Shown here: positions 1 through 64,000 of the stretch, piece by piece
How the letters are laid out: each line of letters starts with the position of its first letter
Numbering within the stretch: the first letter of the stretch is position 1
From: Candidatus Electrothrix aestuarii
Lineage (GTDB): Bacteria; Desulfobacterota; Desulfobulbia; Desulfobulbales; Desulfobulbaceae
Direction: 5' to 3'
Length of the DNA stretch: 64,000 nt
NCBI GenBank assembly: GCA_032595685.2
Contig: CP159373.1
Location: forward strand, 4,689,821-4,753,820
Notes under the pieces: model-generated
The model's database searches: none
What the model saw: only the letters and a program-made list of their open reading frames with translations
Told to the model about the DNA's origin: nothing
Translations under genes and position numbers: made by a program

Positions 1-581
1 TTGATCTCATTATTTTTCAGAAAATAAATCCATTCATCCAGGCTGTCTTTGGCTAGATCGTCAAATTTATTGACTTTGAGCAGGTAATAGGTGGTAAAGA
101 TATCAGATACTTTGCTGATGGGGTAGGCCTTTTTCTGGGCTGCATTCAGCTCCAGAACGTCGTCGGTGTGCATGCCGACAAAATTTGTTGAACCGATATA
201 GACGTAATCTTTGCCCAATCCTAGATCGAAGTAGACGATGTTGATGGAGAAAATCTTTTTGATGTTTTCATAATCCTCGCCTTCAGAAATATGCTCGGTG
301 AGCAGCTTGGCCTGCCCGAAGTTCATACGGTGGAAGAAATCTCTTTCCCGCTCGTTCTGCACTTCGATCAACATCAGGTCGTCCGCAGTGTTTTTAACGA
401 GGATATCGATCTTGTTAAACTTGCTGCCTTCCCGTTCCTTATTGCTTTCGCTTTCCAGGATTTCGCTGATTTTTATGTCTTCTTTGAGCAGCTCAGACAG
501 AAAGCCCTCAAGAATGCCGAAATTGGCTTTCTGGCGCAGAAGTCGCTTGATGGCCCAGTCGAATCGGATGTGTTTTTTCAT
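1..581 (-). CDS. Rpn-family PD-(D/E)XK nuclease/transposase-like protein, copy 1 (partial, runs off window)
   Basis: Reading leftward from an ATG at 581 the frame stays open to the window edge (193 codons). It starts MKKHIRFDWAIKRLLRQKAN and passes the nuclease-like segment KIDILVKNTADDLMLIEVQ, where D and the later E-V-Q fit the PD-(D/E)XK pattern of the Rpn/PDDEXK_2 family (recombination-promoting nucleases, formerly called putative transposases). Unlike copy 2 the frame is intact across the ERERDFFHRM junction. Its ATG overlaps the TGA of copy 2 (ATGA), implying translational coupling. The C-terminus lies outside the window; by analogy with copy 2 it should end in an Ala/Glu-rich coiled region. 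Function is inferred from family resemblance only. Confidence 0.75.
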   Translation of the reverse strand, partial: MKKHIRFDWAIKRLLRQKANFGILEGFLSELLKEDIKISEILESESNKEREGSKFNKIDILVKNTADDLMLIEVQNERERDFFHRMNFGQAKLLTEHISEGEDYENIKKIFSINIVYFDLGLGKDYVYIGSTNFVGMHTDDVLELNAAQKKAYPISKVSDIFTTYYLLKVNKFDDLAKDSLDEWIYFLKNNEI

Positions 582-1485
582 GATAAAATGTCGAGGATAA
601 ATTCAACGGGTCGTTCCAGCTTTTGCGCAATTTGTTCCGCATCCATTCCATTCTCATGTAAAACCTGTACCGTTATAGAAAGCATTTTCATTTCTTCGGT
701 TTGGGCCTTTTCTGCCCTCTCCTCGGCCTCTTTCAATTCCTGTTCAACAAGACTTCTCCCTTCTGCAAGGGCTGTTTTATACACATTCTGCTCAATTCGC
801 TTAGAATCAAGATATTTCTCGTAGCTCTTCTTCTCATCTTCGGGCAGATTGTCTACCCGTAGTTTTTCTTTAGCTTCCTTCAGTCCTCTGGCCTTGAATT
901 CGTCTTTGATCTCATTATTTTTCAGAAAATAGATCCATTCATCCAGGCTGTCTTTGGCTAGATCGTCAAATTTATTGACTTTGAGCAGGTAATAGGTGGT
1001 AAAGATATCAGATACTTTGCTGATGGGGTAGGCCTTTTTCTGGGCTGCATTGAGCTCCAGAACGTCGTCAGTGTGCATGCCGACAAAATTTGTTGAACCG
1101 ATATAGACGTAATCTTTGCCCAATCCCAGATCGAAGTAGACGATGTTGATGGAGAAAATCTTTTTGATGTTTTCATAATCCTCGCCTTCAGAAATATGCT
1201 CGGTCAACAGCTTGGCCTGGCCGAAGTTCATACGGTGAAAAAATCTCTTTCCCGCTCGTTCTGCACTTCGATCAGCATCAGGTCGTCCGCAGTATTTTTG
1301 ACAAGGATATCGATCTTGTTAAACTTGCTGTCTTCCCGTTCCTTATTGCTTTCGCCTTCCAGGATTTCGCTGATTTTTATGTCTTCTTTGAGCAGCTCAG
1401 AAAGAAAGCCCTCAAGAATGCCGAAATTTGCTTTCTGGCGCAGAAGCCGTTTGATGGCCCAGTCGAATCGGATGTGTTTTTTCAT
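578..1485 (-). pseudogene. Rpn-family nuclease-like protein, copy 2, frameshifted
   Basis: This is a tandem duplicate of copy 1, offset by about 905 bp. The N-terminal frame runs 1485-1228 (85 codons, ending ERERDFFTV) and the remainder is in another frame from 1231 to 578 (217 codons from MNFGQAKLL). Aligned with copy 1, one base is missing in the A-run around 1230-1240 (copy 1 has GGTGGAAGAAATC, copy 2 GGTGAAAAAATC on the plus strand). Restoring it would give a protein of about 300 residues. The C-terminal half carries a Glu/Lys/Ala-rich helical stretch (EEAEERAEKAQTEE) typical of this family. Its start codon overlaps the HepT stop (ATGA) and its stop overlaps the copy 1 start. It could be a true pseudogene or a homopolymer sequencing error. 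Confidence 0.75.
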
Positions 1486-1853
1486 TGCTTTTCTTTTATT
1501 GATTTCAGCAAGGAAAGTAGCGCAGGAATTTCATCACAGATGATACTCCACAGGATATCGTTATCAATTCCCAAGTATCCATGAATCACTCGGTTGCGGG
1601 TGGCAATAATCATTCGCCAAGGTACTTCTGGATGATCAGCACGAATTTCAGCAGGTATATGTGTCGCCGCTTCTCCAATCAGCTCTATATTGCGTAAGGT
1701 CGCATCGTAGTTTAATCCGCTCTCGACAAAACTGTCCAAGTCTAACCCATCTGTGTACACAAGGACTTTTTCAGCGAAATCTATCATGTCATCAATATAG
1801 AACCGCCACTCACGACCGGAAGTATCAGACATAGATCCCCTCCTTTTCAACAT
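1482..1853 (-). CDS. hepT: HepT-like HEPN ribonuclease toxin (DUF86)
   Basis: A 123-residue protein of the HEPN/DUF86 family. The motif RNRVIHGY contains the RX4-6H catalytic pair followed by the HxY tyrosine that partner MntA proteins AMPylate to silence the toxin. This is known for the family; here the motif is seen directly. In active form HepT cleaves RNA in the cytoplasm. It sits directly downstream of, and overlaps, the nucleotidyltransferase gene. Internal Met-8 (position 1832, MSDTSGREW) is an equally good start and would cut the overlap to 8 bases. The stop overlaps the next Rpn start as ATGA. All toxin residues appear intact. Confidence 0.88.
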   Translation of the reverse strand: MLKRRGSMSDTSGREWRFYIDDMIDFAEKVLVYTDGLDLDSFVESGLNYDATLRNIELIGEAATHIPAEIRADHPEVPWRMIIATRNRVIHGYLGIDNDILWSIICDEIPALLSLLKSIKEKQ

Positions 1854-2115
1854 AGGGACGAAGCTCAGGCCGAAGTGCTTTGTCTGTCACCAAGTCCACT
1901 GTACATTCAAGTAAATCTTCCAGATAAAACAGGAGTCCGAAATATCGCTTCGAATTCGTCGGACCATCAAAAGCGACCAAAATATCCACATCACTGGCAT
2001 CGGTCGCTGTATCACGGACAGTTGAGCCGAACAGCAGCAACTTGCTCACGCCGAAGCGTTTTTTCAGCTCTTGTTTGCATTGAGTTAGCAGTTTAATGGC
2101 GTGTTGGCGCTTCAT
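1825..2115 (-). CDS. mntA: MntA-like minimal nucleotidyltransferase antitoxin
   Basis: A 96-residue minimal nucleotidyltransferase. The family signature GSX10DXD is exact: GSTVRDTATDASDVD, followed by ILVAF. In HEPN/MNT (type VII) toxin-antitoxin systems this enzyme adds AMP to a tyrosine of the HepT toxin. The gene begins three bases after the stop of a truncated Rpn fragment and overlaps hepT by up to 29 bases, so the pair is cotranscribed leftward. No dedicated promoter is visible between the Rpn remnant and this gene; transcription probably begins upstream of 2250. Confidence 0.88.
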   Translation of the reverse strand: MKRQHAIKLLTQCKQELKKRFGVSKLLLFGSTVRDTATDASDVDILVAFDGPTNSKRYFGLLFYLEDLLECTVDLVTDKALRPELRPYVEKEGIYV

Positions 2116-2118
2116 GAT

Positions 2119-2250
2119 TTATTCTTCTTTTTTCTCTTCATGACTTTCTGTCGCAAGTAGCTCGGAAAGAAAGCCCTCAAGAATGCCAAAGTTGGCCTTC
2201 TGGCGCAGGAGTCGTTTGATGGCCCAGTCGAATCTGATGTGCCTTTTCAT
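2119..2250 (-). pseudogene. Rpn-family fragment, copy 3 (N-terminal remnant)
   Basis: A 43-codon ORF starting at the ATG at 2250. Residues 1-31 (MKRHIRFDWAIKRLLRQKAN, then FGILEGFLSEL) match the N-terminus of copies 1 and 2 almost exactly. After that the sequence departs into LATESHEEKKEE and stops. It is a truncated third copy left in front of mntA. The MntA/HepT pair therefore sits inside the Rpn array, between this remnant and copy 2. It may still serve as a short leader peptide for the operon. Confidence 0.7.
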
Positions 2251-2417
2251 GGTGCTTCTTGTTAAGATTTTATTATCAAATCTTTATACGATTAAATCAT
2301 TGCACATACTACCTGTATGCGTGTACATTTTAACGATAAAAAATGTTTACTTTTCAGAATGATGGTGTTCTTTTCTATTTAAATAAAATTTCCATAGAAG
2401 GAGTAAAGTGAACAAAA

Positions 2418-3242
2418 ATGGACAACAACAACCCCTGCTGGATATGTGGTAATCCATCAGATAGTCGCGAACATATATTTAAAAAAAGTGATCTTGTTAG
2501 AAGATATGGAAACGTCCCTTTTAAAAATGTTGGCGGAGTGTCTCATTTTAAGGATAAACGAGTTCAGAATGTTCCAGGCCCTAAATCAAAAACACTTTCT
2601 TACGACCCTCTAGTATGCTCAAATTGTAATAACAAGAAATCTCAACCATGGGATAAGGCGTATGAAGTCTTCGAAAAATGGGTATTCGATTATTCAAATT
2701 TTATTTTTGAAGTACGATTTATTCCTTTAGAACTTGTATATGGCGAGGATGAGTTATTACCTCAATCCGTCAATCTGTTTAAATACTTTGTTAAATCATT
2801 TGGGTGTAGGTTATCATATGCAGATGCTTCCGTTCCAAAAGATCTAGCTGATTTATTGGATAAAGAATATTTTTCAACTAAATTAAGATTAACTTTTTCT
2901 ATTAATAGAGTTGCATTTGCTTTTCCAGAATACTTCGAAGATTTTTTAGGTGTTGGTGAATTATATAGAATTAATTCTAGAGCAAAAGGTACTATGGAAA
3001 GATTCAACTGGCTTGTTAATGTTGGCTGGTTGCGAATTTATTTTTTTTATGACCATGAAATTCCTTCAGGTGTTGGCGCTGGCTGGACAGCTGATAGTTC
3101 TTGTTTGTATTTAGGCGAAATTTATGCTCCTTCACTTGAAGATTATGAAAAGCTAATAGAAGATGCAAAAAATAATGAAACTGCCGAACAGGTTGATAAT
3201 TTAACAAGGATCAAGGAAACCTTGTGGGGTAAAACGAAATAA
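2418..3242 (+). CDS. HNH endonuclease-domain protein
   Basis: A 274-residue protein. Near the N-terminus CWICG (C-x2-C), then SREHIFKK supplying the catalytic-type His, and later CSNCNNKKSQPWDKAYEVF (second C-x2-C followed by N) give a zinc-supported HNH fold. The remaining ~200 residues are aromatic-rich and not recognised. The gene is clearly more AT-rich than the flanking genes, stands alone, and is preceded by an AT-rich 160-bp gap. These are signs of recent transfer and fit a defence or mobile-element nuclease. GAAGGAG lies about 14 bases before the ATG, a long spacing. Substrate unknown. Confidence 0.7.
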   Translation: MDNNNPCWICGNPSDSREHIFKKSDLVRRYGNVPFKNVGGVSHFKDKRVQNVPGPKSKTLSYDPLVCSNCNNKKSQPWDKAYEVFEKWVFDYSNFIFEVRFIPLELVYGEDELLPQSVNLFKYFVKSFGCRLSYADASVPKDLADLLDKEYFSTKLRLTFSINRVAFAFPEYFEDFLGVGELYRINSRAKGTMERFNWLVNVGWLRIYFFYDHEIPSGVGAGWTADSSCLYLGEIYAPSLEDYEKLIEDAKNNETAEQVDNLTRIKETLWGKTK

Positions 3243-3310
3243 TTTTTTTATGTAAAATCCCCCGAACAGAAAGCACACTCGTCTCTCTGTTCGGGAATAA
3301 AAGCTTCTGC

Positions 3311-4492
3311 TCACCCCTCCCAAAAAGGCGACATATCCCGAAGATCAGCGATAATCTTGGGCATCTTCTCCAGGACAAAATCCACTTCTTCCTCGGTATT
3401 ATATACAGAAAGGCTAAAACGGATTGACCCGTGGGCCGCAGTAAAAGGCACACCCATTGCTCGCAGCACGTGGGAGGGCTCCAGGGAACCCGAGGTACAG
3501 GCAGAGCCGGAAGAAGCGCAGATCCCGTACTGATTCATGTGCAGGAGGATGGCCTCACCTTCCACGTACTCAAAGCTGATATTACTGGTATTGGGCAAAC
3601 GATCTTCCGCATGACCGTTGAGAATGGACTTAGGAATAGAAGCCAGCAGCCCCTTTTCCAGCTTATCGCGTAAGGCACGAACCCGGGTGTTTTCCTCTTC
3701 CATCGTCTCACCAGCTAACTGACAGGCCCGGCCCAGTCCGACAATGGAGGCCACGTTTTCCGTCCCCCCACGCCGTCCATGCTCCTGATGACCGCCGTGC
3801 AGAAAAGGAAAAAAAGGCGTCCCTTTACGAATATAGAGCATACCGACTCCCTTGGGCGCATGGAGTTTATGACCGGACAGAGAGAGAAAATCGATCTGAC
3901 TTTCCTGCATATTAATGGGAATCTTGCCCACAGCCTGGACCGCATCAGTATGAAACAGAATGCCCCGCTCTTTGGCCATTGCTGCCATTTCCTCCACCGG
4001 AAAAAGCACACCGGTCTCGTTATTGGCCCACATCACGGAAACAATGGCAGTGTCTTCGGTCAAGGCTTCTCGGTAAGTATCCATATCCAAGGTGCCATCC
4101 GCCTCCACCATGAGCCGGGTGACCCGGTGTTTATGGCCGGTGAGCAGGTCCAGAGTTTCACAAAGGTTCTTGACTGCTGGATGCTCCACACGGGTGGTAA
4201 CGATATGTCGCTGTTCCGGCTGGCTTTGCAAGGCTGAAAGAATGGCGGTGGAATCACTTTCTGTGCCGCAACTGGTGAACACAATCTCTTCTGGTTCAGC
4301 ACCGATCAGCTCGGCAACCCGGCCTCTGGCCTGTTCAACAGCCTGTCCCACCTGACCACCAAAGGTATGCATGGAAGAGGGATTACCATAGCAATCCTGA
4401 AGAAAGGGCATCATTGCCTCCAACACCTCAGGTGCTATCCGGGTGGTGGCATTATTGTCCATATAAATGACCTTATCGCTGCTGCAGTCCAT
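3311..4492 (-). CDS. nifS: Cysteine desulfurase (NifS/IscS family)
   Basis: A 393-residue PLP enzyme that takes sulfur from cysteine for Fe-S cluster assembly in the cytoplasm. Visible landmarks: N-terminal YMDNNATTRIAPEV, the PLP-lysine motif LSGHKLHAPKGVG, and the active-site cysteine loop SSGSACTSGSLEPSHVL. Length is normal. The start codon shares one base with the nifU stop (TAATG), so the two are translationally coupled, and the partner is a NifU-type scaffold. The enzyme could serve nitrogenase or general Fe-S assembly; no nif structural genes are in the window. Confidence 0.93.
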   Translation of the reverse strand: MDCSSDKVIYMDNNATTRIAPEVLEAMMPFLQDCYGNPSSMHTFGGQVGQAVEQARGRVAELIGAEPEEIVFTSCGTESDSTAILSALQSQPEQRHIVTTRVEHPAVKNLCETLDLLTGHKHRVTRLMVEADGTLDMDTYREALTEDTAIVSVMWANNETGVLFPVEEMAAMAKERGILFHTDAVQAVGKIPINMQESQIDFLSLSGHKLHAPKGVGMLYIRKGTPFFPFLHGGHQEHGRRGGTENVASIVGLGRACQLAGETMEEENTRVRALRDKLEKGLLASIPKSILNGHAEDRLPNTSNISFEYVEGEAILLHMNQYGICASSGSACTSGSLEPSHVLRAMGVPFTAAHGSIRFSLSVYNTEEEVDFVLEKMPKIIADLRDMSPFWEG

Positions 4493-5325
4493 TATCTTTC
4501 CTCCTCAACAATCAGGCTGTCCACCACCTGTTCACGCAGTTTCTTTTCCACGTACTCTTTCAGGGTTGTCCGGGAGGAATGACAGCCAGCGCAGGCTCCT
4601 CGCAGAGAAACCGTGACAAAATCACCATCCACATCAACCAGTTCAATATCACCGCCATCCTTTTTCAAAGTAGGCCGAATTTCCCTCTCCAGAACCTGCT
4701 CAATTTTTTTAATCTTCTGCAGGGTGGTCATCCGCTGTTCTTTGACAGGTGCGCTTTTTTTCGCCAGGCCTTCCACGGTCTGCTGAAGGATCTCCCGCAA
4801 ACGGTCCTCACACTTGCCGCAACCACCTCCAGCCTTGGTGAAATTGGTAATCTCTTCCACGGAACGGAGCCCGGATTCATTGATCGCCCGGATAACATCC
4901 AAATCAGTCACGCCGAAGCACTCGCAGACCACCTCGCCCTGGGCCATCGGCAGAATCACGCCCCGGTAATCAGCAATAGCGGCCTCCAGGGCCTCGCGCC
5001 CCATAACGGAGCAATGCATTTTTTCCTTGGGCAGACCACCCAAGGCCTCGGCAATATCCTCATTAGTGACCTTGGCCGCCTCATCTACAGGCATACCCTT
5101 GATCAACTCAGTCAGGACTGAAGAGGAGGCGATGGCAGAGGCGCAACCAAAGGTCTTAAATTTAGCATCGACAATAATATCATTATCGTCTACCTTAATA
5201 GTCAGCTTTAAGGCATCACCACAGGCTAAGGAGCCCACATCGCCAGTACCGCTGGGATTCTCTACCTCTCCCACATTCTGCGGATGCATGAAGTGCTGCT
5301 GCACTTTATCTGTATATTCCCACAT
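4492..5325 (-). CDS. nifU: NifU, three-domain Fe-S scaffold
   Basis: A 277-residue scaffold protein. Domain order: IscU-like N-terminus (residues ~1-125; cysteines in VGSLACGDAL, TFGCASAI and MHCSVMG); central BFD-like [2Fe-2S] domain (CECFGVTDLDVIRAI ... GGGCGKCEDRL); C-terminal NfuA-like domain (LKKDGGDIELVDVDGD, with GACAGCHSS). All expected cysteines are present. It receives sulfur from the adjacent NifS and passes clusters to apoproteins. It is first in a two-gene leftward operon. The ATG at 5325 has only a weak ribosome-binding site. The upstream region (5340-5480) contains two TTCAGGCCCG direct repeats. Confidence 0.93.
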   Translation of the reverse strand: MWEYTDKVQQHFMHPQNVGEVENPSGTGDVGSLACGDALKLTIKVDDNDIIVDAKFKTFGCASAIASSSVLTELIKGMPVDEAAKVTNEDIAEALGGLPKEKMHCSVMGREALEAAIADYRGVILPMAQGEVVCECFGVTDLDVIRAINESGLRSVEEITNFTKAGGGCGKCEDRLREILQQTVEGLAKKSAPVKEQRMTTLQKIKKIEQVLEREIRPTLKKDGGDIELVDVDGDFVTVSLRGACAGCHSSRTTLKEYVEKKLREQVVDSLIVEEER

Positions 5326-5360
5326 AATAGTTTATCTATAAACGAAGAGTTATGGTATTC

Positions 5361-5396
5361 AGGCCCGACAAAACGCTTCCCGCCTTCAGGCCCGCA
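5361..5396. promoter_or_regulatory. Direct repeat pair TTCAGGCCCG upstream of nifU
   Basis: The 10-bp word TTCAGGCCCG occurs twice, about 26 bp apart, in the divergent nifU/ppsA intergenic region. The spacing places both copies roughly on the same DNA face. They could be an operator for nifU; this is inference from position and repetition only. Confidence 0.3.
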
Positions 5397-5614
5397 TTTG
5401 CTCTGCAAGGAAGAAATCCTTGACAAATATTTCCATCAAAGTTACCTCAAAATGACAGGCCCTGCACGGGTTAAGGTTGACAACACGTTTTTTTTTTATA
5501 ATAGTTTTTCCTTTACACTACGGTAGACAATCTTGTACCGTGGAATACATTATTTATACACTGTTTACTTATCAGTTATTTAATACAAAGACCTGTGGTC
5601 TGGGAGATGAAAAC

Positions 5615-8059
<2,445 letters not shown>

Positions 8060-8098
8060 GCTGAAGATCTTCAGCTAACTCTTTGAGGAGTTAAGAAA

Positions 8099-8128
8099 GG
8101 GCGAATCGCGTAAGCGGTTCGTCCTTTT
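8099..8128 (+). terminator. Rho-independent terminator of ppsA
   Basis: GGGCGAATCGC, loop GTAA, GCGGTTCGTCC, then TTTT. It lies 40 bases after the ppsA stop. A perfect 18-bp palindrome (8059-8076) and a TAACTC/GAGTTA hairpin (8076-8093) precede it. Confidence 0.85.
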
Positions 8129-8194
8129 GTGTTTGGAATGAAGTTGGAGGCAAAGAGAAGCAGGTTTTACAGGCGCTTTCCCAGTAAAGCAGAA

Positions 8195-8587
8195 TCAGTC
8201 TTTGTCCTTCCTCTGAATATGTAAGATATTGCCCTGATCGGGAATCCGCGAAAAGATACGGTTAGCTATCTTAATCTTGCCAGAGAACAGCATCCTGGTC
8301 TGCCTCTCGTCTATGCCACACTTTTTGCCATGCTCCAGTGCTGCCTGCAGTGCCCGACAAAACTCCTCCCAGGCGGCCTGCTCTTTCTTCCTGGCCTGCT
8401 TTTCCCTCTCCTTGGCAAGGTCTCTTCTACGTTTTATCTTGAGAGTCTGATCAAGCATCCTCTGTAACTCTTCCAAAGGAACCGCCAGTTCCACAGAATC
8501 CGGGTCCTCGCTTGCTTTCTTGATAATATTCCTGACCAGCTCAATTACCTCATCTTCGTCCATGGGGAATTCGTCTTCCAGATCCAT
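8195..8587 (-). CDS. Hypothetical acidic/coiled-coil small protein, paralog A
   Basis: A 130-residue protein, not recognised. It begins MDLEDEFPMDEDEVIELVRN, followed by a predicted helical, charged middle (KREKQ/KKEQAAWEEF) and ends RIPDQGNILHIQRKDKD. It is a clear paralog of the next upstream gene: both share an EFP-x-DEDE start, L-x-x-MLDQ near residue 50, a basic helical core, and a terminal KDKD. No signal peptide or membrane segment. The two genes run leftward in tandem and the family has no function I can name. Confidence 0.6.
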   Translation of the reverse strand: MDLEDEFPMDEDEVIELVRNIIKKASEDPDSVELAVPLEELQRMLDQTLKIKRRRDLAKEREKQARKKEQAAWEEFCRALQAALEHGKKCGIDERQTRMLFSGKIKIANRIFSRIPDQGNILHIQRKDKD

Positions 8588-8631
8588 TGCAGCCTCTTTT
8601 TATCCTGCTGTTCGTTCCAGACAACACGCGA

Positions 8632-9024
8632 TCAATCTTTGTCCTTCTTCTGCACCTGTACTGTATTGTCCTGGCCAGCAAGCTGCGAAAAAACACGATC
8701 AGCCATCCCTGCCCTGCCTGATGCCACCAAAGGAGTATCGTTGTCGCGTATACCATGCTTCCTGTTGTACTCCCGCATACTTTGCTGCGCCGAACACAGT
8801 TCCGCCCAGGCAGCCTCGGCTTTTTCTCTGGCCTGCCTCTCTACTTCCCAGGCAGCAGCTTCAGCCTCTCTTGACTTGATAACCTGATCAAGCATCTTCT
8901 GCAATTTTGACATGGGGATCGGCGGATGAGGGAAATCCGGGTTATCGGTCATTCCCTTGATGATGTTCTTGGCTAACTCAATTATCTCATCTTCGTCGGT
9001 GGGGAATTCGTGTTTCAGGGTCAT
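8632..9024 (-). CDS. Hypothetical acidic/coiled-coil small protein, paralog B
   Basis: A 130-residue protein, paralog of the gene immediately downstream. The start is placed at 9024 (MTLKHEFPTDEDEI) because AAGGAGGT lies six bases upstream of it and because it then matches paralog A in length. The longer frame from 9042 would cover the ribosome-binding site. The middle is Ala/Glu/Arg-rich (EAEAAAWEVERQAREKAEAAW), probably one long helix; the C-terminus is VFSQLAGQDNTVQVQKKDKD. No known domain recognised. Confidence 0.6.
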   Translation of the reverse strand: MTLKHEFPTDEDEIIELAKNIIKGMTDNPDFPHPPIPMSKLQKMLDQVIKSREAEAAAWEVERQAREKAEAAWAELCSAQQSMREYNRKHGIRDNDTPLVASGRAGMADRVFSQLAGQDNTVQVQKKDKD

Positions 9025-9149
9025 TGTGGTACCTCCTTGCATTGAAGTGATATACTGTATGCTTTTGGTCTGTATGATTCCCTTCAGAATGCATGATAAC
9101 GAGAGAGGATCTTTTTTGCAACTACGGGAGGATGGAAAATGGTGATTTT

Positions 9150-9186
9150 AAAAAAGCCCTGAATCCGGGGGGACTCAGGGCTGAAC
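9150..9186 (-). terminator. Hairpin terminator reading leftward
   Basis: AGCCCTGA at 9155 pairs with TCAGGGCT near 9181 around a 12-base loop. On the minus strand the stem is followed by TTTTTTAAAA. It would end leftward transcripts entering from the lipoprotein gene at 9539-10390. Confidence 0.6.
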
Positions 9187-9312
9187 AACGATTGCCGTTA
9201 TTAGGGTCTGATATTCCTTGCAGCCGCTTACCCGGCATATTACCATAATAATCAGAAAGCAGAATAAAGTTATCAGAATTCAGCACACGATTTATAAGGA
9301 AGGAGGCAGGAT

Positions 9313-9534
9313 ATGCAGACAAAGAGCATCCCGGCTATTGAGGAATTTATCAGAGCATTGGAACCGGTTATCCGCCGTGTTGTCCGGGAGGAATTGAGCG
9401 CAATCGTTGAACAGCGACCGGAGGTCTTTCAGCTTGATGCTGACAGTCCTCTCTATACTGATCTGGCTGAACTCAAGAAGAGAAAAGATTGCGGAAAACT
9501 TGAGTTTGTTTCACACGAAGAGGTCTGGGAGTGA
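9313..9534 (+). CDS. Antitoxin-like small protein
   Basis: A 73-residue protein: MQTKSIPAIEEFIRALEPVI, then RRVVREELSAIVEQ, ending LAELKKRKDCGKLEFVSHEEVWE. The amphipathic N-terminal helix plus the short C-terminal KKRKD-x-GKLEFVSHEEVW segment resembles antitoxins normally followed by a RelE/ParE-type toxin; this resemblance is from memory. AAGGAAGGAGG precedes the ATG, so expression is likely. No toxin follows: the next gene converges on the opposite strand. It is either an orphan antitoxin or a relic. Confidence 0.5.
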   Translation: MQTKSIPAIEEFIRALEPVIRRVVREELSAIVEQRPEVFQLDADSPLYTDLAELKKRKDCGKLEFVSHEEVWE

Positions 9535-9538
9535 GCAG

Positions 9539-10390
9539 CTACCTATTATCAGCGGAACTTAACAGAACGTTTTCCTCGCTCGTTCCGCTACTTCCCGCTG
9601 AAACACTTCTCTCCTCAGTAACTGCAACAACCGTAGAACCAGGAGTTACTGAACCGGAATCCACCGCGCTGACAGCAGAAGAAGAGCTACCGGCAACTTC
9701 CTCCACCACCCCGTTATCAGAAGAAGTGGCTGCACTCGCCCGGCTAACCCTACGCACCACAACCCGTTGTGCATCCGCTACAACCTCGGCAGGCTCTTCA
9801 CTGTTTGCAACATCAAACCCAGAATCAGCCGCGACCTCATCAACCGCCGCAATCAAAGCCTGAACGGCCTCAGGATCAGCAGAACTCTCCTGATAATCCG
9901 CATACAGATCAATATCATCAGGCACGGCATAGCGGGTACGCACATCGGCTTCAGCCTCAGCCAGACTACTGCCCTGATACACCCTGCTCTGCACTGCGGT
10001 GGAAACCTGAGAGACAAACTCATGCTTTCCTGCCGGTGCTGTCAGGTGGATTACAGTATCCTTTTTCTTATTGTCTGGCTCAACCACCAAGGGGAATTGG
10101 CCTAAACTCTCTGCCGGAATACTCACCGAATAAGTACCATCGACATTGGTGCGTGCCGAAGGCTCATCAGGGTCACATTTGCCGTTGCCGGAGCTGTCCA
10201 CACAGACGGTCATGCCTGCTGGCAGGTTGCGGTCAACTTGGCCCGTGAGTTCAACCTTGGTGTTGTCTTCGGAACAGGCTGTGATAAAAAACAGCACCAG
10301 CACAAAAATTAGGGATTGGGAAAGACAACTGGAAATAATACGGGAACGCTTGGAGAAAAAATCTTGACGTAATTCATTTTCTGCGGACAT
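9539..10390 (-). CDS. Secreted lipoprotein with SdrD/CnaB-like N-terminal domain
   Basis: A 283-residue protein starting MSAENELRQDFFSKRSRI with a hydrophobic signal and lipobox FFITAC (lipidated Cys at about residue 38). The mature part opens with VELTGQVDRNLPAGMTVCVD, then DSSGNGKCDPDEPSARTNVDGTYSVSIP, a Ca-binding-like Ig/SdrD-B type fold seen in exported adhesion or stalk proteins. The C-terminal third is Ser/Ala/Val-rich and low complexity. The start at 10390 is chosen for the AGGAGGGATGTT leader; the frame is open to 10525 but that stretch holds a riboswitch. Expression is probably controlled by c-di-GMP. Function unknown, likely surface or attachment. Confidence 0.7.
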   Translation of the reverse strand: MSAENELRQDFFSKRSRIISSCLSQSLIFVLVLFFITACSEDNTKVELTGQVDRNLPAGMTVCVDSSGNGKCDPDEPSARTNVDGTYSVSIPAESLGQFPLVVEPDNKKKDTVIHLTAPAGKHEFVSQVSTAVQSRVYQGSSLAEAEADVRTRYAVPDDIDLYADYQESSADPEAVQALIAAVDEVAADSGFDVANSEEPAEVVADAQRVVVRRVSRASAATSSDNGVVEEVAGSSSSAVSAVDSGSVTPGSTVVAVTEERSVSAGSSGTSEENVLLSSADNR

Positions 10391-10418
10391 AACATCCCTC
10401 CTGGTGCAGAAATAAAAG

Positions 10419-10505
10419 TAGGTAACCCGGCCATCTCCCCACTGGAGATCCGTGGTTTTCCGAGACCGCCTCACGACGGTTGTGGCTTTATGCAACATTC
10501 CGGTT
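10419..10505 (-). promoter_or_regulatory. Cyclic-di-GMP-I (GEMM) riboswitch candidate
   Basis: Read on the minus strand this leader contains, in order: GCATAAAGCCACAACC; a stem ACCGTC-GTGA-GGCGGT closed by a GNRA tetraloop; AAAACCACGG; a second hairpin GGATCTCC-AGTG-GGGAGATGG; and the terminal GGCCGGGTTACC. Element order, tetraloop and the closing GCCGGGTTACC block match GEMM-I aptamers. It ends about 30 bases before the lipoprotein start. Ligand preference (c-di-GMP or cGAMP) cannot be settled by eye. On/off mode is also unclear. Confidence 0.75.
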
Positions 10506-10518
10506 CTAACCAGAAAGC

Positions 10519-10542
10519 AGGGCACTGATATATCTGTGCCCT
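10519..10542. other. 24-bp near-perfect palindrome upstream of the riboswitch
   Basis: AGGGCAC and GTGCCCT flank GATATATC. It could be a terminator of incoming transcription or a protein-binding site; no T-run follows on either strand. Confidence 0.4.
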
Positions 10543-10639
10543 TTGTTATGGAACCCTCAGTTAACTGCTGTAGTTTGCTTCTTCAATCTTTTGTCGAGTT
10601 TCGCCCCCGCTGAAGCAGCAGTCTTTATACAGGGGAACT

Positions 10640-11065
10640 AAACTACCCTCGTCAATAAGACGAGGGGTTTAAGAGGGGTCGATTTGAAATCGACTGTTGT
10701 CATCAAGAGGCTCGCCTTCCTGTTCCTCTATATATTTTTGAATCATTTCATCAGTGAAATTTCCAGAGCTTACAGCGAGATATCCTCTGGATCAAATTTT
10801 GCTGATATTTTGAGTCGGCCGGTATGATACAAACATATGGGCATGATCAGATGCAACTTTTCCGCTGATAATATCGAATTCATGCTCCATCGCTATCCGA
10901 CGCAAAATATCGCGCGTACGCACGGCGACCTCACCGGTCAAAACTTTCTTCCGGTATTTCGGTATCCAGACAAGATGTGCTTTTAAATCCGTTTTGGTAT
11001 GAGCTCCAATCCTGTAACGTCGCATAGCGACAACTGTAAACTTTTCTTCGCCTGAAGGCGAGGGA
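10640..11065 (-). mobile_element. Degenerate IS200/IS605-type element
   Basis: A TnpA pseudogene lies between two subterminal hairpins: CCCTCGTC/GACGAGGG (10646-10666) and TCGCCT/AGGCGA (about 11048-11060). The layout, one short tnpA between hairpins without inverted terminal repeats, is that of IS200. No tnpB accessory gene is present. Exact ends are not determined. Confidence 0.65.
10666..11025 (-). pseudogene. tnpA: IS200-family Y1 transposase TnpA, internally deleted
   Basis: From the ATG at 11025: MRRYRIGAHTKTDLKAHLVW, then IPKYRKKVL and the HUH motif DHAHMFVSYRP, up to NISKI. A TGA follows, and in the same frame the C-terminal end resumes as SRGYLAVSSGNFTDEMIQKY, then IEEQEGEPLDDNSRFQ, including the catalytic-type tyrosine. 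Relative to normal TnpA (about 130-150 residues) some 30 residues between SKI and SRGYL are missing and the expected Trp before SRGY is a TGA. The enzyme should be inactive. Confidence 0.75.
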
Positions 11066-11478
11066 TTTCAACCATCCCCGAAAGGGACATATAAAGCACT
11101 AGCGGGTGAGCACCGAAAGTTATCTGGTCATCATAATAGACCGCATTAAGAAGATTGTCGCAACGCTATGGGTAACTTTCTGTACGAGTGCCAACCCGGA
11201 CTTGAAGCATGCCTGAATTTCACAGTGCAAAAAAGATAACACATCGTGGTGCAAACGTTCCGTTCTTTGCGAAGTACGGCCCTTCAAGCAGTGTATTTTT
11301 CTTGATATCCTATCACTGTAACCTTTCAATTATTTTCCAGCACATGGAAGGGAAGGCAAAGGCTGGAGCCTGTTTTTTCTGAGAATTGACTGCTGTGTCC
11401 AGACGAATCAACACGATTCATGACGGTAACAAAACAAGCAATCTCCCAGGAAAAACCTCAACACAGGAGGAAAACACT
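11066..11478. other. Intergenic stretch before the VGNG array
   Basis: About 410 bases without a convincing gene. The only ORF (11120-11329, minus) has no family resemblance and no good ribosome-binding site. The part nearest 11479 is likely to hold the promoter of the VGNG array; TTGACT near 11386 is a possible -35 but no clear -10 follows. Confidence 0.4.
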
Positions 11479-11750
11479 ATGATGAAAAAAATAATTATCA
11501 GTGCAATCGCTGCACTTTCACTGGCCACAGCAAGTCCGCTGCTGGCGGAACCTACATCTCCGCAGGAAGGCCGAGAGGTCGGTAATGGAGTGATAGCTGT
11601 TGGTAATGGGGGGTGATACCCGACGAAGCTGGCACGGAGAAAGCAGGTGGCTGGGTGAGCAGTGGACTGGTCTTGAAAAACCCGTTTGACACTGAGCCAC
11701 TTGCAGGTGTCACTTCATTCAACGAAGGACCAGCTGACGATGCACCCTAA
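11479..11750 (+). pseudogene. VGNG-family small secreted protein 1, frameshifted at a G6 tract
   Basis: The ATG at 11479 follows CAGGAGGAAAACACT. Signal peptide: MMKKIIISAIAALSLATASP, then LLAE. The frame then gives VGNGVIAVGNGG and stops at 11614-11616. In another frame, beginning with GTG at 11613, it continues IPDEAGTEKAGGWVSSGLVL and runs to TAA at 11748-11750. The switch is at a run of six G (11608-11613); with four G the VGNG motif would read VGNGVI straight into the second half. Either a decayed first member or a site of slippage. As it stands it makes a 45-residue product. Confidence 0.65.
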
Positions 11751-11863
11751 ATATCATACATTTTCTGCCCCGACCTTGAAAGACCGGGCTATTTTCGGCA
11801 GTTCCTCCGGGACGCTGTTTTAACGGTGGGCAGAGGACGTATATTGATCAGGAGGAAATGAAT

Positions 11864-12208
11864 ATGTTGAAGAAAGTAATAATGACCAGTGCGGTCTTGA
11901 CGATATCCTTGGCTCTGGCTACTCCTCTCCTTGCTGGTAGCGGTGGAACAATTGTTGAAGCTGGCGCCCCCCTCCCCATAGATGGCGGTGGTGGTGGTAC
12001 AAGTGGCGGGGATGTTGGCAATGGCATAATCGTTGGCGTGAGGAGTGGAGATATAATCAAAGAGGATTATGTACAGCGAAACGGCAATGGAATCAGCGGA
12101 GGGAATCCATCTGTCTTGCAAGGCTTTATGAATGTTGGCAATGGCATCAGCGGAGGCACGCCTGTTCTCGCGGGAGCCATTACGGTTATTTCTGGTGGTG
12201 GTCAATAG
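11864..12208 (+). CDS. VGNG-family small secreted protein 2
   Basis: A 114-residue exported protein. The start at 11864 (MLKKVIMTSAVLTISLALAT, PLLAG) is homologous to the starts of all other members and has AGGAGGAAATGAAT in front; an ATG six bases earlier is less likely. A Sec signal peptide of about 22 residues ends at LLA-G. The mature part is Gly-rich: VEAGAPLPIDGGGGGTSGG, DVGNGIIVGVRSGD, NGNGISGGNPSVLQ, NVGNGISGGTPVLAGAITVI, SGGGQ. Three GNGI units recur. No Cys, no known domain. The 3' part is near-identical in DNA to members 3 and 6. Function unknown; periplasmic or secreted. Confidence 0.75.
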   Translation: MLKKVIMTSAVLTISLALATPLLAGSGGTIVEAGAPLPIDGGGGGTSGGDVGNGIIVGVRSGDIIKEDYVQRNGNGISGGNPSVLQGFMNVGNGISGGTPVLAGAITVISGGGQ

Positions 12209-12250
12209 CCTTTTCCTTGAATCTCAGCCTCATTTAACGGAGGAAATAAT
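12131..12250 (+). repeat. Direct repeat, copy 1 (VGNG C-terminus plus gap)
   Basis: About 115 bp covering codons for NVGNGISGGTPVLAGAITVI, SGGGQ, the stop, and the intergenic block to the next start. Near-identical copies lie at 12455-12567 and 13293-13405. They are large enough for recombination between array members. Confidence 0.8.
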
Positions 12251-12532
12251 ATGTTGAAGAAAATACTCATTCTAAGCGCAACACTGGCCTTCTCTCTCGC
12301 TCTATCTAGTCCTCTAATGGCTGGGACTACTGTTATAGGTAGTGGCCTGATCGAGGAGGAATCAAGTGGAGATGTTGGTAATGGGCTGAAAGCTCAATCA
12401 GTTATTCACGCTGGCAATTCCCTGACCAGTGATCGGAGTGATGGTGAGAGAGGGGATGTTGGCAATGGCATCAGCGGAGGCACGCCTGTTCTCTCGGGAG
12501 CCATTACGGTTATTTCTGGTGGTGGTCAATAG
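12251..12532 (+). CDS. VGNG-family small secreted protein 3
   Basis: A 93-residue protein: signal peptide MLKKILILSATLAFSLALSS, PLMAG, then TTVIGSGLIEEESSGDVGNG, LTSDRSDGERGDVGNGISGG and the shared C-terminus TPVLSGAITVISGGGQ. The gene follows member 2 after 42 bases; the gap is a conserved CTTTTCCTTGAATCTCAGCC block ending in CGGAGG before the ATG. The whole 3' end plus gap is a direct repeat of those in members 2 and 6, pointing to recent duplication or gene conversion. No enzymatic motif. Confidence 0.75.
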   Translation: MLKKILILSATLAFSLALSSPLMAGTTVIGSGLIEEESSGDVGNGLKAQSVIHAGNSLTSDRSDGERGDVGNGISGGTPVLSGAITVISGGGQ

Positions 12533-12567
12533 CCTTTTCCTTGAATCTCAGCCTCATTTAACGGAGG
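12455..12567 (+). repeat. Direct repeat, copy 2
   Basis: Near-identical to 12131-12250 and 13293-13405. With the 13293 copy the match extends about 37 bp further upstream, through the LTSDRSDGE codons. Confidence 0.8.
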
Positions 12568-12574
12568 TAATGAT

Positions 12575-12787
12575 ATGTTATTAAAGAAAATACTCATTCT
12601 GAATGCGGCATTTGCCTTATCTCTTGCTCTATCCACCCCTCTGTTGGCTGGCCCCACTCATGTGGGGAACGGTCTTGTTGAGGAGGAAAGTGATAGTGGA
12701 GGAAAAGACATTGGTAATGGGATAACTATTGATATGAAAAACAGAATTGCTAGCAGCGGTTCAGCTATACACGTTCGTAACGGCTAA
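12575..12787 (+). CDS. VGNG-family small secreted protein 4 (short)
   Basis: A 70-residue protein with signal peptide MLLKKILILNAAFALSLALS, TPLLAG, then PTHVGNGLVEEESDSGGKDI, GNGITIDMKNRIASSGSAIH, VRNG. It lacks the GGTPVLSGAITVISGGGQ tail of members 2, 3 and 6. It ends VRNG where a VGNG would be expected, so it may be truncated. CGGAGGTAATGAT precedes the start. The next member begins 18 bases downstream, consistent with one mRNA. Confidence 0.7.
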   Translation: MLLKKILILNAAFALSLALSTPLLAGPTHVGNGLVEEESDSGGKDIGNGITIDMKNRIASSGSAIHVRNG

Positions 12788-12805
12788 TTTAGTGGAGGAA
12801 ATGAT

Positions 12806-13042
12806 ATGTTAAAGAAAATACTCATTCTAAGCGCGACACTGGCATTCTCTCTTGCTCTATCCAGTCCCCTGATGGCTGAGTCTACTTATGTGGGTAACGG
12901 TCTTGTTGAGGCAGGAAGTGATAGTGGGGAAACGGCTCGCGGAGAAATGGATCTTGGCGGCTGGACTGATGTTGGTAGTGGGATAACGGTTAGTAACGAC
13001 TCCATCGTTGGTGTAAGAAGCAGCGACGCTGATCCTGAATAA
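12806..13042 (+). CDS. VGNG-family small secreted protein 5
   Basis: A 78-residue protein: signal MLKKILILSATLAFSLALSS, PLMAE; mature STYVGNGLVEAGSDSGETAR, GEMDLGGWTDVGSGITVSND, SIVGVRSSDADPE. The block RGEMDLGGW is shared with member 7 and VGVRS with member 2, so members look like shuffled modules. GGAGGAAATGAT precedes the ATG. C-terminus acidic (DADPE). No cysteine or catalytic motif. Confidence 0.7.
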   Translation: MLKKILILSATLAFSLALSSPLMAESTYVGNGLVEAGSDSGETARGEMDLGGWTDVGSGITVSNDSIVGVRSSDADPE

Positions 13043-13124
13043 ACCTCATAAAATCTCGCACCCAAGCTCCTGCTCGGGTGCCGCACAGCGAAGAAGCTCT
13101 GCTTCATTTTACGGAGAAAATAAT

Positions 13125-13370
13125 ATGTTGAAAAAAATAATCATTCTGAGCGCGACGCTTGTGCTCTCTCTTGCTCTAGCCAGCCCCCTGATGGCTGGGA
13201 CTACTTTTATAGGTAACGGCCTTGTTGAGGTGGGATCAAGTACTGATGTTGGCAATCCTCTGACCAGTGATCGGAGTGATGGTGAGAGCGGGAATGTTGG
13301 CAATGGCATCAGCGGAGGCACGCCTGTTCTCTCGGGAGCCATTACGGTTATTTCTGGTGGTGGTCAATAG
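13125..13370 (+). CDS. VGNG-family small secreted protein 6
   Basis: An 81-residue protein: signal MLKKIIILSATLVLSLALAS, PLMAG; mature TTFIGNGLVEVGSSTDVGNP, LTSDRSDGESGNVGNGISGG, TPVLSGAITVISGGGQ. From LTSDRSDGE to the stop, and on through the intergenic CTTTTCCTTGAATCTCAGCC block, the DNA is nearly identical to member 3. It differs mainly by the absence of the KAQSVIHAG segment. The leader is ACGGAGAAAATAAT. Confidence 0.75.
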   Translation: MLKKIIILSATLVLSLALASPLMAGTTFIGNGLVEVGSSTDVGNPLTSDRSDGESGNVGNGISGGTPVLSGAITVISGGGQ

Positions 13371-13405
13371 CCTTTTCCTTGAATCTCAGCCTCATTTAAC
13401 GGAGG
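13293..13405 (+). repeat. Direct repeat, copy 3
   Basis: Near-identical to the two copies in members 2 and 3, including the intergenic CTTTTCCTTGAATCTCAGCC and CATTTAACGGAGG. Confidence 0.8.
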
Positions 13406-13411
13406 TAAGAT

Positions 13412-13720
13412 ATGTTAAAGAAAATACTCATTCTGAATGCGGCGCTTGCCTTATCTCTTGCTCTATCCAACTCCCTGTTGGCTGGTGGGTTTACTGATAT
13501 AGGTAACGGCCTCGTCGAAAAGAAAAGTGATAGTGGGGGAACGACTCGCGGAGAAATGGATCTTGGCGGCTGGATATATGTTGGTAATGGCCTGACTCTT
13601 GATATGGAGAACGGAATTGCTATCAGCGGTGGCATAGTACATGTTGGCAATGGTATGAGTGGTGGTGAAAATACTCGACAGGATAACTGGTCAGGAGTCC
13701 GTCAAGGGAACCCCCTATAG
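13412..13720 (+). CDS. VGNG-family small secreted protein 7
   Basis: A 102-residue protein: signal MLKKILILNAALALSLALSN, SLLAG; mature part with four motif units (DIGNGLV, YVGNGLT, ENGIAISGG, HVGNGMSGG), the RGEMDLGGW block of member 5, and a distinct tail ENTRQDNWSGVRQGNPL. It is the last of the array; a terminator lies 135 bases downstream. CGGAGGTAAGAT precedes the ATG. The regular spacing of G-N-G units suggests a repetitive beta or extended fold; this is inference. Confidence 0.75.
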   Translation: MLKKILILNAALALSLALSNSLLAGGFTDIGNGLVEKKSDSGGTTRGEMDLGGWIYVGNGLTLDMENGIAISGGIVHVGNGMSGGENTRQDNWSGVRQGNPL

Positions 13721-13855
13721 AAACCGGCGAAGACAACACTCAGCCGCCCGATAGGGACAACAAACTGAATGGAATCATGTCTTCTGTAGGTAGATAACCT
13801 TCATATCTTTTCGTTAAAGAACGTGAAGACAACCTGTGGTAACTGTGATATTTAC

Positions 13856-13891
13856 AACCGGGCGTGTACTTTTTTCATTGCCCGGTTTTTT
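13856..13891 (+). terminator. Terminator at the end of the VGNG array
   Basis: AACCGGGC and GCCCGGTT flank a 16-base loop and are followed by a run of T. It lies 135 bases after member 7 and 52 bases before the next start. Confidence 0.8.
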
Positions 13892-13942
13892 ATTATCCTG
13901 AAGCCCCGCCAACTCATCAGCGATCATTTTGAGGGGAAATAT

Positions 13943-14518
13943 ATGAAGACAGTCTTTTTGCTTATCGTTACGGTATGTTTCCTGACTTTTCTGGCAGGCT
14001 GTGCAGTGGTCACCTCAGAAAACCTCATCGGTGACACAGCGGTTCAGCTCTCCCCTGAGGCATGGAATGGGACATGGAAAAACGAGGAAACCGCACTGCA
14101 ATTCAAGGTTATTGATCCTGAAAACGGCCTGCTGAAAATCGCCTGGTTCGAAGAGAAAGACAACGAATTACAACCGGAGTCTCTCACGGTGCAAATCAGA
14201 AAGGGCGAGCAATGGGAATACCTTAACCTCCTTGAAGGTTCGCTTTATAACGACCTTGCACTTGAAAAGTATTGTTGGGGACGAATCGAAAAGGAGGAAA
14301 AGCGTCTTTTGTTTTGGCTACCCAACCCTGAACGATTCGAACTTGCTGTTCAATCCGATATGCTGCAAGGAAAGGTCATTAAAACAAAAAAAGAAAACTC
14401 TCCGAGCACGCATGTACGACTGAATGCATCATCCCAGAAGCTTATACAGCAGGTAGAGTCCAACGGCGGTGATTATTTTCTCTGGGATAAACCACTAACC
14501 TTTATTAAAATTGACTGA
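13943..14518 (+). CDS. Lipoprotein, unknown function
   Basis: A 191-residue protein. Start at 13943 (MKTVFLLIVTVCFLTFLAGC) with GAGGGG eight bases upstream; the signal peptide ends in the lipobox LAGC with Cys at residue 20, so it is an outer- or inner-membrane-anchored lipoprotein. The mature part contains LSPEAWNGTWKNEETALQFK, then EDKDNELQPESL-like charged beta-rich segments, reminiscent of small lipoproteins that measure or bind ligands, but I recognise no family. The frame is open from 13823, but that part covers the preceding terminator. The nitroreductase gene follows after 8 bases. Confidence 0.65.
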   Translation: MKTVFLLIVTVCFLTFLAGCAVVTSENLIGDTAVQLSPEAWNGTWKNEETALQFKVIDPENGLLKIAWFEEKDNELQPESLTVQIRKGEQWEYLNLLEGSLYNDLALEKYCWGRIEKEEKRLLFWLPNPERFELAVQSDMLQGKVIKTKKENSPSTHVRLNASSQKLIQQVESNGGDYFLWDKPLTFIKID

Positions 14519-14526
14519 GATATAGG

Positions 14527-15063
14527 ATGTTATTCAAAGATATAGTTACTCATCGTCAGAGCATAAGAGGATATAGAGACAAACCAGTTGAAAGGGAAAA
14601 AATTGAGCTATGCCTTGAAGCCGCTCGATTGGCTCCTTCAGCTTGCAACTCGCAGCCTTGGTATTTCATGATTGTTGATCAACCGGAACTCAGAAAACAG
14701 GTTGCTGAACATATTATCAAAGGTGTTGTTCCCATAAACCGGTGGGCAAATCAAGCGCCAGTCCTGGTCATAATCCTCACAGAAAAACCAAAATTGGTTA
14801 CACAGGTAGGTGGTTTTCTTAAAAGGAAAGAATATAACTTAATAGACTTAGGAATAACCGCTGAACATTTTTGCCTCCAAGCCACGGAACTTGGACTTGG
14901 TACATGTATGCTCGGATGGTTCAATGAAAAAGGCATTAAGAAGGCTCTTAATATCCCGACAAAAAAACGCATCGGATTAGTCATTACAGTTGGATATCAT
15001 GACGAGAACAAAGACAGGAAGAAAATCAGAAAAAGTATGGATGAAATCAGAGAATATCTTTGA
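14527..15063 (+). CDS. Nitroreductase-family FMN protein
   Basis: A 178-residue nitroreductase-like flavoprotein: N-terminal IVTHRQSIRGYRDKPVEREK (RxSxRxY, FMN phosphate binding), ARLAPSACNSQPWYFMIV (FMN-binding and active-site region), and C-terminal LGLGTCMLGWFNEKGIKKAL with IGLVITVGYHDE. The length is typical of short single-domain members. Such enzymes reduce nitro or quinone compounds with NAD(P)H; the substrate here is unknown. It is likely cotranscribed with the lipoprotein gene. Its end abuts sequence resembling the right end of the integrative element, so it may be old cargo. Confidence 0.8.
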   Translation: MLFKDIVTHRQSIRGYRDKPVEREKIELCLEAARLAPSACNSQPWYFMIVDQPELRKQVAEHIIKGVVPINRWANQAPVLVIILTEKPKLVTQVGGFLKRKEYNLIDLGITAEHFCLQATELGLGTCMLGWFNEKGIKKALNIPTKKRIGLVITVGYHDENKDRKKIRKSMDEIREYL

Positions 15064-15076
15064 GATAGAGGCAAGT

Positions 15077-15172
15077 TGCCCCCATAAGCGAAACAGTGGA
15101 GCACAGTGTAAGTAAGGACTTGAAGGTCAAAAACAAAAAAAGGGACTTAGCATAAAATACGCTAAATCCCTA
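15077..15172. other. Decayed copy of the element's right end, outside attL
   Basis: TGCCCCCATAAGCGAAA, then CAGTGGAGCACAGTG, then an A-rich tract and hairpin (15142-15170) resemble, in the same order, 28719-28806 inside the element's right end. It suggests an earlier element occupied the same tRNA site. Confidence 0.5.
15128..15170 (-). terminator. Hairpin terminator (old tRNA-Lys tail)
   Basis: On the minus strand GGGATTTAGC pairs with GCTAAGTCCC and is followed by TTTTTTT. It parallels the active terminator downstream of tRNA-Lys at 28763-28805, with several base differences. Confidence 0.65.
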
Positions 15173-15230
15173 TATATATATTGGTGGGCCGTGAAGGATT
15201 CGAACCTTCGACCAATTGATTAAGAGTCAA
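15173..15230. repeat. attL: 58-bp direct repeat of the tRNA-Lys 3' part
   Basis: Identical to 28808-28865, from TATATATATTGGTGGGCC through the T arm and anticodon arm to GAGTCAA. After it, sequences diverge (TCCAGG here, CTGCTC in the intact tRNA). This is the left attachment site of the integrated element. Confidence 0.92.
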
Positions 15231-15332
15231 TCCAGGACACCTTTCACACATTTTCACACAACCTCACTTCTGTCTTTTTTAGCATTGACTTTCAACAAGT
15301 TGACTGGTAACCTACTCTCACTATGAATCACC

Positions 15333-15378
15333 TGCCCCCACTTATCATACTGGAAAAAGTGGGGGCAGAGTGGGGGCT
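15333..15378. promoter_or_regulatory. Candidate integrase arm-type sites, left end
   Basis: TGCCCCCACTT (15333-15343), AAGTGGGGGCA (15357-15367) and AGTGGGGGCT (15369-15378): an inverted pair plus a direct copy, just upstream of the integrase start. The same set recurs at 28719-28759 at the other end. Position and repetition fit integrase or directionality-factor binding. Confidence 0.5.
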
Positions 15379-15399
15379 GGAATTCCGGGAGTTGAAACA

Positions 15400-16629
15400 A
15401 TGTCACAATACCAGAGTACGAAATTTCCAGGGGTACGAACAAGAGAACACGCCACCCGAAAGCACGGGATCAGGCCCGACCGCTATTTTTTAATACGCTA
15501 CCAGACACAAGGCAAGCGAAAAGAAGAAGGTCTTGGCTGGGAAAGCGAGGGCTGGTCAGCGGAAAAGGCTGCATTGAAACTGGCAGAACTAAAACAGGCA
15601 GCTAAAACCGGAGAAGGCGCAAAACGTCTATCTGAGAAGAGAGAAGCACAAAAAAAAGCTGAAAAAGAAGCCCTCAAGAAAAAGCAGGATGAGCAACGCA
15701 AGGCGGTTACCTACGAACAATACTTCAATGAACATTATCTGCCGGGGCAAACCAAAAAGGAATCAACACTGAAACCTGAAATAAGCCTGCATAAGAACTG
15801 GATACTTCCCAGCATAGGCCGGATTCCTGTTAGGGATATAGTAGAGCTGCATATCAAACAATTAAGCCTTTCCATGAATAAGGGCGGTAAATCCCAAAGA
15901 ACCATTCAATACGCTCATGCTTCGGTCAGAATGGTGCTGGAACACGCAAGAAAAAGCAGCTACTATCAAAGAAACAATCCCATAAGAAGCCTGTCAAAAT
16001 CCGACAAACCAAAATTCGACAACAAACGGGTACGCTTTTTCACCCACTCGGAAGCGGAAGACCTCCTTGAACGCCTGAAAGGGAAAAGCAAAGACGTTCA
16101 CGACATGACCTTGCTTTCTCTCCATTGTGGGTTACGGGCCGGTGAGATATTCAAACTGACTTGGCAATATGTTGACCTTGCAAACCGACAGGTGACGTTA
16201 ACAGAAACGAAATCCGGCAAGGATAGAACTGTTCCCATGACCGGGGCAATTTCTGAAATGTTTGAAGCCCGGAAGCAAGGCAGCAGAAACGAGCTTGTAT
16301 TTCCAGACAAGAAAGGCAGTAAACGGGTGGCAATGAGCAAGACCTTTGAAAGAACCGTTGACGAAATGGGACTCAACGAAGGTGTTACCGACCGCAAGAA
16401 CAAGCTGGTTTTTCATTCCTGCCGTCATACCTGTGCATCATGGTTGGTTCAGGCCGGGGTGCCCTTGTTGACTATAAAAGAGATATTAGGGCATTCAACT
16501 ATAGCCCTGACAGAGCGGTACAGTCACCTTGCACCGGATGGAACACGGGCCGCTTTGCAGGTTATGGAGAAGGCGATACAGGAGAGCAGGACGGAAAGCA
16601 ATGTTCAGCAATTGGTGAACGTCGGGTGA
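15400..16629 (+). CDS. int: Tyrosine recombinase / integrase
   Basis: A 409-residue integrase that would catalyse site-specific recombination at tRNA-Lys. N-terminal arm-binding-type domain (TKFPGVRTREHATRKHGI, then RYFLIRYQTQGKRKE), a Lys/Glu-rich linker, a SAM-like core-binding domain (~110-200), and a catalytic domain with all residues: R in HCGLRAGEIF, K in ETKSGKDRT, H-x2-R in FHSCRHTCASW, H in LGHSTIALTERY, and the nucleophile Y in RYSHL. The start is the ATG at 15400 with GGGAG about 10 bases upstream; an upstream GTG at 15370 would overlap the GGGGGC sites. It lies next to attL, as usual for tRNA-targeting elements. Confidence 0.93.
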   Translation: MSQYQSTKFPGVRTREHATRKHGIRPDRYFLIRYQTQGKRKEEGLGWESEGWSAEKAALKLAELKQAAKTGEGAKRLSEKREAQKKAEKEALKKKQDEQRKAVTYEQYFNEHYLPGQTKKESTLKPEISLHKNWILPSIGRIPVRDIVELHIKQLSLSMNKGGKSQRTIQYAHASVRMVLEHARKSSYYQRNNPIRSLSKSDKPKFDNKRVRFFTHSEAEDLLERLKGKSKDVHDMTLLSLHCGLRAGEIFKLTWQYVDLANRQVTLTETKSGKDRTVPMTGAISEMFEARKQGSRNELVFPDKKGSKRVAMSKTFERTVDEMGLNEGVTDRKNKLVFHSCRHTCASWLVQAGVPLLTIKEILGHSTIALTERYSHLAPDGTRAALQVMEKAIQESRTESNVQQLVNVG

Positions 16630-16737
16630 AAGAAAATTTCTGAACAATTTTTTTAGCACACAGAAACAGGAAATTACGGATATTATGCAAAAAACATGCT
16701 CGTTGTCAATTGACATGGGCGAGCGGAGGGTTTAAAT

Positions 16738-16769
16738 TGATACTTGACTCGCCACAATTGGCGGGTATC
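16738..16769. promoter_or_regulatory. Nested inverted repeat, operator candidate
   Basis: Outer arms TGATAC/GTATCA and inner arms CGCC/GGCG around ACAATT. The symmetry suggests a dimeric repressor site; it could equally be an RNA hairpin. Confidence 0.4.
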
Positions 16770-16882
16770 ATCCAACAGGATGAAGTACCAGAAGTAAGCA
16801 GGACAGCAAAACCAAAAATCGAATATTCAATGAAGCAGTAACACGGGGGCGAAATCCTCCGAACCTCTGCTGTATCGCTGAA

Positions 16883-16932
16883 GCGGTGTTGAACCTTTTT
16901 ATTACAAAAGGGGGCAACACCGCTTTTTTTTT
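16883..16932 (+). terminator. Rho-independent terminator
   Basis: GCGGTGTTG (16883-16891) pairs with CAACACCGC (16915-16923) and is followed by nine T. Confidence 0.8.
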
Positions 16933-17186
16933 GGCCTATAGAAAAATGCCTAACCACATGAGAGGGGGCGATATGTCAAGAAAATCAGTGAAAACTCCAT
17001 GTACCCGGTAAAGGTTACGGCAGAAAAAAGCAGTATGATCCTATGAACATAAAAAAAAGCGGAACAGCAACAGGCTGATTTCCCCTGAGCGTATTTTCAC
17101 GCTGACAGGATTATTGTGTTCACAGCGCGGCTGTGCTCATTGGGGATAGTTGCGCCGTTTCTTTAAGATGACGATGAGAATAATTC

Positions 17187-17486
17187 ATGAGTAATAAAAT
17201 ACAGATAGAAGTAAGTCAGGAAGAAAAACAGATTGATCTTTCAGCATTTGCGGAAAAATGGCCGTCTGCCTTTGTGGAGCGTTCCAAACTCTCCGAGTTT
17301 TCGGGCGGTGTGCTGAACGGTCGGACTATGGCGAACCTTGATTCTAAAGGAACCGGAATCAAGGGAAGGGTCAAGATTGGAGATCGAAAAGTAATATACC
17401 CTGTCCATGAGGTTATTTCATGGCTTGAAGCGAGGGCAAGTTTGCCAAAGAAAAGCAAATGCGGACAGGATGGGGAAAGAACATGA
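17187..17486 (+). CDS. Small DNA-binding-type protein (excisionase/AlpA-like candidate)
   Basis: A 99-residue protein starting MSNKIQIEVSQEEKQIDLSA. The segment RSKLSEFSGGVLNGRTMANL, then DSKGTGIKGRVKIGDRKVIY and PVHEVISWLEARA, has the shape of a winged-helix excisionase/AlpA domain: a helix-turn-helix choosing a target, a beta wing, and a terminal V-x-x-WLE helix. It lies between integrase and Prim-Pol, where satellites keep their regulator. The assignment is by layout and pattern; no exact family is recognised. Confidence 0.55.
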   Translation: MSNKIQIEVSQEEKQIDLSAFAEKWPSAFVERSKLSEFSGGVLNGRTMANLDSKGTGIKGRVKIGDRKVIYPVHEVISWLEARASLPKKSKCGQDGERT

Positions 17487-17498
17487 GGGCAAAAGAAA

Positions 17499-17529
17499 AG
17501 CCGCGTAATCCTGGGCAGGATCAGCGGCT
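17499..17529 (-). terminator. Strong hairpin, terminator-like on the minus strand
   Basis: AGCCGC-GTA-ATCCTG-GG-CAGGAT-CA-GCGGCT. On the minus strand a TTTTCTTTT tract follows. There is no annotated leftward gene for it to serve, so it may instead act in the mRNA between the small regulator and Prim-Pol. Confidence 0.45.
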
Positions 17530-17736
17530 AAAACTGAGATATAACCGAGCAAGGTTAAACAAACACATTATACCCCTATTCAGACGAAGTATCAACAGGA
17601 AAGCGCGTTCCGAGGCTGAGAGCCTGCCAGCAAGACAGCCCCGAAACGCTCACCCTATCTCTTTACTGAATCAGGTTACTCTCTGTTTATTCGTCTTTGC
17701 CCGTCTTGTCAAAGGTAACTCTTCCGGGGGTGCGCT

Positions 17737-18633
17737 ATGGACTTGAAGAAACAGGCCGCACAGCTCCTGCAAATGGGCTATGAGCCCATACCGATTAAGC
17801 CGAACGAAAAGTACCCAACCGTCAAGAACTGGCAGAATGCCGACTGTGCGCAGTTAGTTGAAAGCTGGCCCAAAGATTACGGAATAGGGCTACGGACAGG
17901 ACAAAAGGTCACGGCCATTGATATTGATGTCTATCATAAGGGTTTGGTTGACTGGGCAGTCAATCAGTTTCGTTCTCTTGTGGACGGGTCTTTATTGTGC
18001 AGAGTCGGCCAGCCGCCCAAGACCTTGATTCCGGTTTCCTGTGAGGGTGTCGAGAAAAAGTTCACATCCAATAAATGGGTGGATCAAAACGGCACAATCA
18101 ATCAGATAGAGATACTGAGCCACGGGCAACAGTTTGTTGCCTTCGGTATCCATCCCGGCACCGGGAAACCGTATGAATGGGACGGCGACCTGTTGGCCCA
18201 TTCTTTGCCGACTATACGACGCAGTGACCTTGAGACAGTGTTTCAGGGGTTCGACAATCAAGCCGCTGAAAAGGGCTGGCATAACCTCACACAGGCAGCG
18301 GAAACGGCAAAGGAGGTGACGGCCACCCGGTCACGGAAGAACAGCTCAGGAGATGCGCCGGGCGATGTATACAACCGCTCTGTGCCCCTGGAAACCGTGC
18401 TGGAGCATTGCGACTGGACACATTGCCAGGGCAATTACTGGACACGTCCGGGCAAAAGCAAGGGCATATCAGGGGCTGTTCATGGTGGTGTGCTGTACTG
18501 CTTCACAAGCTCCACCTGTCTGGATGCGGAGCAATGCCATGATGCCTTTGAAATACTGTCCCGCTATGAGTTCAGCGGTGATAAATCAGCCTGTTCTCTG
18601 GCTCTGCGGCAGGAAATGGAGAAGGTGTGTTGA
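17737..18633 (+). CDS. Bifunctional primase-polymerase (Prim-Pol) domain protein
   Basis: A 298-residue protein with an N-terminal Prim-Pol-type domain: LLQMGYEPIPIKPNEKYPTV, KNWQNA, WPKDYGIGLRTGQKVTAIDI followed by DV (metal-binding DxD), and GEQ-like later SHGQQFVAFGIHPGTGKPYE (histidine motif), as in PF09250-type primases of plasmids and satellites. The C-terminal part (TVLEHCDWTHCQGNYWTRPG, AVHGGVLYCFTSSTCLD) resembles the zinc-associated DNA-binding tail found after such domains. It would prime replication of the excised element. Its stop overlaps the helicase start as TGATG. Confidence 0.8.
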   Translation: MDLKKQAAQLLQMGYEPIPIKPNEKYPTVKNWQNADCAQLVESWPKDYGIGLRTGQKVTAIDIDVYHKGLVDWAVNQFRSLVDGSLLCRVGQPPKTLIPVSCEGVEKKFTSNKWVDQNGTINQIEILSHGQQFVAFGIHPGTGKPYEWDGDLLAHSLPTIRRSDLETVFQGFDNQAAEKGWHNLTQAAETAKEVTATRSRKNSSGDAPGDVYNRSVPLETVLEHCDWTHCQGNYWTRPGKSKGISGAVHGGVLYCFTSSTCLDAEQCHDAFEILSRYEFSGDKSACSLALRQEMEKVC

Positions 18634-19796
18634 TGCTGCCCGGAACTGATACAAAAGCCTTTAAAGATGAGGCACGGAAGGCAAAGAGAGGGGAGCGGAC
18701 AAAGGGGCGCAGTAGCGAAAAGAAGGCCGAAAAGAGCGGCGGAATTCTGGACGCGCTGCAATCGGCTGTATCCATTACACCCCGTGAAATAAAGTGGTTA
18801 TGGGAACCCATGCTTGCTGTCGGAAAATTTCATCTGCTTGCGGCCAGAGGCGGTTCAGGGAAAACGAGCATAGCCTGTGACCTTGCCGCAAGGGTGACCA
18901 CGGGAGGACTTTTCCCCATGTCGAAAACAGAAAGGTTTCCACCGGGGGCCGTGCTTTTCGTCACCACGGAAGATGACCCGGAAGATACCCTATTGCCCCG
19001 GTTTTTGGCAGCGGGTGGAGATCGGGAAAAGTTGAGCTTTCTTACAAGTTCTGCTCATCACCTTGACCTGAACGCAAGGCCCGAAGAACTGAAAACATTA
19101 GTCAGCAGTATTCCCGGCCTTTCTCTGATTGTTCTTGACCCGGTAACCAGCATGACCGGCGACGCGAACACCCACATTGACAGCAACGTCAAAAGGCTTG
19201 CCGGGGTGCTGGCTGGCATAGCCATGAACAGCGGTCTTGCGATTCTGGGCATTATTCATTTCCGCAAAGGTGACCCCACAGCACAGGGACAGAACCTTGT
19301 TGATATGGTGACCGGTTCCGCAGGATGGGTGAACAGCGCACGGATAGCCCTTGCCTGCTCTGTTGACGACAAGAGCGAAAGAGGATATTTCGGTGTTATC
19401 AAATCCAATATAGGGCCGAAGGATTACACCCTTGAATACAGAACAACGGTCAAGAATGGCGTGGTGTGCGTTGAATACCTGGACATGCAGCAGAACAGCA
19501 TTGAACGGATTTTTCGGCAGGATGCGGCGCGGGAGAATAAGACCGTGAAAGAGGAAAAGCTGAACCGGGCGGCTAACCGTTACGGCGAGTTTTTCACAGA
19601 GCACGGTCTTGAACCAGTGCTACAGAACGATGTGCGGAAATACGTTAAAGAGATGCTGGGCGAGCGGATAACCGACAGCGAGCTGAGAGAGGTTGAACGG
19701 CAGCACGGATATACAAGCAAAGCGAGAGGCAAAGGGGGCAAATGGCTTATGCACCCTCCGGGCTGCAAGTGTGAAAAATGCTCTTCTAAGGTATAA
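18633..19796 (+). CDS. RepA/RecA-like replicative helicase ATPase
   Basis: A 387-residue ATPase of the AAA_25/RepA type. Walker A: LAARGGSGKTSIACDLAARV; Walker B: LSLIVLDPVTSM; plus the sensor region ILGIIHFRKG. It is preceded by a Lys/Arg-rich N-terminus and followed by a C-terminal winged-helix-like segment ending in a CKCEKC cluster (PPGCKCEKCSSKV). The start at 18633 is chosen because of the TGATG coupling; GTG 18627 is possible. Together with Prim-Pol it forms a self-contained replication module. A cluster of CTTAAC motifs, probable origin, follows directly. Confidence 0.82.
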   Translation: MLPGTDTKAFKDEARKAKRGERTKGRSSEKKAEKSGGILDALQSAVSITPREIKWLWEPMLAVGKFHLLAARGGSGKTSIACDLAARVTTGGLFPMSKTERFPPGAVLFVTTEDDPEDTLLPRFLAAGGDREKLSFLTSSAHHLDLNARPEELKTLVSSIPGLSLIVLDPVTSMTGDANTHIDSNVKRLAGVLAGIAMNSGLAILGIIHFRKGDPTAQGQNLVDMVTGSAGWVNSARIALACSVDDKSERGYFGVIKSNIGPKDYTLEYRTTVKNGVVCVEYLDMQQNSIERIFRQDAARENKTVKEEKLNRAANRYGEFFTEHGLEPVLQNDVRKYVKEMLGERITDSELREVERQHGYTSKARGKGGKWLMHPPGCKCEKCSSKV

Positions 19797-20215
19797 ACAC
19801 CCTGTAAAACTTAACACTTGTTTTGTAGCGGATAAACGGCAAGATAAAACCCGTTAAGTCTTAACCCCCCTCTTGATTCTAAATAAGGAAATCAAGTCTT
19901 GCTGAACAGGGGGTAAAAACTTAACGCTCTATATCTAACTAATATTATATTATTATTTAAGTGTTAAGTAGAGGAGGGTCTATTTGTCTTAGGAAGCTGT
20001 TTTTCAGAACGTGAGCCGATAAAACGACAGTGGGCTATTCCTTGCCTACAGTCGGCATATTTCAGGCGGGTAATGATACTTTTCAGCGATTTTCAGGCAA
20101 TCAGGCAGCAAAGAACAGCAACAGTATGACATTTTCACGGCAGGGAAAGGCATTATGCGGAATCGGTCAGGTAACGGAAAAAACAATTTTCGGACACGGT
20201 GCAGGGGGTGCAGCG
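19797..20215. other. Candidate replication origin with iteron-like motifs
   Basis: Non-coding. ACTTAACACTT (19809-19819) is matched exactly in reverse by AAGTGTTAAGT (19959-19969). Further GTTAAG/CTTAAC words occur at 19853, 19860 and 19920. Between lie CTTGATT/AATCAAG and CCCCCC/GGGGG inverted arms and an AT-only run (about 19938-19960). A location straight after the rep genes fits an origin. Confidence 0.55.
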
Positions 20216-20770
20216 ATGACAAAGACAAAGGCGGGCAGACCGACAGAATATGATCCTAAGTTCAACAGGCTTGTTGAAGGCATGTTCAGGGGTGGCGCAA
20301 CCGATAACGAGGTGATAGAGGCTCTGAGCGTGGCCCGCTCAACCTTCTATCTGTGGAAGAACGAACACCCGGCATTTGCCAAGGCAATACGCAGGGGGAA
20401 AGATTATTTCGATACCGGCAGAGTTGAATCAGCCCTGCTTCAGGCTGCGCTTGGCTCGGAGTGGAAGGAAACAGCGGTCACCGAAGAAGACGGCCAAGAG
20501 GTGCGCAAAGTGACGAAAAACAAGGTGATACCGGCGAATGTGGCGGCGGCTAAATACTGGTTGAACAACCGGAACCCAGAACGCTGGCAAGATAGCCCGG
20601 AGCCTTTGGATAATGACCGTGCAGGAGTAGAAATGTTTGCCGAGATGATACGGGAGATGCGACAAGAAAAAGGTCGAGAAATCAGCGACAAGTGCATGAA
20701 GGGTATTGAAGACGCACCGAATCCGCAGGCCGCTTTTGTTCGGGCGGCTGTGGACATTCAGCCGGGATGA
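20216..20770 (+). CDS. Terminase small subunit-like protein (TerS)
   Basis: A 184-residue protein. N-terminal helix-turn-helix: KAGRPTEYDPKFNRLVEGMF, then RGGATDNEVIEALSVARSTF, YLWKNEHPAFAKAI, the layout of phage small terminases that recognise the packaging site. The middle (VTEEDGQEVRKVTKNKVIPA, NVAAAKYWLNNRNPERW) matches the usual oligomerisation and linker region in which NPERW precedes the C-terminal large-subunit contact. The start at 20216 has GGGGG upstream; the frame open from 20030 is rejected. In satellites TerS redirects helper-phage packaging; no large subunit is present, which supports that reading. Confidence 0.75.
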   Translation: MTKTKAGRPTEYDPKFNRLVEGMFRGGATDNEVIEALSVARSTFYLWKNEHPAFAKAIRRGKDYFDTGRVESALLQAALGSEWKETAVTEEDGQEVRKVTKNKVIPANVAAAKYWLNNRNPERWQDSPEPLDNDRAGVEMFAEMIREMRQEKGREISDKCMKGIEDAPNPQAAFVRAAVDIQPG

Positions 20771-20786
20771 GAGACGTTCGGAGACA

Positions 20787-21002
20787 ATGACAGGTGAAGC
20801 GATGAAATCAACAAAGAAGCCGGGCAGGCCCACGGAATACGACCCGGCCCGAAATGCGATGGTGAAACAGCTTTACGCTTTGGGTGCGGTTGATGATGAG
20901 GCCATTAAAGCTTTGGGCGTGGCTTTGTCGGGTTGCAACGAAGGAGGAAGAGCACGGAAAAGTGTTGCCCACTGGCCGGAAACAATTTATTCTGCGGGCT
21001 GA
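20787..21002 (+). pseudogene. Truncated second TerS-like N-terminus
   Basis: A 71-codon ORF. KSTKKPGRPTEYDPARNAMV, KQLYALGAVDDEAIKALGVA parallels the TerS N-terminus residue for residue (GRPTEYDP; ATDNEVIEALSVA), then breaks into an unrelated tail (LSGCNEGGRARKSVAHWPET). It begins 17 bases after the first TerS stop. It could be a remnant of a tandem duplication, or a short DNA-binding protein that competes with TerS. Confidence 0.6.
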
Positions 21003-21051
21003 ACCTTCACGCATACTCTGAGTGCTCTATTTTATCGTAAAAAAGGATCAA

Positions 21052-21381
21052 ATGAAAATTTTTCGAGCAACCCTCAATAAAGATGTTCTTGAAAAAATAC
21101 CTGATGATGAAAAGACGCTTCTCTTTGGATTTGCTCACTTCGCAAATGAAATAACATTTCTTTTTCGATCCATCCAATGGAGTTCGGATTATACATCAAG
21201 CAATGAAGCCGTTCGGTCCGCCCAAATGTCTTTGTCCTTTTTTTATACAAAGCTCCTTGCGGGAAAACTGTACGAAGGGTGGAAGGTGCTTGATAAAAAG
21301 TTTCATAATAACGAAGAAGTATCAAAGCTGTTTAACAAAAAAGGCTCGAAGGGAGGGAAACAAGCTCGATCACAAAGAACA
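21052..21381 (+). pseudogene. Hypothetical protein interrupted by the IS91-type element
   Basis: The ATG at 21052 has AAAAGGATCA in front. About 110 codons (MKIFRATLNKDVLEKIPDDE, KTLLFGFAHFANEITFLFRS, ... KFHNNEEVSKLFNKKGSKGG) read as a normal soluble helical protein. At the GAAC at 21378-21381 the sequence enters the IS; the frame drifts on to 21549 as antisense of the transposase. No 3' half is found on the far side, so it is truncated. Family not recognised. Confidence 0.5.
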
Positions 21382-22690
21382 AAACGCCCTACGGGCGGAT
21401 TAAAACGGAAGCAATTGCGGTATCCACTTAACCTGCCGACCCGAAGAGTTTCTCTTGTTGCATTCTTGTTTACTCTTGCTTTCCACAAAAGGTCCGTCTC
21501 TGCTCAGATCAAAGATATCTCCATAGTCAGGATGCCAAATCCGCCATAAAAACATTTTTTCTTTACAGTTTGGACATGTTAACGGATCTTTCCCGAAACT
21601 CTGTACTAGACGCTCTCTCCAGCTCAATGACCTTGAATCACTTTTCATGAATTCAAAAGTCTTCTGGATAAAACGTTTACAGTCCATCAAAATCTCTATC
21701 GCGATTGTTTTTGTACGTCGAGAATATAACCCATAATGGCGGACCATCTTGAATCCCTTTAGCGGGATATGGTCAATTAATCGTTGTATGAACTCTTTGG
21801 CTGGAATCGCTTCGGTAACTTTAACTTCTGTTTTATGATCAATATACCAAAATGTTACTTCCTCACCATCGTAATTCGTTATCTTGTGCTCTGCCAATGC
21901 TGGACGAGCCATATAGCGACCAATATATCGAGCTGCATGTCTTGCTGATGTCATCTTGCTTTTACCATTTACATAAAAACCATTACGTTGGCTTTTAAAC
22001 AGGTAATCTATGAATCTTACATTTTCTTTTGTTTGCGGCAAGCTAGCCTTTATTTCAGTCAGCAAATAATATTGCCATTTTTTTCTAAGCAGACCATATG
22101 GCAAAAATGGAATATCAACCCACTGATTGGAAGATGTTAATCCTCCTTCTGTCATTAACATATGGACATGCGGATTAAACTTAAGATCTCTTCCAAACGT
22201 ATGGACAACTAATAGAATTCCCGGAACAGCATCAACTCCTTTACTTTGAAGTACTTCCACAGCCGCTTTTGAAGCACAATCCATCATAATCTTGATCAGC
22301 ATACGATCACTAAAAATTATCTTTCGGAGTTCTTGTGGAATGGTAAACACTAAATGTCGATGAACTACGTCGAATATACTTTTCACTGTCTTTTCAACCC
22401 ATTCATCGACGTATCGCTTACCGCAAGACGTACAGAATCGACACTTACAGGTGAACCCTACTCTCTTTTTTCAAAACAATTCGGACAAATATACTCGACA
22501 TAGCCATTGGTAGACTCTCCACAGTTGATCATTTTTTCTACATTTTCAACGATTGACTCCCAGTGAAGGCTTGAGTACCTGCTTGCCAATTCAACGCAGA
22601 CTACATACCAAAAATCACGAAAGATTAATTTTATCAGCTTATTTTTCATTAAGCTAATACTCTATTCGCAATTACAACATGTTGAAAGGA
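21382..22690 (-). mobile_element. IS91-family element
   Basis: An HUH (Y2) transposase gene lies next to a CGCCC-TAC-GGGCG hairpin (21387-21399). Read on the minus strand, the transposase 3' end, the hairpin, then GTTC at the junction is the oriIS layout and target tetranucleotide of IS91-type rolling-circle elements. No inverted terminal repeats or target duplication are seen, as expected. The right end is approximate. Confidence 0.7.
21400..22649 (-). pseudogene. IS91-family Y2 transposase, frameshifted
   Basis: The N-terminal part (22649-22458: MKNKLIKLIFRDFWYVVCVE ... YICPNCFEKRE) and the rest (from about 22470 to 21400) are in different frames. The break is at a GAGA repeat near 22460: removing GA joins CFEKR to VGFTCKCRFCTSCGKRYVDE, restoring the zinc-finger. 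The main part has the HUH motif NPHVHMLMTEGG and the two-tyrosine motif ARYIGRYMARPAL, and ends after a second CPNC finger. Without frame repair the enzyme is inactive. Confidence 0.75.
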
Positions 22691-23316
22691 AAATTTTATA
22701 ATTTCCTATACAATCAGGAAAAATAATGTAATGACGGGGCAAAAAAAAACTCATATCTGCACAAATTGCTACGAAGTCAATAAACCGATAAAGATAATCG
22801 GCGGCAGCGGCATGATTGAGCTTGTTCTTTTTCTCACCGTGCTGTTTTCATTATTACTCCTTCCTTTGCTGATTATAACCCTACCCGTTTTTCTCATTTA
22901 TAATCATAATAGACACCGGGGCGGCAAGAGAAAAGAATGTTGCCCTATATGCAAGACACAGACAATGGTACCGATTGACAGCCGAAGAGGGCAGATGTTG
23001 CTTGCTGAACAGGACAGATTTTCTCAGCAAGTTAAATCAGCCCCCGCAAAACAACAGTCAAGCAAGGTGGTAATAAATAGCGGGGAACTGATAACTGAAA
23101 TCGCAGGCGGTGCAAATCTTGTTGAAGGAAAACAAACCTGGGAACATGCGGAAGAAAAAAAGCATGACATTGAGTGGATGAAAAAATGCTGTGACGCTGA
23201 ACTGAGAACGATGGAAAAAACAGGTCTTGCACCTGCTCCGTACTATTTTGAGCGTGTAGCTATTCTTTCGAGAAAAGAAAAGAATTATCAACAGGAGATT
23301 GATTATTGCGAACTTT

Positions 23317-23322
23317 ATATAA
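23317..23322. repeat. Target-site duplication ATATAA, left copy
   Basis: Matches 24689-24694 on the other side of the IS4-type element. Confidence 0.8.
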
Positions 23323-24688
23323 CAATGGTTCGGTAAATTTTGCTTCAGATTATGCAAGTGCTGCCGCTGTATTCAACAGATCTTCATAATCGAAGTCGAA
23401 TTTATCTGAAACCAGCTCAATATCCAGTTTGGATAAAATTCGGTCAAGAAATAATTTTGCGGAATAATAGTCAGTTATATCTCTCATTGAGAAAGGAGTT
23501 CCCTGGTTTTCAACACTGTCATAAAAATTGGCTTTAGCGATTGAAACGGCGGTTAGTGAAGAGTTGAAGTGAAAATACAGTTTGTTTTCACTTCTTGCCT
23601 GACAATGCGTGAGGCCGGTATATTGTTTCGCATCCCGAAAGAGAAACTCTATCTGAAATCGAGCCTTGTAATACTTGTAAATCAAGAATCCGTCCAGATT
23701 CAAATCGGTAGAGAAAAGAATAGCATAACTGTCGGAGCATTTCTTGTAGATATAGGCGATACGAACATTGCACTTCAGCAGCACGCTATTGACGACAGCA
23801 GTATATATAATGATTTCATCATCTTCATAACAGGTGTCGAAACGGTACGTCTCGAGTTTTTTCCATCGGATTTTTCCGTCATATTGCCTCGGTCGCCCCG
23901 GTCCCGGCATTCTTGGCCCTGTATACAAATAGCGCATATTCGCATTTTTGGGAAATTTACTGACAAGATGCAACCCGGTATTTTCAGTTATGCCATCGAC
24001 AAACTTTTTCTTTGCCGCAGCACCGTCGTAAACAAAATAGTCAGCGATTTTATCAAGTTCTGGGGCACGGTTGATCACTTGATTAACATAAAAATCAATT
24101 CGGCTTTCATTATCTGGGAGAGTTCCCGGAGTTTGCTCACATTCAAGATGAAAGGCTGTATTCGCTTTAAGGTCGATAACCGCAAGAGAGCTTATTTCAA
24201 GTCCAGGCAACGACTTGGAAGCGCATCCACTCCAGAACTTGGCAACATGTGGAGTTTTTATTCCTGCCTTCGGGATGAAGGAGCAGTCTCCGGCAAGAAT
24301 TCTGTGAGGAGAACAGAACCTCTCCACAAGTTGCTTGTTAAAATTGAAAAAATCAAATTCTTTCTCAAAATGACTCCGGTATGTTTTCTCGGAGAAGCGA
24401 CCATGTCGGGCCATCGCAAGAAAATTGATACGGCCCGGCAGAGCGATGAAGAGAATAAAAATATGGATCAGGGCATTTTTTCTGACAGCTTTGATTCCCT
24501 CTATTTCGCTTAAAATACTTCTTATTTTTTGTTTCAACACTCTGTATGTCCAGTAATAATTTCAAGAAAGTCTCTGGACAACAGAGAGACAAGATAAAGA
24601 TAAGGTTGTTTTTATTCAAGCTTTTTTAGCCCTAAGAGGCTCTAAGTATCATTTGCCTCGCTGCTGAAAAAAAATTACCGAACCATTG
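23323..24688 (-). mobile_element. IS4-superfamily insertion sequence, complete
   Basis: 1366 bp. Terminal inverted repeats CAATGGTTCGGTAAATTTT (left) and AAAATTACCGAACCATTG (right, one base shorter). A 6-bp target duplication ATATAA flanks it. One transposase gene fills it. It interrupts the zinc-ribbon/TPR gene. Confidence 0.88.
23350..24540 (-). CDS. IS4-superfamily DDE transposase
   Basis: A 396-residue transposase with an intact frame. First acidic residue in RILAGDCSFIPKAG, second in YFVYDGAAAKKKF. The IS4 signature Y-x2-R-x3-E-x6-K is exact in YKARFQIEFLFRDAK and carries the third acidic residue. The N-terminus (MLKQKIRSILSEIEGIKAVR) is a helical DNA-binding region. It starts about 150 bases inside the right inverted repeat. 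Length and intact termini suggest an active or recently active copy. Confidence 0.85.
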   Translation of the reverse strand: MLKQKIRSILSEIEGIKAVRKNALIHIFILFIALPGRINFLAMARHGRFSEKTYRSHFEKEFDFFNFNKQLVERFCSPHRILAGDCSFIPKAGIKTPHVAKFWSGCASKSLPGLEISSLAVIDLKANTAFHLECEQTPGTLPDNESRIDFYVNQVINRAPELDKIADYFVYDGAAAKKKFVDGITENTGLHLVSKFPKNANMRYLYTGPRMPGPGRPRQYDGKIRWKKLETYRFDTCYEDDEIIIYTAVVNSVLLKCNVRIAYIYKKCSDSYAILFSTDLNLDGFLIYKYYKARFQIEFLFRDAKQYTGLTHCQARSENKLYFHFNSSLTAVSIAKANFYDSVENQGTPFSMRDITDYYSAKLFLDRILSKLDIELVSDKFDFDYEDLLNTAAALA

Positions 24689-24694
24689 ATATAA
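24689..24694. repeat. Target-site duplication ATATAA, right copy
   Basis: Pairs with 23317-23322; one copy must be removed to restore the interrupted frame. Confidence 0.8.
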
Positions 24695-24819
24695 ATACTG
24701 TTGAAAATTTTTACAAAAAAAGAGGAACTGAAGGCGTAGCAGATGTAAGGAACGGGCCAACGTATAAGGCACTTGTAAAGCGTCTTCCAAAGGCCAAGGA
24801 ATTACGGAATAAGCATACT

Positions 24820-24827
24820 CCGCAAGT
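24820..24827. repeat. Target-site duplication CCGCAAGT, left copy
   Basis: 8 bp, the size made by IS66-family transposition; identical to 26557-26564. Confidence 0.85.
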
Positions 24828-26556
24828 GTAACCGTTCAGACCCCTCTCATTTTTTACGCAGCAAGAGGCAGAGGAGGTACATCCAGCCCCTGACGCCGAG
24901 CCGTGATAACCTCGGCGAGATATTTCCACGGACAGGCGTTGCGCTTCCTACACGTATCAATCACGCTCGCAAGTATGGCAAACACATGACTACCTTGACC
25001 ATTACGGGTACCGTGGCTTAATTTGCGCGCAATAACCCAATGACGTAACGCTTGCTCCGCCTCATTATTGGTCAGGGGCCACGTCGGATTCGACAACACA
25101 TGAAAAATCGTGTCCCAGTCGTTGAGAAATTCTCTGGCCAGCTCGCGTGTTTTTTTATGCGTTGAATCCCGATATTTCATGCAGCATTGCTTAAATTCGG
25201 CCAGGAATTCTCTGTATATTGGCAAAAGATCCGTGGGTGGTCCTCGCGAGCCTTGTAAATTACATCCATCAACTCGGTGAGCACCTCGTAGGCCTCAGTG
25301 CCGAATGTGCGGGGATCATCGCTCAGGCTCTGTTTCAAGCCTTTTGTCTTGCGCAGTAAATGCGCCCAGCAGCGGAGCCTGTTGAGGAACTTACGATAGG
25401 CCTTGTAGCCGTCGCTCATCAGCAATCCCTGAAAGGTTTGGCCGAGCACATAATCAAGTACTTTTTGGCTGCGAAGGCCAATGATGTAAAAGGTGACTTT
25501 CAGCGAGGTAAAGACCCATAACCACTGTTTCTTGCCCCACTCCTTCCAGGATGTCTCATCCACGAACAGGATCAGTGATTCACGCACCTCCTCAAGAAAC
25601 TCCTCGCTAAGGGGAGAAACGGCGCGGCCAGCTTCATGGATACATTGATTGATCGTGCCGATGCTCAAATCCAATCGCAGCCAATCTTGCAAAAATTCCC
25701 GGATGCGGCGGCGGGAAAGGCGCATGCGCTTGGAGAGACACACGATCAGAGCGGTCAATTTTGGGCCGACCATGTGCCATTGGCTTATTTCAACCCCCCA
25801 GTCTTCGTTTTTTCGAGACGATGGGGCATAAGCCGATTGACATGACCACAGCCGCCGCAAGTCGTGTCTCCGTAGATATGCTTGGTGTTGATCACCTCTA
25901 TTCCCGGACCGGTGGCATCGCCCACCTCAATATCAACGACATAATGACCAGTGCGAGCGGTGAAGTCGCATGTTTCGTCCAGCTCAAGGTTACAAGCCGA
26001 GCAGGTGCCTGCTTTGTGAATGATGGTGTCGTGTACGGGAAGTTTTTCGTTCGACCATGCCCGGTGGCACCGGGTTGCTTGCCGGGTTTATTGCCCTTGG
26101 GGCGATCATCGGTATTTTCGGGGGAATCCTGCTGGTCGGACCTGTCCGCATTCTCATCATGCTCGGCGGACTCCTCGTCAGAATCGTCGAGTTCTATGTC
26201 CGTGGCTTCGACTTGCTCTTCATCCGGTTCCTCCTCGTCGGCTTGAGCGTCGGCATCAAACCGGCCCAGGGGAAATTTGAGCTGGGAGGCATGGAGCTGT
26301 TTTCGGAATTTTGACCCAGCCGTTCGTGAAGTTCTTTGAGGTCATCAAGTGCGAGCAGGCACAGCTCCTTTGCACTCTTACCGGGCAAGGAGTCAATAAA
26401 CTGCTTATCTATTTTTAGCAACTCTTCTCTGGATAGGTGCATGCGAACTCAGAGCGTAGATAGATCTCGTAAAAAACGTTGTGACTGTTAAACTATCGTG
26501 ATCCTCTTTTTTGTCCAGTTCTTTTTTTGTGTGGAATGAGGGGAGTGAACGGTTAC
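24828..26556 (-). mobile_element. IS66-family insertion sequence (tnpC-only type)
   Basis: 1729 bp. Ends GTAACCGTTCA...CCCCTC at the left and the mirror image at the right. An 8-bp duplication CCGCAAGT flanks it. It contains only the tnpC-type transposase in three frames, as in the shorter IS66 subgroup without tnpA/tnpB. It landed in the same gene as the IS4-type element. Confidence 0.88.
24854..26442 (-). pseudogene. IS66-family transposase, broken into three frames
   Basis: N-terminal piece 26442-26194 (MHLSREELLKIDKQFIDSLP ... ENSSMPPSSNFPW, leucine-zipper and PSS motif), central piece 25860-25177 (catalytic region with LILFVDETSWKEWGKKQWLW and LLMSDGYKAYRKFL), C-terminal piece 25225-24854 (PLTNNEAEQALRHWVIARKL, with the third acidic residue, and the C-terminal tail). 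The order is that of IS66 TnpC. At least two frame changes separate them, one in the Lys/Glu-rich and zinc-finger region near 25.9-26.2 kb and one near 25.2 kb. Inactive as read. Confidence 0.82.
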
Positions 26557-26564
26557 CCGCAAGT
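26557..26564. repeat. Target-site duplication CCGCAAGT, right copy
   Basis: Identical to 24820-24827. Confidence 0.85.
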
Positions 26565-27018
26565 CAAACCGGAACCAGTAAGGAGCCTACCGAAACCAAG
26601 GCCCGAAAAGCCTCAAAAACAGGCAAAGAAGAATTGGTCTGCAATAGGAAAGAAGCGTATTGAAGCAAAGCAGTACAAGGAAGCTGTTGCCGCTCTCTGC
26701 AATGCGCTAAAAACAGACTTGAATAATGAGAAAGTTTATTATCTCAGAGCTGTTGCCTATTCCAAGTCAGGTGACAGGCAAAAAGCCCTTGAAGACATAA
26801 AGACCGCCGCAAGGCTTGGACACCCCAAAGCCATTGAGTACCTGCAAAAGAAAGCGGCGGAATAGCTCTGTATTCGGAAGAGCCACCCGCCCTTTCTTTT
26901 CTTCACGGCCTCAAATCATGCGGCCCGGTGTTGGGATGATCCGTTGAAAAGTTGCTCAACAGATTTGCATTAAGCGGATATTTCCCCGCCTGTCAAATTG
27001 CCGCAACTTTTCTTTTGC

Positions 27019-27240
27019 CTACAATTCTCCCTGAATCCGGGTCAATCCATCGGATATAAGGCCGGTGTAATGATCGACAATTTTTCCGGTCAGAACGGAA
27101 TCGCATGTCCGGTCTGCATCAATTAGTAATCTGCCGATAAATCCCAGAGAAGCGGAAAAAACGAAAAGTTCAAGCAGGATATCTTCAAGATGTTCCTGTT
27201 CTGCTTTTTTGGGGGCCGTGTGGTCTTCTTCTTTCTTCAT
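27019..27240 (-). CDS. Small hypothetical protein of the element
   Basis: A 73-residue protein: MKKEEDHTAPKKAEQEHLED, ILLELFVFSASLGFIGRLLI, DADRTCDSVLTGKIVDHYTG, LISDGLTRIQGEL. Acidic/basic N-terminus, then a helical, mildly hydrophobic core. Its ATG overlaps the stop of an upstream mini-ORF as ATGA. Not recognised; such short proteins in satellites are often regulators. Confidence 0.5.
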   Translation of the reverse strand: MKKEEDHTAPKKAEQEHLEDILLELFVFSASLGFIGRLLIDADRTCDSVLTGKIVDHYTGLISDGLTRIQGEL

Positions 27241-27314
27241 GCTGCGGCCTCCTGCATTTCCGAACGGGTTATTCTGGAATTCGTAACGGTGAGGTGTGTT
27301 GAGAGGTTTTTCAT
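27237..27314 (-). CDS. 25-codon mini-ORF upstream, translationally coupled
   Basis: MKNLSTHLTVTNSRITRSEM, QEAAA, stop overlapping the next ATG. The frame is open to 27467, but the upstream codons run through a strong inverted repeat and look non-coding. No good ribosome-binding site; it may be a leader peptide. Confidence 0.35.
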   Translation of the reverse strand: MKNLSTHLTVTNSRITRSEMQEAAA

Positions 27315-27354
27315 GGTGGGTTTCCTATGTGAAATGTTTTCACCATTCTTGCGC

Positions 27355-27437
27355 TTGCAAACGCAAAAAATGGCCGTTGAGCAGGTTTGCAAGACCGCAC
27401 ATAGGAACGGCAGACACAAAGGTCTCCTGCTCAACAG
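27355..27437 (-). ncRNA. Structured leader / attenuator candidate
   Basis: On the minus strand GTTGAGCAGG and CCTGCTCAAC (10-bp perfect arms, 27425-27434 and 27375-27384) close a loop that holds an inner GACC/GGTC pair. The stem is followed by ATTTTTTGCG and then a second small hairpin TTGCG/CGCAA. This reads like an intrinsic terminator in front of the two leftward mini-genes. Confidence 0.45.
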
Positions 27438-27581
27438 CCAAAGGAAAGACGTGTTGAGATTAGGCACAAAAAACCGCTGATTCCAGAAGAGAGAGCGGTG
27501 GCCTCCTATGTGTTTCGGGCTTGCATTCCCGGCCTACGGATTTTGCCGCAGGCAATGAACAAATTACAGGGGGAACGGGCT

Positions 27582-27731
27582 ATGGTCAATAAAAAATATG
27601 ATATGTCTCTGCCTATGTTATCAAGAGCAGGGAATGAAGGACTGAAGGAGGGTATGAAGACCCGAATGAAGGGCAACTTATTGATACTGAAGGAAATGAA
27701 GAAGATGAAGAAAAAAAACTTCTCCCTATAG
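27582..27731 (+). CDS. Very short basic ORF, doubtful
   Basis: 49 codons, MVNKKYDMSLPMLSRAGNEG, LKEGMKTRMKGNLLILKEMK, KMKKKNFSL. AGGGGGAAC lies seven bases upstream. Composition is Lys/Met-rich. Could be a small basic peptide of the element or chance. Confidence 0.3.
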   Translation: MVNKKYDMSLPMLSRAGNEGLKEGMKTRMKGNLLILKEMKKMKKKNFSL

Positions 27732-27894
27732 GGGAACGCGCTCTATATCCACCCGGTTTTCAGGTTTGAAGCGCGGGTGAAAAACTCTCTTTACAACCCT
27801 GCAAGAACAGCTTACCTTATGTATAGAGAAAGGTTCCTCCCTGATGACAAGAAACCAAGGGTTTCTTCACCGGAGATAGTCGGGGAGGTCAGAT

Positions 27895-27924
27895 CGGGCA
27901 GCCTCCTGAAGGTTGCCCGTTTTT
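27895..27924 (+). terminator. Rho-independent terminator
   Basis: CGGGCA and TGCCCG with inner CCT/AGG, then TTTTTA. It lies between rightward ORFs and the convergent DUF3800 gene. A small hairpin AAGAAACC/GGTTTCTT precedes it. Confidence 0.75.
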
Positions 27925-28567
27925 ATATCTCCAGTTCGCTCTTTATCCCTTCCCGCAACGCATCATAGAAAAGCCTATCCCCTGATTCCCATTTTCTGAA
28001 TATCGCCCAATTGCAGTAATCCGCAAGCTGTAGCCCCATATTTGACATTGAGGCATGATGCAGCACCCGGAACCGACAACCTGAAGGCAGCATTTTTTTC
28101 AGCACCGTCTTGACCGCCTTTTCCACAGCAGCCCGTTTCTTCTTTATCGGTATGCTGTCGGTAATCACGATCAGCTCTTTCATGCTGTCCAGCTCTTCCC
28201 GCTCTTGTTCAGCAACGTGCCGGATCAGGTGCCCCAACATTCGAGGATAGAATTCTTCAGAAGCCTGCAAGGCCGGAACGATTTTGCTTTTCTCTACTAT
28301 CAGCGAATCCACCCGCAAACCTGCAATATTCTCTTTGATGATCCCAAATACCCGCTGCCGAACATGCCGGTTGTCTTGGGTGCAGTGAAAATATGAAAAG
28401 TCAAACCCGTATTCGATCAAGTCGAACTTGTATTTTCCCAATTCATGGCAGACAGTGAAGGGGCGTTTGGTACAAACACTTGTCAGGGTGAAATACTTTG
28501 TCCCAGATGCAGCAAAATCCAGGTTCCCCCCTTCATCAAGAAAGATGTATAAACAGCCGTTGCTCAT
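27923..28567 (-). CDS. DUF3800-domain protein
   Basis: A 214-residue protein. The start at 28567 (MSNGCLYIFLDEGGNLDFAA) has AAGGA eight bases upstream. The N-terminal YIFLDEGGNLDF with early Asp, a mid-protein VITDSIP, and the C-terminal MSNMGLQLADYCNWAIFRKW carrying the last Asp form the RNase H-like acidic layout of DUF3800, a family frequent in phages, mobile elements and defence loci. It lies next to attR, the usual place for satellite cargo. Anti-phage activity is inference; the biochemical role of the family is not settled. Confidence 0.72.
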   Translation of the reverse strand: MSNGCLYIFLDEGGNLDFAASGTKYFTLTSVCTKRPFTVCHELGKYKFDLIEYGFDFSYFHCTQDNRHVRQRVFGIIKENIAGLRVDSLIVEKSKIVPALQASEEFYPRMLGHLIRHVAEQEREELDSMKELIVITDSIPIKKKRAAVEKAVKTVLKKMLPSGCRFRVLHHASMSNMGLQLADYCNWAIFRKWESGDRLFYDALREGIKSELEI

Positions 28568-28718
28568 GGAGTCCTTGCAGTGTTCAGAAATCAGTAAGGC
28601 CCCCTTCTCAGGCACCGGGGCATTTTTCAGAGGGAGGATAAACAGGAGCGGGTGGAGTGTCAACGGTTCTTCAGAGAGTGAAAAAATATTTCGTCCGTAT
28701 TTTTTCAGAGCAGATAAT

Positions 28719-28759
28719 TTGCCCCCATAACCGAAAAAGTGGGGGCAGTGTGGGGGCTG
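28719..28759. promoter_or_regulatory. Candidate integrase arm-type sites, right end
   Basis: TGCCCCCATAA (28719-28729), AAGTGGGGGCA (28736-28746) and TGTGGGGGCT (28748-28757), in the same order as 15333-15378 at the left end. Confidence 0.5.
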
Positions 28760-28762
28760 GAA

Positions 28763-28805
28763 AGATAAAAATAAAAAAGGGACTCAGCTTAAAACAAGCT
28801 AAGCC
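28763..28805 (-). terminator. Terminator of tRNA-Lys
   Basis: On the minus strand GGGCTTAGCTT pairs with AAGCTGAGTCCC and is followed by TTTTTTATTTTT. It sits inside the element, so integration replaced the native tail of the tRNA gene. Confidence 0.8.
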
Positions 28806-28807
28806 CC

Positions 28808-28892
<85 letters not shown>

Positions 28893-28968
28893 TCATTGTT
28901 GATGAGTCAAAGTATATATCACAAATTTCAGATTAGGGTCAAGCACTTTTTTTGCACTTTATCACATT

Positions 28969-31248
28969 TTATCGGTAATAAAGGCTTGGACTGCCCATCG
29001 TCTGCATAACCTGGTACAAGTGTCGCCTAAAATCACGGCGATCAGTTATCCCCTGGATATGACCGCGCTTCAGAGCATTCCGTGCATCATGATAATCCGG
29101 CGGGATATCAATACCTGTGGTTTCCCGAATAACTCGTGGTCCGGCAAAACCTATCCGGCTGGAGCGAATCGCAAACTGGTAGGGAGAGCAACCGAGGAAA
29201 GAGGCTACCGGCCCTGCATAGGAGTTATTATCATAGACCACGATGTACAAGCCACCCGAATCGATATACTCACGCACCGCCATTGTGCATTTCGGCATCT
29301 GAGCAACCCCCAGCGTGCCCTCCTGGATCCGAATACCTCCGGTAGTATGTACATAGGCCAATAAGGGCCGCTTTTTCCGCCGAGCCCGGTCGCAGGCCCG
29401 CACAAACTTCTCACCTTCGGCAGAACCTACAGTCCCGTTCCGAAAATCGGAGAAAAGCATGGTCACGACCAGATTGATATCCTTCACCCTGGCATCAAAG
29501 GTCAGGTTGGCGCACCCCATACCGGTTTTTGAACGGGCCGATTTGAGACGATCATCAAAGCCCTCATAATTCAAAGGATTCAGAGAGAACAGCTCGTTAT
29601 TAAAAATCCGGACCGAACCGGGATCAAAGACGTTCTTCAGATACCACTGATATTCGAGGGGAAAATGATATCCGCAATTTTCACAGACACCGCAGAACTC
29701 ACCGTAGAGATCAGGAATCCAGAGATCCTGACATCCGTACTTGGACGCATTGGGACAGGTGACGGTCCGATCTTCGTTGGCCAGCGGACTGGTATAGGTA
29801 TCGGTCAGTTCCAGGGGGTCAGGAATGATGCAGTACTCGCCGGAAGCCTGGGCTGCAATGGCTGGCGAGAGAGCAGTAAGAGCACTCTTTTTTTCGTCCT
29901 GTGCAACCACCCTTTTATAGACAGAAGCAAAAGGGGCAATGAGACCGTTCACCAGCGCGGTTCCTTCGCCGGAGACCTCCTTCAGAGTCTTCTGTATCTG
30001 CTTATGTTGATTCTTCAGCACATCATAGCGAAAGGTATACCAGAGTTTTTCCGTGGCTGAGTACAGTGACTTCAGCATATTTTCCGCCGGAATATTGATT
30101 ACCCCGTAACTCTGGGTGCTCATATTTCGGTATTTTCTGGAGCGGGCCCTAAGCAAACGCTCAGTCTCTTTGGGGCCAAGATCCCAGGGAATATCGATCT
30201 GCGGCGCCTCGTCCGGGCTCTCTGCTTTTTTCTTTTTCACCTCATAGGAACGGAAGGCGCGCAGGCTCTTGGTCTTCAACACTACCTCATCCGTGGCCCG
30301 AATAATCTCGGAACGAATCCGGGCAAAGAAGGCAAAATCATCGCTCTTCGCACCCAAGCCGGGTTCCTGGATAATCCGGTCAATAGTGCCGAGACGGAGA
30401 TTATCCGTTGCAGTGATGTTCAGCTGGCGGGCACAACGCTCAATCAACTCTGGGGAGACTTTTTCTCCTTCTCTGACCCGCCCTTCAATAGCAGCAGCCC
30501 CCTCAGGAGAGATAACCGAGTAATAGCCGTGGGAAAACATGAGGCGAAAATCGCTCAGGCCAACTGCCTCGGCCCCACCGGAACCACCCTCTGAAATCAC
30601 AGAGATCATGGGAACCCGTAATTTGGTCATGGTATAGAGGTTACGGGCAATCTGCTGCGCTGCACCGGGATACTCTTCCACAGGATAGGACCCAGGTGTG
30701 AAAACATAAAAATGGATGGGAATACCCTCGGTTTCCGCCACCTTCATATAGCGCATGGCCTTCTCATTACCCCAGGGCTTACAGGAACCACCGTTTCGGA
30801 ACTCTTCGCCGTGCCCCACCTCCTGCCCGATAATCATAACCGGGGAGGTATAGGGTTTTTTCTTGATCCGGCGAACAATATTGGCCTTGGCAACCACCAG
30901 GGCGGGGTCGATATTTGCTTCCCCCTCACCACCAAGCTCAGTATGTTCCTCGTAGACGTTTTCCAGAATATCTTTCAGAGAAAAACGTAGGGGGGAACGT
31001 ACAATACGCACCCGCTCCATCGAGGTCAGGCCTTCTTCGCAACGCTCTTCCAGAAACCGAACAGAGTCTTCCAGCTTTTCCAGTCGTGCGCTGAGCTCAT
31101 CTTTTTCCAAATCAAAAATCGCATTTTTCAGATGCTCAGCCTTTTCCTGGAATTCAGCCAAATTGCCCCACTCGGCAGTATCCTTAATATGGATCAAATA
31201 CCCTATTCGTTGCTCAACCCTCTGAAGCTGTTTGATAAGATCATTCAT
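28969..31248 (-). CDS. Acetyl-CoA carboxylase carboxyltransferase, fused alpha/beta
   Basis: A 759-residue fusion. N-terminal ~400 residues resemble the alpha subunit (AccA): helical start with coiled coil, VMIIGQEVGHGEEFRNGGSC, VISEGGSGGAEAVGLSDFRL. The C-terminal ~300 residues resemble the beta subunit (AccD): four-Cys zinc finger in CPNASKYGCQDL ... CGVCENCGYHFPL, then the crotonase-like core with TTGGIRIQEGTLGVAQMPKC and SRIGFAGPRVIRETTG. It transfers CO2 from carboxybiotin to acetyl-CoA for malonyl-CoA. The biotin carboxylase is just upstream on the same strand; a biotin carrier protein is not in the window. Acetyl-CoA is the likely but unproven substrate. Confidence 0.85.
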   Translation of the reverse strand: MNDLIKQLQRVEQRIGYLIHIKDTAEWGNLAEFQEKAEHLKNAIFDLEKDELSARLEKLEDSVRFLEERCEEGLTSMERVRIVRSPLRFSLKDILENVYEEHTELGGEGEANIDPALVVAKANIVRRIKKKPYTSPVMIIGQEVGHGEEFRNGGSCKPWGNEKAMRYMKVAETEGIPIHFYVFTPGSYPVEEYPGAAQQIARNLYTMTKLRVPMISVISEGGSGGAEAVGLSDFRLMFSHGYYSVISPEGAAAIEGRVREGEKVSPELIERCARQLNITATDNLRLGTIDRIIQEPGLGAKSDDFAFFARIRSEIIRATDEVVLKTKSLRAFRSYEVKKKKAESPDEAPQIDIPWDLGPKETERLLRARSRKYRNMSTQSYGVINIPAENMLKSLYSATEKLWYTFRYDVLKNQHKQIQKTLKEVSGEGTALVNGLIAPFASVYKRVVAQDEKKSALTALSPAIAAQASGEYCIIPDPLELTDTYTSPLANEDRTVTCPNASKYGCQDLWIPDLYGEFCGVCENCGYHFPLEYQWYLKNVFDPGSVRIFNNELFSLNPLNYEGFDDRLKSARSKTGMGCANLTFDARVKDINLVVTMLFSDFRNGTVGSAEGEKFVRACDRARRKKRPLLAYVHTTGGIRIQEGTLGVAQMPKCTMAVREYIDSGGLYIVVYDNNSYAGPVASFLGCSPYQFAIRSSRIGFAGPRVIRETTGIDIPPDYHDARNALKRGHIQGITDRRDFRRHLYQVMQTMGSPSLYYR

Positions 31249-31267
31249 TATATAACTCGTAAACTCC

Positions 31268-31356
31268 TATCCCGCCCCTCTAGGGCAGGACAACAAAGCA
31301 TGAAAGGAATGCGATATTCCGAGGAATAACCGATTCATTTCATGTAAATATATTAA
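31268..31356 (+). repeat. Intergenic two-hairpin repeat, copy A
   Basis: Hairpin GCCC-CTCTA-GGGC, 12 bases, then CATGAAA (31299-31305) ... TTTCATG (31338-31344) with an inner GGAAT/ATTCC hairpin, GAATAACC and TAAATAT. Related copies: 35927-36012 and 44271-44352. Confidence 0.5.
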
Positions 31357-31376
31357 AATGATGAATCGAGCAGGAC

Positions 31377-32780
31377 CTAGAAGGTCAGGAGACGATCCAA
31401 ATTTGCTCGCAGATAATCAAGATTGGTCAGGATGGCATCGCCCGAGCTATTGACACCTTCAACCTGCGAGGCATCAATGAATTGCCGGGCACGCTCTTTG
31501 GCCTCCTCCACACTATCCCCCCACACCAAGGCCAAGGCAAGGTTTGGGTCATACTCACTGGGAATAGGATAGGGTCGGTTGGTCGGAACATGGCTATAGG
31601 TGGCAGACCATTCATACTTGGGCAGGTCAAAGCGGGTAATCGTGCCGATCCAGGGAGCGAAATCGCGCTGGGTATTTTCAGCAACGATCCGCAGCTCAAT
31701 GCTTGCCCCACGAAAAACCACATCACTCTGCTGATACCCCATCGGCTCTCCAAGGGCAAGACGAATCTGCTCCCGCAACAGGTTCGGATGTTTCCCATCC
31801 AGATAGCTGATCCGGGCAGAAACATCATTCTCCACCTGAATACGAGTATTTACCTCAAGCAAATAAGGTTTACCACTCCGACTAACGATCCATTCCCAGG
31901 TTCCTACATTGTCGTACTGAACATGTTCGGCCAGTTTTAAGGAATAGTCAACAACACTTTCAAGCACCTGTTCAGCATTAAAATCATAATCAAAACAAGA
32001 AACATGAAAACCAGGTGCAGCCTCAACCCGTTTCTGGCGACCAGTGGACTGAATAGTACAGTTTCGTGAACCAAAATGAATCCGCTCGTTATGGCGGGAG
32101 CAAACCAGCTGCACTTCAAGATGATTAAAATCGCGCAAGCGCTGTTCAATCAGCACGCCACCATCACCGAACTGACGTTTAGCGTAGTTCTGCACCTGCC
32201 TGTACACGCGGCGAAAATGTTCTACCCTATTAATCTCCTCAATACCCATGCCGCCACCACCGGCAGCCGCCTTAATCAATATGGCAGGCTCAGGTTCTCC
32301 CTCTTCCTTTTGCATATCAAAAAGATGCTGAGCAACCTCTTCAGCCTCCATTTCATTATAAATAGGCGCAGAGGTACCTGGAATAGTAGGAATCCCCAGC
32401 TGGTTCGCAACCCGTTTGGTATTGATTTTATCTCCAAGATCCCGGATAACCTCCCAGCTCGGGCCAATAAACACAAGCGGCCGATCCCGAATCGTTACCC
32501 GACGGGCAAAACGATAATCTTCCGAAAAAAAACCGTAGCCTGGATGAATAGCTGTACAGCCGGTATGATCAGCCACAGACAGGACATCATTTGGATCAGT
32601 ATAACTGGCAACCCGCCAGGCATTCTGATCGTTCCCGTTTAACCGATTTCTCTGCACATGCTCAGAGTCACGGTCAGCATCTGTGTAGATAATCGTATAT
32701 TCAAGGCCGAGATCCTGACACGCCTCCATAATACGGATGGCTATCTCGCCGCGATTAGCAATAAGTACTTTGCCTTGCAC
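31377..32780 (-). CDS. accC: Biotin carboxylase (AccC-like)
   Basis: A 467-residue ATP-grasp enzyme that carboxylates biotin with bicarbonate and ATP. N-terminus KVLIANRGEIAIRIMEACQD; CTAIHPGYGFFSEDYRFARR; glycine-rich ATP loop LIKAAAGGGGMGIE; and the catalytic strand LLEVNTRIQVENDVSARISY. In standard AccC this last motif is EMNTR-QVEH-VTE, so the usual His after QVE is Asn here. A normal C-terminal domain follows, with ASIELRIVAEN. It lies 128 bp upstream of the fused carboxyltransferase and is probably cotranscribed. It may represent a distinct subfamily paired with the fused form. Confidence 0.85.
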   Translation of the reverse strand: MQGKVLIANRGEIAIRIMEACQDLGLEYTIIYTDADRDSEHVQRNRLNGNDQNAWRVASYTDPNDVLSVADHTGCTAIHPGYGFFSEDYRFARRVTIRDRPLVFIGPSWEVIRDLGDKINTKRVANQLGIPTIPGTSAPIYNEMEAEEVAQHLFDMQKEEGEPEPAILIKAAAGGGGMGIEEINRVEHFRRVYRQVQNYAKRQFGDGGVLIEQRLRDFNHLEVQLVCSRHNERIHFGSRNCTIQSTGRQKRVEAAPGFHVSCFDYDFNAEQVLESVVDYSLKLAEHVQYDNVGTWEWIVSRSGKPYLLEVNTRIQVENDVSARISYLDGKHPNLLREQIRLALGEPMGYQQSDVVFRGASIELRIVAENTQRDFAPWIGTITRFDLPKYEWSATYSHVPTNRPYPIPSEYDPNLALALVWGDSVEEAKERARQFIDASQVEGVNSSGDAILTNLDYLRANLDRLLTF

Positions 32781-33093
32781 AAAAAACCTCTTAAAACTTT
32801 ATCTGTTTTTTGAAAAACCGAACTCTTCGGAAATGCTGCGCATTCTCTTACAGGGAACAAGGGGAAAAGTCCGAATATACCTTGCCGGTAATTTTTTCAT
32901 TCTACTCCACCTGTGGCAAGTTGAAAAGTTGTAAATAGAAAATCGTAAATAGAAAAGAACAGATATCTCGATATAGAAAAATATTGGATACGTTTCACCT
33001 ACAATTTTCTTGACTTTCTTTATCTATTTTCTAGTGTTAGAATAGCATAACATTATGTAATAAACTTCCTTGTGGCAAGGTGCGGTGAAGAAT

Positions 33094-33942
33094 ATGGCGG
33101 AGATAGAGGAGGAGAGTGGCGGGAAAACTTTTTGGCAACGACTGAAATTACTGACGAGACTCAGAAAACCCCCTGATACTACCCAGGAATTAGAACACGA
33201 AATCCAAGGTTTACTGGAAGATGGTGAAGAGCAGGGCTTGATCAGTAGTCATGAAGAACAGCTTATCAACTCCATTTTTCACTTTCGAGCCACGGTTGCC
33301 TCTGAAATCATGACTCCGGCAGCGGAAATCGTTTGGATTGACGTGAACAATTCTGTCCAGGAAGCCGTAACCCTGATTAATTCACAACGATACACCAGAA
33401 TACCGGTGTACAGTGACAGCCAGGATAACATTATCGGAATTCTCCATGCCAAGGATCTCCTTCGCACCTTTGGTGGAGAAACTGAGCAGGACGGGCAGTT
33501 AGAAAACTATCTCAATCCGCCCTTGATTATCTCCGAATCCAAGCCAATTACCGAGCTGCTCCGGGAATTTCAGGCCAAGAAAAACCATATGGCCGTGGTA
33601 ACAGATGAATTCGGAGGGGTACGAGGACTCATCACCCTGGAAGATGTCATAGAGGAAATTGTTGGGGAAATCGATGATGAGCACGACCAGGAAGAACGTG
33701 AACTCATGCAAGTTGACCAACAGACCATTGTCGTAGATGCAAAAATTGACATAGAAGAGGTGGAAGAGCATTTCCAGTGTAAACTCCCCGAAGGACCATA
33801 TGAATCCATCGGCGGCCTCCTTATTCATTCTCTGGGACGCATGCCGCAAACCGGCGAGACCGTGGAAAGTGCTCCTCTGACATTAACTGTACTTGTAGCG
33901 AATCCCCGCAAGGTTCGCACAGTAAGAATTCGCAAGGTATGA
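33094..33942 (+). CDS. corC: CorC/HlyC-type CBS-domain protein
   Basis: A 282-residue cytosolic protein. After a charged N-terminus come LLEDGEEQGLISSHEEQLIN and the linker FHFRATVASEIMTPAAEIVW, then two CBS domains (RYTRIPVYSDSQDNIIGILH, ... MAVVTDEFGGVRGLITLEDV, IEEIVGEIDDEHD), and a C-terminal CorC_HlyC domain (YESIGGLLIHSLGRMPQTGE). CorC is linked to Mg/Co efflux; CBS domains bind ATP/Mg. The start ATG at 33094 is chosen over 33070. It overlaps lnt by ATGA, the same corC-lnt pairing known in proteobacteria. Confidence 0.88.
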   Translation: MAEIEEESGGKTFWQRLKLLTRLRKPPDTTQELEHEIQGLLEDGEEQGLISSHEEQLINSIFHFRATVASEIMTPAAEIVWIDVNNSVQEAVTLINSQRYTRIPVYSDSQDNIIGILHAKDLLRTFGGETEQDGQLENYLNPPLIISESKPITELLREFQAKKNHMAVVTDEFGGVRGLITLEDVIEEIVGEIDDEHDQEERELMQVDQQTIVVDAKIDIEEVEEHFQCKLPEGPYESIGGLLIHSLGRMPQTGETVESAPLTLTVLVANPRKVRTVRIRKV

Positions 33943-35579
33943 AAACAAGCATTGCACATAGCGAGCCCCTGAGAGGAGCTGCTCCGTACATCCGAGGGAT
34001 GTTTACCGCGATCTTGCTTGCTCTGGCAATGCCTGGGATCACAGGCTGGTGGCCTCTTCTCTTTATAGCCCTGCTCCCACTTTTTTCTGCTCTCGGTCGC
34101 CTCTCGACAAAGCAAGCCCTGTATATGGGCCTGTTCTCTGGAATACTCTATTACATAAATTTATCCTATTGGATAGTGCCGGTACTCCAGCGTTTCGGCG
34201 GACTCCATGTGGCAACGGCAAGCCTTGCTCTCCTCTTGCTGGCTACATATATGGCGATCTATCTGACGCTGTTCTGCCTGTTGCTGAACAAGCTCCTTGC
34301 CAGGGCGCGCTCCCGAGGCAACGCAGCTACCCTGCTTCTACTCACAGCCCCTATTCTCTGGACAGGTCTTGATTTCCTTCGAGGTACTCTATTTACCGGC
34401 CTCCCCTGGATGGACTTGGGTTATGCCTTATACCAACAGCCGCTCTTAATCCAGGCCGCAGACCTGGGGGGGCACCATCTGATCACCTTCTCGGTGGTCA
34501 TGGTGAATACCCTCCTTTTCTGGTTATTAGATAGAATGCTTGCTGCACGTTCTTCCGCACTCCCTGTTTCTGGTTACCATTTCGGACATCCTATCACTGT
34601 TTTCCTTTTGCTCTCCTGCCTTGGTGGTTATTCTGTTTTACGATATCAGCAAATTGCCTCTGACACAGCAACGGCAGACACCGTTATGGTCAGTGCGGTC
34701 CAGGGAAATATTGAACAGCATTTGAAATGGTCGCCAACGCAGAAAGAGAAAACCGTTGATCGATATCTTTCTCTTTCCCTGCAAGCTCTGGGGCAAGAGG
34801 AAAAACCGGAACTTCTTGTCTGGCCGGAAACCGCCCTGCCCTTTTATCCGACCCGCGAACCTCTGATGAACAAAATCCGAGCCTTTCAGAGAAAAAACGA
34901 AGTTCGTATCCTGACCGGTTCTCCTTTTTTTATAGTCAATCCAAAAGATCAAACACGGGTATTTTATTTTAACAGCGCCCTCCTCCTCAATCAGTCAGGC
35001 AGACTTACTGCGCGCTATAACAAGCAACACCTTGTTCCCTTTGGCGAGTATGTCCCCTTACGCACCTATCTTTGGTTTCTCAAACCAATTGTAGAGCTCA
35101 TAGGCGATTTTACCCCAGGTAACTCCTTTGCTCCTCTGAAGGCGGAAAAAATTCAGGCAGGCATCCTAATCTGCTTTGAATCTATCTTCCCGGATATCGC
35201 CCGGAAGGAATCATTAGAGGGGGCTAATCTGCTGGTGAGTATGACGAACGACGCTTGGTACGGCAAATCCAGCGCACCTTACCACTCCTGGGCCATGACA
35301 GTATTCCGGGCTGTGGAAAACAGGCGAGGCTTAGTACGGGCCGCCAATACTGGAATCAGCGGTTTTGTCAGCCCCATAGGGGAGATTGCCAAAGAGAGCT
35401 CTCTCTTTACAGCACAAACAATCAGCTTAAAAACACCGTTACTGACAGGCCACACCATTTTTATGCTCGGTGGATATCGTTTTGGCTTGGTCTGTTGTAT
35501 CCTCATTCCCATCTTGCTGTATCTGTCAACACGCAGGCAGCAAAACGACCATATGGCGGAGCACATGCACAACAAATGA
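33939..35579 (+). CDS. lnt: Apolipoprotein N-acyltransferase
   Basis: A 546-residue inner-membrane enzyme that N-acylates the lipid-modified cysteine of lipoproteins. About six hydrophobic segments in the first 240 residues, then the nitrilase-like domain with the catalytic triad visible: E in LLVWPETALPFYP, K in RYNKQHLVPFGEYVP, C in GILICFESIFPDIA. A last C-terminal membrane span (FGLVCCILIPILLYL) returns to the membrane. Its stop overlaps a possible ATG of the next ORF. Lipoprotein substrates exist in this window at 9.5-10.4 and 13.9 kb. Confidence 0.93.
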   Translation: MKTSIAHSEPLRGAAPYIRGMFTAILLALAMPGITGWWPLLFIALLPLFSALGRLSTKQALYMGLFSGILYYINLSYWIVPVLQRFGGLHVATASLALLLLATYMAIYLTLFCLLLNKLLARARSRGNAATLLLLTAPILWTGLDFLRGTLFTGLPWMDLGYALYQQPLLIQAADLGGHHLITFSVVMVNTLLFWLLDRMLAARSSALPVSGYHFGHPITVFLLLSCLGGYSVLRYQQIASDTATADTVMVSAVQGNIEQHLKWSPTQKEKTVDRYLSLSLQALGQEEKPELLVWPETALPFYPTREPLMNKIRAFQRKNEVRILTGSPFFIVNPKDQTRVFYFNSALLLNQSGRLTARYNKQHLVPFGEYVPLRTYLWFLKPIVELIGDFTPGNSFAPLKAEKIQAGILICFESIFPDIARKESLEGANLLVSMTNDAWYGKSSAPYHSWAMTVFRAVENRRGLVRAANTGISGFVSPIGEIAKESSLFTAQTISLKTPLLTGHTIFMLGGYRFGLVCCILIPILLYLSTRRQQNDHMAEHMHNK

Positions 35580-35638
35580 GAATCATAACTAGAAATACAC
35601 TGAGTAACCTGAAAAAATATTCAGGAGGACAGAGAACA

Positions 35639-35890
35639 GTGACAAAGGGAAAACAATATATAGGTGTCAGCCAGGATGGAGACGGAACCTGGAAATTTAC
35701 CGTGTGCAAAGCAAACGGAAAGATAAAAACAGGTACGGGACACACCACAGCGAAGGTGGCTGCTCTGATGCGGGATGAATATATCCTCAAGCATGGTTTG
35801 AAGGAAAAAAGTAACTTTCCGGTCAAACGAATGGCAAAAATGCGCAATGAGGCTTACGAACAAATGTTCGGAGTCCCCCAAAAAGCCTGA
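35639..35890 (+). CDS. AP2-like DNA-binding small protein
   Basis: 83 residues from the GTG at 35639, which has AGGAGG ten bases upstream; alternatively 104 residues from ATG 35576, which overlaps the lnt stop. KQYIGVSQDGDGTWKFTVCK, ANGKIKTGTGHTTAKVAALM, RDEYILKHGLKEKSNFP follows the AP2/ERF-like pattern: Y-x-GV, aromatic W, G-x-x-T-x-x-x-A-A-x-x-x-DE, then a terminal N-F-P. Such domains occur in homing endonucleases and integrases; a free-standing one would be a DNA-binding protein. The link to lnt is positional only. Confidence 0.55.
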   Translation: MTKGKQYIGVSQDGDGTWKFTVCKANGKIKTGTGHTTAKVAALMRDEYILKHGLKEKSNFPVKRMAKMRNEAYEQMFGVPQKA

Positions 35891-35926
35891 GCTACTCATC
35901 TCCATAATATCGTATGTTATATTTTT

Positions 35927-36012
35927 ATCCCTTCCCTCTGGTAAGGGATAGATGTTCACATGAAAGACCCGACGACTCCCCGGTGTCGCCTCCCCCTAAC
36001 TTTCATGTTTTG
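35927..36012 (+). repeat. Intergenic two-hairpin repeat, copy C
   Basis: Hairpin ATCCCTT/AAGGGAT (35927-35949), 9 bases, then CATGAAAG (35959-35966) and CTTTCATG (36000-36007) around a CGAC/GTCG hairpin. Because TTTTGTTG follows, it could also terminate the lnt operon. Confidence 0.45.
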
Positions 36013-36068
36013 TTGCCCTGCTCCAGAGGAGGGTGAATGAATGTTATCAAAAAAGACGGAAAAGAAGA

Positions 36069-37182
36069 ATGGCTGAATTGAACGAAACCGCTGAGGCAAA
36101 ACAAAAACTCCAGGAACTGAAAGAGAAAATGCTCGCCCTGAAGGAGCATCTTTGACTTAGATGGCAAGAAACTCGATATTGAACGGCTGGAGTCCGAGTC
36201 TTTGGAACCCAATTTCTGGAATGATCAGGCTAACGCCAAAAAGGTTCAAAAACAACTTGGTCAGTTACAGGATCTCGTTAAAAATTGGGAGCTGAATTTT
36301 CAGGACCTGGAAGAAGCTGATATGCTCCTGGATATGGCCATTGAAGAACAGGACCTGGAAACCCAAAAAGAGGTTGAGTCCTCGCTGAGCCAGCTCCAAA
36401 AGCGAGTTGATCTGGTCGAGCTGGAGTGCATGTTCGATGGTGAGCATGATGACAGCAACGCCCTGCTGGTTATCCACGCAGGCGCTGGTGGCACTGAGGC
36501 TCAGGACTGGGTGAGTATTCTCCTGCGTATGTACCTGCGCTGGGCAGAAGCTCATGACTTTCCCACAGACATCCTTGACTATCTGCCTGGAGACGAGGCC
36601 GGTGTTAAGTCTGTGACAGTCCGTATCAAAGGAAAAAACGCCTATGGTTATACCCGTTCTGAAGTCGGTATACACCGCTTGGTGCGTATTTCGCCTTTTG
36701 ATTCTTCCGGGCGACGCCATACCTCCTTTGCTTCGGTCATGGTCTTGCCGGAACTGGATGATACCATTGAGGTTAAGATTGACGAAAAGGATCTGCGTAT
36801 AGACACCTATCGAGCCAGTGGTGCCGGTGGGCAGCACGTCAACAAAACCGACTCAGCCATCCGGATCACCCATCTTCCCACCGGAATTGTGGTGCAATGC
36901 CAAAACGAACGTTCCCAGCACCGCAATAAGGACATGGCTATGAAGATGCTCATGGCCCGGCTCTATGAAAAACAGCAGGAAGAACAGGCAAAGGCCCAGG
37001 AAAACCTCCAGGGAGATAAAAAAGAAATCGCCTGGGGTAGCCAAATTCGTTCCTATGTTTTGCAGCCGTACCGTTTGATCAAGGATCATCGGACAGACGT
37101 GGAAGAGGGCAATGTCGATGCTGTGCTTGATGGGCGTCTTGATCCTTTCATCAAGGCCTTTTTGCTTTGGCAGCCGCAATAG
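36069..37182 (+). CDS. prfB: Peptide chain release factor 2 with programmed +1 frameshift
   Basis: RF2 releases peptides at UGA and UAA. The first frame (36069-36155) encodes MAELNETAEAKQKLQELKEK, MLALKEHL and ends in TGA. The site CTT TGA C (36150-36156) with AAGGAG three bases upstream is the classic autoregulatory shift; after +1 the frame continues DLDGKKLDIERLESES to 37182 for 370 residues. The tRNA-mimic GGQ loop is present in YRASGAGGQHVNKTDSAIRI. SPF-type anticodon recognition lies upstream of it. Low RF2 makes the ribosome stall at UGA and shift, raising RF2. Confidence 0.95.
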
Positions 37183-38417
37183 CAGGAGCAGGCGAGATAC
37201 GCTGTGCCAAATGCGGAGCCTGCGCTGTTGTCTGCCCTGTCTATAGGGTGGATGGGCGGGAGGTGCTGACTGCCCGTGGCAAGATGCACCTCCTCAACAG
37301 CCAGCTATCTAATCGCCCTACGAACATTTTTACGGATCTCTTTTCCCGCTGTCTGCTCTGTGGAGCCTGTAAACAAGTTTGCCCTCGGGGATTACCTATC
37401 ACAGAACTCATATCCCAGGCCCGAAGCACCTTCCCGCCCTTATACGGTCCAAACAGCCTCAAAAAGGCCCTCTTTCGCAAGACCTTATCTCATCCAAGTC
37501 TATTGGAAGGATTGGTCAAGGCTGGAATCAACCTCCGGCATCTCCCCGCCCTGCCCTCTTCCTCAGGTCTACGCCTAAAATTAGGCCTTGTAGAGAAAAG
37601 GGAGAGAAAGGTGGAAAGAGTCCCCCTATCACTCGAACAAAAAAAAGAAGTACGACAGAAAAAACAGCAAACTCCCTCCTTCAGCTATTTCACCGGTTGC
37701 TTTGCCCGGCATCTCCAACCCTCCATTATTGATGCGACGCAGGAACTGCTCTCCTTCTGTGACATTAATAACGCATTTCCTGCCCATATCCCAACGGAAC
37801 AGCACTGCTGTGGTTTGGCTGCCTGGAGTGCAGGGGATATGGAACAAGCACGATCACTTGCCCAAAAAAACATTCAGGCCTTTGCAGGATCAAGCAATCC
37901 GATTATCACCTCCTGTGCCTCCTGTTCAGCACATCTGCTCTCCTATCCGAAACTCTTTACAGAAGACGATCCCTGGCATGCCAAGACTGTGACCTTTGCT
38001 AAACGTGTCCGAGAATTCACCTCATTCTTCGCGGATGCCTTGCCATATTCCGTACAGGATAATGCTCCTAAAAAAAAGGTATACTACCATGCTCCCTGTC
38101 ATCTCCGCTTCAAGGACAAAGGCATGAGTACACCGCGCGCACTCCTGAAAAAAGCAGGCGTATCTGTCCTGGAACCGGAGAAGAGTCCACTCTGTTGCGG
38201 ACAGGGGGGACTCTTTCGCATTGCCTCCCCGGAGCTTTCTGCACAGATATTTGAGAAAAGCAGCAAACAGGCCCTTGCGGATGCACCGGATTGCATAACG
38301 ACTACCTGCTCAGGTTGCCTAATGCAATTTCAGGAAGGAATGGCCCGGCAAGGGCAAAAAGTGCAGGTTATACACATGGCAGTTATGCTGGCTGATTGCC
38401 TGAAAAAGTGTAGCTGA
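37167..38417 (+). CDS. Fe-S oxidoreductase, GlcF/LutA/HdrD-type (CCG domains)
   Basis: A 416-residue protein. Two 4Fe-4S ferredoxin motifs near the N-terminus: CAKCGACAVVCPVYR and CLLCGACKQVCPRGL. Two cysteine-rich CCG domains follow: FTGCFARH ... HCCGLAAWSAGD ... CASCSAHLL, and YYHAPCHL ... PLCCGQGGLFRI ... TTCSGCLMQF. This is the layout of glycolate/lactate oxidase iron-sulfur subunits and related heterodisulfide-type proteins that pass electrons to quinone or partners. It likely starts at TTG 37167, overlapping the prfB end by 16 bases; no ATG is available upstream of the first cluster. No partner flavoprotein is nearby, so the substrate is open. Confidence 0.82.
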   Translation: MAAAIAGAGEIRCAKCGACAVVCPVYRVDGREVLTARGKMHLLNSQLSNRPTNIFTDLFSRCLLCGACKQVCPRGLPITELISQARSTFPPLYGPNSLKKALFRKTLSHPSLLEGLVKAGINLRHLPALPSSSGLRLKLGLVEKRERKVERVPLSLEQKKEVRQKKQQTPSFSYFTGCFARHLQPSIIDATQELLSFCDINNAFPAHIPTEQHCCGLAAWSAGDMEQARSLAQKNIQAFAGSSNPIITSCASCSAHLLSYPKLFTEDDPWHAKTVTFAKRVREFTSFFADALPYSVQDNAPKKKVYYHAPCHLRFKDKGMSTPRALLKKAGVSVLEPEKSPLCCGQGGLFRIASPELSAQIFEKSSKQALADAPDCITTTCSGCLMQFQEGMARQGQKVQVIHMAVMLADCLKKCS

Positions 38418-38478
38418 GAGAAGACAGGACTGTAAGCAAGCTATGGTCTGAAGTTAAAAGACGCCGCAACTCCGAGCA

Positions 38479-39177
38479 CTAACGATCTTTTCGCCGGACA
38501 ATCCTCTTTGTGCCATTCTCACAACTGCCTATTATTTTGCCAGCACCTATCCTTTCCTTATCCACAATATCAAGAACAAATGAAGATACACCTGCTGCGA
38601 CCAGCTTCGCCGCTATCTCGGACTTCAACTCCTCACAGTCTTTAATACCACCGCCGTAGGCAAGGGTTACGGCAGGGAGAGAGGGGAGATCCCCCTGCTC
38701 ATCCTCGGCCAGCAAGCCAGCTGCCGGAAGACGCACTATCCTTTTTGTGCCTCCTTCGCAACTTCCTACTACTTTCCCAGAACCTGTTCGATCTTTATCC
38801 ACAATCGCAAGAACAGACGGAGAGATACCTGCGGCAATCAGCTTTGTAGCGATCTCCGACTTCAGCTCTTTACAGGTTTTAACATCACCACCGTAGGCAA
38901 ATGTCACAGCAGGGAGGGAGATATCTCCCTGTCCAGCTCCGGGCACAAAGCTGGCCACAGGAAGACGCACTATCCTCTTTGTCCCACCCTCGCAACGACC
39001 CAGTATTTTCCCGGTACCTGTTCGATCCTTATCAACAATATGAAGAACAAATGAGGAGACGCCTGCTGCAACAAGTTTTGCTGCTATCTCCGACTTCAGC
39101 TCTTCACAATTTTTAATGGCAGCGACAGCCTGCCCTGCCCAGAATATAATCACACAAAACAAAACAATGCTCTTCAT
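38479..39177 (-). CDS. Exported protein with three DUF1161 repeats
   Basis: A 232-residue protein. Signal peptide MKSIVLFCVIIFWAGQAVAA. Three copies of a ~50-residue unit: C-x-ELKSEIAAKLVAAGVSSFVL, (H/A/D)IVDKDRTGTGKILG, CEGGTKRIVR. This is DUF1161, normally a single-domain periplasmic protein with two conserved Cys. Linkers between units carry an LPAVTFAYGG-type segment. The start at 39177 is chosen since a signal peptide begins there and GGAGAG precedes it; upstream codons to 39285 are likely non-coding. Function of DUF1161 unknown. Confidence 0.82.
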   Translation of the reverse strand: MKSIVLFCVIIFWAGQAVAAIKNCEELKSEIAAKLVAAGVSSFVLHIVDKDRTGTGKILGRCEGGTKRIVRLPVASFVPGAGQGDISLPAVTFAYGGDVKTCKELKSEIATKLIAAGISPSVLAIVDKDRTGSGKVVGSCEGGTKRIVRLPAAGLLAEDEQGDLPSLPAVTLAYGGGIKDCEELKSEIAAKLVAAGVSSFVLDIVDKERIGAGKIIGSCENGTKRIVRRKDR

Positions 39178-39335
39178 CACTCTCTCCATAAATGTTCTAG
39201 GAGATTCTCCCTCTGCCAACAGCAGGATAACCCATAGATATTTGGCGGATATATTATTTAATTGTATACCCAACAAGGAAGTCAAGCACTAAAAATCAGA
39301 CCATCACGAGTAGCATCGCTCGCCTTTCGATAGTC

Positions 39336-39364
39336 TTGACAAAAAAATCCATCTTTTTTAGGAT
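39336..39364 (+). promoter_or_regulatory. Sigma-70-type promoter upstream of murA
   Basis: TTGACA (39336-39341), 17-base spacer, TAGGAT (39359-39364). It lies about 120 bases before the murA start. Confidence 0.55.
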
Positions 39365-39486
39365 GGCAGCCCGCCTTGAAAGCCGCATGCGTGATACGTG
39401 GTTCGAAAAACATTGCCGGAAAAAGCCTCAGCGTATACAACACAATAAGTTCTCAGCCCACAACTAACTCATCATTAAAGAATACA

Positions 39487-40770
39487 ATGGATAAAATACG
39501 AATCAAAGGAGGACGCCCGCTGCGGGGAAGTATTCAGGTCAGCGGTGCAAAAAACGCAGCTCTTCCCCTGCTGGCAGCCACGATTCTGGCACCAGGGACT
39601 TATACCCTGCATAACGTCCCAGACCTCCGGGACACCCGAACCATGCTCATGCTGCTGCAAACCCTGGGCGCGAGCTGGCAACGCTCTGGCAGTTCGGTAC
39701 AAATTAACACAGCAGATCTTACCGGTGCGGAAGCACCTTATGACCTCGTCAAGACTATGCGGGCCTCAGTGCTTGTCCTCGGGCCTCTACTTGCACGGGC
39801 AGGTCGTGCCCGGGTCTCTCTCCCCGGCGGCTGCGCCATCGGTGCCCGGCCCATTAATTTCCACCTTCGTGGTTTCGAGCAACTTGGTGCAACAACCCAC
39901 CTGGAGAGCGGTTATGTGGAAGCCCGTGTTGAGGGCGAGCTACAAGGTAACACAATTTACTTTGACATCCCCTCAGTCACGGGAACAGAAAACGTACTCA
40001 TGGCCTCGGTCAAGGCCAAGGGGACAACGATTATTCGCAATGCTGCCAAGGAACCTGAAGTGGGGAACCTTGTAGATATGCTCACGGCAATGGGAGCGCA
40101 AATTGCAGGCAAAGACACCGACTGCCTCACGGTCACCGGTGTTTCCGCCTTACAGGCGACTGAGGCAAAAATTATCCCAGATCGCATAGAAGCGGGTACC
40201 TATGCCATAGCCGTGGGCGCCACAGGCGGCGAACTGGAAATCACCGACTGTGATCCTACGCACCTGCCAGTGCTGATGGAAAAATTGCGGGCCGCAGGTA
40301 TGGAAATCACAGCAGGCAAGGACAGTATCTTCGCCTCCTGCCCTGTGAATGCGCAAGGAGACCGTTGCTCGCTTCATGCTGTTGATATTACTACCATGCC
40401 CTACCCAGGCTTCCCCACCGACCTTCAGGCCCAATTCATGGCCCTGATGATTCAATGTAGCGGGGTGTCCCTTATCCATGAAACAATCTTTGAAAATCGT
40501 TTCATGCATGTTGCCGAACTACAACGCCTGGGAGCAAAAATTAATATTGACGGGGCTACAGCTATCGTCAACGGCATCACCCGCAACAAACTGATAGGCG
40601 CCCCCATGATGGCAACCGACCTACGCGCATCTGCCTCCTTAGTCGTTGCAGGCCTGGCCTCATCAGGCCTTACCGAGATATCAAGAATCTATCACCTTGA
40701 GCGAGGCTACGAAAATATGGTAGAAAAACTTCGCAAAGTTGGGGCTAAAATCGAGCAAATTGCCGCTTAA
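39487..40770 (+). CDS. murA: UDP-N-acetylglucosamine 1-carboxyvinyltransferase
   Basis: A 427-residue cytosolic enzyme, first step of peptidoglycan precursor synthesis (PEP + UDP-GlcNAc). N-terminus [31 protein letters not shown]; active-site loop [17 protein letters not shown] with the reactive Cys; and late motifs DIRASASLV-like [16 protein letters not shown] and [19 protein letters not shown]. Normal length, no gaps. The start at 39487 follows family N-termini; the frame open from 39376 lies downstream of a good promoter and could be leader. Its stop overlaps the convergent kinase gene by four bases. Confidence 0.95.
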
Positions 40771-42518
40771 CCTTCTGCCTCAATCTCTTCATCATCACCG
40801 GAAAGAGCCGGGAGAGGGAGCCGTATTGCAACAATACTTCCCTCTTCCGGGGCCAATAAGGTTACAGTCCCGCCGTGCTGCTCGATAAACTGTTCGACAA
40901 TGGTCAACCCGAGACCTGCGCTGTCCTCTCGGGTGGAAAAAAACGGAATAAAAACCTTTTCCCGAATCTCATCTGGGAAACCCGTTCCCTTATCAATAAC
41001 TGCAATACAGAGGCTAGACTGCTCTTCCGGCTCATCCAAAACCTGAACCCTAATAGGCTCACCGCAGTCTTTTGAGGCAAAACAGCTATTTTCCAAAAGA
41101 TGGGCGAATACTATCTGGATCTGCTGCCGATCACCCCAGCAATCAAGATTTTCTTCTATATCCACCGTGATCATGCAGCCGGGATAACGGGATTTTTTAC
41201 CCTGTATTTGGCGAACTGCATCACCAATCACCCGTTTCAGATTAAACCATTCCGGCTCCAGATCCTTCGGATGAGAAAACTGGAGAAAATCATTAATAGT
41301 CTTCTCCATTCGCTCTGACTCCCGCAGAATAATATCTGCCAGGTGCCGATTGGTGCTGATAATCGGATCATCGGATTCCTTTTGCCGTTCCCTGATATGA
41401 ACGCTCAAAATCTGCGCAGACCCGGAGATCGCAGCCAAGGGATTGCGAAAATCATGGGCAATGGCCCCACTGAGTTCTCCAATGGTTGCCATCTTCTCAT
41501 GTTCACGAAGCTGTTGTTCCATTCGTTCTAGCAAGCTGATGTCCTGCATGGTGATAACCTTACAGCGTGCATCTTCACTATCTCCCTGAACATCTGGATC
41601 TGGGGGAAGATTTAATTGTGCCAAAGTAAAGCGCACTCGGGTGGTCGTTCCATCCTGCCTGGCAAGATCAAGAGCCTGCTTGCTCTCATCATTTTCCGTA
41701 AGCATAACTGCCGGAAAAAAGACATCAAAGGGAAGACCAATAATTTTTTCAGCAGCATAACCTGTTATTTTCTCTAAAGCGATATTGCATGAGGTAATTA
41801 AATGCCTGCCATCAACAGTAATAATCCCTGTATTCACATCATCAAATACCTGTTTATACAATATATGCAAACGATCAAACTGCACAGAAGTTCTGGTCAG
41901 CGCCTCTTCCGTCTTGCGGAGCCTCGCAGCAACAATACTGCCGGACAATCCGAGTGCATAAAAAAGAACCACATACACCGCAAACTTATTCAATACATCA
42001 AGAAAATAATCCGGCGGTATATAATTGGTATGGGAATAAAAAGGAGGAATATACTCAAAATACTCACAAAGAAGAATGGCCCCATACAAGAGAGAAGAAG
42101 CAGTGGCTGCCAATAACCCCCCGATCCGATTAAGATTCAATCCGCCAACAAGAACAGGAAAAATAAAAATAGGCCGGAATATAGATTGGCTACACCCGGT
42201 ACCCAACACCAATAACGCGGAAAATACAACGTCGGAAAGAACCTGAATAAGACCAAAACGAGGAAGATGTTTGGTTCTCCCCTGCAAAAGTCCGGCTGAA
42301 CCGATGGAATAGATAAAGACCACTGAGAGAAAGGCCATGGTCACAACATTGGGGGGCAGGATAACATTACGCCCCATACTCTGCAAAAACACCGTGACAG
42401 CAATTAGCAGGGTAAACAAAATTACCCTGGTCATGATCATCCAAACCAAATGACGACGCAATTGCTCTTTGGAGTCCTGTATTGGCTTCAAATCATTTAT
42501 AAGTTTATTTATAGACAT
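40767..42518 (-). CDS. pilS: PilS-like membrane sensor histidine kinase with PAS domain
   Basis: A 583-residue kinase. Start at 42518 ([20 protein letters not shown]), about 53 bases after the response regulator stop; a TTG at 42575 is possible. About five or six hydrophobic segments (residues ~25-190), coiled coil, PAS domain ([20 protein letters not shown]), HisKA with the H-box [17 protein letters not shown], and HATPase_c with N box [38 protein letters not shown]. It would phosphorylate the adjacent NtrC-type regulator. A six-span sensor plus PAS is the PilS layout; no pilin genes are present to confirm. Confidence 0.8.
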
Positions 42519-42571
42519 AGTATCTTCTTCAAACGGTGAATAAAAAAGTACAATCAGAAACTCCTCTTCTC

Positions 42572-43933
42572 TCAATCAATCTCATACTTTTTCGTTTTGT
42601 ACCGCAGGGACCTAAAACTCACCTTGAGTAACTCAGCAGCCCGCATCTTGGAACCTTCAGCAACTTCTAGCGCATGCCTGATCATCTTGGTCTCCAAATC
42701 AATAAGGATATCTTCCATACCACGCTCAAAGAGCTCCTGCTCATCCTGGGCCCCAACAAATAAAGCTTCCTGCTGCAAGCCTGCCCGTTCTTTCCTGGAA
42801 AGTATGAGGCTTTCAGGCAAAATAATATTGGAGGCTTCCAGGGCAACCCCACGCTCAATAATATTCTCCAACTCCCTGACATTTCCTGGAAAGTTATAGT
42901 TCATGAGGACTTCCAGGCCGTAGGAAGAAATGGTCTGCACCTCTTTTCCCAAGAGTTTTGAGTATTTTTTCAGAAAATAATCAACCAATAAGGGAACATC
43001 CCCCTTGCGTTCCCTCAGCGGTGGCACCCTGATCGGCACAACAGCCAGACGGTAATAGAGGTCTTCTCGGAAGCGTTTCTCCATAATTTCATCTTCCAAG
43101 TTCCGGTTGGTTGCAGAAATGATCCGAACATTCACCTGTTTTGTCTTTGTTGACCCGACCGGCATAAACTCACGCTCCTGGAGAACACGCAGGAGTTTGG
43201 TCTGGATAATTGGGGTAAGCTCTCCGATCTCGTCAAGAAAGGCTGTGCCTGAATCGGCCTGCTGAAAAAGACCAGGTTTATCAGACATAGCTCCTGTAAA
43301 GGATCCTTTAACATGACCGAATAATTCGCTTTCCAAAAGGCTTTCAGGAATAGCGCTGCAGGTAATGGGAACAAAGGGGTTGGCAGCGACCTTAGAATGC
43401 TGATGAATAGCCTTGGCAACCAACTCCTTACCGGTTCCTGATTCACCATAAATAAGCACACTGGCTGGGGTGGGGGCAACCCGTCGTATCAAATCGAAAA
43501 TACGAAGCATTTCCTGGCTAGAACCAATAATCCCGGAAAAACTACCCTCTTCTTTTTTTTGTTCAGCAGCTGCCTTTCGCTGAACTGCTGTTCTGACAAC
43601 CTTCTTGAGCTCATCAACATGAAAAGGCTTGGTGATATAATCAAAGGCACCTGTTCGCATGGCCTGTACTGCATCGTCAGGTGATGCATAGGCAGTAATC
43701 ATAACAACAGGTAAAGCGGGAAAACGGTGCTTCAACTCCGCCAACAGATCCAGTCCGCTCATACCAGGCATTCGGATATCGGTGATGGCAATGTCAAAAG
43801 GCGTTTTATCAGCGAAGTCCAGCGCCGAGGATGCATCCGCAGCAACAGTTACCTCATAGCCCTCATTCTCAAATAAAATTTTGAGAAAATCACGCATACT
43901 TAACTCGTCATCTACAATAAGAATACGGGGCAT
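42572..43933 (-). CDS. pilR: PilR-like sigma-54-dependent response regulator
   Basis: A 453-residue NtrC-family activator. Receiver domain: LIVDDELSMRDFLKILFENE, phospho-acceptor D in ITDIRMPGMSG, K in DYITKPFHVDEL. AAA+ domain: Walker A GESGTGKELVAKAIH, sigma-54 contact loop GSFTGA (canonical GAFTGA; GSFTGA is common in PilR-type proteins), Walker B GTAFLDEIGEL, arginine region RFREDLYYRLAVVPIRVPPL. C-terminal Fis-type HTH AAELLKVSFRSLRYKTKKY. First gene of a leftward pair with its kinase. Targets, for example type IV pilin or fimbrial genes, lie outside the window. Confidence 0.85.
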   Translation of the reverse strand: MPRILIVDDELSMRDFLKILFENEGYEVTVAADASSALDFADKTPFDIAITDIRMPGMSGLDLLAELKHRFPALPVVMITAYASPDDAVQAMRTGAFDYITKPFHVDELKKVVRTAVQRKAAAEQKKEEGSFSGIIGSSQEMLRIFDLIRRVAPTPASVLIYGESGTGKELVAKAIHQHSKVAANPFVPITCSAIPESLLESELFGHVKGSFTGAMSDKPGLFQQADSGTAFLDEIGELTPIIQTKLLRVLQEREFMPVGSTKTKQVNVRIISATNRNLEDEIMEKRFREDLYYRLAVVPIRVPPLRERKGDVPLLVDYFLKKYSKLLGKEVQTISSYGLEVLMNYNFPGNVRELENIIERGVALEASNIILPESLILSRKERAGLQQEALFVGAQDEQELFERGMEDILIDLETKMIRHALEVAEGSKMRAAELLKVSFRSLRYKTKKYEID

Positions 43934-44370
43934 GGGTATGTTGTTCCTCAGAATTACTTCGCTCTACGCTCTTTGCTTTTCTTTAAGAACAGGAAGAAAA
44001 AACACTCTCCAGCATTAACTTCCTGAACGTACCTATCTCACTAACGATTTCATAAAGGTCCGAGATATGAGGTCAGATTCCACCATGCAAGACCTTTGCT
44101 GATTTTATTTCTTGTAATCTATCAGCGAATTGCCCACAACGTCAATCACTATCTCTCAGCAGGACATGAAGCCATCAACAAAAGGATTCCTGTGAGGAAC
44201 CAGAAAAAGGCTTAACATCAATGCATGGACAGGGTATGTTAGCGACAAAATCAACCCTATAATTTTCCATCTCGGCCTTTCAGGCCGAGGCAGCACAGCA
44301 TGAAAGCTGAGTTCGGTAATTCTAAAGAATAACCTGCTCCTTTCATATAAATATAAAAGAGAAAACTATC
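43934..44370. other. Divergent intergenic region pilR/tatC
   Basis: 437 bases without a gene. It holds repeat copy B at its tatC end; otherwise nothing recognised. Confidence 0.5.
44271..44352 (+). repeat. Intergenic two-hairpin repeat, copy B
   Basis: Hairpin CTCGGCC-TTTCA-GGCCGAG (44271-44289), 9 bases, CATGAAAG (44299-44306) ... CTTTCAT (44340-44346), with GAATAACC and TAAATAT as in copy A. Confidence 0.5.
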
Positions 44371-45149
44371 ATGAGTAATTCTGAATCACTCTCACAACAA
44401 ACACTTATAGAGCATCTTGCAGAACTGCGCTCCTGCCTGATAATCTCCATATCCGCAGTTGTTGTCGGCTTTGCCCTTGCCTATTCCTTTATTCAGCCCA
44501 TAGCCACCTGGTTCTTTCGTCCGCTTATACATGTACTCCCGGCTGGCAAGAGCCTGATCTTCATCTCCTATCAGGAAGGCTTTTTTTTTATCTAAAACTC
44601 GCCCTTGTTGCAGGTGTTCTGCTTGCAAGTCCGGTTATCTTTCACCAAATCTGGCGTTTTATCGCACCGGGGCTCTACCATCATGAAAAAAAGCTCCTCT
44701 TTCCCTTCAGCCTAGTCTCCACCCTCTGTTTTCTCGGCGGAGCAGCCTTTGGCTATTTTGTCGTTTTTCCCCCTGCCTTTCGTTTTCTCATCAGTTATTC
44801 CAGTGAATTTCTTGATCCTATGCCTGCGGTCAGCGAGTATTTCTCTCTTGCCCTTCGTCTGCTGCTGGCCTTTGGCCTTATTTTTGAGCTTCCAGTTTTT
44901 ATGGTCTTTCTAGCCAAGCTTGGCACGGTTAATGCGACTTTTTTAGCAAAAAATCGCAAATACGCCTTTCTTATCGCCTTTGTTATTGCGGCAATCGTCA
45001 CTCCGACCCCGGATGTGGTCAACCAGCTTCTCATGGCCGGACCATTGCTTGTACTCTACGAAATCAGTATCGTAGCGGTCCGCTTCTTTGCTCCCCATCC
45101 TCTCCTGGCTGAAATTGACCAGAAAGACACTGATTCTTCAGAGAACTGA
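44371..45149 (+). pseudogene. tatC: tatC, Sec-independent translocase, broken at a T9 tract
   Basis: TatC recognises twin-arginine signal peptides in the inner membrane. The first frame (44371-44595) gives MSNSESLSQQTLIEHLAELR ... FISYQEGFFFI then TAA. The family sequence continues in the other frame as YLKLALVAGVLLASPVIFHQ, IWRFIAPGLYHHEKK ... to 45149. The switch is at nine T (44581-44589); with ten T the protein reads EGFFFYLKLALVAG without a break, about 259 residues. All other parts (six membrane spans, PGLYHHEK, FGLIFELPVF, ATPTPDVVNQLLMAGPL) are intact. Transcriptional slippage, sequencing error or real loss are all possible. Confidence 0.85.
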
Positions 45150-45277
45150 GCTAGAAGCTCCCCCCAACAAAGGTAAGAACGAGAGTACTGCAGATATGAG
45201 AAGGTGCAGAGAAATAAAGAGCAAACCGAAGAACGAGGCAGGAGGCGGGGGGGACTTAGATAATCTGTGTGAAAGGA

Positions 45278-45314
45278 AACGACCCCACCCTTGTTGTGTT
45301 GGGGCGGGGTCGTT
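45278..45314 (-). terminator. Large GC hairpin downstream of sulP
   Basis: AACGACCCCACCC pairs with GGGGCGGGGTCGTT around a ten-base loop. On the minus strand TTTCCTTTC follows; it ends the leftward sulP transcript. Rightward transcripts from tatC may also stop here. Confidence 0.6.
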
Positions 45315-45341
45315 AAAAAATTTACAACCAACCAGAAAAGC

Positions 45342-47084
45342 TCAACTGAGCCGACACTCCTTAAAAATCTTTGTTGTACAGGCGGCACATTTCTCTTTAT
45401 CCAGCCCCTTATAAATTTCCGCAATAGCGTCACTCTTGCTATCAAAAAAGTGGTCAGGCCCTATACTTTTAATAAAACCGGAACGAACGGCAAATTCATA
45501 AACAGCAGCCTTCATATTAACGAAATACAAACCTCCGCCCATCTTCTTCAGGCGATTGCTCTCTGCAATTAAGGCCTCTGCACCGGCCAAATCAATCAAG
45601 TTAATTCCTGTGGCTATAAGAAGAATATTATAGATACCTTCCTTCTCCGTAACCTCCGCAATACGGTTCTGAATATGATTAATAGAGCCAAAATAGATAG
45701 ACCTATCAACTCTCAGGATCTTCAGCTGACAGCATTCCGCCAAGGGCTTCTGTTCCATATCGACAAATTTCCGTACTCCCCCGACTTCAACATTATCCAC
45801 AGAGATCGAATGGATTTCAGGGTTTGATGTCCTGGCAAGAAAGAGAATAAGCGAGAGTAACACACCCATGTAAATCGCAAACTCCAGCTCAAGGAAAAGG
45901 GTCGCGAAAAAGGTGGTTAGCAAGACCGCAGACTCTGATTTACTGAATGTCAGTACCTTTCCGATATGATGAAAGTCAATCAGATTATAAGCAACCAGCA
46001 GAATAACACCACCCATAGCGGCAATGGGAAGATAGGCGGTCAAAGGCGCAATAAGGAGGATAATGCACATCAAAGCTATTGCAGCAAAGATGGCAGAAAG
46101 CGGTGTCTTCGCACCAGCTTCGTAGTTGATACCAGAACGGGTAAAAGAACCGGAACCGGCATAACTGGAAAGAAAACTACCGCAGAGATTAGACAATCCC
46201 TGGCCAATGAACTCCTGGTTCGAATCGATGCGCTGGTTAGACTTGGTGGCAACTGCCCGACTAATAGAAACCGCTTCGATCAGACCCAGCAGGGCAACGG
46301 CAAAGGCCTCAGGGGCCAGCATTTTAATGGTCTCAGGAGAAAAATCAGGTGATGAGAGAGGAGGAAGATGAGCAGGAATCTCACCAACCAATTTAATGGA
46401 ACCAGGCGCAGCCATTCCTTTAAAAAAGATCGCTAACACACTCCCTACCACCATGCCAATAAGGAGGTTAGGTGCCTTGGGAAAAAATTTCTTGGAAAGG
46501 ACAGAGACAAGCAATGTTACCAAGCCAATAATAATGAGAAATATATTAAAGTCACCTATACCGTTAAAAATCTCAACCCAGGTATGGAGAAAGGACTCAC
46601 CCTTAGCGATGTGAACGCCGGTGATGTGCTTCATCTGGCTTGTAGCAATTAAAATCGCAGCACCAGCTGTAAATCCGATAACCACCGTATGGGAAACGAA
46701 GTTAACTAAACTCCCTAGCCTCGCAAGCCCAAAGGAGAGCTGATACACACCTGCAAGAAAGGTAAGTGTTAAAGCTAGGTTAATAAACTCAGGGCTCCCC
46801 GGTTCAGCGTAACGGCTGACAGAAGAAAACACGACAATAGAAATAGCTGTAGTCGGACCGGAGATAAGATGAAACGAGGAACCGAACAGCGCAGCTATAA
46901 TAGGAGTGATCATTGCCGTGTACAAACCATATTCCGGTGGCAAACCGGCAATGGTGGCAAAAGCAACACCTTGGGGCAAAACAATGACGGCCCCGGTTAG
47001 GCCAGCCATAAAGTCATCTTTGATGGTCTGCTTGGTTACCAATTTGAACCATCGAAGAAAAGGGAACAGGGACTCCACCTTCAT
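45342..47084 (-). CDS. SulP-family anion transporter with STAS domain
   Basis: A 580-residue inner-membrane protein. N-terminal DDFMAGLTGAVIVLPQGVAF and ATIAGLPPEYGLYTAMITPI are the SulP signature; about 12 hydrophobic segments follow to residue ~420 (HTVVIGFTAGAAILIATSQM; SRAVATKSNQRIDSNQEFIG, QGLSNLCGSFLSSYAGSGSF). The C-terminal STAS domain begins near ILRVDRSIYFGSINHIQNRI and holds LIATGINLIDLAGAEALIAE, then a short acidic/Cys tail. Substrates of the family include sulfate, bicarbonate and dicarboxylates; sulfate would suit a sulfate reducer but is not shown by the sequence. Monocistronic. Confidence 0.88.
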   Translation of the reverse strand: MKVESLFPFLRWFKLVTKQTIKDDFMAGLTGAVIVLPQGVAFATIAGLPPEYGLYTAMITPIIAALFGSSFHLISGPTTAISIVVFSSVSRYAEPGSPEFINLALTLTFLAGVYQLSFGLARLGSLVNFVSHTVVIGFTAGAAILIATSQMKHITGVHIAKGESFLHTWVEIFNGIGDFNIFLIIIGLVTLLVSVLSKKFFPKAPNLLIGMVVGSVLAIFFKGMAAPGSIKLVGEIPAHLPPLSSPDFSPETIKMLAPEAFAVALLGLIEAVSISRAVATKSNQRIDSNQEFIGQGLSNLCGSFLSSYAGSGSFTRSGINYEAGAKTPLSAIFAAIALMCIILLIAPLTAYLPIAAMGGVILLVAYNLIDFHHIGKVLTFSKSESAVLLTTFFATLFLELEFAIYMGVLLSLILFLARTSNPEIHSISVDNVEVGGVRKFVDMEQKPLAECCQLKILRVDRSIYFGSINHIQNRIAEVTEKEGIYNILLIATGINLIDLAGAEALIAESNRLKKMGGGLYFVNMKAAVYEFAVRSGFIKSIGPDHFFDSKSDAIAEIYKGLDKEKCAACTTKIFKECRLS

Positions 47085-47616
47085 TCTACATCCTCTTTTG
47101 TTGAGTTGAGATTTTTCTTGAGATTATCACCATAGGCCGTATGAGGTCATGAGGGAATAAACAATAAATATCTTACCCATTATACCGAGAGCCGTAGGGG
47201 CAAACCTATGTGTTTGCCTTATATACCGGGCAGACACATAGGTCTGTCCCTACAACTAAAAACGGGGAGCTTATTTTTTTTTGTGAATTCCCTAACGGTC
47301 CAGCAACCGCACATAGACCCTTTTGTCATAAGAAAGACAAACTTTGTTCGTCTCTCTATTGCGGTGCATAAGGTTTGTCAAGCATAAATATAATATCTTC
47401 CCATTTCAGATATATTTCTTTATACAAGTTCAGAAGAAGCCCTTTTTCGTTAAAGAATGAATAGTCATCAAGGGATAGGTTTACAGTATCTTATGAATCG
47501 AGTATGTTGCACCAAGCATCATATCCTGAATAAATGATTCATAACCGTCACTAAGTTATCCCACAGTAGCAGGGTAATCAACCAGGCTCTCTATTTGATT
47601 AAAGGAGGAACCCCCC
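47085..47616. other. Intergenic region sulP/aldolase
   Basis: 532 bases. It contains the GTAGGGGC palindromic repeat at 47194-47253. The rest is AT-rich with no supported gene; AAAGGAGGAACCCCCC just before 47617 is the aldolase ribosome-binding site. Confidence 0.5.
47194..47253. repeat. GTAGGGGC palindromic intergenic repeat, copy 1
   Basis: GTAGGGGCAAACCTATGTGT and its inverse GACACATAGGTCTGTCCCTAC fold into a long hairpin. A second copy is at 48902-48983. Similar palindromes are widespread in bacterial genomes and look like non-autonomous transposable repeats. Confidence 0.7.
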
Positions 47617-48897
47617 ATGTCTTATATAGCAGATTTTGAAAAAGCCCTTGAAATAGGCCGCCCACCCAACATCAAAGCTCTGTTTCCCAACTCCAAAGCC
47701 CTGCTGGTTAGCGGCAAGGTCATCGACCGAGCCATGCTTGCAAAGGGTAAGGCCATGACTATGGCTGCCAATGGTCGTAATCATTTAGTCATTCGGGGAG
47801 CCTTAATGGCGGCCCAGCGTGCCCAGGCTGCTTTAATTATTGAAATTGCCCGCTCTGAAGGTGGTGCTTCTTCCTATTGCCCCACCAACTACTGGAACAT
47901 GGCCCGCCAAGTAGACGCTCTATGTAACGAGCTGGGTATCACTATACCTGTTGCCATCCATGCCGATCATTATGGGATCAAATCTGCTGATGACCTGCCT
48001 TTTGCCCGCACTGAAATTCCTTCCCTGTTTGATGCTGGTATAACCTCCATTGCTATAGATGCCTCTCATATGCTGGATGATGATAATCTACTGGCAAGCA
48101 TTGATCTGAACAATTATATTCCCTCTTGGGCTGGCTATGAAACCGAAGTTGGTGAGATCAAAGGAACCCAGGGACTGTCCTCAGCAGATGAGGCCCTTTT
48201 TCTCGTCAAGGGACTCAATGCCCATGACATCTTCCCCGACTGGATCGCCTTGAATAACGGAACCACCCACGGTATCGAGGCCTCTGACCAAGGCATTCAT
48301 GTTGAATTGACCTCAGAGATCCATGAAGCTCTGAAAGATTATGGCGTTTCAGGAGCTCAGCACGGGACATCAGGAAACAGCTCAGACCGTTTACGAGCCA
48401 TTGCAGCGCAAACCAGAACCACCAAGGCCAATGTTGCGACAGCCCTCCAGATGATTTCCTGGGGTGTGGAGGTGAATGACTACGGTAACGCAATCCTGGA
48501 TGCAGATGGTGAATTTGTCAAAGTCCCCGGCCAAGGTGTCAGCGAAGAACTCTGGCAGGACATGAAAAATTATGCCAAAGAGCAAGGTTGGGCCAAGGGG
48601 AATTATAAAAAACTCAATGCAGTTTTTGAAAATCGGATCATGGGACAACCGAAAGAAATTCGGGAGCGCATGGCTCGCCGGGTTGATAATTTTGTGTACA
48701 CCATGCTCACCGACGTGTTTAATGCAGGTGGAACAGCGCGCTATGCAGTAGAAGCCATCCTGGAAGCCGGTTCCTACGATCTGGGCCCGAAGAATGGGCG
48801 CATAGAATCACCTGAGGATTGGACAGAAGAAAAAATCCGTGCTCGCGCTGCTGAGTTAGATACCGATAAAGGCCCTGAAGGCGATTTTGACGATTGA
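47617..48897 (+). CDS. Class II fructose-bisphosphate aldolase-like protein
   Basis: A 426-residue protein with a strong AAAGGAGG leader. It has class II aldolase features: PVAIHADHYGIKSADDLPFA (zinc-binding His pair type), IDASHMLDDDN, ETEVGEIKGTQG (E and G of the phosphate site), DWIALNNGTTHGIEAS (second zinc His). It is longer than the E. coli FbaA (359) and has an extra C-terminal region RRVDNFVYTMLTDVFNAGGT, ARYAVEAILEAGSYDLGPKN. The likely reaction is FBP to GAP + DHAP in gluconeogenesis, consistent with ppsA in the same window; a related aldolase specificity cannot be ruled out. Confidence 0.8.
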   Translation: MSYIADFEKALEIGRPPNIKALFPNSKALLVSGKVIDRAMLAKGKAMTMAANGRNHLVIRGALMAAQRAQAALIIEIARSEGGASSYCPTNYWNMARQVDALCNELGITIPVAIHADHYGIKSADDLPFARTEIPSLFDAGITSIAIDASHMLDDDNLLASIDLNNYIPSWAGYETEVGEIKGTQGLSSADEALFLVKGLNAHDIFPDWIALNNGTTHGIEASDQGIHVELTSEIHEALKDYGVSGAQHGTSGNSSDRLRAIAAQTRTTKANVATALQMISWGVEVNDYGNAILDADGEFVKVPGQGVSEELWQDMKNYAKEQGWAKGNYKKLNAVFENRIMGQPKEIRERMARRVDNFVYTMLTDVFNAGGTARYAVEAILEAGSYDLGPKNGRIESPEDWTEEKIRARAAELDTDKGPEGDFDD

Positions 48898-48901
48898 TTC
48901 C

Positions 48902-48983
48902 GTAGGGGCAGCCCTGCGTGTCTGCCCTGATTGATTTTGCCGTGAGGGCGAAAAATAGGGCGGACACAGAGATCCGCCCCTAC
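48902..48983. repeat. GTAGGGGC palindromic intergenic repeat, copy 2
   Basis: GTAGGGGCAGCCCTGCGTGT ... GGCGGACACAGAGATCCGCC, CCTAC. Same family as 47194-47253 with a longer centre. It fills the gap between the aldolase and the epimerase genes. Confidence 0.7.
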
Positions 48984-48996
48984 CTGTCAGTAAAAA

Positions 48997-50007
48997 ATGC
49001 AAAAAATACTTGTTACCGGCGCTGCCGGTTTTATCGGCCATAACCTTTCCAAACGCCTGCTCGAAAACGGTCGTACCGTGGTCGGGCTGGACAATCTCAA
49101 CGATTACTATGATCCTGAGCTAAAAAAGGCCCGGCTTGCGCAGCTCCTTGAGTTCGAGCAGTTCATCCATGCATATTTTGACATGGCTGACCGGGGAATG
49201 ATGGAGAAACTCTTTGCCGAGGAAAGATTTGACGCAGTGGTCAATCTGGCTGCTCAGGCAGGTGTCCGTTATTCCCTGATCAATCCCCACTCCTACGCAG
49301 ATACAAATATCATCGGTTTCCTCAATATTTTGGAGGGCTGTCGCCATAATCAGGTAAAGCATCTGCTTTACGCCTCGTCCAGCTCAGTCTACGGAGCCAA
49401 TACCTCCATGCCTTTCTCCGTGCATGATAATGTAGACCATCCGGTATCCTTGTATGCGGCCTCAAAAAAGGCGAACGAACTTATGGCTCATAGCTATAGC
49501 CATCTCTACGGGCTCCCCTGCACAGGCTTACGCTTTTTCACGGTTTATGGCCCCTGGGGACGACCGGACATGGCTCTGTTCCTCTTTACCAAAGCGATCC
49601 TGGAAGATCAGCCCATCAATATTTTCAATAACGGTGAGATGGAACGGGACTTCACCTATATTGATGATATTGTCGAGGGTGTCTTTCGCCTGATTGATCA
49701 CGTTCCTGTTCCTAATCCGGACTGGAGCGGCGATGCACCGGATTCGGCTACCAGCTACTGTCCGTGGCGGCTGTATAATATCGGCAATAACTCCAAGGAA
49801 AAGCTGATGCGCTATATAGAGGTACTGGAAGGGTGCTTGGGCAAGACAGCGAAAAAGAATTTCATGCCCATGCAGGCCGGTGACGTGCCCGCAACCTATG
49901 CCAACGTGGATGATCTGGTGCGGGAAATTGATTTTAAACCCCAGACCACGATCGAAGAAGGAATCAATAAATTTGTGGAGTGGTATCGGGGATATTACGG
50001 AAACTAG
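48997..50007 (+). CDS. NAD-dependent sugar epimerase (UDP-glucuronate 4-epimerase-like)
   Basis: A 336-residue SDR enzyme. Rossmann start [36 protein letters not shown] and [20 protein letters not shown] are characteristic of GAE-type UDP-glucuronate 4-epimerases; catalytic S and YxxxK in YASSSSVYG ... [34 protein letters not shown] substrate loop; [20 protein letters not shown]. It makes UDP-galacturonate for surface polysaccharides. It fits the nearby glycosyltransferase/nucleotidyltransferase cluster. No ribosome-binding site stands out, because the repeat ends 13 bases before the ATG. Confidence 0.87.
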
Positions 50008-50020
50008 GGAGAAATTGATC

Positions 50021-50160
50021 ATAATCTTAGCTCGGGGTGTTACCCCAAGCTAAGATTATATAACCCCTTCGGGGTATATATATCCGTTGATCAATCGGCC
50101 CGGAAAAACAATGCCCCAACAGGGCTATATTTAGCCCGCTCAGAGTAACACCCTGAGCGA
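50021..50160. repeat. Compound palindromic intergenic element
   Basis: Three hairpins in a row: 50021-50059 (ATAATCTTAGCT and AGCTAAGATTAT with inner GGGGT/ACCCC), 50063-50075 (ACCCC-TTC-GGGGT), and 50137-50159 (CGCTCAG/CTGAGCG). TTGATCA words flank the first and lie near 50086. It resembles repeat elements rich in GGGGTGTTACCCC-type words; it may also terminate both converging genes. Confidence 0.6.
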
Positions 50161-50165
50161 ACGGT

Positions 50166-50939
50166 CTAAAGCCGAACCAACTCAACTTCTCCCCAGGCAC
50201 CAAGGTGCTCACCGGAGATGATAACAACCCCGGCAAGGCCGGTGATCCCTTTGGCAATCTCCAGGGCGTGCTGAATGCTCTTCTTCTTTCTCCCCACCTC
50301 ATTGCCTAAACGGGTGGCAGCTGCATCCGCCAAGGCTGTGGAAGGAGCGACTACAGCAACGGCATCAGCCTGACCAAGACTGAGGGAGTGGCCGATTTTC
50401 CCAGAGGAACAGCAGACCCCGCAGGGCATCTGTTCTGGAACAAGACGAATCCCCAGTTTACCGCTCAGCGGCGATTCACCGGCATAGATGGCAATAGTGC
50501 TTTCCTGAGTTCTGGCAACATAGAGGTCGCCACCATTCTCGACAATAACCTCTGCAAGACCTTGGCCGAGCAGGCGTTTACCAACCTGTTCAGAGACGAT
50601 GCCAGCAACCGCCGCCATCGGCCCTACTCCGGTTGCAGCTCCGGCAGCCAGCATTTCCTGAATAAGCCCTGCTGCCCGCTTGTCCATCGGGAGCGGCTCA
50701 AGGCTTTGAAGAAATGCCGGGTGGGCTTTGATATACCCTTCGATGACGCCACGCACTTCGGAGACTGCCAGCAGGGCTTGATCCTCAACCGGTCGCGGGG
50801 CCAGAATATGCAGATCTGTTTCAGCAATCTTGACGATAGTGGAAACAAGCCCTGATTTTTCTATGGTCCGGTATGTTCGCTCCTGGTAAGAAAGCGGTGA
50901 TTTATTTTTTGCAGCAGGCATTACAAGAAAGTACCTCAT
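50166..50939 (-). CDS. UPF0280 family protein
   Basis: A protein of 257 residues from the ATG at 50939; TTG 50948 and ATG 50921 are alternatives. Core motifs: AAGAATGVGPMAAVAGIVSE, AEVIVENGGDLYVART, IAIYAGESPLSGKLGIRLVP, CGVCCSSGKIGHSLSLGQAD, ADAVAVVAPSTALADAAATR. This is the UPF0280/ApbE-like fold, a conserved family in archaea and anaerobes without settled function. The Ala/Gly-rich active-site-like loop suggests flavin or nucleotide binding, but this is inference. No signal peptide. Stands alone between a repeat element and divergent glycosyltransferase genes. Confidence 0.82.
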   Translation of the reverse strand: MRYFLVMPAAKNKSPLSYQERTYRTIEKSGLVSTIVKIAETDLHILAPRPVEDQALLAVSEVRGVIEGYIKAHPAFLQSLEPLPMDKRAAGLIQEMLAAGAATGVGPMAAVAGIVSEQVGKRLLGQGLAEVIVENGGDLYVARTQESTIAIYAGESPLSGKLGIRLVPEQMPCGVCCSSGKIGHSLSLGQADAVAVVAPSTALADAAATRLGNEVGRKKKSIQHALEIAKGITGLAGVVIISGEHLGAWGEVELVRL

Positions 50940-51000
50940 CAGTCCCAATGGGACGCACGATAATAGCCGGATCTCCTCAGCATGGGATCAACGACTTATT

Positions 51001-51663
51001 TTGAAGAATAACAGAAGCCTCATCCCGCACGCAGTCATTATCCTCTTTACCCGCTATCCGCAGGCTGGAAAAGTAAAAACCCGACTGATCAGAGAACTCG
51101 GCCCAAAGGGAGCAGCAAAGCTCCATAGCAAGCTGACCAAACAGGTCATCAGCAACCTGCGCCCTCTCCTTCCAAACGATTTTATTCAATTGCGAGTATC
51201 TTACTGCGGTGGCTCAAAAGAAGAAATACAAACTTGGCTGGGAAGAGATCTTCCCCTGGAACGACAGCAGGGAAATGAGCTGGGAGAGCGAATGCTCCAC
51301 GCCTTTGAGCAAGCATGGGAGCAGGGTGCCAAGCAGGTACTGCTTATCGGCTCTGATTGCCCTGGGATAAATCCGGCTATCATTGAAAGCGGACTTAAGC
51401 AGCTCAAAACCCACGATTTGGTTCTCGGCCCAGCAGTGGATGGCGGATATTATCTGATCGGGCTTTCTGCCTGCCTTAAAAACAGAAAACAGGATTACCC
51501 CGCTCTCTTCCAAGATATTACCTGGGGGACGGCGCAAGTACTCCAGCAAACACTTGATCAGGCAAAAGGCCGCAATCTTTCCTTTGCCCTTCTTCCTGAA
51601 CTCCACGATATCGATCGCCCTGAAGACCTTGTTCATCTCGATTATTATACCGACTCTGAATGA
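51001..51663 (+). CDS. TIGR04282-type glycosyltransferase (DUF2064)
   Basis: A 220-residue protein from TTG 51001. VIILFTRYPQAGKVKTRLIR near the N-terminus is the nucleotide-sugar grip; ERMLHAFEQAWEQGAKQVLL, IGSDCPGINPAIIESGL holds the SDCPG motif of the family; LVLGPAVDGGYYLIGL and the terminal LHDIDRPEDL follow. It is the usual partner of the next gene (TIGR04283). The pair is listed in arsenosugar-type loci but is also common elsewhere; no arsenic methyltransferase is here. Role probably in glycolipid or surface sugar synthesis. Confidence 0.85.
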   Translation: MKNNRSLIPHAVIILFTRYPQAGKVKTRLIRELGPKGAAKLHSKLTKQVISNLRPLLPNDFIQLRVSYCGGSKEEIQTWLGRDLPLERQQGNELGERMLHAFEQAWEQGAKQVLLIGSDCPGINPAIIESGLKQLKTHDLVLGPAVDGGYYLIGLSACLKNRKQDYPALFQDITWGTAQVLQQTLDQAKGRNLSFALLPELHDIDRPEDLVHLDYYTDSE

Positions 51664-52333
51664 AGAGCAACGTATCGGGCTCTGCCTTGATCGCCTTCTC
51701 CAGCAGATCAAAAAACAGGACAGCCAGATAGGAATCATCGTGGTTGATGGAGGCAGTACAGACCGAACCGCCCAGGAGGTCTCAGCAAGAAAAATCAGCC
51801 TTCTGAGCTCAGAGCCGGGACGGGGACAGCAGCAACATCGTGGTGCAGAAACAGCAAATGGTGAAATCCTTCTTTTTCTTCACAGTGATACTGCCCTTCC
51901 AGATACCTTTTTCCAGGATATTCGCTCAACACTGAGGGGAAACGAGGTTATTGCAGGTGCCTTCAGGCTACGCATTAAGGGGTATGAACTTGGAAAACTT
52001 GGATTCCGCCTCATAGAAACAGGAGTCCAGCTTCGCTCTAAACTCTTCAGTCTCCCCTATGGCGACCAAGCCCTGTTTATGCGCAGGGCAAGCTACTTTG
52101 CAGCCGGAGGATTCCCTCAGCAGCCAATCATGGAAGATGTAGCCCTGATCCATCGTTTGAGAAAGCTGGGCAGGATAAGCATTGCACCATCCTACGTATC
52201 AACCTCTGCCAGACGCTGGCAGCAACATGGTTTACTCAAAACAACCCTCATCAACCAACTCATGCTCCTCGGTAGAGCAATCGGCATTTCACCGCAGCAA
52301 CTGGCCCGCTTTTACTATGGGCAAAGGAAATAA
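51629..52333 (+). CDS. TIGR04283-type family 2 glycosyltransferase
   Basis: GT-A fold enzyme: FISIIIPTLNEEQRIGLCLD, IIVVDGGSTDRTAQE, ILLFLHSDTALPDTFFQDIR, IMEDVALIHRLRKLGRI, STSARRWQQHGLLKTTLINQ. DGGSTD and HSDT are the donor and metal motifs. It overlaps the previous gene. The first possible ATG (51554) would overlap by 110 bases; TTG at 51629 gives the family N-terminus and is preferred, without a clear ribosome-binding site. The product is about 234 residues. It works with the TIGR04282 partner. Confidence 0.82.
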   Translation: MFISIIIPTLNEEQRIGLCLDRLLQQIKKQDSQIGIIVVDGGSTDRTAQEVSARKISLLSSEPGRGQQQHRGAETANGEILLFLHSDTALPDTFFQDIRSTLRGNEVIAGAFRLRIKGYELGKLGFRLIETGVQLRSKLFSLPYGDQALFMRRASYFAAGGFPQQPIMEDVALIHRLRKLGRISIAPSYVSTSARRWQQHGLLKTTLINQLMLLGRAIGISPQQLARFYYGQRK

Positions 52334-52348
52334 ATCATAATAAATCAT

Positions 52349-53257
52349 ATGCAGGCAATGCTTCTCGCTGCCGGATTCGGCACCCGTTTACGACCCTATA
52401 CCCTTGTGCGTCCCAAACCGCTCTTTCCGATTTGCAATGTCCCCCTGCTTCACATCCACCTGGACAAATTACTTGCTCTGGGTTGTGAGCGTATCGTGGT
52501 GAACTGCCATTATCTACCGGAACAGATCAAGGAGGCTGTTGCCGATAGACCGGAGGTTATTCTTCAGTATGAAGAGGAGGTACTCGGTACGGGAGGAGGT
52601 CTGCGCAAGGCCTTAGAACATTTTCACGAAGGGCCTGTTCTGGTCATGAACGGAGATATCTTTCATGATATAGACCTCTCCCTTCTCGCACAAGCACATA
52701 CTGCCAGCGAGAATGAGATCACGATGGCCTTGCACGATTATCCTCGTTTTAACGGAGTTGTTGTACAGCAGGATAAAATCCGTGACTTTTTAACGAGCAA
52801 AGAACCCCCTCAAAAAAATCTCACAGAACAGAACCTCCTGGCTTTCACTGGAATTCATCTCGTGAACCGGGAGGTTCTGGAACAAATTCCGCCAGGATGT
52901 TTTTTTCATATTATCGACTTGTACAGAGAGTTGGCCGAGGCAGGGGAAATAGGTTGTATCAGGGTAGACGGCAGCTTCTGGCAGGATATGGGGACACCGG
53001 ACGATTACCTGGATCTCCACCGCCACCTGCTCTCTTCACAGACACCATCCTGGTGTATCCACGAGAGTGCAATTATCGGAAAAGATGTGGTGCTTAAAGG
53101 CTGGGGAGTTATCGGGCCTGGGGCTGTGATCGGCGACGGAGCAAAACTCACTCGCTCTGTAATTTGGGAAGGAGCTCATGTTGCACATGATGCTGAGCTT
53201 ACAGACGCAATTTATCCAGCTGATAAACTCTCAACTCCACCTACGCCGAACGGATAA
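52349..53257 (+). CDS. Sugar nucleotidyltransferase (NDP-sugar pyrophosphorylase)
   Basis: A 302-residue enzyme. QAMLLAAGFGTRLRPYTLVR, PKPLFPICNVPLLHIHLDKL is the nucleotidyltransferase signature; VLGTGGGLRKAL and VLVMNGDIFHDIDLSLL give the second half of the site; SFWQDMGTPDDYLDLHRHLL ends the catalytic domain; a short left-handed beta-helix with IIGKDVVLKGWGVIGPGAVI, GDGAKLTRSVIWEGAHV closes it. It makes an NDP-hexose or acts on MurNAc-1-P/mannose-1-P; the exact sugar is unclear. It ends a three-gene rightward operon with two glycosyltransferases, 15 bases after the second. Confidence 0.85.
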   Translation: MQAMLLAAGFGTRLRPYTLVRPKPLFPICNVPLLHIHLDKLLALGCERIVVNCHYLPEQIKEAVADRPEVILQYEEEVLGTGGGLRKALEHFHEGPVLVMNGDIFHDIDLSLLAQAHTASENEITMALHDYPRFNGVVVQQDKIRDFLTSKEPPQKNLTEQNLLAFTGIHLVNREVLEQIPPGCFFHIIDLYRELAEAGEIGCIRVDGSFWQDMGTPDDYLDLHRHLLSSQTPSWCIHESAIIGKDVVLKGWGVIGPGAVIGDGAKLTRSVIWEGAHVAHDAELTDAIYPADKLSTPPTPNG

Positions 53258-53311
53258 AGGCTGCGCTTGGAGAGCAACAGCCTTCTTTAAAGCAACGTTC
53301 TGTGGGGAAAA

Positions 53312-53650
53312 TCAGTTCCGCTCGTCTTTGGCCTTAATAAAGCGCATCTTCAGTTCATAAAGGACCCGATCCAACAGCTCTTCTTCATCCTTTTCCAGAT
53401 TCCCCCTGGTTTTCGCTTCCAGCATAACCAAGGTATCAATACTGTGGCGGGCCAACTCAAGATCCACAACCTTTTGTCCTGTTTCCGGGTGAGGCAAGTC
53501 ACCTAGATGAAACAAGGCCGTGGTATTCAAAGACAAAACCAGGGAAACAAAAGAGACTGCTGGCATAACGCAGTCTCCGTCCCTGTTCTTCACCTTACCC
53601 TTAGGGCATTCACAATCTTTTTCTTCTTGGTCACTCATTACCTTATGCAA
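53312..53650 (-). CDS. DUF1844 family protein
   Basis: A 112-residue protein; the start may be MSDQEEKDCECPKGKVKNRD at 53638. Core: MPAVSFVSLVLSLNTTALFH, LGDLPHPETGQKVVDLELAR, HSIDTLVMLEAKTRGNLEKD, EEELLDRVLYELKMRFI. This is the DUF1844 signature, a small soluble helical family conserved in Desulfobacterota and relatives. An N-terminal Cys pair precedes it. Function not known. Confidence 0.85.
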   Translation of the reverse strand: MHKVMSDQEEKDCECPKGKVKNRDGDCVMPAVSFVSLVLSLNTTALFHLGDLPHPETGQKVVDLELARHSIDTLVMLEAKTRGNLEKDEEELLDRVLYELKMRFIKAKDERN

Positions 53651-53788
53651 AGTTAAGGTTGTTCAGGTTCGGGAGCATCTCCCTTGTTTTTCCTTTTTCA
53701 ACCACCACCAGCCCAACAAGCTGACGGCGGTTTACCTCCAGGACGCTCCCTCCGACAACGGGCCGCCATCGGAAAAAAGCATCATTGA

Positions 53789-55387
53789 TTAAGAAGAGTA
53801 TGCGGGCAGCTCCAAAGCCATAGCATCATCAATATGCTCCAGCTCTTTCACCTGGGCAAGGAGTTCCTTGCTTACCGGCTGATTGGTGTTGAGCAAAATA
53901 ACATTGCGACTGGCTGTGGCTTCCTGACCAACAACCATATTAGAGATATTCACACCACCTGCACCGATGACAGTTGCCAAGGCACCAATCACGCCAGGTA
54001 CATCCTTATTATGCACCAGCAGCATAGCACCAGCAGGCAAAGCCTCAAGGCGGAAAGAGTTAAAACGTACCAGACGTGGTTCTTTGGTGCCGAACACAGT
54101 TCCAGCCAGCATATTTTCGCCTTCCGTGGTTTTCACGGTAATCCGGATCAAGTTGGTGAAATCAGCACTGCTACTGGTTTTGGACTCAATCACTTTGATT
54201 CCACGTTCTTCCGCAATAATCGGTGCGTTCACATAATTGACAGCATCCTGGAGAATCGGGGTAAACAAACCTTTGAGGAAGGCGACAGTTACAGGATTGG
54301 TATCCTGCTCAGCGAGATCGCCGCTGAATTCCAGATTAACCTCCTGCACTCCACCCCGAGAAATTTGCATATGGAGACAGCCTAGCATCTCACCAAGGGT
54401 GATGTAGGGGCCAACCTTGGCCAAAACCTCATCGCTTACTGAAGGCACGTTGACCGCATTACGGACAGAACCCTTGAGCAGGTAATCAGCCATCTGCTCG
54501 GCAATGGCTACGGCCACATTTTCCTGGGCTTCAGCGGTAGAAGCCCCGAGATGCGGTGTACAGATAAAATTATCCAATCCCAACAGCGGGGTACCTTCCA
54601 GGGTGGTCGGCTCTTTCTCGAAAACATCCAGAGCAGCTCCGGCAATGCGTCCTTCCTTCAAGGCAGCATACAGGGCCTCTTCATCCAAAACACCACCACG
54701 GGCGCAATCGATGAACATAGCACTCTTTTTCATCGCAGCAAAAAACTCTGTGGAAAGGATGTGATGCGTGTCCTTGGTCAGCGGCGTATGGACGGAAATA
54801 TAGTCGGCACGTTCAGCCAATTCCAGCAAGTCAACCCGCTCAACCCCAAGTTTTTTCACCAGATCGTCCGGCATAAAAGGGTCATAGGCGATGACCTTCA
54901 TTTTCAGGCCCTGGGCCCGATTAGCTACAATGGAACCAATACGTCCGATACCAACAATACCGAGGGTCTTGCCGGTGACCTCACGCCCCATAAAGCTCTT
55001 TTTCTCCCATTTTCCCGCCTTCATAGAAGCCGTTGCCTGGGGAATATTTCTGGAAAGGGCCATCATCATAGAGATGGCGTGCTCAGCTGCCGTAGTTGCA
55101 TTTCCATCGGGGGCATTCATAACCACGATACCCTTTTCACTGGCTGCCGGGATATCCACATTATCCAGACCAATACCGGCGCGCCCCACCACCTTTAACT
55201 TTGTCGCAGCCTCAATGATATCTTCCCGGACCTTGGTGGCGCTACGAATGACCAAGCCATCGTAATCCGGGATAATCGCTTTAAGTTCCTCCGGTGGCAG
55301 CCCGGTGTTCACATCAACCTCCAACCCGGCCTCTCTCAGAATTTTTTCACCAATGGGCGCGAGATTATCACTGATAAGCACTTTCAT
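53789..55387 (-). CDS. serA: D-3-phosphoglycerate dehydrogenase
   Basis: A 532-residue enzyme, first step of serine synthesis. Substrate/nucleotide domains: GLVIRSATKVREDIIEAATK, VVGRAGIGLDNVDIPAASEK, Rossmann motif LGIVGIGRIGSIVANRAQGL, catalytic R in CARGGVLDEEAL, E in VFEKEPT, H in FICTPHLGASTAEAQ. The long form: an intervening allosteric domain (ISRGGVQEVNLEFSGDLAEQ) and a C-terminal ACT domain (LVHNKDVPGVIGALATVIGA, GGVNISNMVVGQE) that binds serine. Single gene with a divergent gltX upstream. Confidence 0.94.
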   Translation of the reverse strand: MKVLISDNLAPIGEKILREAGLEVDVNTGLPPEELKAIIPDYDGLVIRSATKVREDIIEAATKLKVVGRAGIGLDNVDIPAASEKGIVVMNAPDGNATTAAEHAISMMMALSRNIPQATASMKAGKWEKKSFMGREVTGKTLGIVGIGRIGSIVANRAQGLKMKVIAYDPFMPDDLVKKLGVERVDLLELAERADYISVHTPLTKDTHHILSTEFFAAMKKSAMFIDCARGGVLDEEALYAALKEGRIAGAALDVFEKEPTTLEGTPLLGLDNFICTPHLGASTAEAQENVAVAIAEQMADYLLKGSVRNAVNVPSVSDEVLAKVGPYITLGEMLGCLHMQISRGGVQEVNLEFSGDLAEQDTNPVTVAFLKGLFTPILQDAVNYVNAPIIAEERGIKVIESKTSSSADFTNLIRITVKTTEGENMLAGTVFGTKEPRLVRFNSFRLEALPAGAMLLVHNKDVPGVIGALATVIGAGGVNISNMVVGQEATASRNVILLNTNQPVSKELLAQVKELEHIDDAMALELPAYSS

Positions 55388-55551
55388 ATTTTTCCCCTTA
55401 ATACTCGATTCCTTAGTTCACATTAATATATATCAAAAACAAAAAATGTTGATTTTTAAGTACAAAGCTAGCACTATAACGAGATTCATACAGACCGACA
55501 ATATTAAAATCACAGATGCGGTTTTCCACCACCTTATGTGGATAAATACCC

Positions 55552-55570
55552 CTGCGGAATAATTCCGCAG
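55552..55570. promoter_or_regulatory. Palindrome in the gltX leader
   Basis: CTGCGGAAT-A-ATTCCGCAG, 9-bp arms, 23 bases before the gltX ATG. Operator or short RNA hairpin. Confidence 0.4.
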
Positions 55571-55593
55571 AAACAATATAAAAGGAGTAGATC

Positions 55594-57075
55594 ATGTCGG
55601 AAGTTCGTGTCCGTTTTCCACCCAGCCCTACTGGTTACCTTCATATCGGCAGTGCCCGCACAGCCCTGCTCAATTGGCTTTGGGCGAAAAAAAACAACGG
55701 TAAACTCATTCTGCGTATTGAAGATACCGATGCAGAGCGTTCCACCCAGGAATCTATAAAAGGCATTCTTGACGGCTTGCAATGGCTGGGTCTTGATTGG
55801 GATGAGGGCCCGTATTTCCAGACCGAGTTTTCCAAAGATCACAACCAAGCTGCTGAAAAGCTGCTTGCATCTGGCCATGCCTATAAATGCTTTTGCACCA
55901 AGGAAGAACTGGAAGCAAAACGGGAAGCTGCCAAGGCCGAGAAAAAAGAGTTCGGCTATGACGGCACCTGTCGCGACCTGACACCGGAACAAGTTGCAGA
56001 AAAAGAGGCAGCTGGCCTGCCCGCTGTTCTTCGTTTCAAGGTGCCACAGAAAGAAGGGAAACTTGCCTACCAGGACGAAGTTCTGGGTTGTATTGAGCGG
56101 GCTTATGATGACATTGAAGACTTTGTCATTGTGCGCTCCAACGGCAAGCCACTGTATCTGCTCTGTAATGTAGTGGATGACATCCGTGACCGCATTACCC
56201 ATATTATTCGTGGCCAGGACCATATGAGCAACACAACCCGCCAAGTTTTACTCTACCAGGCCCTAGATGCTCCGATCCCTGTTTTTGCTCATATGCCACT
56301 CACTCTGGATCTGCAAAAACGCAAGATCTCCAAGCGCAGTCACGGCGAGTTGGTTTCTGTGCAGTTCTATCGGGAAAAGGGAGTTATTCCCTGGGCACTA
56401 TGTAATTTCCTTGCTCTGCTCGGCTGGAATCCCGGCACAGACCAGGAGATCTTTTCCCGGGAAGAGCTCATTGAAACCTTTACCCTGGACCGTATCAGTA
56501 AAGTAAATTCGGTGTTCAACCACCAAAAAGGTGATCCTAAATTTTTCACCGATCCCAAGTTAATTTCCATCAACGAGCAGTACCTGCGGACTATGGAAAT
56601 CAACAAACTGGCAGAGTTAGTCAAACAGGATTTTATCCAGCAGGATATCTGGAATACGGGCTATGAAGGCGAGAAGAAAGAATGGTTTTTATCCACTCTG
56701 GACCTGATTCGTGATCGTTTCCACACCATACGCGACTTTGCTACCCTGGGAAGGGCTTATTTTGCGGATGATTACACAGTAGAGGAAAAGCCACTGAAGA
56801 AAAATGTTCTCAAGCACCCAGATCTCAAGACCTGGATGCCTCTGCTGGCTGAACGTTTTGCCGCATTGGAAATATTTGACAAGGAGACCAGCGAAGCAGC
56901 TACCCGTGAGCTGGCCACAGAGTTGGATATCAAGCCGGGCATTCTAATTAACGGTATGCGAACCATTCTGACCGGACAATTAGCTGGCCCAGGGATGTTT
57001 GATATTCTGCTAGCCCTGGGCAAAGAATGTGTTGTTCGGCGCTTGAGCGACATTTCTTTTCTCTACCCAGAGTAA
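55594..57075 (+). CDS. gltX: Glutamyl-tRNA synthetase
   Basis: A 493-residue class I aminoacyl-tRNA synthetase. HIGH motif in PPSPTGYLHIGSARTALLNW; KMSKS-type motif in LQKRKISKRSHGELVSVQFY; RIEDTDAERSTQESI and HIIRGQDHMSNTTRQ complete the catalytic domain; a long C-terminal anticodon-binding domain follows. The leader AAAAGGAGTAGATC is a good ribosome-binding site. No zinc-binding SWIM motif is evident, although CFCTKEELEAKREAA carries two Cys. Whether it charges only tRNA-Glu or also tRNA-Gln cannot be read here. Confidence 0.95.
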   Translation: MSEVRVRFPPSPTGYLHIGSARTALLNWLWAKKNNGKLILRIEDTDAERSTQESIKGILDGLQWLGLDWDEGPYFQTEFSKDHNQAAEKLLASGHAYKCFCTKEELEAKREAAKAEKKEFGYDGTCRDLTPEQVAEKEAAGLPAVLRFKVPQKEGKLAYQDEVLGCIERAYDDIEDFVIVRSNGKPLYLLCNVVDDIRDRITHIIRGQDHMSNTTRQVLLYQALDAPIPVFAHMPLTLDLQKRKISKRSHGELVSVQFYREKGVIPWALCNFLALLGWNPGTDQEIFSREELIETFTLDRISKVNSVFNHQKGDPKFFTDPKLISINEQYLRTMEINKLAELVKQDFIQQDIWNTGYEGEKKEWFLSTLDLIRDRFHTIRDFATLGRAYFADDYTVEEKPLKKNVLKHPDLKTWMPLLAERFAALEIFDKETSEAATRELATELDIKPGILINGMRTILTGQLAGPGMFDILLALGKECVVRRLSDISFLYPE

Positions 57076-57223
57076 GCAGAGCAGATAGCTCAGGCCGAAC
57101 ATCCTCTTGAGAAGAGTCATAAGCAGTCCGTTTGCAAAAGCCTTGCAAACGGGCTGACTGCCCCAATAGCCTCTGCATAATATCGACCGTGTAGAAATAC
57201 TTAATAAGTATCCAGCAAACCAG

Positions 57224-58152
57224 ATGATTCGTTTCAAGTTATATTTCATTCTCCTTCTGCTTGCGTTCTACGCCTGCCTCTCCAGGAAGCTATTGGTAGC
57301 ACGGTAAAAAAAACTATTGCCTTTGCTCAGGATACCATGGCCAATGATTTCCGAAGAGCGCAGGTATATGAGGTACGTGATGCCCTGAGCCAGCACCTGG
57401 AGCTGACCTTTACTTTTTCTGATGCCAACGGACAGACCTCACTCCTTATTCGGCAGATAGAACAATTCATTGAACAAGCTGTGGATGTCTTGATTGTCGG
57501 CACCAATGACCCCGATGCTGTTGTTCCTATTATTAAAAAGGCTAAGAAACATGGAGTTCCTGTGATCATACTTGACCGAGGAATCAACAGCTCAGTCTAT
57601 ACCACCTTTATTAATTCAGATAACGAAAAAATCGGTAGGATTGCTGGAGAATATATTGCGAGTTCTCTTCAGGGTAAAGGAAGCGTCCTTCTTTTCGAAG
57701 GACTCCCCAAGGCAGATGTTACTCAACTCCGTACCAAGGGATTTCTTGATGTAATCAGAGCGTATAAGGAAATAACGGTCATCAAAAGAACAGGAAATTA
57801 CCTACGTAAAGATGCTATCCTGGAGATGGAAAAACTTATTGCGGAGGAAGTCCACCTTGATGCAATATTTTCCGAAAGTGATAGTATGCTCAGCGGAGTT
57901 CGCTCTGTGCTTCATCGGCATGGAATGGACCCGAAAGAAATCATTACTATAGGCTGTGATTATACTTCTGAGGCACGGGAAGCAATCCGTCAGGGAACCC
58001 AAACAGGTTCCATCCTCTTCCCTTTGGGAGGCGTTCAGGCAGCACAGGCAGCATTACAAATTCTGCAAAAAAATGAGGTGCCAAAACATATATCCCTTCC
58101 GGTTCAACTCATAACCCGTGAAAACGTTGATGAGGTGCCTCCTATCTTCTAG
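57224..58152 (+). pseudogene. Periplasmic sugar-binding-type protein, frameshifted after the signal peptide
   Basis: ATG 57224 begins a signal peptide MIRFKLYFILLLLAFYACLS, but that frame stops at 57305-57307. The mature protein is in another frame, readable as QEAIGSTVKKTIAFAQDTMA and running to 58152 (271 codons counted from Met 57337). The break lies within about 57270-57290. Mature motifs: LTFTFSDANGQTSLLIRQIE, DVLIVGTNDPDAVVPIIKKA, GVPVIILDRGINSSVYTTFI, NSDNEKIGRIAGEYIASSLQ, IITIGCDYTSEAREAI: a type I (RbsB-like) binding protein. No transporter genes are adjacent; the GGDEF-EAL gene follows. Confidence 0.75.
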
Positions 58153-58250
58153 CTCAGGAAAAACCTCAACCCTCTCATTTTAAAAAGTTATTTTTATAAA
58201 CACTAAACAAAGCACATTGAGCCACGCAATGCGATCCGTATGCTCTTCCC

Positions 58251-58270
58251 TATGTTAGCGATAACATAGC
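58251..58270. other. Hairpin with GCGA loop upstream of the GGDEF-EAL gene
   Basis: CTATGTTA-GCGA-TAACATAG, perfect 8-bp arms with a GNRA loop, about 80 bases before the start codon. Could terminate the previous transcript or act in the leader. Confidence 0.4.
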
Positions 58271-58352
58271 TCCTCTTCTTCTGAATCGTTCTTGCATGCA
58301 TTTCTCTTTGTTTTTATAACAAAAATATAAAATGCTGGCACCAGAGGTGTGA

Positions 58353-60917
58353 ATGCAACAGAACGATATGCTCCAACAGCACTATATTTTCCTGAAAAAT
58401 AAGTACAAGAAAGTAAATTTAACTGGCAAACTTTCCTTGCTGGTTATTCTTGGTGTTCTCTCCGCAGTTGGTGTACTTGGCTGTTATTTTGATTCCTTTC
58501 TCGAAGAAACCTTTCTTGAGGATGCAAAAAGCCGTATTCTCTATGGGTTTCGGCGACTCTCAACTGACCTGGAAACCACAACCGAAGAACTCCGAGAAGG
58601 GATATTTTTTGTCCAGACAGATGAAAACTTCCTCGCATCGGTCGAGTTAATCAATAATTATCAGGATAAGAAGAACTACAACGCGATTCTTCTTGATGAA
58701 GAAAAGAAGGCTATCGCCCGACAACTCCTGAACCGCGTCAAACTTTCCCTCAATCACTTCATTACCCTCTATGGTAAAGATGAAGAACTCATTGCCTTTG
58801 TAGAACAGCAAAACGACGGATATCATCTCCATTTTATATCCTACGAAGATGGGCATAAAATCTTATATAGCCGCCATGAGGATGAGCCATTCTTTACCAA
58901 ATCCCCTCTCCCCAAAAGACTCCCAATAGACTCTCGACACCAGGCCTATTACTCCAACGATACGGCCCGGCAAGGGGCGACCACTTACCACGTCCATGAC
59001 GGGAAAGTGCTTGCCACATCCCATATAAGCATCTTTGACGATGAGCTGGGGAGCCTCCTTATGCATATTGAGATGTCTCACCTTTTTAATGATGAGTACT
59101 TCACAAAAATATCTGAAGATCTGGGTCTTATTATCAGATACAGTACAAAAGAAAATAAGGCATCTCAGTCCCAACTTCTTACCACAATAGGTGATGCCAA
59201 AGAATTACATGTGGAACAAGGAGAACGGGCGTATTTCAGTACAGCACGAATCAATATCACCTCACGTGAACGCTACGAAAAAACCTCTTTTTATTATAAT
59301 ATTGCCTTAAACAAGGAAAAACTCCTGACCACCCTCGCTAAAAACCGACGACAATTTCTGCTGCTTATCATTATCGTCACATTCATGGTGTTGCTCACCT
59401 TACGGCTCATCTTTTTTAAAACGCTTATCTCTCCTCTTGACCTGCTCATGGAGCAGATTCGTAAAATCGAGAAGCAGAATTACGAGCAATCTTCACTTAT
59501 TCAAACCGGAGATGAGCTGGAAAAAATTTCAAAAAATATAAATCAACTTGCAGGAACCGTTCAGGACCGCGAACGAGCGCTCCTGGCATCTCAGAAAAAA
59601 CTTGAGTATCTCTCACTCCATGACACCTTGACAGGTCTTCCCAACAGAAGATTATTTCATCAACGCCTGGTCCGGGCAATCAGAAGGGCTCGGCATAACC
59701 GCTCTCAACTCGCTATCCTCTTTCTTGATCTTGATGAGTTTAAGCAGGTCAACGATACCTTGGGCCACGATATAGGTGATCAGCTTTTAGCCAATATATC
59801 CTTACGTCTCACCGAAAGTTGGAAGGGGGAGCCACTGACAATAGCACGGCTAGGTGGTGATGAATTCACGATCTTAATTGAAGAGATCAATGAAAAAAAC
59901 GAGGTAGCACAGAAAGCTGAAAAATTACTGAAAATCTTTCACTCGCCCTTTATTTGTTCCGGCTACGAATTGAGTACAACAGCTAGTGTCGGCATCGCGC
60001 TTTTTCCAGGTAACGGTGAAGACGCCGTGACCCTGATCAAACATGCTGATATGGCCATGTATCAGGCAAAAGAATTGAGTCGTAATAACTACAGCTTTTT
60101 CTCAGCAGAGCTTGCTGCCAAAGTCAAGAGCCGTATTGATCGAGTCAATGCCTTAAAGAAGGCCGTACGTGATCTTGATGAGTTCCACCTGCTTTATCAG
60201 CCTAAAATATGTTTACAAACAGGACGGGTGAAAAGTATGGAGGCCTTGGTACGCTGGCAAAGTTCCTCCCTAGGTTTTGTTCTGCCAGATCAGTTCATCC
60301 GTCTGGCTGAGGAGTCCAAGCTCATTATTCCTTTGGGAGAATGGATTATTGAAAGAGCATTCAGGGATTTCATGCTTTTTCGCCAGAGTGGTTCTCCAAC
60401 CAAGAAAATATGCGTGAATGTTTCCGGGGTCCAGCTTATTAATAGCGACATTGTGGACACTATCCTGCAAGCCATGAGCCGTACAGGCATTCATCCAGAA
60501 CAAATTGAGCTGGAGATAACTGAGGGATCTCTGGCTACCAAGGAAAAAAAAGCTCTAAAGGCCCTGGACCGTCTTCGGGAAATGCGTATTGATCTTGCTA
60601 TTGATGATTTTGGCACCGGATATTCCTCTATGAGTTACCTCCAGCAGCTTCCGGTAACCCGCTTAAAAATTGATAAATCTTTTATAGATCATCTGCCAAA
60701 CTCAGCAGAAAGTGGCGCCATCGTTCAAGCAATCATTGCTCTGGCCAGGACCTTTCACCTCCACATCACCGCAGAAGGCGTCGAAACAGCTGAACAATCT
60801 CAATTTCTCAAACAGTTAGGCTGTGATGAAGTTCAGGGGTATTTCTATGCCAGCCCCCTCTCCAGTGAGGAATTTCTCAATTTCTCAACCACATTTACCG
60901 CAGCAGACCTGACCTGA
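58353..60917 (+). CDS. Membrane GGDEF-EAL cyclic-di-GMP enzyme
   Basis: An 854-residue protein. N-terminal membrane span near residues 22-45, a periplasmic sensor region of about 280 residues, a second span (LLLIIIVTFMVLLTLRLIFF), then HAMP-like and coiled region. GGDEF domain: LTGLPNRRLFHQRL, DLDEFKQVNDTLGHDIGDQL, intact GGDEF in ARLGGDEFTILIEE. EAL domain: EALVRWQSS, ELEITEGSL, LAIDDFGTGYSSMSYLQQLP, KIDKSFIDHL, TAEGVETAEQ. Both catalytic motifs are complete, so it may make or break c-di-GMP depending on the sensed signal. Its 3' end overlaps the convergent WecA-like gene by 33 bases. Confidence 0.92.
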   Translation: MQQNDMLQQHYIFLKNKYKKVNLTGKLSLLVILGVLSAVGVLGCYFDSFLEETFLEDAKSRILYGFRRLSTDLETTTEELREGIFFVQTDENFLASVELINNYQDKKNYNAILLDEEKKAIARQLLNRVKLSLNHFITLYGKDEELIAFVEQQNDGYHLHFISYEDGHKILYSRHEDEPFFTKSPLPKRLPIDSRHQAYYSNDTARQGATTYHVHDGKVLATSHISIFDDELGSLLMHIEMSHLFNDEYFTKISEDLGLIIRYSTKENKASQSQLLTTIGDAKELHVEQGERAYFSTARINITSRERYEKTSFYYNIALNKEKLLTTLAKNRRQFLLLIIIVTFMVLLTLRLIFFKTLISPLDLLMEQIRKIEKQNYEQSSLIQTGDELEKISKNINQLAGTVQDRERALLASQKKLEYLSLHDTLTGLPNRRLFHQRLVRAIRRARHNRSQLAILFLDLDEFKQVNDTLGHDIGDQLLANISLRLTESWKGEPLTIARLGGDEFTILIEEINEKNEVAQKAEKLLKIFHSPFICSGYELSTTASVGIALFPGNGEDAVTLIKHADMAMYQAKELSRNNYSFFSAELAAKVKSRIDRVNALKKAVRDLDEFHLLYQPKICLQTGRVKSMEALVRWQSSSLGFVLPDQFIRLAEESKLIIPLGEWIIERAFRDFMLFRQSGSPTKKICVNVSGVQLINSDIVDTILQAMSRTGIHPEQIELEITEGSLATKEKKALKALDRLREMRIDLAIDDFGTGYSSMSYLQQLPVTRLKIDKSFIDHLPNSAESGAIVQAIIALARTFHLHITAEGVETAEQSQFLKQLGCDEVQGYFYASPLSSEEFLNFSTTFTAADLT

Positions 60918-62420
60918 TTCGTTAATTTTCTCTAAAGCCATTACCATACTCCTTCGTAACTGTTCTACCCTTTTCAAGAGATACGGCTCAGTCGCGCTGT
61001 GGCGCATATCTTTCATAAGCAGCAAGGTCCCGTAATTACAAGCTACGGTTTTATTAGGTAGTAACTGATGAATAGGAAGCTCAATCCTGAGAAGACTTTC
61101 CTGGGGAGAGGGAGGAGCATCGTCATTCTTTGCAGCCCAGCTAAATCGACATCGAGAACGCCCCATTTTTGTGGCAGCTGCCTGTTGCTCAATAAAATGA
61201 AATTCTGCATAATCAAATCCCAACATTTCCAGACACAGACAAATAGATGCCCAGAGGACTTCAAAATTAGGGGCGTCGATAATCTTTCTCTGATGCTGTA
61301 AAAAAAGACGTCGTTGAATACTAATTCCAGCCTCATCGCTCAGATCACGAGCCCATGAAGCAAGACTATGCATATTCAATCCTCTAGAATCGCTGAGGTA
61401 GCTCAGCAAAGCAACCAGGCCAATACCGAGCAAAAAAAGAATAAGTGCTGACGTATCATTCTGGGTATGAACAAGAAGCATGGAACAGATGCCTAAGACA
61501 ACCGACAGCGCATAGAGAGCCAGCACAGCCCTGCGATGAGAAAAGCCGAGCCTAACCAATCTATGATGAATATGCTTATTATCCGGTTGAAAAATTTCCT
61601 GGCCGTTCATAAAGCGTCGCACAGGTGCCCATAGAGTATCCATAAGGGGAATGCCAAGGGCAATAACAGGGATCAACAGAGCTGTGGCAACTTGACCTTT
61701 TATTGCACCTCCAATACTCAGGGCTGCCAGACAATAACCAAGAAAATAACTTCCGCTATCTCCCATAAAAATAGAAGCAGGATAAAAATTATAGCGGAGA
61801 AAGCCGATGAGAACACCAGCTAAGGCAGCAAAGACCAGGGAAGCTCCGAGTCGTCCATTTACTATGCAGACAAAGAGCATTGAGAGTGACACAAAAAGAC
61901 AGATTCCTGCAGCCAAACCATCCAGTCCGTCTATCAAATTAATCGCGTTAATGACCAGGAGAAACCAAAAAACAGTGACAGGTAACGAGAATATTCCTAT
62001 AGAAAAATTCGGACCAAATGGAGTTGTTACCTCCGTAATCTGAACTCCGCAGGAATAAACAAAAAGGGCTACCAGCAGTTGCCCCACTATTTTAAAAGAA
62101 AAACTCAGTTCTCGTACGTCGTCTAGGAGACCGAGAAGAAAAATCAAGACTGCACCGGTAGTAAAACTTTGTAGACTCGGATTAGAAAAAAAATCCTGCG
62201 CTGTGGGACTGTATTTTTGGACAAGAAGGAGAAAAAGAAAGGGAAGAAAAGAGCCAATAAAAAGCACAACCCCGCCAACCCTGGGAATTTTTTTACTATG
62301 CATCTTGCGAGCTGACGGTTTATCTGTCAGGTCAAAATACAAAGCAAATTGGCGAATGAAGGGGGTTAACACCAAAGCCGTCAGGCAGGCTACAACAAAA
62401 ACAAACAGGAGAGTGAGCAT
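60885..62420 (-). CDS. WecA/TagO-like polyprenyl-phosphate sugar-1-phosphate transferase with C-terminal extension
   Basis: A 511-residue protein. The first ~330 residues are a membrane enzyme of the MraY/WecA family: KPSARKMHSKKIPRVGGVVL, LLGLLDDVRELSFSFKIVGQ, NAINLIDGLDGLAAGICLFV (catalytic Asp motif), YNFYPASIFMGDSGSYFLGY, DNKHIHHRLVRLGFSHRRAV (HIHHRL). It moves GlcNAc-1-P or a similar sugar to undecaprenyl phosphate, starting polysaccharide synthesis. Residues ~345-511 form a soluble tail (WARDLSDEAGISIQRRLFLQ ... CCGKCG) not found in standard WecA. The tail resembles regulatory parts of some exopolysaccharide enzymes; its role is open. Confidence 0.85.
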   Translation of the reverse strand: MLTLLFVFVVACLTALVLTPFIRQFALYFDLTDKPSARKMHSKKIPRVGGVVLFIGSFLPFLFLLLVQKYSPTAQDFFSNPSLQSFTTGAVLIFLLGLLDDVRELSFSFKIVGQLLVALFVYSCGVQITEVTTPFGPNFSIGIFSLPVTVFWFLLVINAINLIDGLDGLAAGICLFVSLSMLFVCIVNGRLGASLVFAALAGVLIGFLRYNFYPASIFMGDSGSYFLGYCLAALSIGGAIKGQVATALLIPVIALGIPLMDTLWAPVRRFMNGQEIFQPDNKHIHHRLVRLGFSHRRAVLALYALSVVLGICSMLLVHTQNDTSALILFLLGIGLVALLSYLSDSRGLNMHSLASWARDLSDEAGISIQRRLFLQHQRKIIDAPNFEVLWASICLCLEMLGFDYAEFHFIEQQAAATKMGRSRCRFSWAAKNDDAPPSPQESLLRIELPIHQLLPNKTVACNYGTLLLMKDMRHSATEPYLLKRVEQLRRSMVMALEKINESGQVCCGKCG

Positions 62421-62527
62421 TCAGATCAACACCTTTGACGAAATCGCTTCTTCATGCGATCACTCTGCCACATCATCACAACAAAATCGCTTTCAGAAAA
62501 TCCAGAGAATGAGCTGAAGAATCCCCT

Positions 62528-63580
62528 CTAAAATGAAAGAGAAACCATCTCCCCAAAGGTAATGATCCCTCGAACCATCTCCAGACTTTTAGCACTTTCC
62601 ACAGCTTCGTCAAAGGTATCAAGGGTAAAGCGATGAGAAACCAGGTCGGAGACAATAATAGCCTCTTCCTTAATCAATTGAAGACATTTTTTAAAGTCAG
62701 CCGGTGTCGATGCGTAGGTTCCTGTCAGGGTGATTTCCTGATGATGAAGCCAACGAGGGTCAATCTTCACCTCTGTGTCTGGAGCAGCCCCGAATATATT
62801 GCACACGCCACCTCGGGCAACCAGCTTCAGGCAATCTTCAATCACATCAGGAATGCCGATGGAGATAATAACCACATCAGCTCCTCTGCCCTCAGTGATA
62901 CGCATCACCTCATCATGGAGATTACCCGTTTCCGAGTTAATCAGATGATCCGCTCCCATTTGCCCGGCCATTGCTAAACGTGTATCAACGATATCAGCCA
63001 CGATGACTTCGCATCCGGACCATTTGGCTGTTTTCAGATGCATCAGGCCCATAGATCCACCGCCGATCACCAGCACCGTCTGCCCTTCCTTCATCCGATT
63101 TGCCCGAGCTGCGGCAAAGGTACAGGAAAGGGGCTCTGCCATCACTGCATCTTCAAAGGAAATCTCATCATCAAGTTTAATCAGCCCGCCGACATTCAAT
63201 ATTTCTTTGGGAACGCGTACGTATTCGGCAAAGGCTCCGTCCAGGCCATGCCCAATCCCTAAGGACTTTTCGCAGAGATTATAGCGTTTTTGACGACAGT
63301 AATAACATTGTCCACAGACAGCCATAGGATACACTGCAACTGGCTCTCCAACGGAAAACCCCACAACGCCTTCACCAATGGAACTGATTTCTCCTGATAT
63401 ATCCTGACCAAGGATGGCAGGGAGTTTTTCGGTCAACCCCTCGCCGAGCATGGTTTTTACATCTTTTCCGCAAATTCCAGCAACTTTTGTTGCAACAACA
63501 ACTTCGCCTGGACCGGCAACCGGATCTGCATAATCTTCAATACGGATATCATCGGCACCGTAAACAACAGCAGCTTTCAT
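62528..63580 (-). CDS. Medium-chain (zinc-type) dehydrogenase, atypical active site
   Basis: A 350-residue MDR-family dehydrogenase. Structural zinc cysteines are in MAVCGQCYYCRQKRYNLCEK; the nucleotide site is VLVIGGGSMGLMHLKTAKWS; the AVMAEPLSCTFAAARANRMK helix also matches sorbitol or threonine dehydrogenase types. In the catalytic zinc region Cys is present (VAGICGKDVKTML), but the usual GHE is GQD (PAILGQDISGEISSIGEG), so the His ligand is Gln. Activity with a different metal geometry, or loss of zinc catalysis, is possible. Single gene; substrate unknown. Confidence 0.82.
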   Translation of the reverse strand: MKAAVVYGADDIRIEDYADPVAGPGEVVVATKVAGICGKDVKTMLGEGLTEKLPAILGQDISGEISSIGEGVVGFSVGEPVAVYPMAVCGQCYYCRQKRYNLCEKSLGIGHGLDGAFAEYVRVPKEILNVGGLIKLDDEISFEDAVMAEPLSCTFAAARANRMKEGQTVLVIGGGSMGLMHLKTAKWSGCEVIVADIVDTRLAMAGQMGADHLINSETGNLHDEVMRITEGRGADVVIISIGIPDVIEDCLKLVARGGVCNIFGAAPDTEVKIDPRWLHHQEITLTGTYASTPADFKKCLQLIKEEAIIVSDLVSHRFTLDTFDEAVESAKSLEMVRGIITFGEMVSLSF

Positions 63581-63857
63581 AATAAACGGTTAAGGTTGAG
63601 GGTTCTGAAGGAAAAGGAGGTTATCCCTGCCAAGGGATGCAGGCAAGAAAAATTTCATCGTTCATCCAATAACCACCGGCAAAAAACTATGTACTGACAA
63701 AAGAGTGATCAAGAAAGCAGAGCACTCTCTTATTCCAGATATAACCAAACCAGACTGGAAATTCAACAGGAATTGAGTAAAACCTTATAAAGAGCAAAGA
63801 AAAGAAACAATCAGAGTAGAAACTTTCAGGCAGGATGCCGCAGAAGAAAAGCGGCCT
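63581..63857. other. Intergenic, nothing recognised
   Basis: About 280 bases between the dehydrogenase start and the tRNA-His terminator. No ORF with family resemblance and no clear promoter. Confidence 0.5.
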
Positions 63858-63904
63858 GAACAAAAAAAGAAAAGGGCTTCAGTAAAGAACTTCCTGAAGC
63901 CCCT
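63858..63904 (-). terminator. Terminator of tRNA-His
   Basis: On the minus strand GGGGCTTCAG and CTGAAGCCC flank an 11-base loop, then TTTTCTTTTTTT. Same design as the tRNA-Lys terminator. Confidence 0.85.
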
Positions 63905-63913
63905 TATATATTA

Positions 63914-63991
63914 TGGGGTGAGCGATGGGACTTGAACCCACGACCTCCGAGGCCACAACCCGGTGCTACCACCAGCTGAGCTACGCTCACC
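63914..63991 (-). tRNA. tRNA-His (anticodon GTG)
   Basis: Acceptor GTGAGCG/CGCTCAC with the extra G-1 opposite C73 typical of tRNA-His, D arm GCTCAGCTGGTGGTAGC, anticodon loop TTGTGGC (anticodon GTG), T arm GTGGGTTCAAGTCCCAT, encoded CCA. Confidence 0.95.
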
Positions 63992-64000
63992 ACATTCACA

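What the first reader, a model, noticed from the sequence alone, without database searches (positions are those of the whole stretch)
11479..13720. Tandem array of seven small secreted VGNG-repeat proteins, apparently undescribed
Seven consecutive genes encode 45-114-residue proteins with near-identical Sec signal peptides (MLKKILIL..ALSLALS.PLLAG) and Gly-rich mature parts built from V-G-N-G-(I/L) units and exchangeable blocks (RGEMDLGGW, LTSDRSDGE, GGTPVLSGAITVISGGGQ). No cysteine, no catalytic motif, no processing enzyme or dedicated exporter next to them. Strong ribosome-binding sites and a closing terminator suggest high, joint expression. The repeats could build an extracellular or periplasmic repetitive polymer, or be diversified secreted peptides. 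I do not recognise the family.
Basis: partly seen in the sequence, partly recalled or inferred. Interest (0 to 1): 0.8.

Follow-up and report, generated by a model that had tools for sequence, protein, structure and literature searches.

The report
Array of seven small exported proteins
A sediment bacterium, probably a cable bacterium, carries seven side-by-side genes for small, probably exported, glycine-rich proteins of a family for which no relative was found outside its genus; the genes look real and have been shuffled in blocks, but what they do is still a guess.

Summary
The observation largely holds. Seven tandem ORFs (window 11479-13720, +) have ribosome-binding sites, near-identical Sec-type signal peptides and acidic, Gly-rich, Cys-free mature parts with [VI]GNG[ILV] units. 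No other ORF of this design was found in the 64 kb. Codon comparisons show protein-level constraint. The C-terminal blocks of g2, g3 and g6 have no synonymous difference, so blocks were exchanged or duplicated recently. Correction: g1 is not an intact 45-residue gene; its frame breaks at a run of six G and continues, conserved, in another frame, and a standalone 89-residue relative lies in genome G003. Credible family members: 2 of 8 genus genomes. All other matches of the 195-relative and 257-genome order searches look unrelated; none of 394 other phylum-sample genomes matched at E 0.001. Pfam and NCBIfam: nothing above a cut-off; best PHROG E 0.059. A very close genome, G007, lacks it. So: an accessory orphan family, probably of a cable bacterium (inference), unlikely to be a conserved fibre part. 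AlphaFold gave no fold (pLDDT 42, 35). Best reading: disordered, exported sticker-and-spacer matrix proteins. Rivals: nearly neutral expansion; antagonistic peptides.

The parts
11479..11750 (+). g1: first family member, frame-broken. The first frame, 11479-11616 (45 aa), holds the signal peptide and two VGNG units. The conserved rest lies in another frame, 11613-11750.
   Evidence: downstream frame matches the G003 homologue over EKAGxWxSSGLVxxNPxxxxPLxGxTSxN, pS 0.66 vs pN 0.23
11864..12208 (+). g2: 114-aa protein with signal peptide; carries the SGGTPVLAGAITVISGGGQ C-terminus
12251..12532 (+). g3: 93-aa protein with signal peptide; LTSDRSDGE block and the GGTPVLSGAITVISGGGQ C-terminus
12575..12787 (+). 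g4: 70-aa protein with signal peptide
12806..13042 (+). g5: 78-aa protein with signal peptide; RGEMDLGGW block
13058..13081 (+). hairpin between g5 and g6, no T run on the + strand; possible attenuator or processing site (guess)
   Evidence: fold of 13050-13090, z -4.05; single copy in the window at up to 3 mismatches
13125..13370 (+). g6: 81-aa protein with signal peptide; 3' end and following spacer nearly identical to g3
13412..13720 (+). g7: 102-aa protein with signal peptide; RGEMDLGGW block, three [VI]GNG units
13856..13891 (+). intrinsic terminator-like hairpin (AACCGGGC/GCCCGGTT plus T run) closing the array
   Evidence: fold of 13845-13900, z -4.56; read directly; not listed by the scan, whose loop limit is 8

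Best explanation
A lineage-specific tandem family of probably Sec-exported, acidic, glycine-rich, low-complexity proteins. Each is made with a cleavable signal peptide (inferred from sequence) and released into the periplasm, with no dedicated exporter recognised beside it. There it most likely acts as an intrinsically disordered 'sticker-and-spacer' chain: short hydrophobic [VI]GNG[ILV] stickers separated by hydrophilic Ser/Asp/Glu spacers associate with each other and with the envelope or extracellular matrix. Tandem duplication raises the dose, and exchange of blocks between neighbours varies the spacing and the C-terminus. Shown: ORFs, ribosome-binding sites, coding constraint, block exchange or duplication, accessory distribution. 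Inferred: export, cleavage, disorder. Guessed: the matrix or envelope role.
For: Signal-peptide-like N-termini conserved at protein level: pooled pS 0.49 vs pN 0.17 over 15 pairs of g2-g7, g1 left out. Mature parts: pI 4.1-5.4, 19-31% Gly, no Cys. Mature blocks are also constrained: my recount of 9 of the 12 block pairs gives pS 0.48 and pN 0.23; the three left out are the recently exchanged ones, where the only differences (2, 2 and 1) are non-synonymous. Stickers far exceed shuffles. The two AlphaFold jobs gave no order (mean pLDDT 42.3 and 35.1), which is compatible with disorder. Ribosome-binding sites on all seven and a terminator-like hairpin.
Against: The alignments given to AlphaFold held only 8 and 7 rows, so low pLDDT may reflect shallow data and not disorder. 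Unit spacing is irregular (27 and 21 in g7; 13, 12 and 16 in g3), so no regular solenoid or fibre repeat is supported. No credible member in 6 of 8 genus genomes, including the very close G007, so it is dispensable for the genus. One of seven copies is frame-broken. Nothing here tests location or assembly.
Confidence: 0.38

Rival explanations
1. A young, nearly neutral or selfish gene expansion: an orphan small exported protein was duplicated in a rearrangement hot spot and is drifting, with one copy already broken.
For: Only a single standalone homologue found elsewhere (G003), absent from the very close genome G007, g1 frame-broken, g4 ends inside the block that runs on in g7.
Against: pN is below pS in the signal peptides (pooled), in 9 of 12 mature block pairs and after the break in g1, and all seven keep a ribosome-binding site.
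Confidence: 0.25
2. Diversified secreted antagonistic or signalling peptides. A conserved leader carries shuffled mature cores that act on competing or sibling cells, with block exchange as the source of variety.
For: Conserved leader with shuffled cores; accessory position beside a tyrosine recombinase and transposase genes; the [VI]GNG[VL] core recalls the YGNGV box of class IIa bacteriocins (the box is recalled).
Against: Mature parts are acidic (pI 4.1-5.4), whereas such peptides are usually cationic (recalled). No Cys; no double-glycine leader; no immunity gene or peptidase-bearing transporter recognised among the neighbours scanned; the Pfam scans gave no bacteriocin family.
Confidence: 0.22
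3. g1 is not broken but decoded by ribosomal slippage, or switched on and off by length changes of its six-G run (phase variation), giving short and long forms.
For: The conserved continuation lies in a frame that can be reached by slipping at the G run.
Against: A mononucleotide run of six is short. Assemblies of cable-bacterium genomes from long reads have needed polishing (passages of PMC12093952 and PMC11247825), so an assembly error or a plain mutation is simpler.
Confidence: 0.1
4. A component of the cable-bacterium conductive fibre or ridge skeleton.
For: A probably exported, repetitive protein in a genome that is probably a cable bacterium (size match of G007 to Ca. Electrothrix scaldis).
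Against: No credible member in 6 of 8 genomes of the genus, among them the single-contig G006 and G007 (their weak matches look unrelated). No Cys for metal or cofactor binding.
Confidence: 0.04

Closest known systems
Standalone small protein with signal peptide in genome G003 (L023:1459-1728, -), same genus
   Same: Signal peptide, VGNGV unit, GxWxSSGL motif; 50% identical to g1 read across its frame break; profile E 6.7e-7 with a profile built without it
   Different: Single gene, no array; the 18 kb around it (L048) gave no DNA match to the window at E 1e-5, and its neighbours differ
Class IIa (pediocin-like) bacteriocins (features recalled)
   Same: Small exported peptides with a (Y/V)GNG(V/L)-like motif
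   Different: No Cys pair, acidic, several motif copies per chain, no immunity gene recognised; no Pfam bacteriocin match
Curli-type functional amyloids, CsgA/CsgB (features recalled)
   Same: Small exported Gly- and Asn-containing repeat proteins
   Different: No SxxxxxNxxxxxQ unit in any of the seven, no CsgA/B match, no csg genes among the neighbours scanned. CsgG-domain proteins occur in 7 of 8 genus genomes, with and without the array, none near it.
Conserved-leader, variable-core peptide arrays in general (recalled)
   Same: Constant leader and shuffled mature parts in tandem genes
   Different: Here the leader is a Sec-type signal peptide and the core shows net constraint (pN below pS in 9 of 12 block pairs), with no modifying enzyme recognised nearby

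Membership tests
Class IIa bacteriocin | YGNGV box followed by Cys-x4-Cys | tested here: not met
   No Cys in any of the seven; Pfam scans without a bacteriocin family
Class IIa bacteriocin | Immunity gene and dedicated transporter next to it | tested here: inconclusive
   Nearest neighbours are a 192-aa lipoprotein-like ORF with no family, a nitroreductase and a tyrosine recombinase; none resembles a transporter, but an immunity gene of unknown family could be missed
Class IIa bacteriocin | Antibacterial activity | not testable with these tools
   needs expression and assay
Curli-type functional amyloid | SxxxxxNxxxxxQ repeats | tested here: not met
   0 of 7 proteins hold one such unit; no Pfam curlin match for the sequences scanned
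Curli-type functional amyloid | csg operon in place | tested here: not met
   No csg gene among the neighbours scanned. CsgG-domain proteins elsewhere in 7 of 8 genus genomes; in G000 none lies near the array
Curli-type functional amyloid | Fibre formation, dye binding | not testable with these tools
   wet experiment
Phage or defence protein | Match to a PHROG or PADLOC model | tested here: not met
   Best PHROG E 0.059 over the seven proteins; PADLOC 0 matches for the five array proteins given, g2, g3, g5, g6 and g7 of the seven
Sec signal peptide protein | Basic n-region, hydrophobic core, AxA-like cleavage site | tested here: met
   By a simple rule scan, written after seeing the array: all seven, and no other ORF of 40-130 aa with an ATG start and ribosome-binding site in the window; SignalP was not available

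The most novel reading that the evidence does not exclude
A new, lineage-specific class of self-associating exported polymer: seven sticker-and-spacer proteins, reassorted by recombination between neighbouring genes, form an envelope or sheath layer in some cable-bacterium strains, with the first gene switchable through its G run.
Probability: 0.12. Interest if true: 0.75.

Novelty: new variant of a known kind. Interest (0 to 1): 0.42.

Why it matters
If expressed, this is an exported protein family with no described relative found here that has expanded within one genus, with traces of block exchange between neighbours. If the host is a cable bacterium, it offers strain-variable candidates for sheath, slime or matrix material of these filaments (extracellular sheaths are named in an abstract passage of PMC12093952), and it shows that exported proteins differ between very close genomes. 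The result also warns against treating it as a conductive-fibre part, since related genomes do without it.

Tried and rejected
Relatives outside the genus. A single-protein search of 195 relatives (13 genomes at E 0.1 or better, the window's own included) and a profile search of 257 order genomes (11 at E 0.05 or better, the window's own and G003 included) gave weak hits. I first translated 12 of them, but three minus-strand hits (L051, L052, L014) were read there on the wrong strand. One search repeats this on the right strand for all 22 weak hits (9, G006 included; 13) and for three weak hits in G006 and G007. None looks related: signal peptides of larger or other proteins, low-complexity stretches, or frames with stops. 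Only one (L010) holds an IVGNG string, in a frame with a stop, without a signal peptide. In a sample of 395 phylum genomes only the window's own matched at E 0.001. Two scans of genome contigs and one of viral contigs found nothing. The phage search used g6 only and the plasmid search g7 only; neither matched.

Link to the downstream lipoprotein-like gene: rejected, because orthologues in G006 and G005 (76% and 72%) stand in genomes without a credible array member; none was seen in the ORF lists around them.

Regular solenoid fold: not supported; irregular spacing, two AlphaFold models without structure. I did not run fold search on models of that quality.

A profile for the PDB gave only one match at E 0.1 (gp41-5), taken as chance. 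Literature: searches were the searches; their listings showed no paper on this family. The first returned cable-bacterium papers, the others unrelated ones. Five papers were seen only as passages (PMC10926707, PMC11976967, PMC13047784, PMC12093952, PMC11247825); all others only as a listing.
Full report
1. What is there. Between 11479 and 13720 on the + strand lie seven consecutive ORFs of 45, 114, 93, 70, 78, 81 and 102 residues. Each start follows a GGAG-type ribosome-binding site. A rule scan of both strands of the whole window for ORFs of 40-130 aa with an ATG start, a ribosome-binding site and a signal-peptide-like N-terminus returned nine rows, which are these seven genes (two of them with an alternative start), and nothing else. 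The rule was written after seeing the array, so this shows that the array stands out; it is not a significance test. DNA repeats confirm shared 5' blocks (five copies of 124 nt) and shared 3' blocks with the following spacer (three copies of 174 nt).

2. Chance or real. The [VI]G[NS][GP][ILVMG] unit occurs 17 times in the mature parts, against a mean of 0.44 and a maximum of 4 in 2000 shuffles of the same letters. Over the first 25 codons of g2-g7 (g1 left out), 15 pairs pooled give pS 0.49 and pN 0.17. For 12 block pairs of the mature parts, chosen by eye, the pool is pS 0.29 and pN 0.16. In three of them (C-terminal blocks of g2, g3 and g6) there is no synonymous change and 2, 2 and 1 non-synonymous ones. 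Leaving those out, my recount from the printed values gives pS 0.48 and pN 0.23, and pN is below pS in each of the nine. The pairs are not independent.

3. Block exchange. g3 and g6 differ at pS 0.55 in the signal peptide but at none of about 29 synonymous sites in the LTSDRSDGE...ISGGGQ block. g2 against g3 and g2 against g6 show none of about 21 each. The spacers after g2, g3 and g6 are also nearly identical, so the exchanged or duplicated piece runs from the gene's 3' end to the next ribosome-binding site. g4 stops inside a block that continues in g7, and the ribosome-binding site of g5 aligns by eye with Ser-Gly-Gly codons of that block.

4. The first gene is broken. In genome G003 a standalone gene encodes a relative of 89 residues counted from its MLKKK start (profile E 6.7e-7 from a profile without it). 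g1 matches it over its length only if reading passes from its first frame into another one at a run of six G (50% identity). Over the 29 codons after the break that I compared, pS is 0.66 and pN 0.23, so that stretch was under protein-level constraint. Whether this is a mutation, an assembly error, a switch or slippage cannot be told here.

5. Distribution. Genus: 4 of 8 genomes had a match at E 10 or better, of which two are credible (G000 and G003); G006 and G007 gave only matches with E above 0.3. Order: 11 of 257 genomes had a match at E 0.05 or better. Apart from the window's genome and G003 these are nine, with E 0.002-0.05, G006 among them at 0.011. I read all nine, the 13 outside hits of the 195-genome search and three weak hits in G006 and G007: none looks related (which mends strand errors). 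Phylum sample: 1 of 395 at E 0.001, the window's own. No family hit reached a cut-off in Pfam or NCBIfam; the best PHROG E is 0.059; PADLOC had none for five of the seven proteins. The PDB gave one match at E 0.1.

6. Setting. Genome G007 carries near-identical core genes and is colinear with the window at about 97-98% from 3304 to 10039, apart from about 4.5 kb in place of window 9185-9542. In the 60 kb of G007 compared, nothing matches window 10040-27097 except four short pieces and a 375-nt transposase piece at 24828-25201. Over the whole of G007 the array, the lipoprotein-like gene and the recombinase (E limit 1e-30) were not found, and the nitroreductase only as 30-35% homologues. The stretch holds an IS200-type transposase fragment, the array, a lipoprotein-like ORF, a nitroreductase, a tyrosine recombinase, a primase-like gene, an AAA protein and further transposases. 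In G007 the right-hand side, from about 27.1 kb of the window, lies inverted. The array therefore sits in an accessory segment at a rearrangement. G007 has 5,089,909 bases in one contig; the published closed genome of Candidatus Electrothrix scaldis has 5.09 Mbp (passage of PMC10926707). That is my only ground for calling the host a cable bacterium, and it is an inference.

7. Structure and transcription. AlphaFold on mature g7 (8 rows) and mature g2 (7 rows) gave mean pLDDT 42.3 and 35.1 with no secondary structure. This fits disorder but also fits shallow alignments. A terminator-like hairpin with a T run closes the array (13856-13891; z -4.56), another strong hairpin without a T run stands between g5 and g6 (z -4.05), and the g1-g2 spacer stretch folded (11765-11815) shows nothing unusual (z 1.02). 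Promoter-like sites were no more frequent than in shuffles.

8. How it probably works. The proteins should leave the cytoplasm by Sec and be freed in the periplasm (established for this kind of N-terminus; not tested). Acidic, Gly-rich, Cys-free chains with spaced hydrophobic [VI]GNG[ILV] stickers most resemble disordered self-associating matrix proteins. I put this at 0.38, with a nearly neutral expansion at 0.25 and antagonistic peptides at 0.22. A fibre-core role is disfavoured by the distribution. Class IIa bacteriocins and curli share only superficial features: the Cys pair, the curlin repeat and the csg genes were tested and not met; an immunity gene could not be excluded.

9. Verdict. 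A well-bounded array of an undescribed family seen only in this genus: new as a family, ordinary in type (tandem small exported paralogues in an accessory segment). Function open.

Noticed in passing
window 10418-10496 (-): c-di-GMP-I riboswitch (50.9 bits) just upstream of a lipoprotein-like ORF (9539-10525, likely start near 10390). The stretch also matches at 82% identity in G003 (L047:10981-11093).
   Followed up: partly
window 15076-15230 and 28719-28865: A stretch just before the tyrosine recombinase gene (15370) repeats the 3' half of the tRNA-Lys gene at 28817-28892 and its 3' flank (83% overall, the tRNA part identical), as expected of an attachment site of an integrated element; the intact tRNA and its flank look undisturbed when compared with G007.
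   Followed up: partly
window 10040-27097: Largely missing from the corresponding 60 kb of the very close genome G007, and the flank on the right is inverted there: an accessory segment at a rearrangement.
   Followed up: partly
window 8195-8587 and 8632-9042 (-): Two neighbouring paralogous ORFs, about 66% alike in DNA (seen when the G007 copies are matched to the window), with no Pfam family.
   Followed up: no
window 12770-12810: The ribosome-binding site of g5 aligns with Ser-Gly-Gly codons of the repeat block in g7, as if a gene boundary had arisen inside the coding block (by eye).
   Followed up: no
G006:C1:2245704-2250868: Cluster of five CsgG-domain matches within about 5 kb in a related genome.
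   Followed up: no
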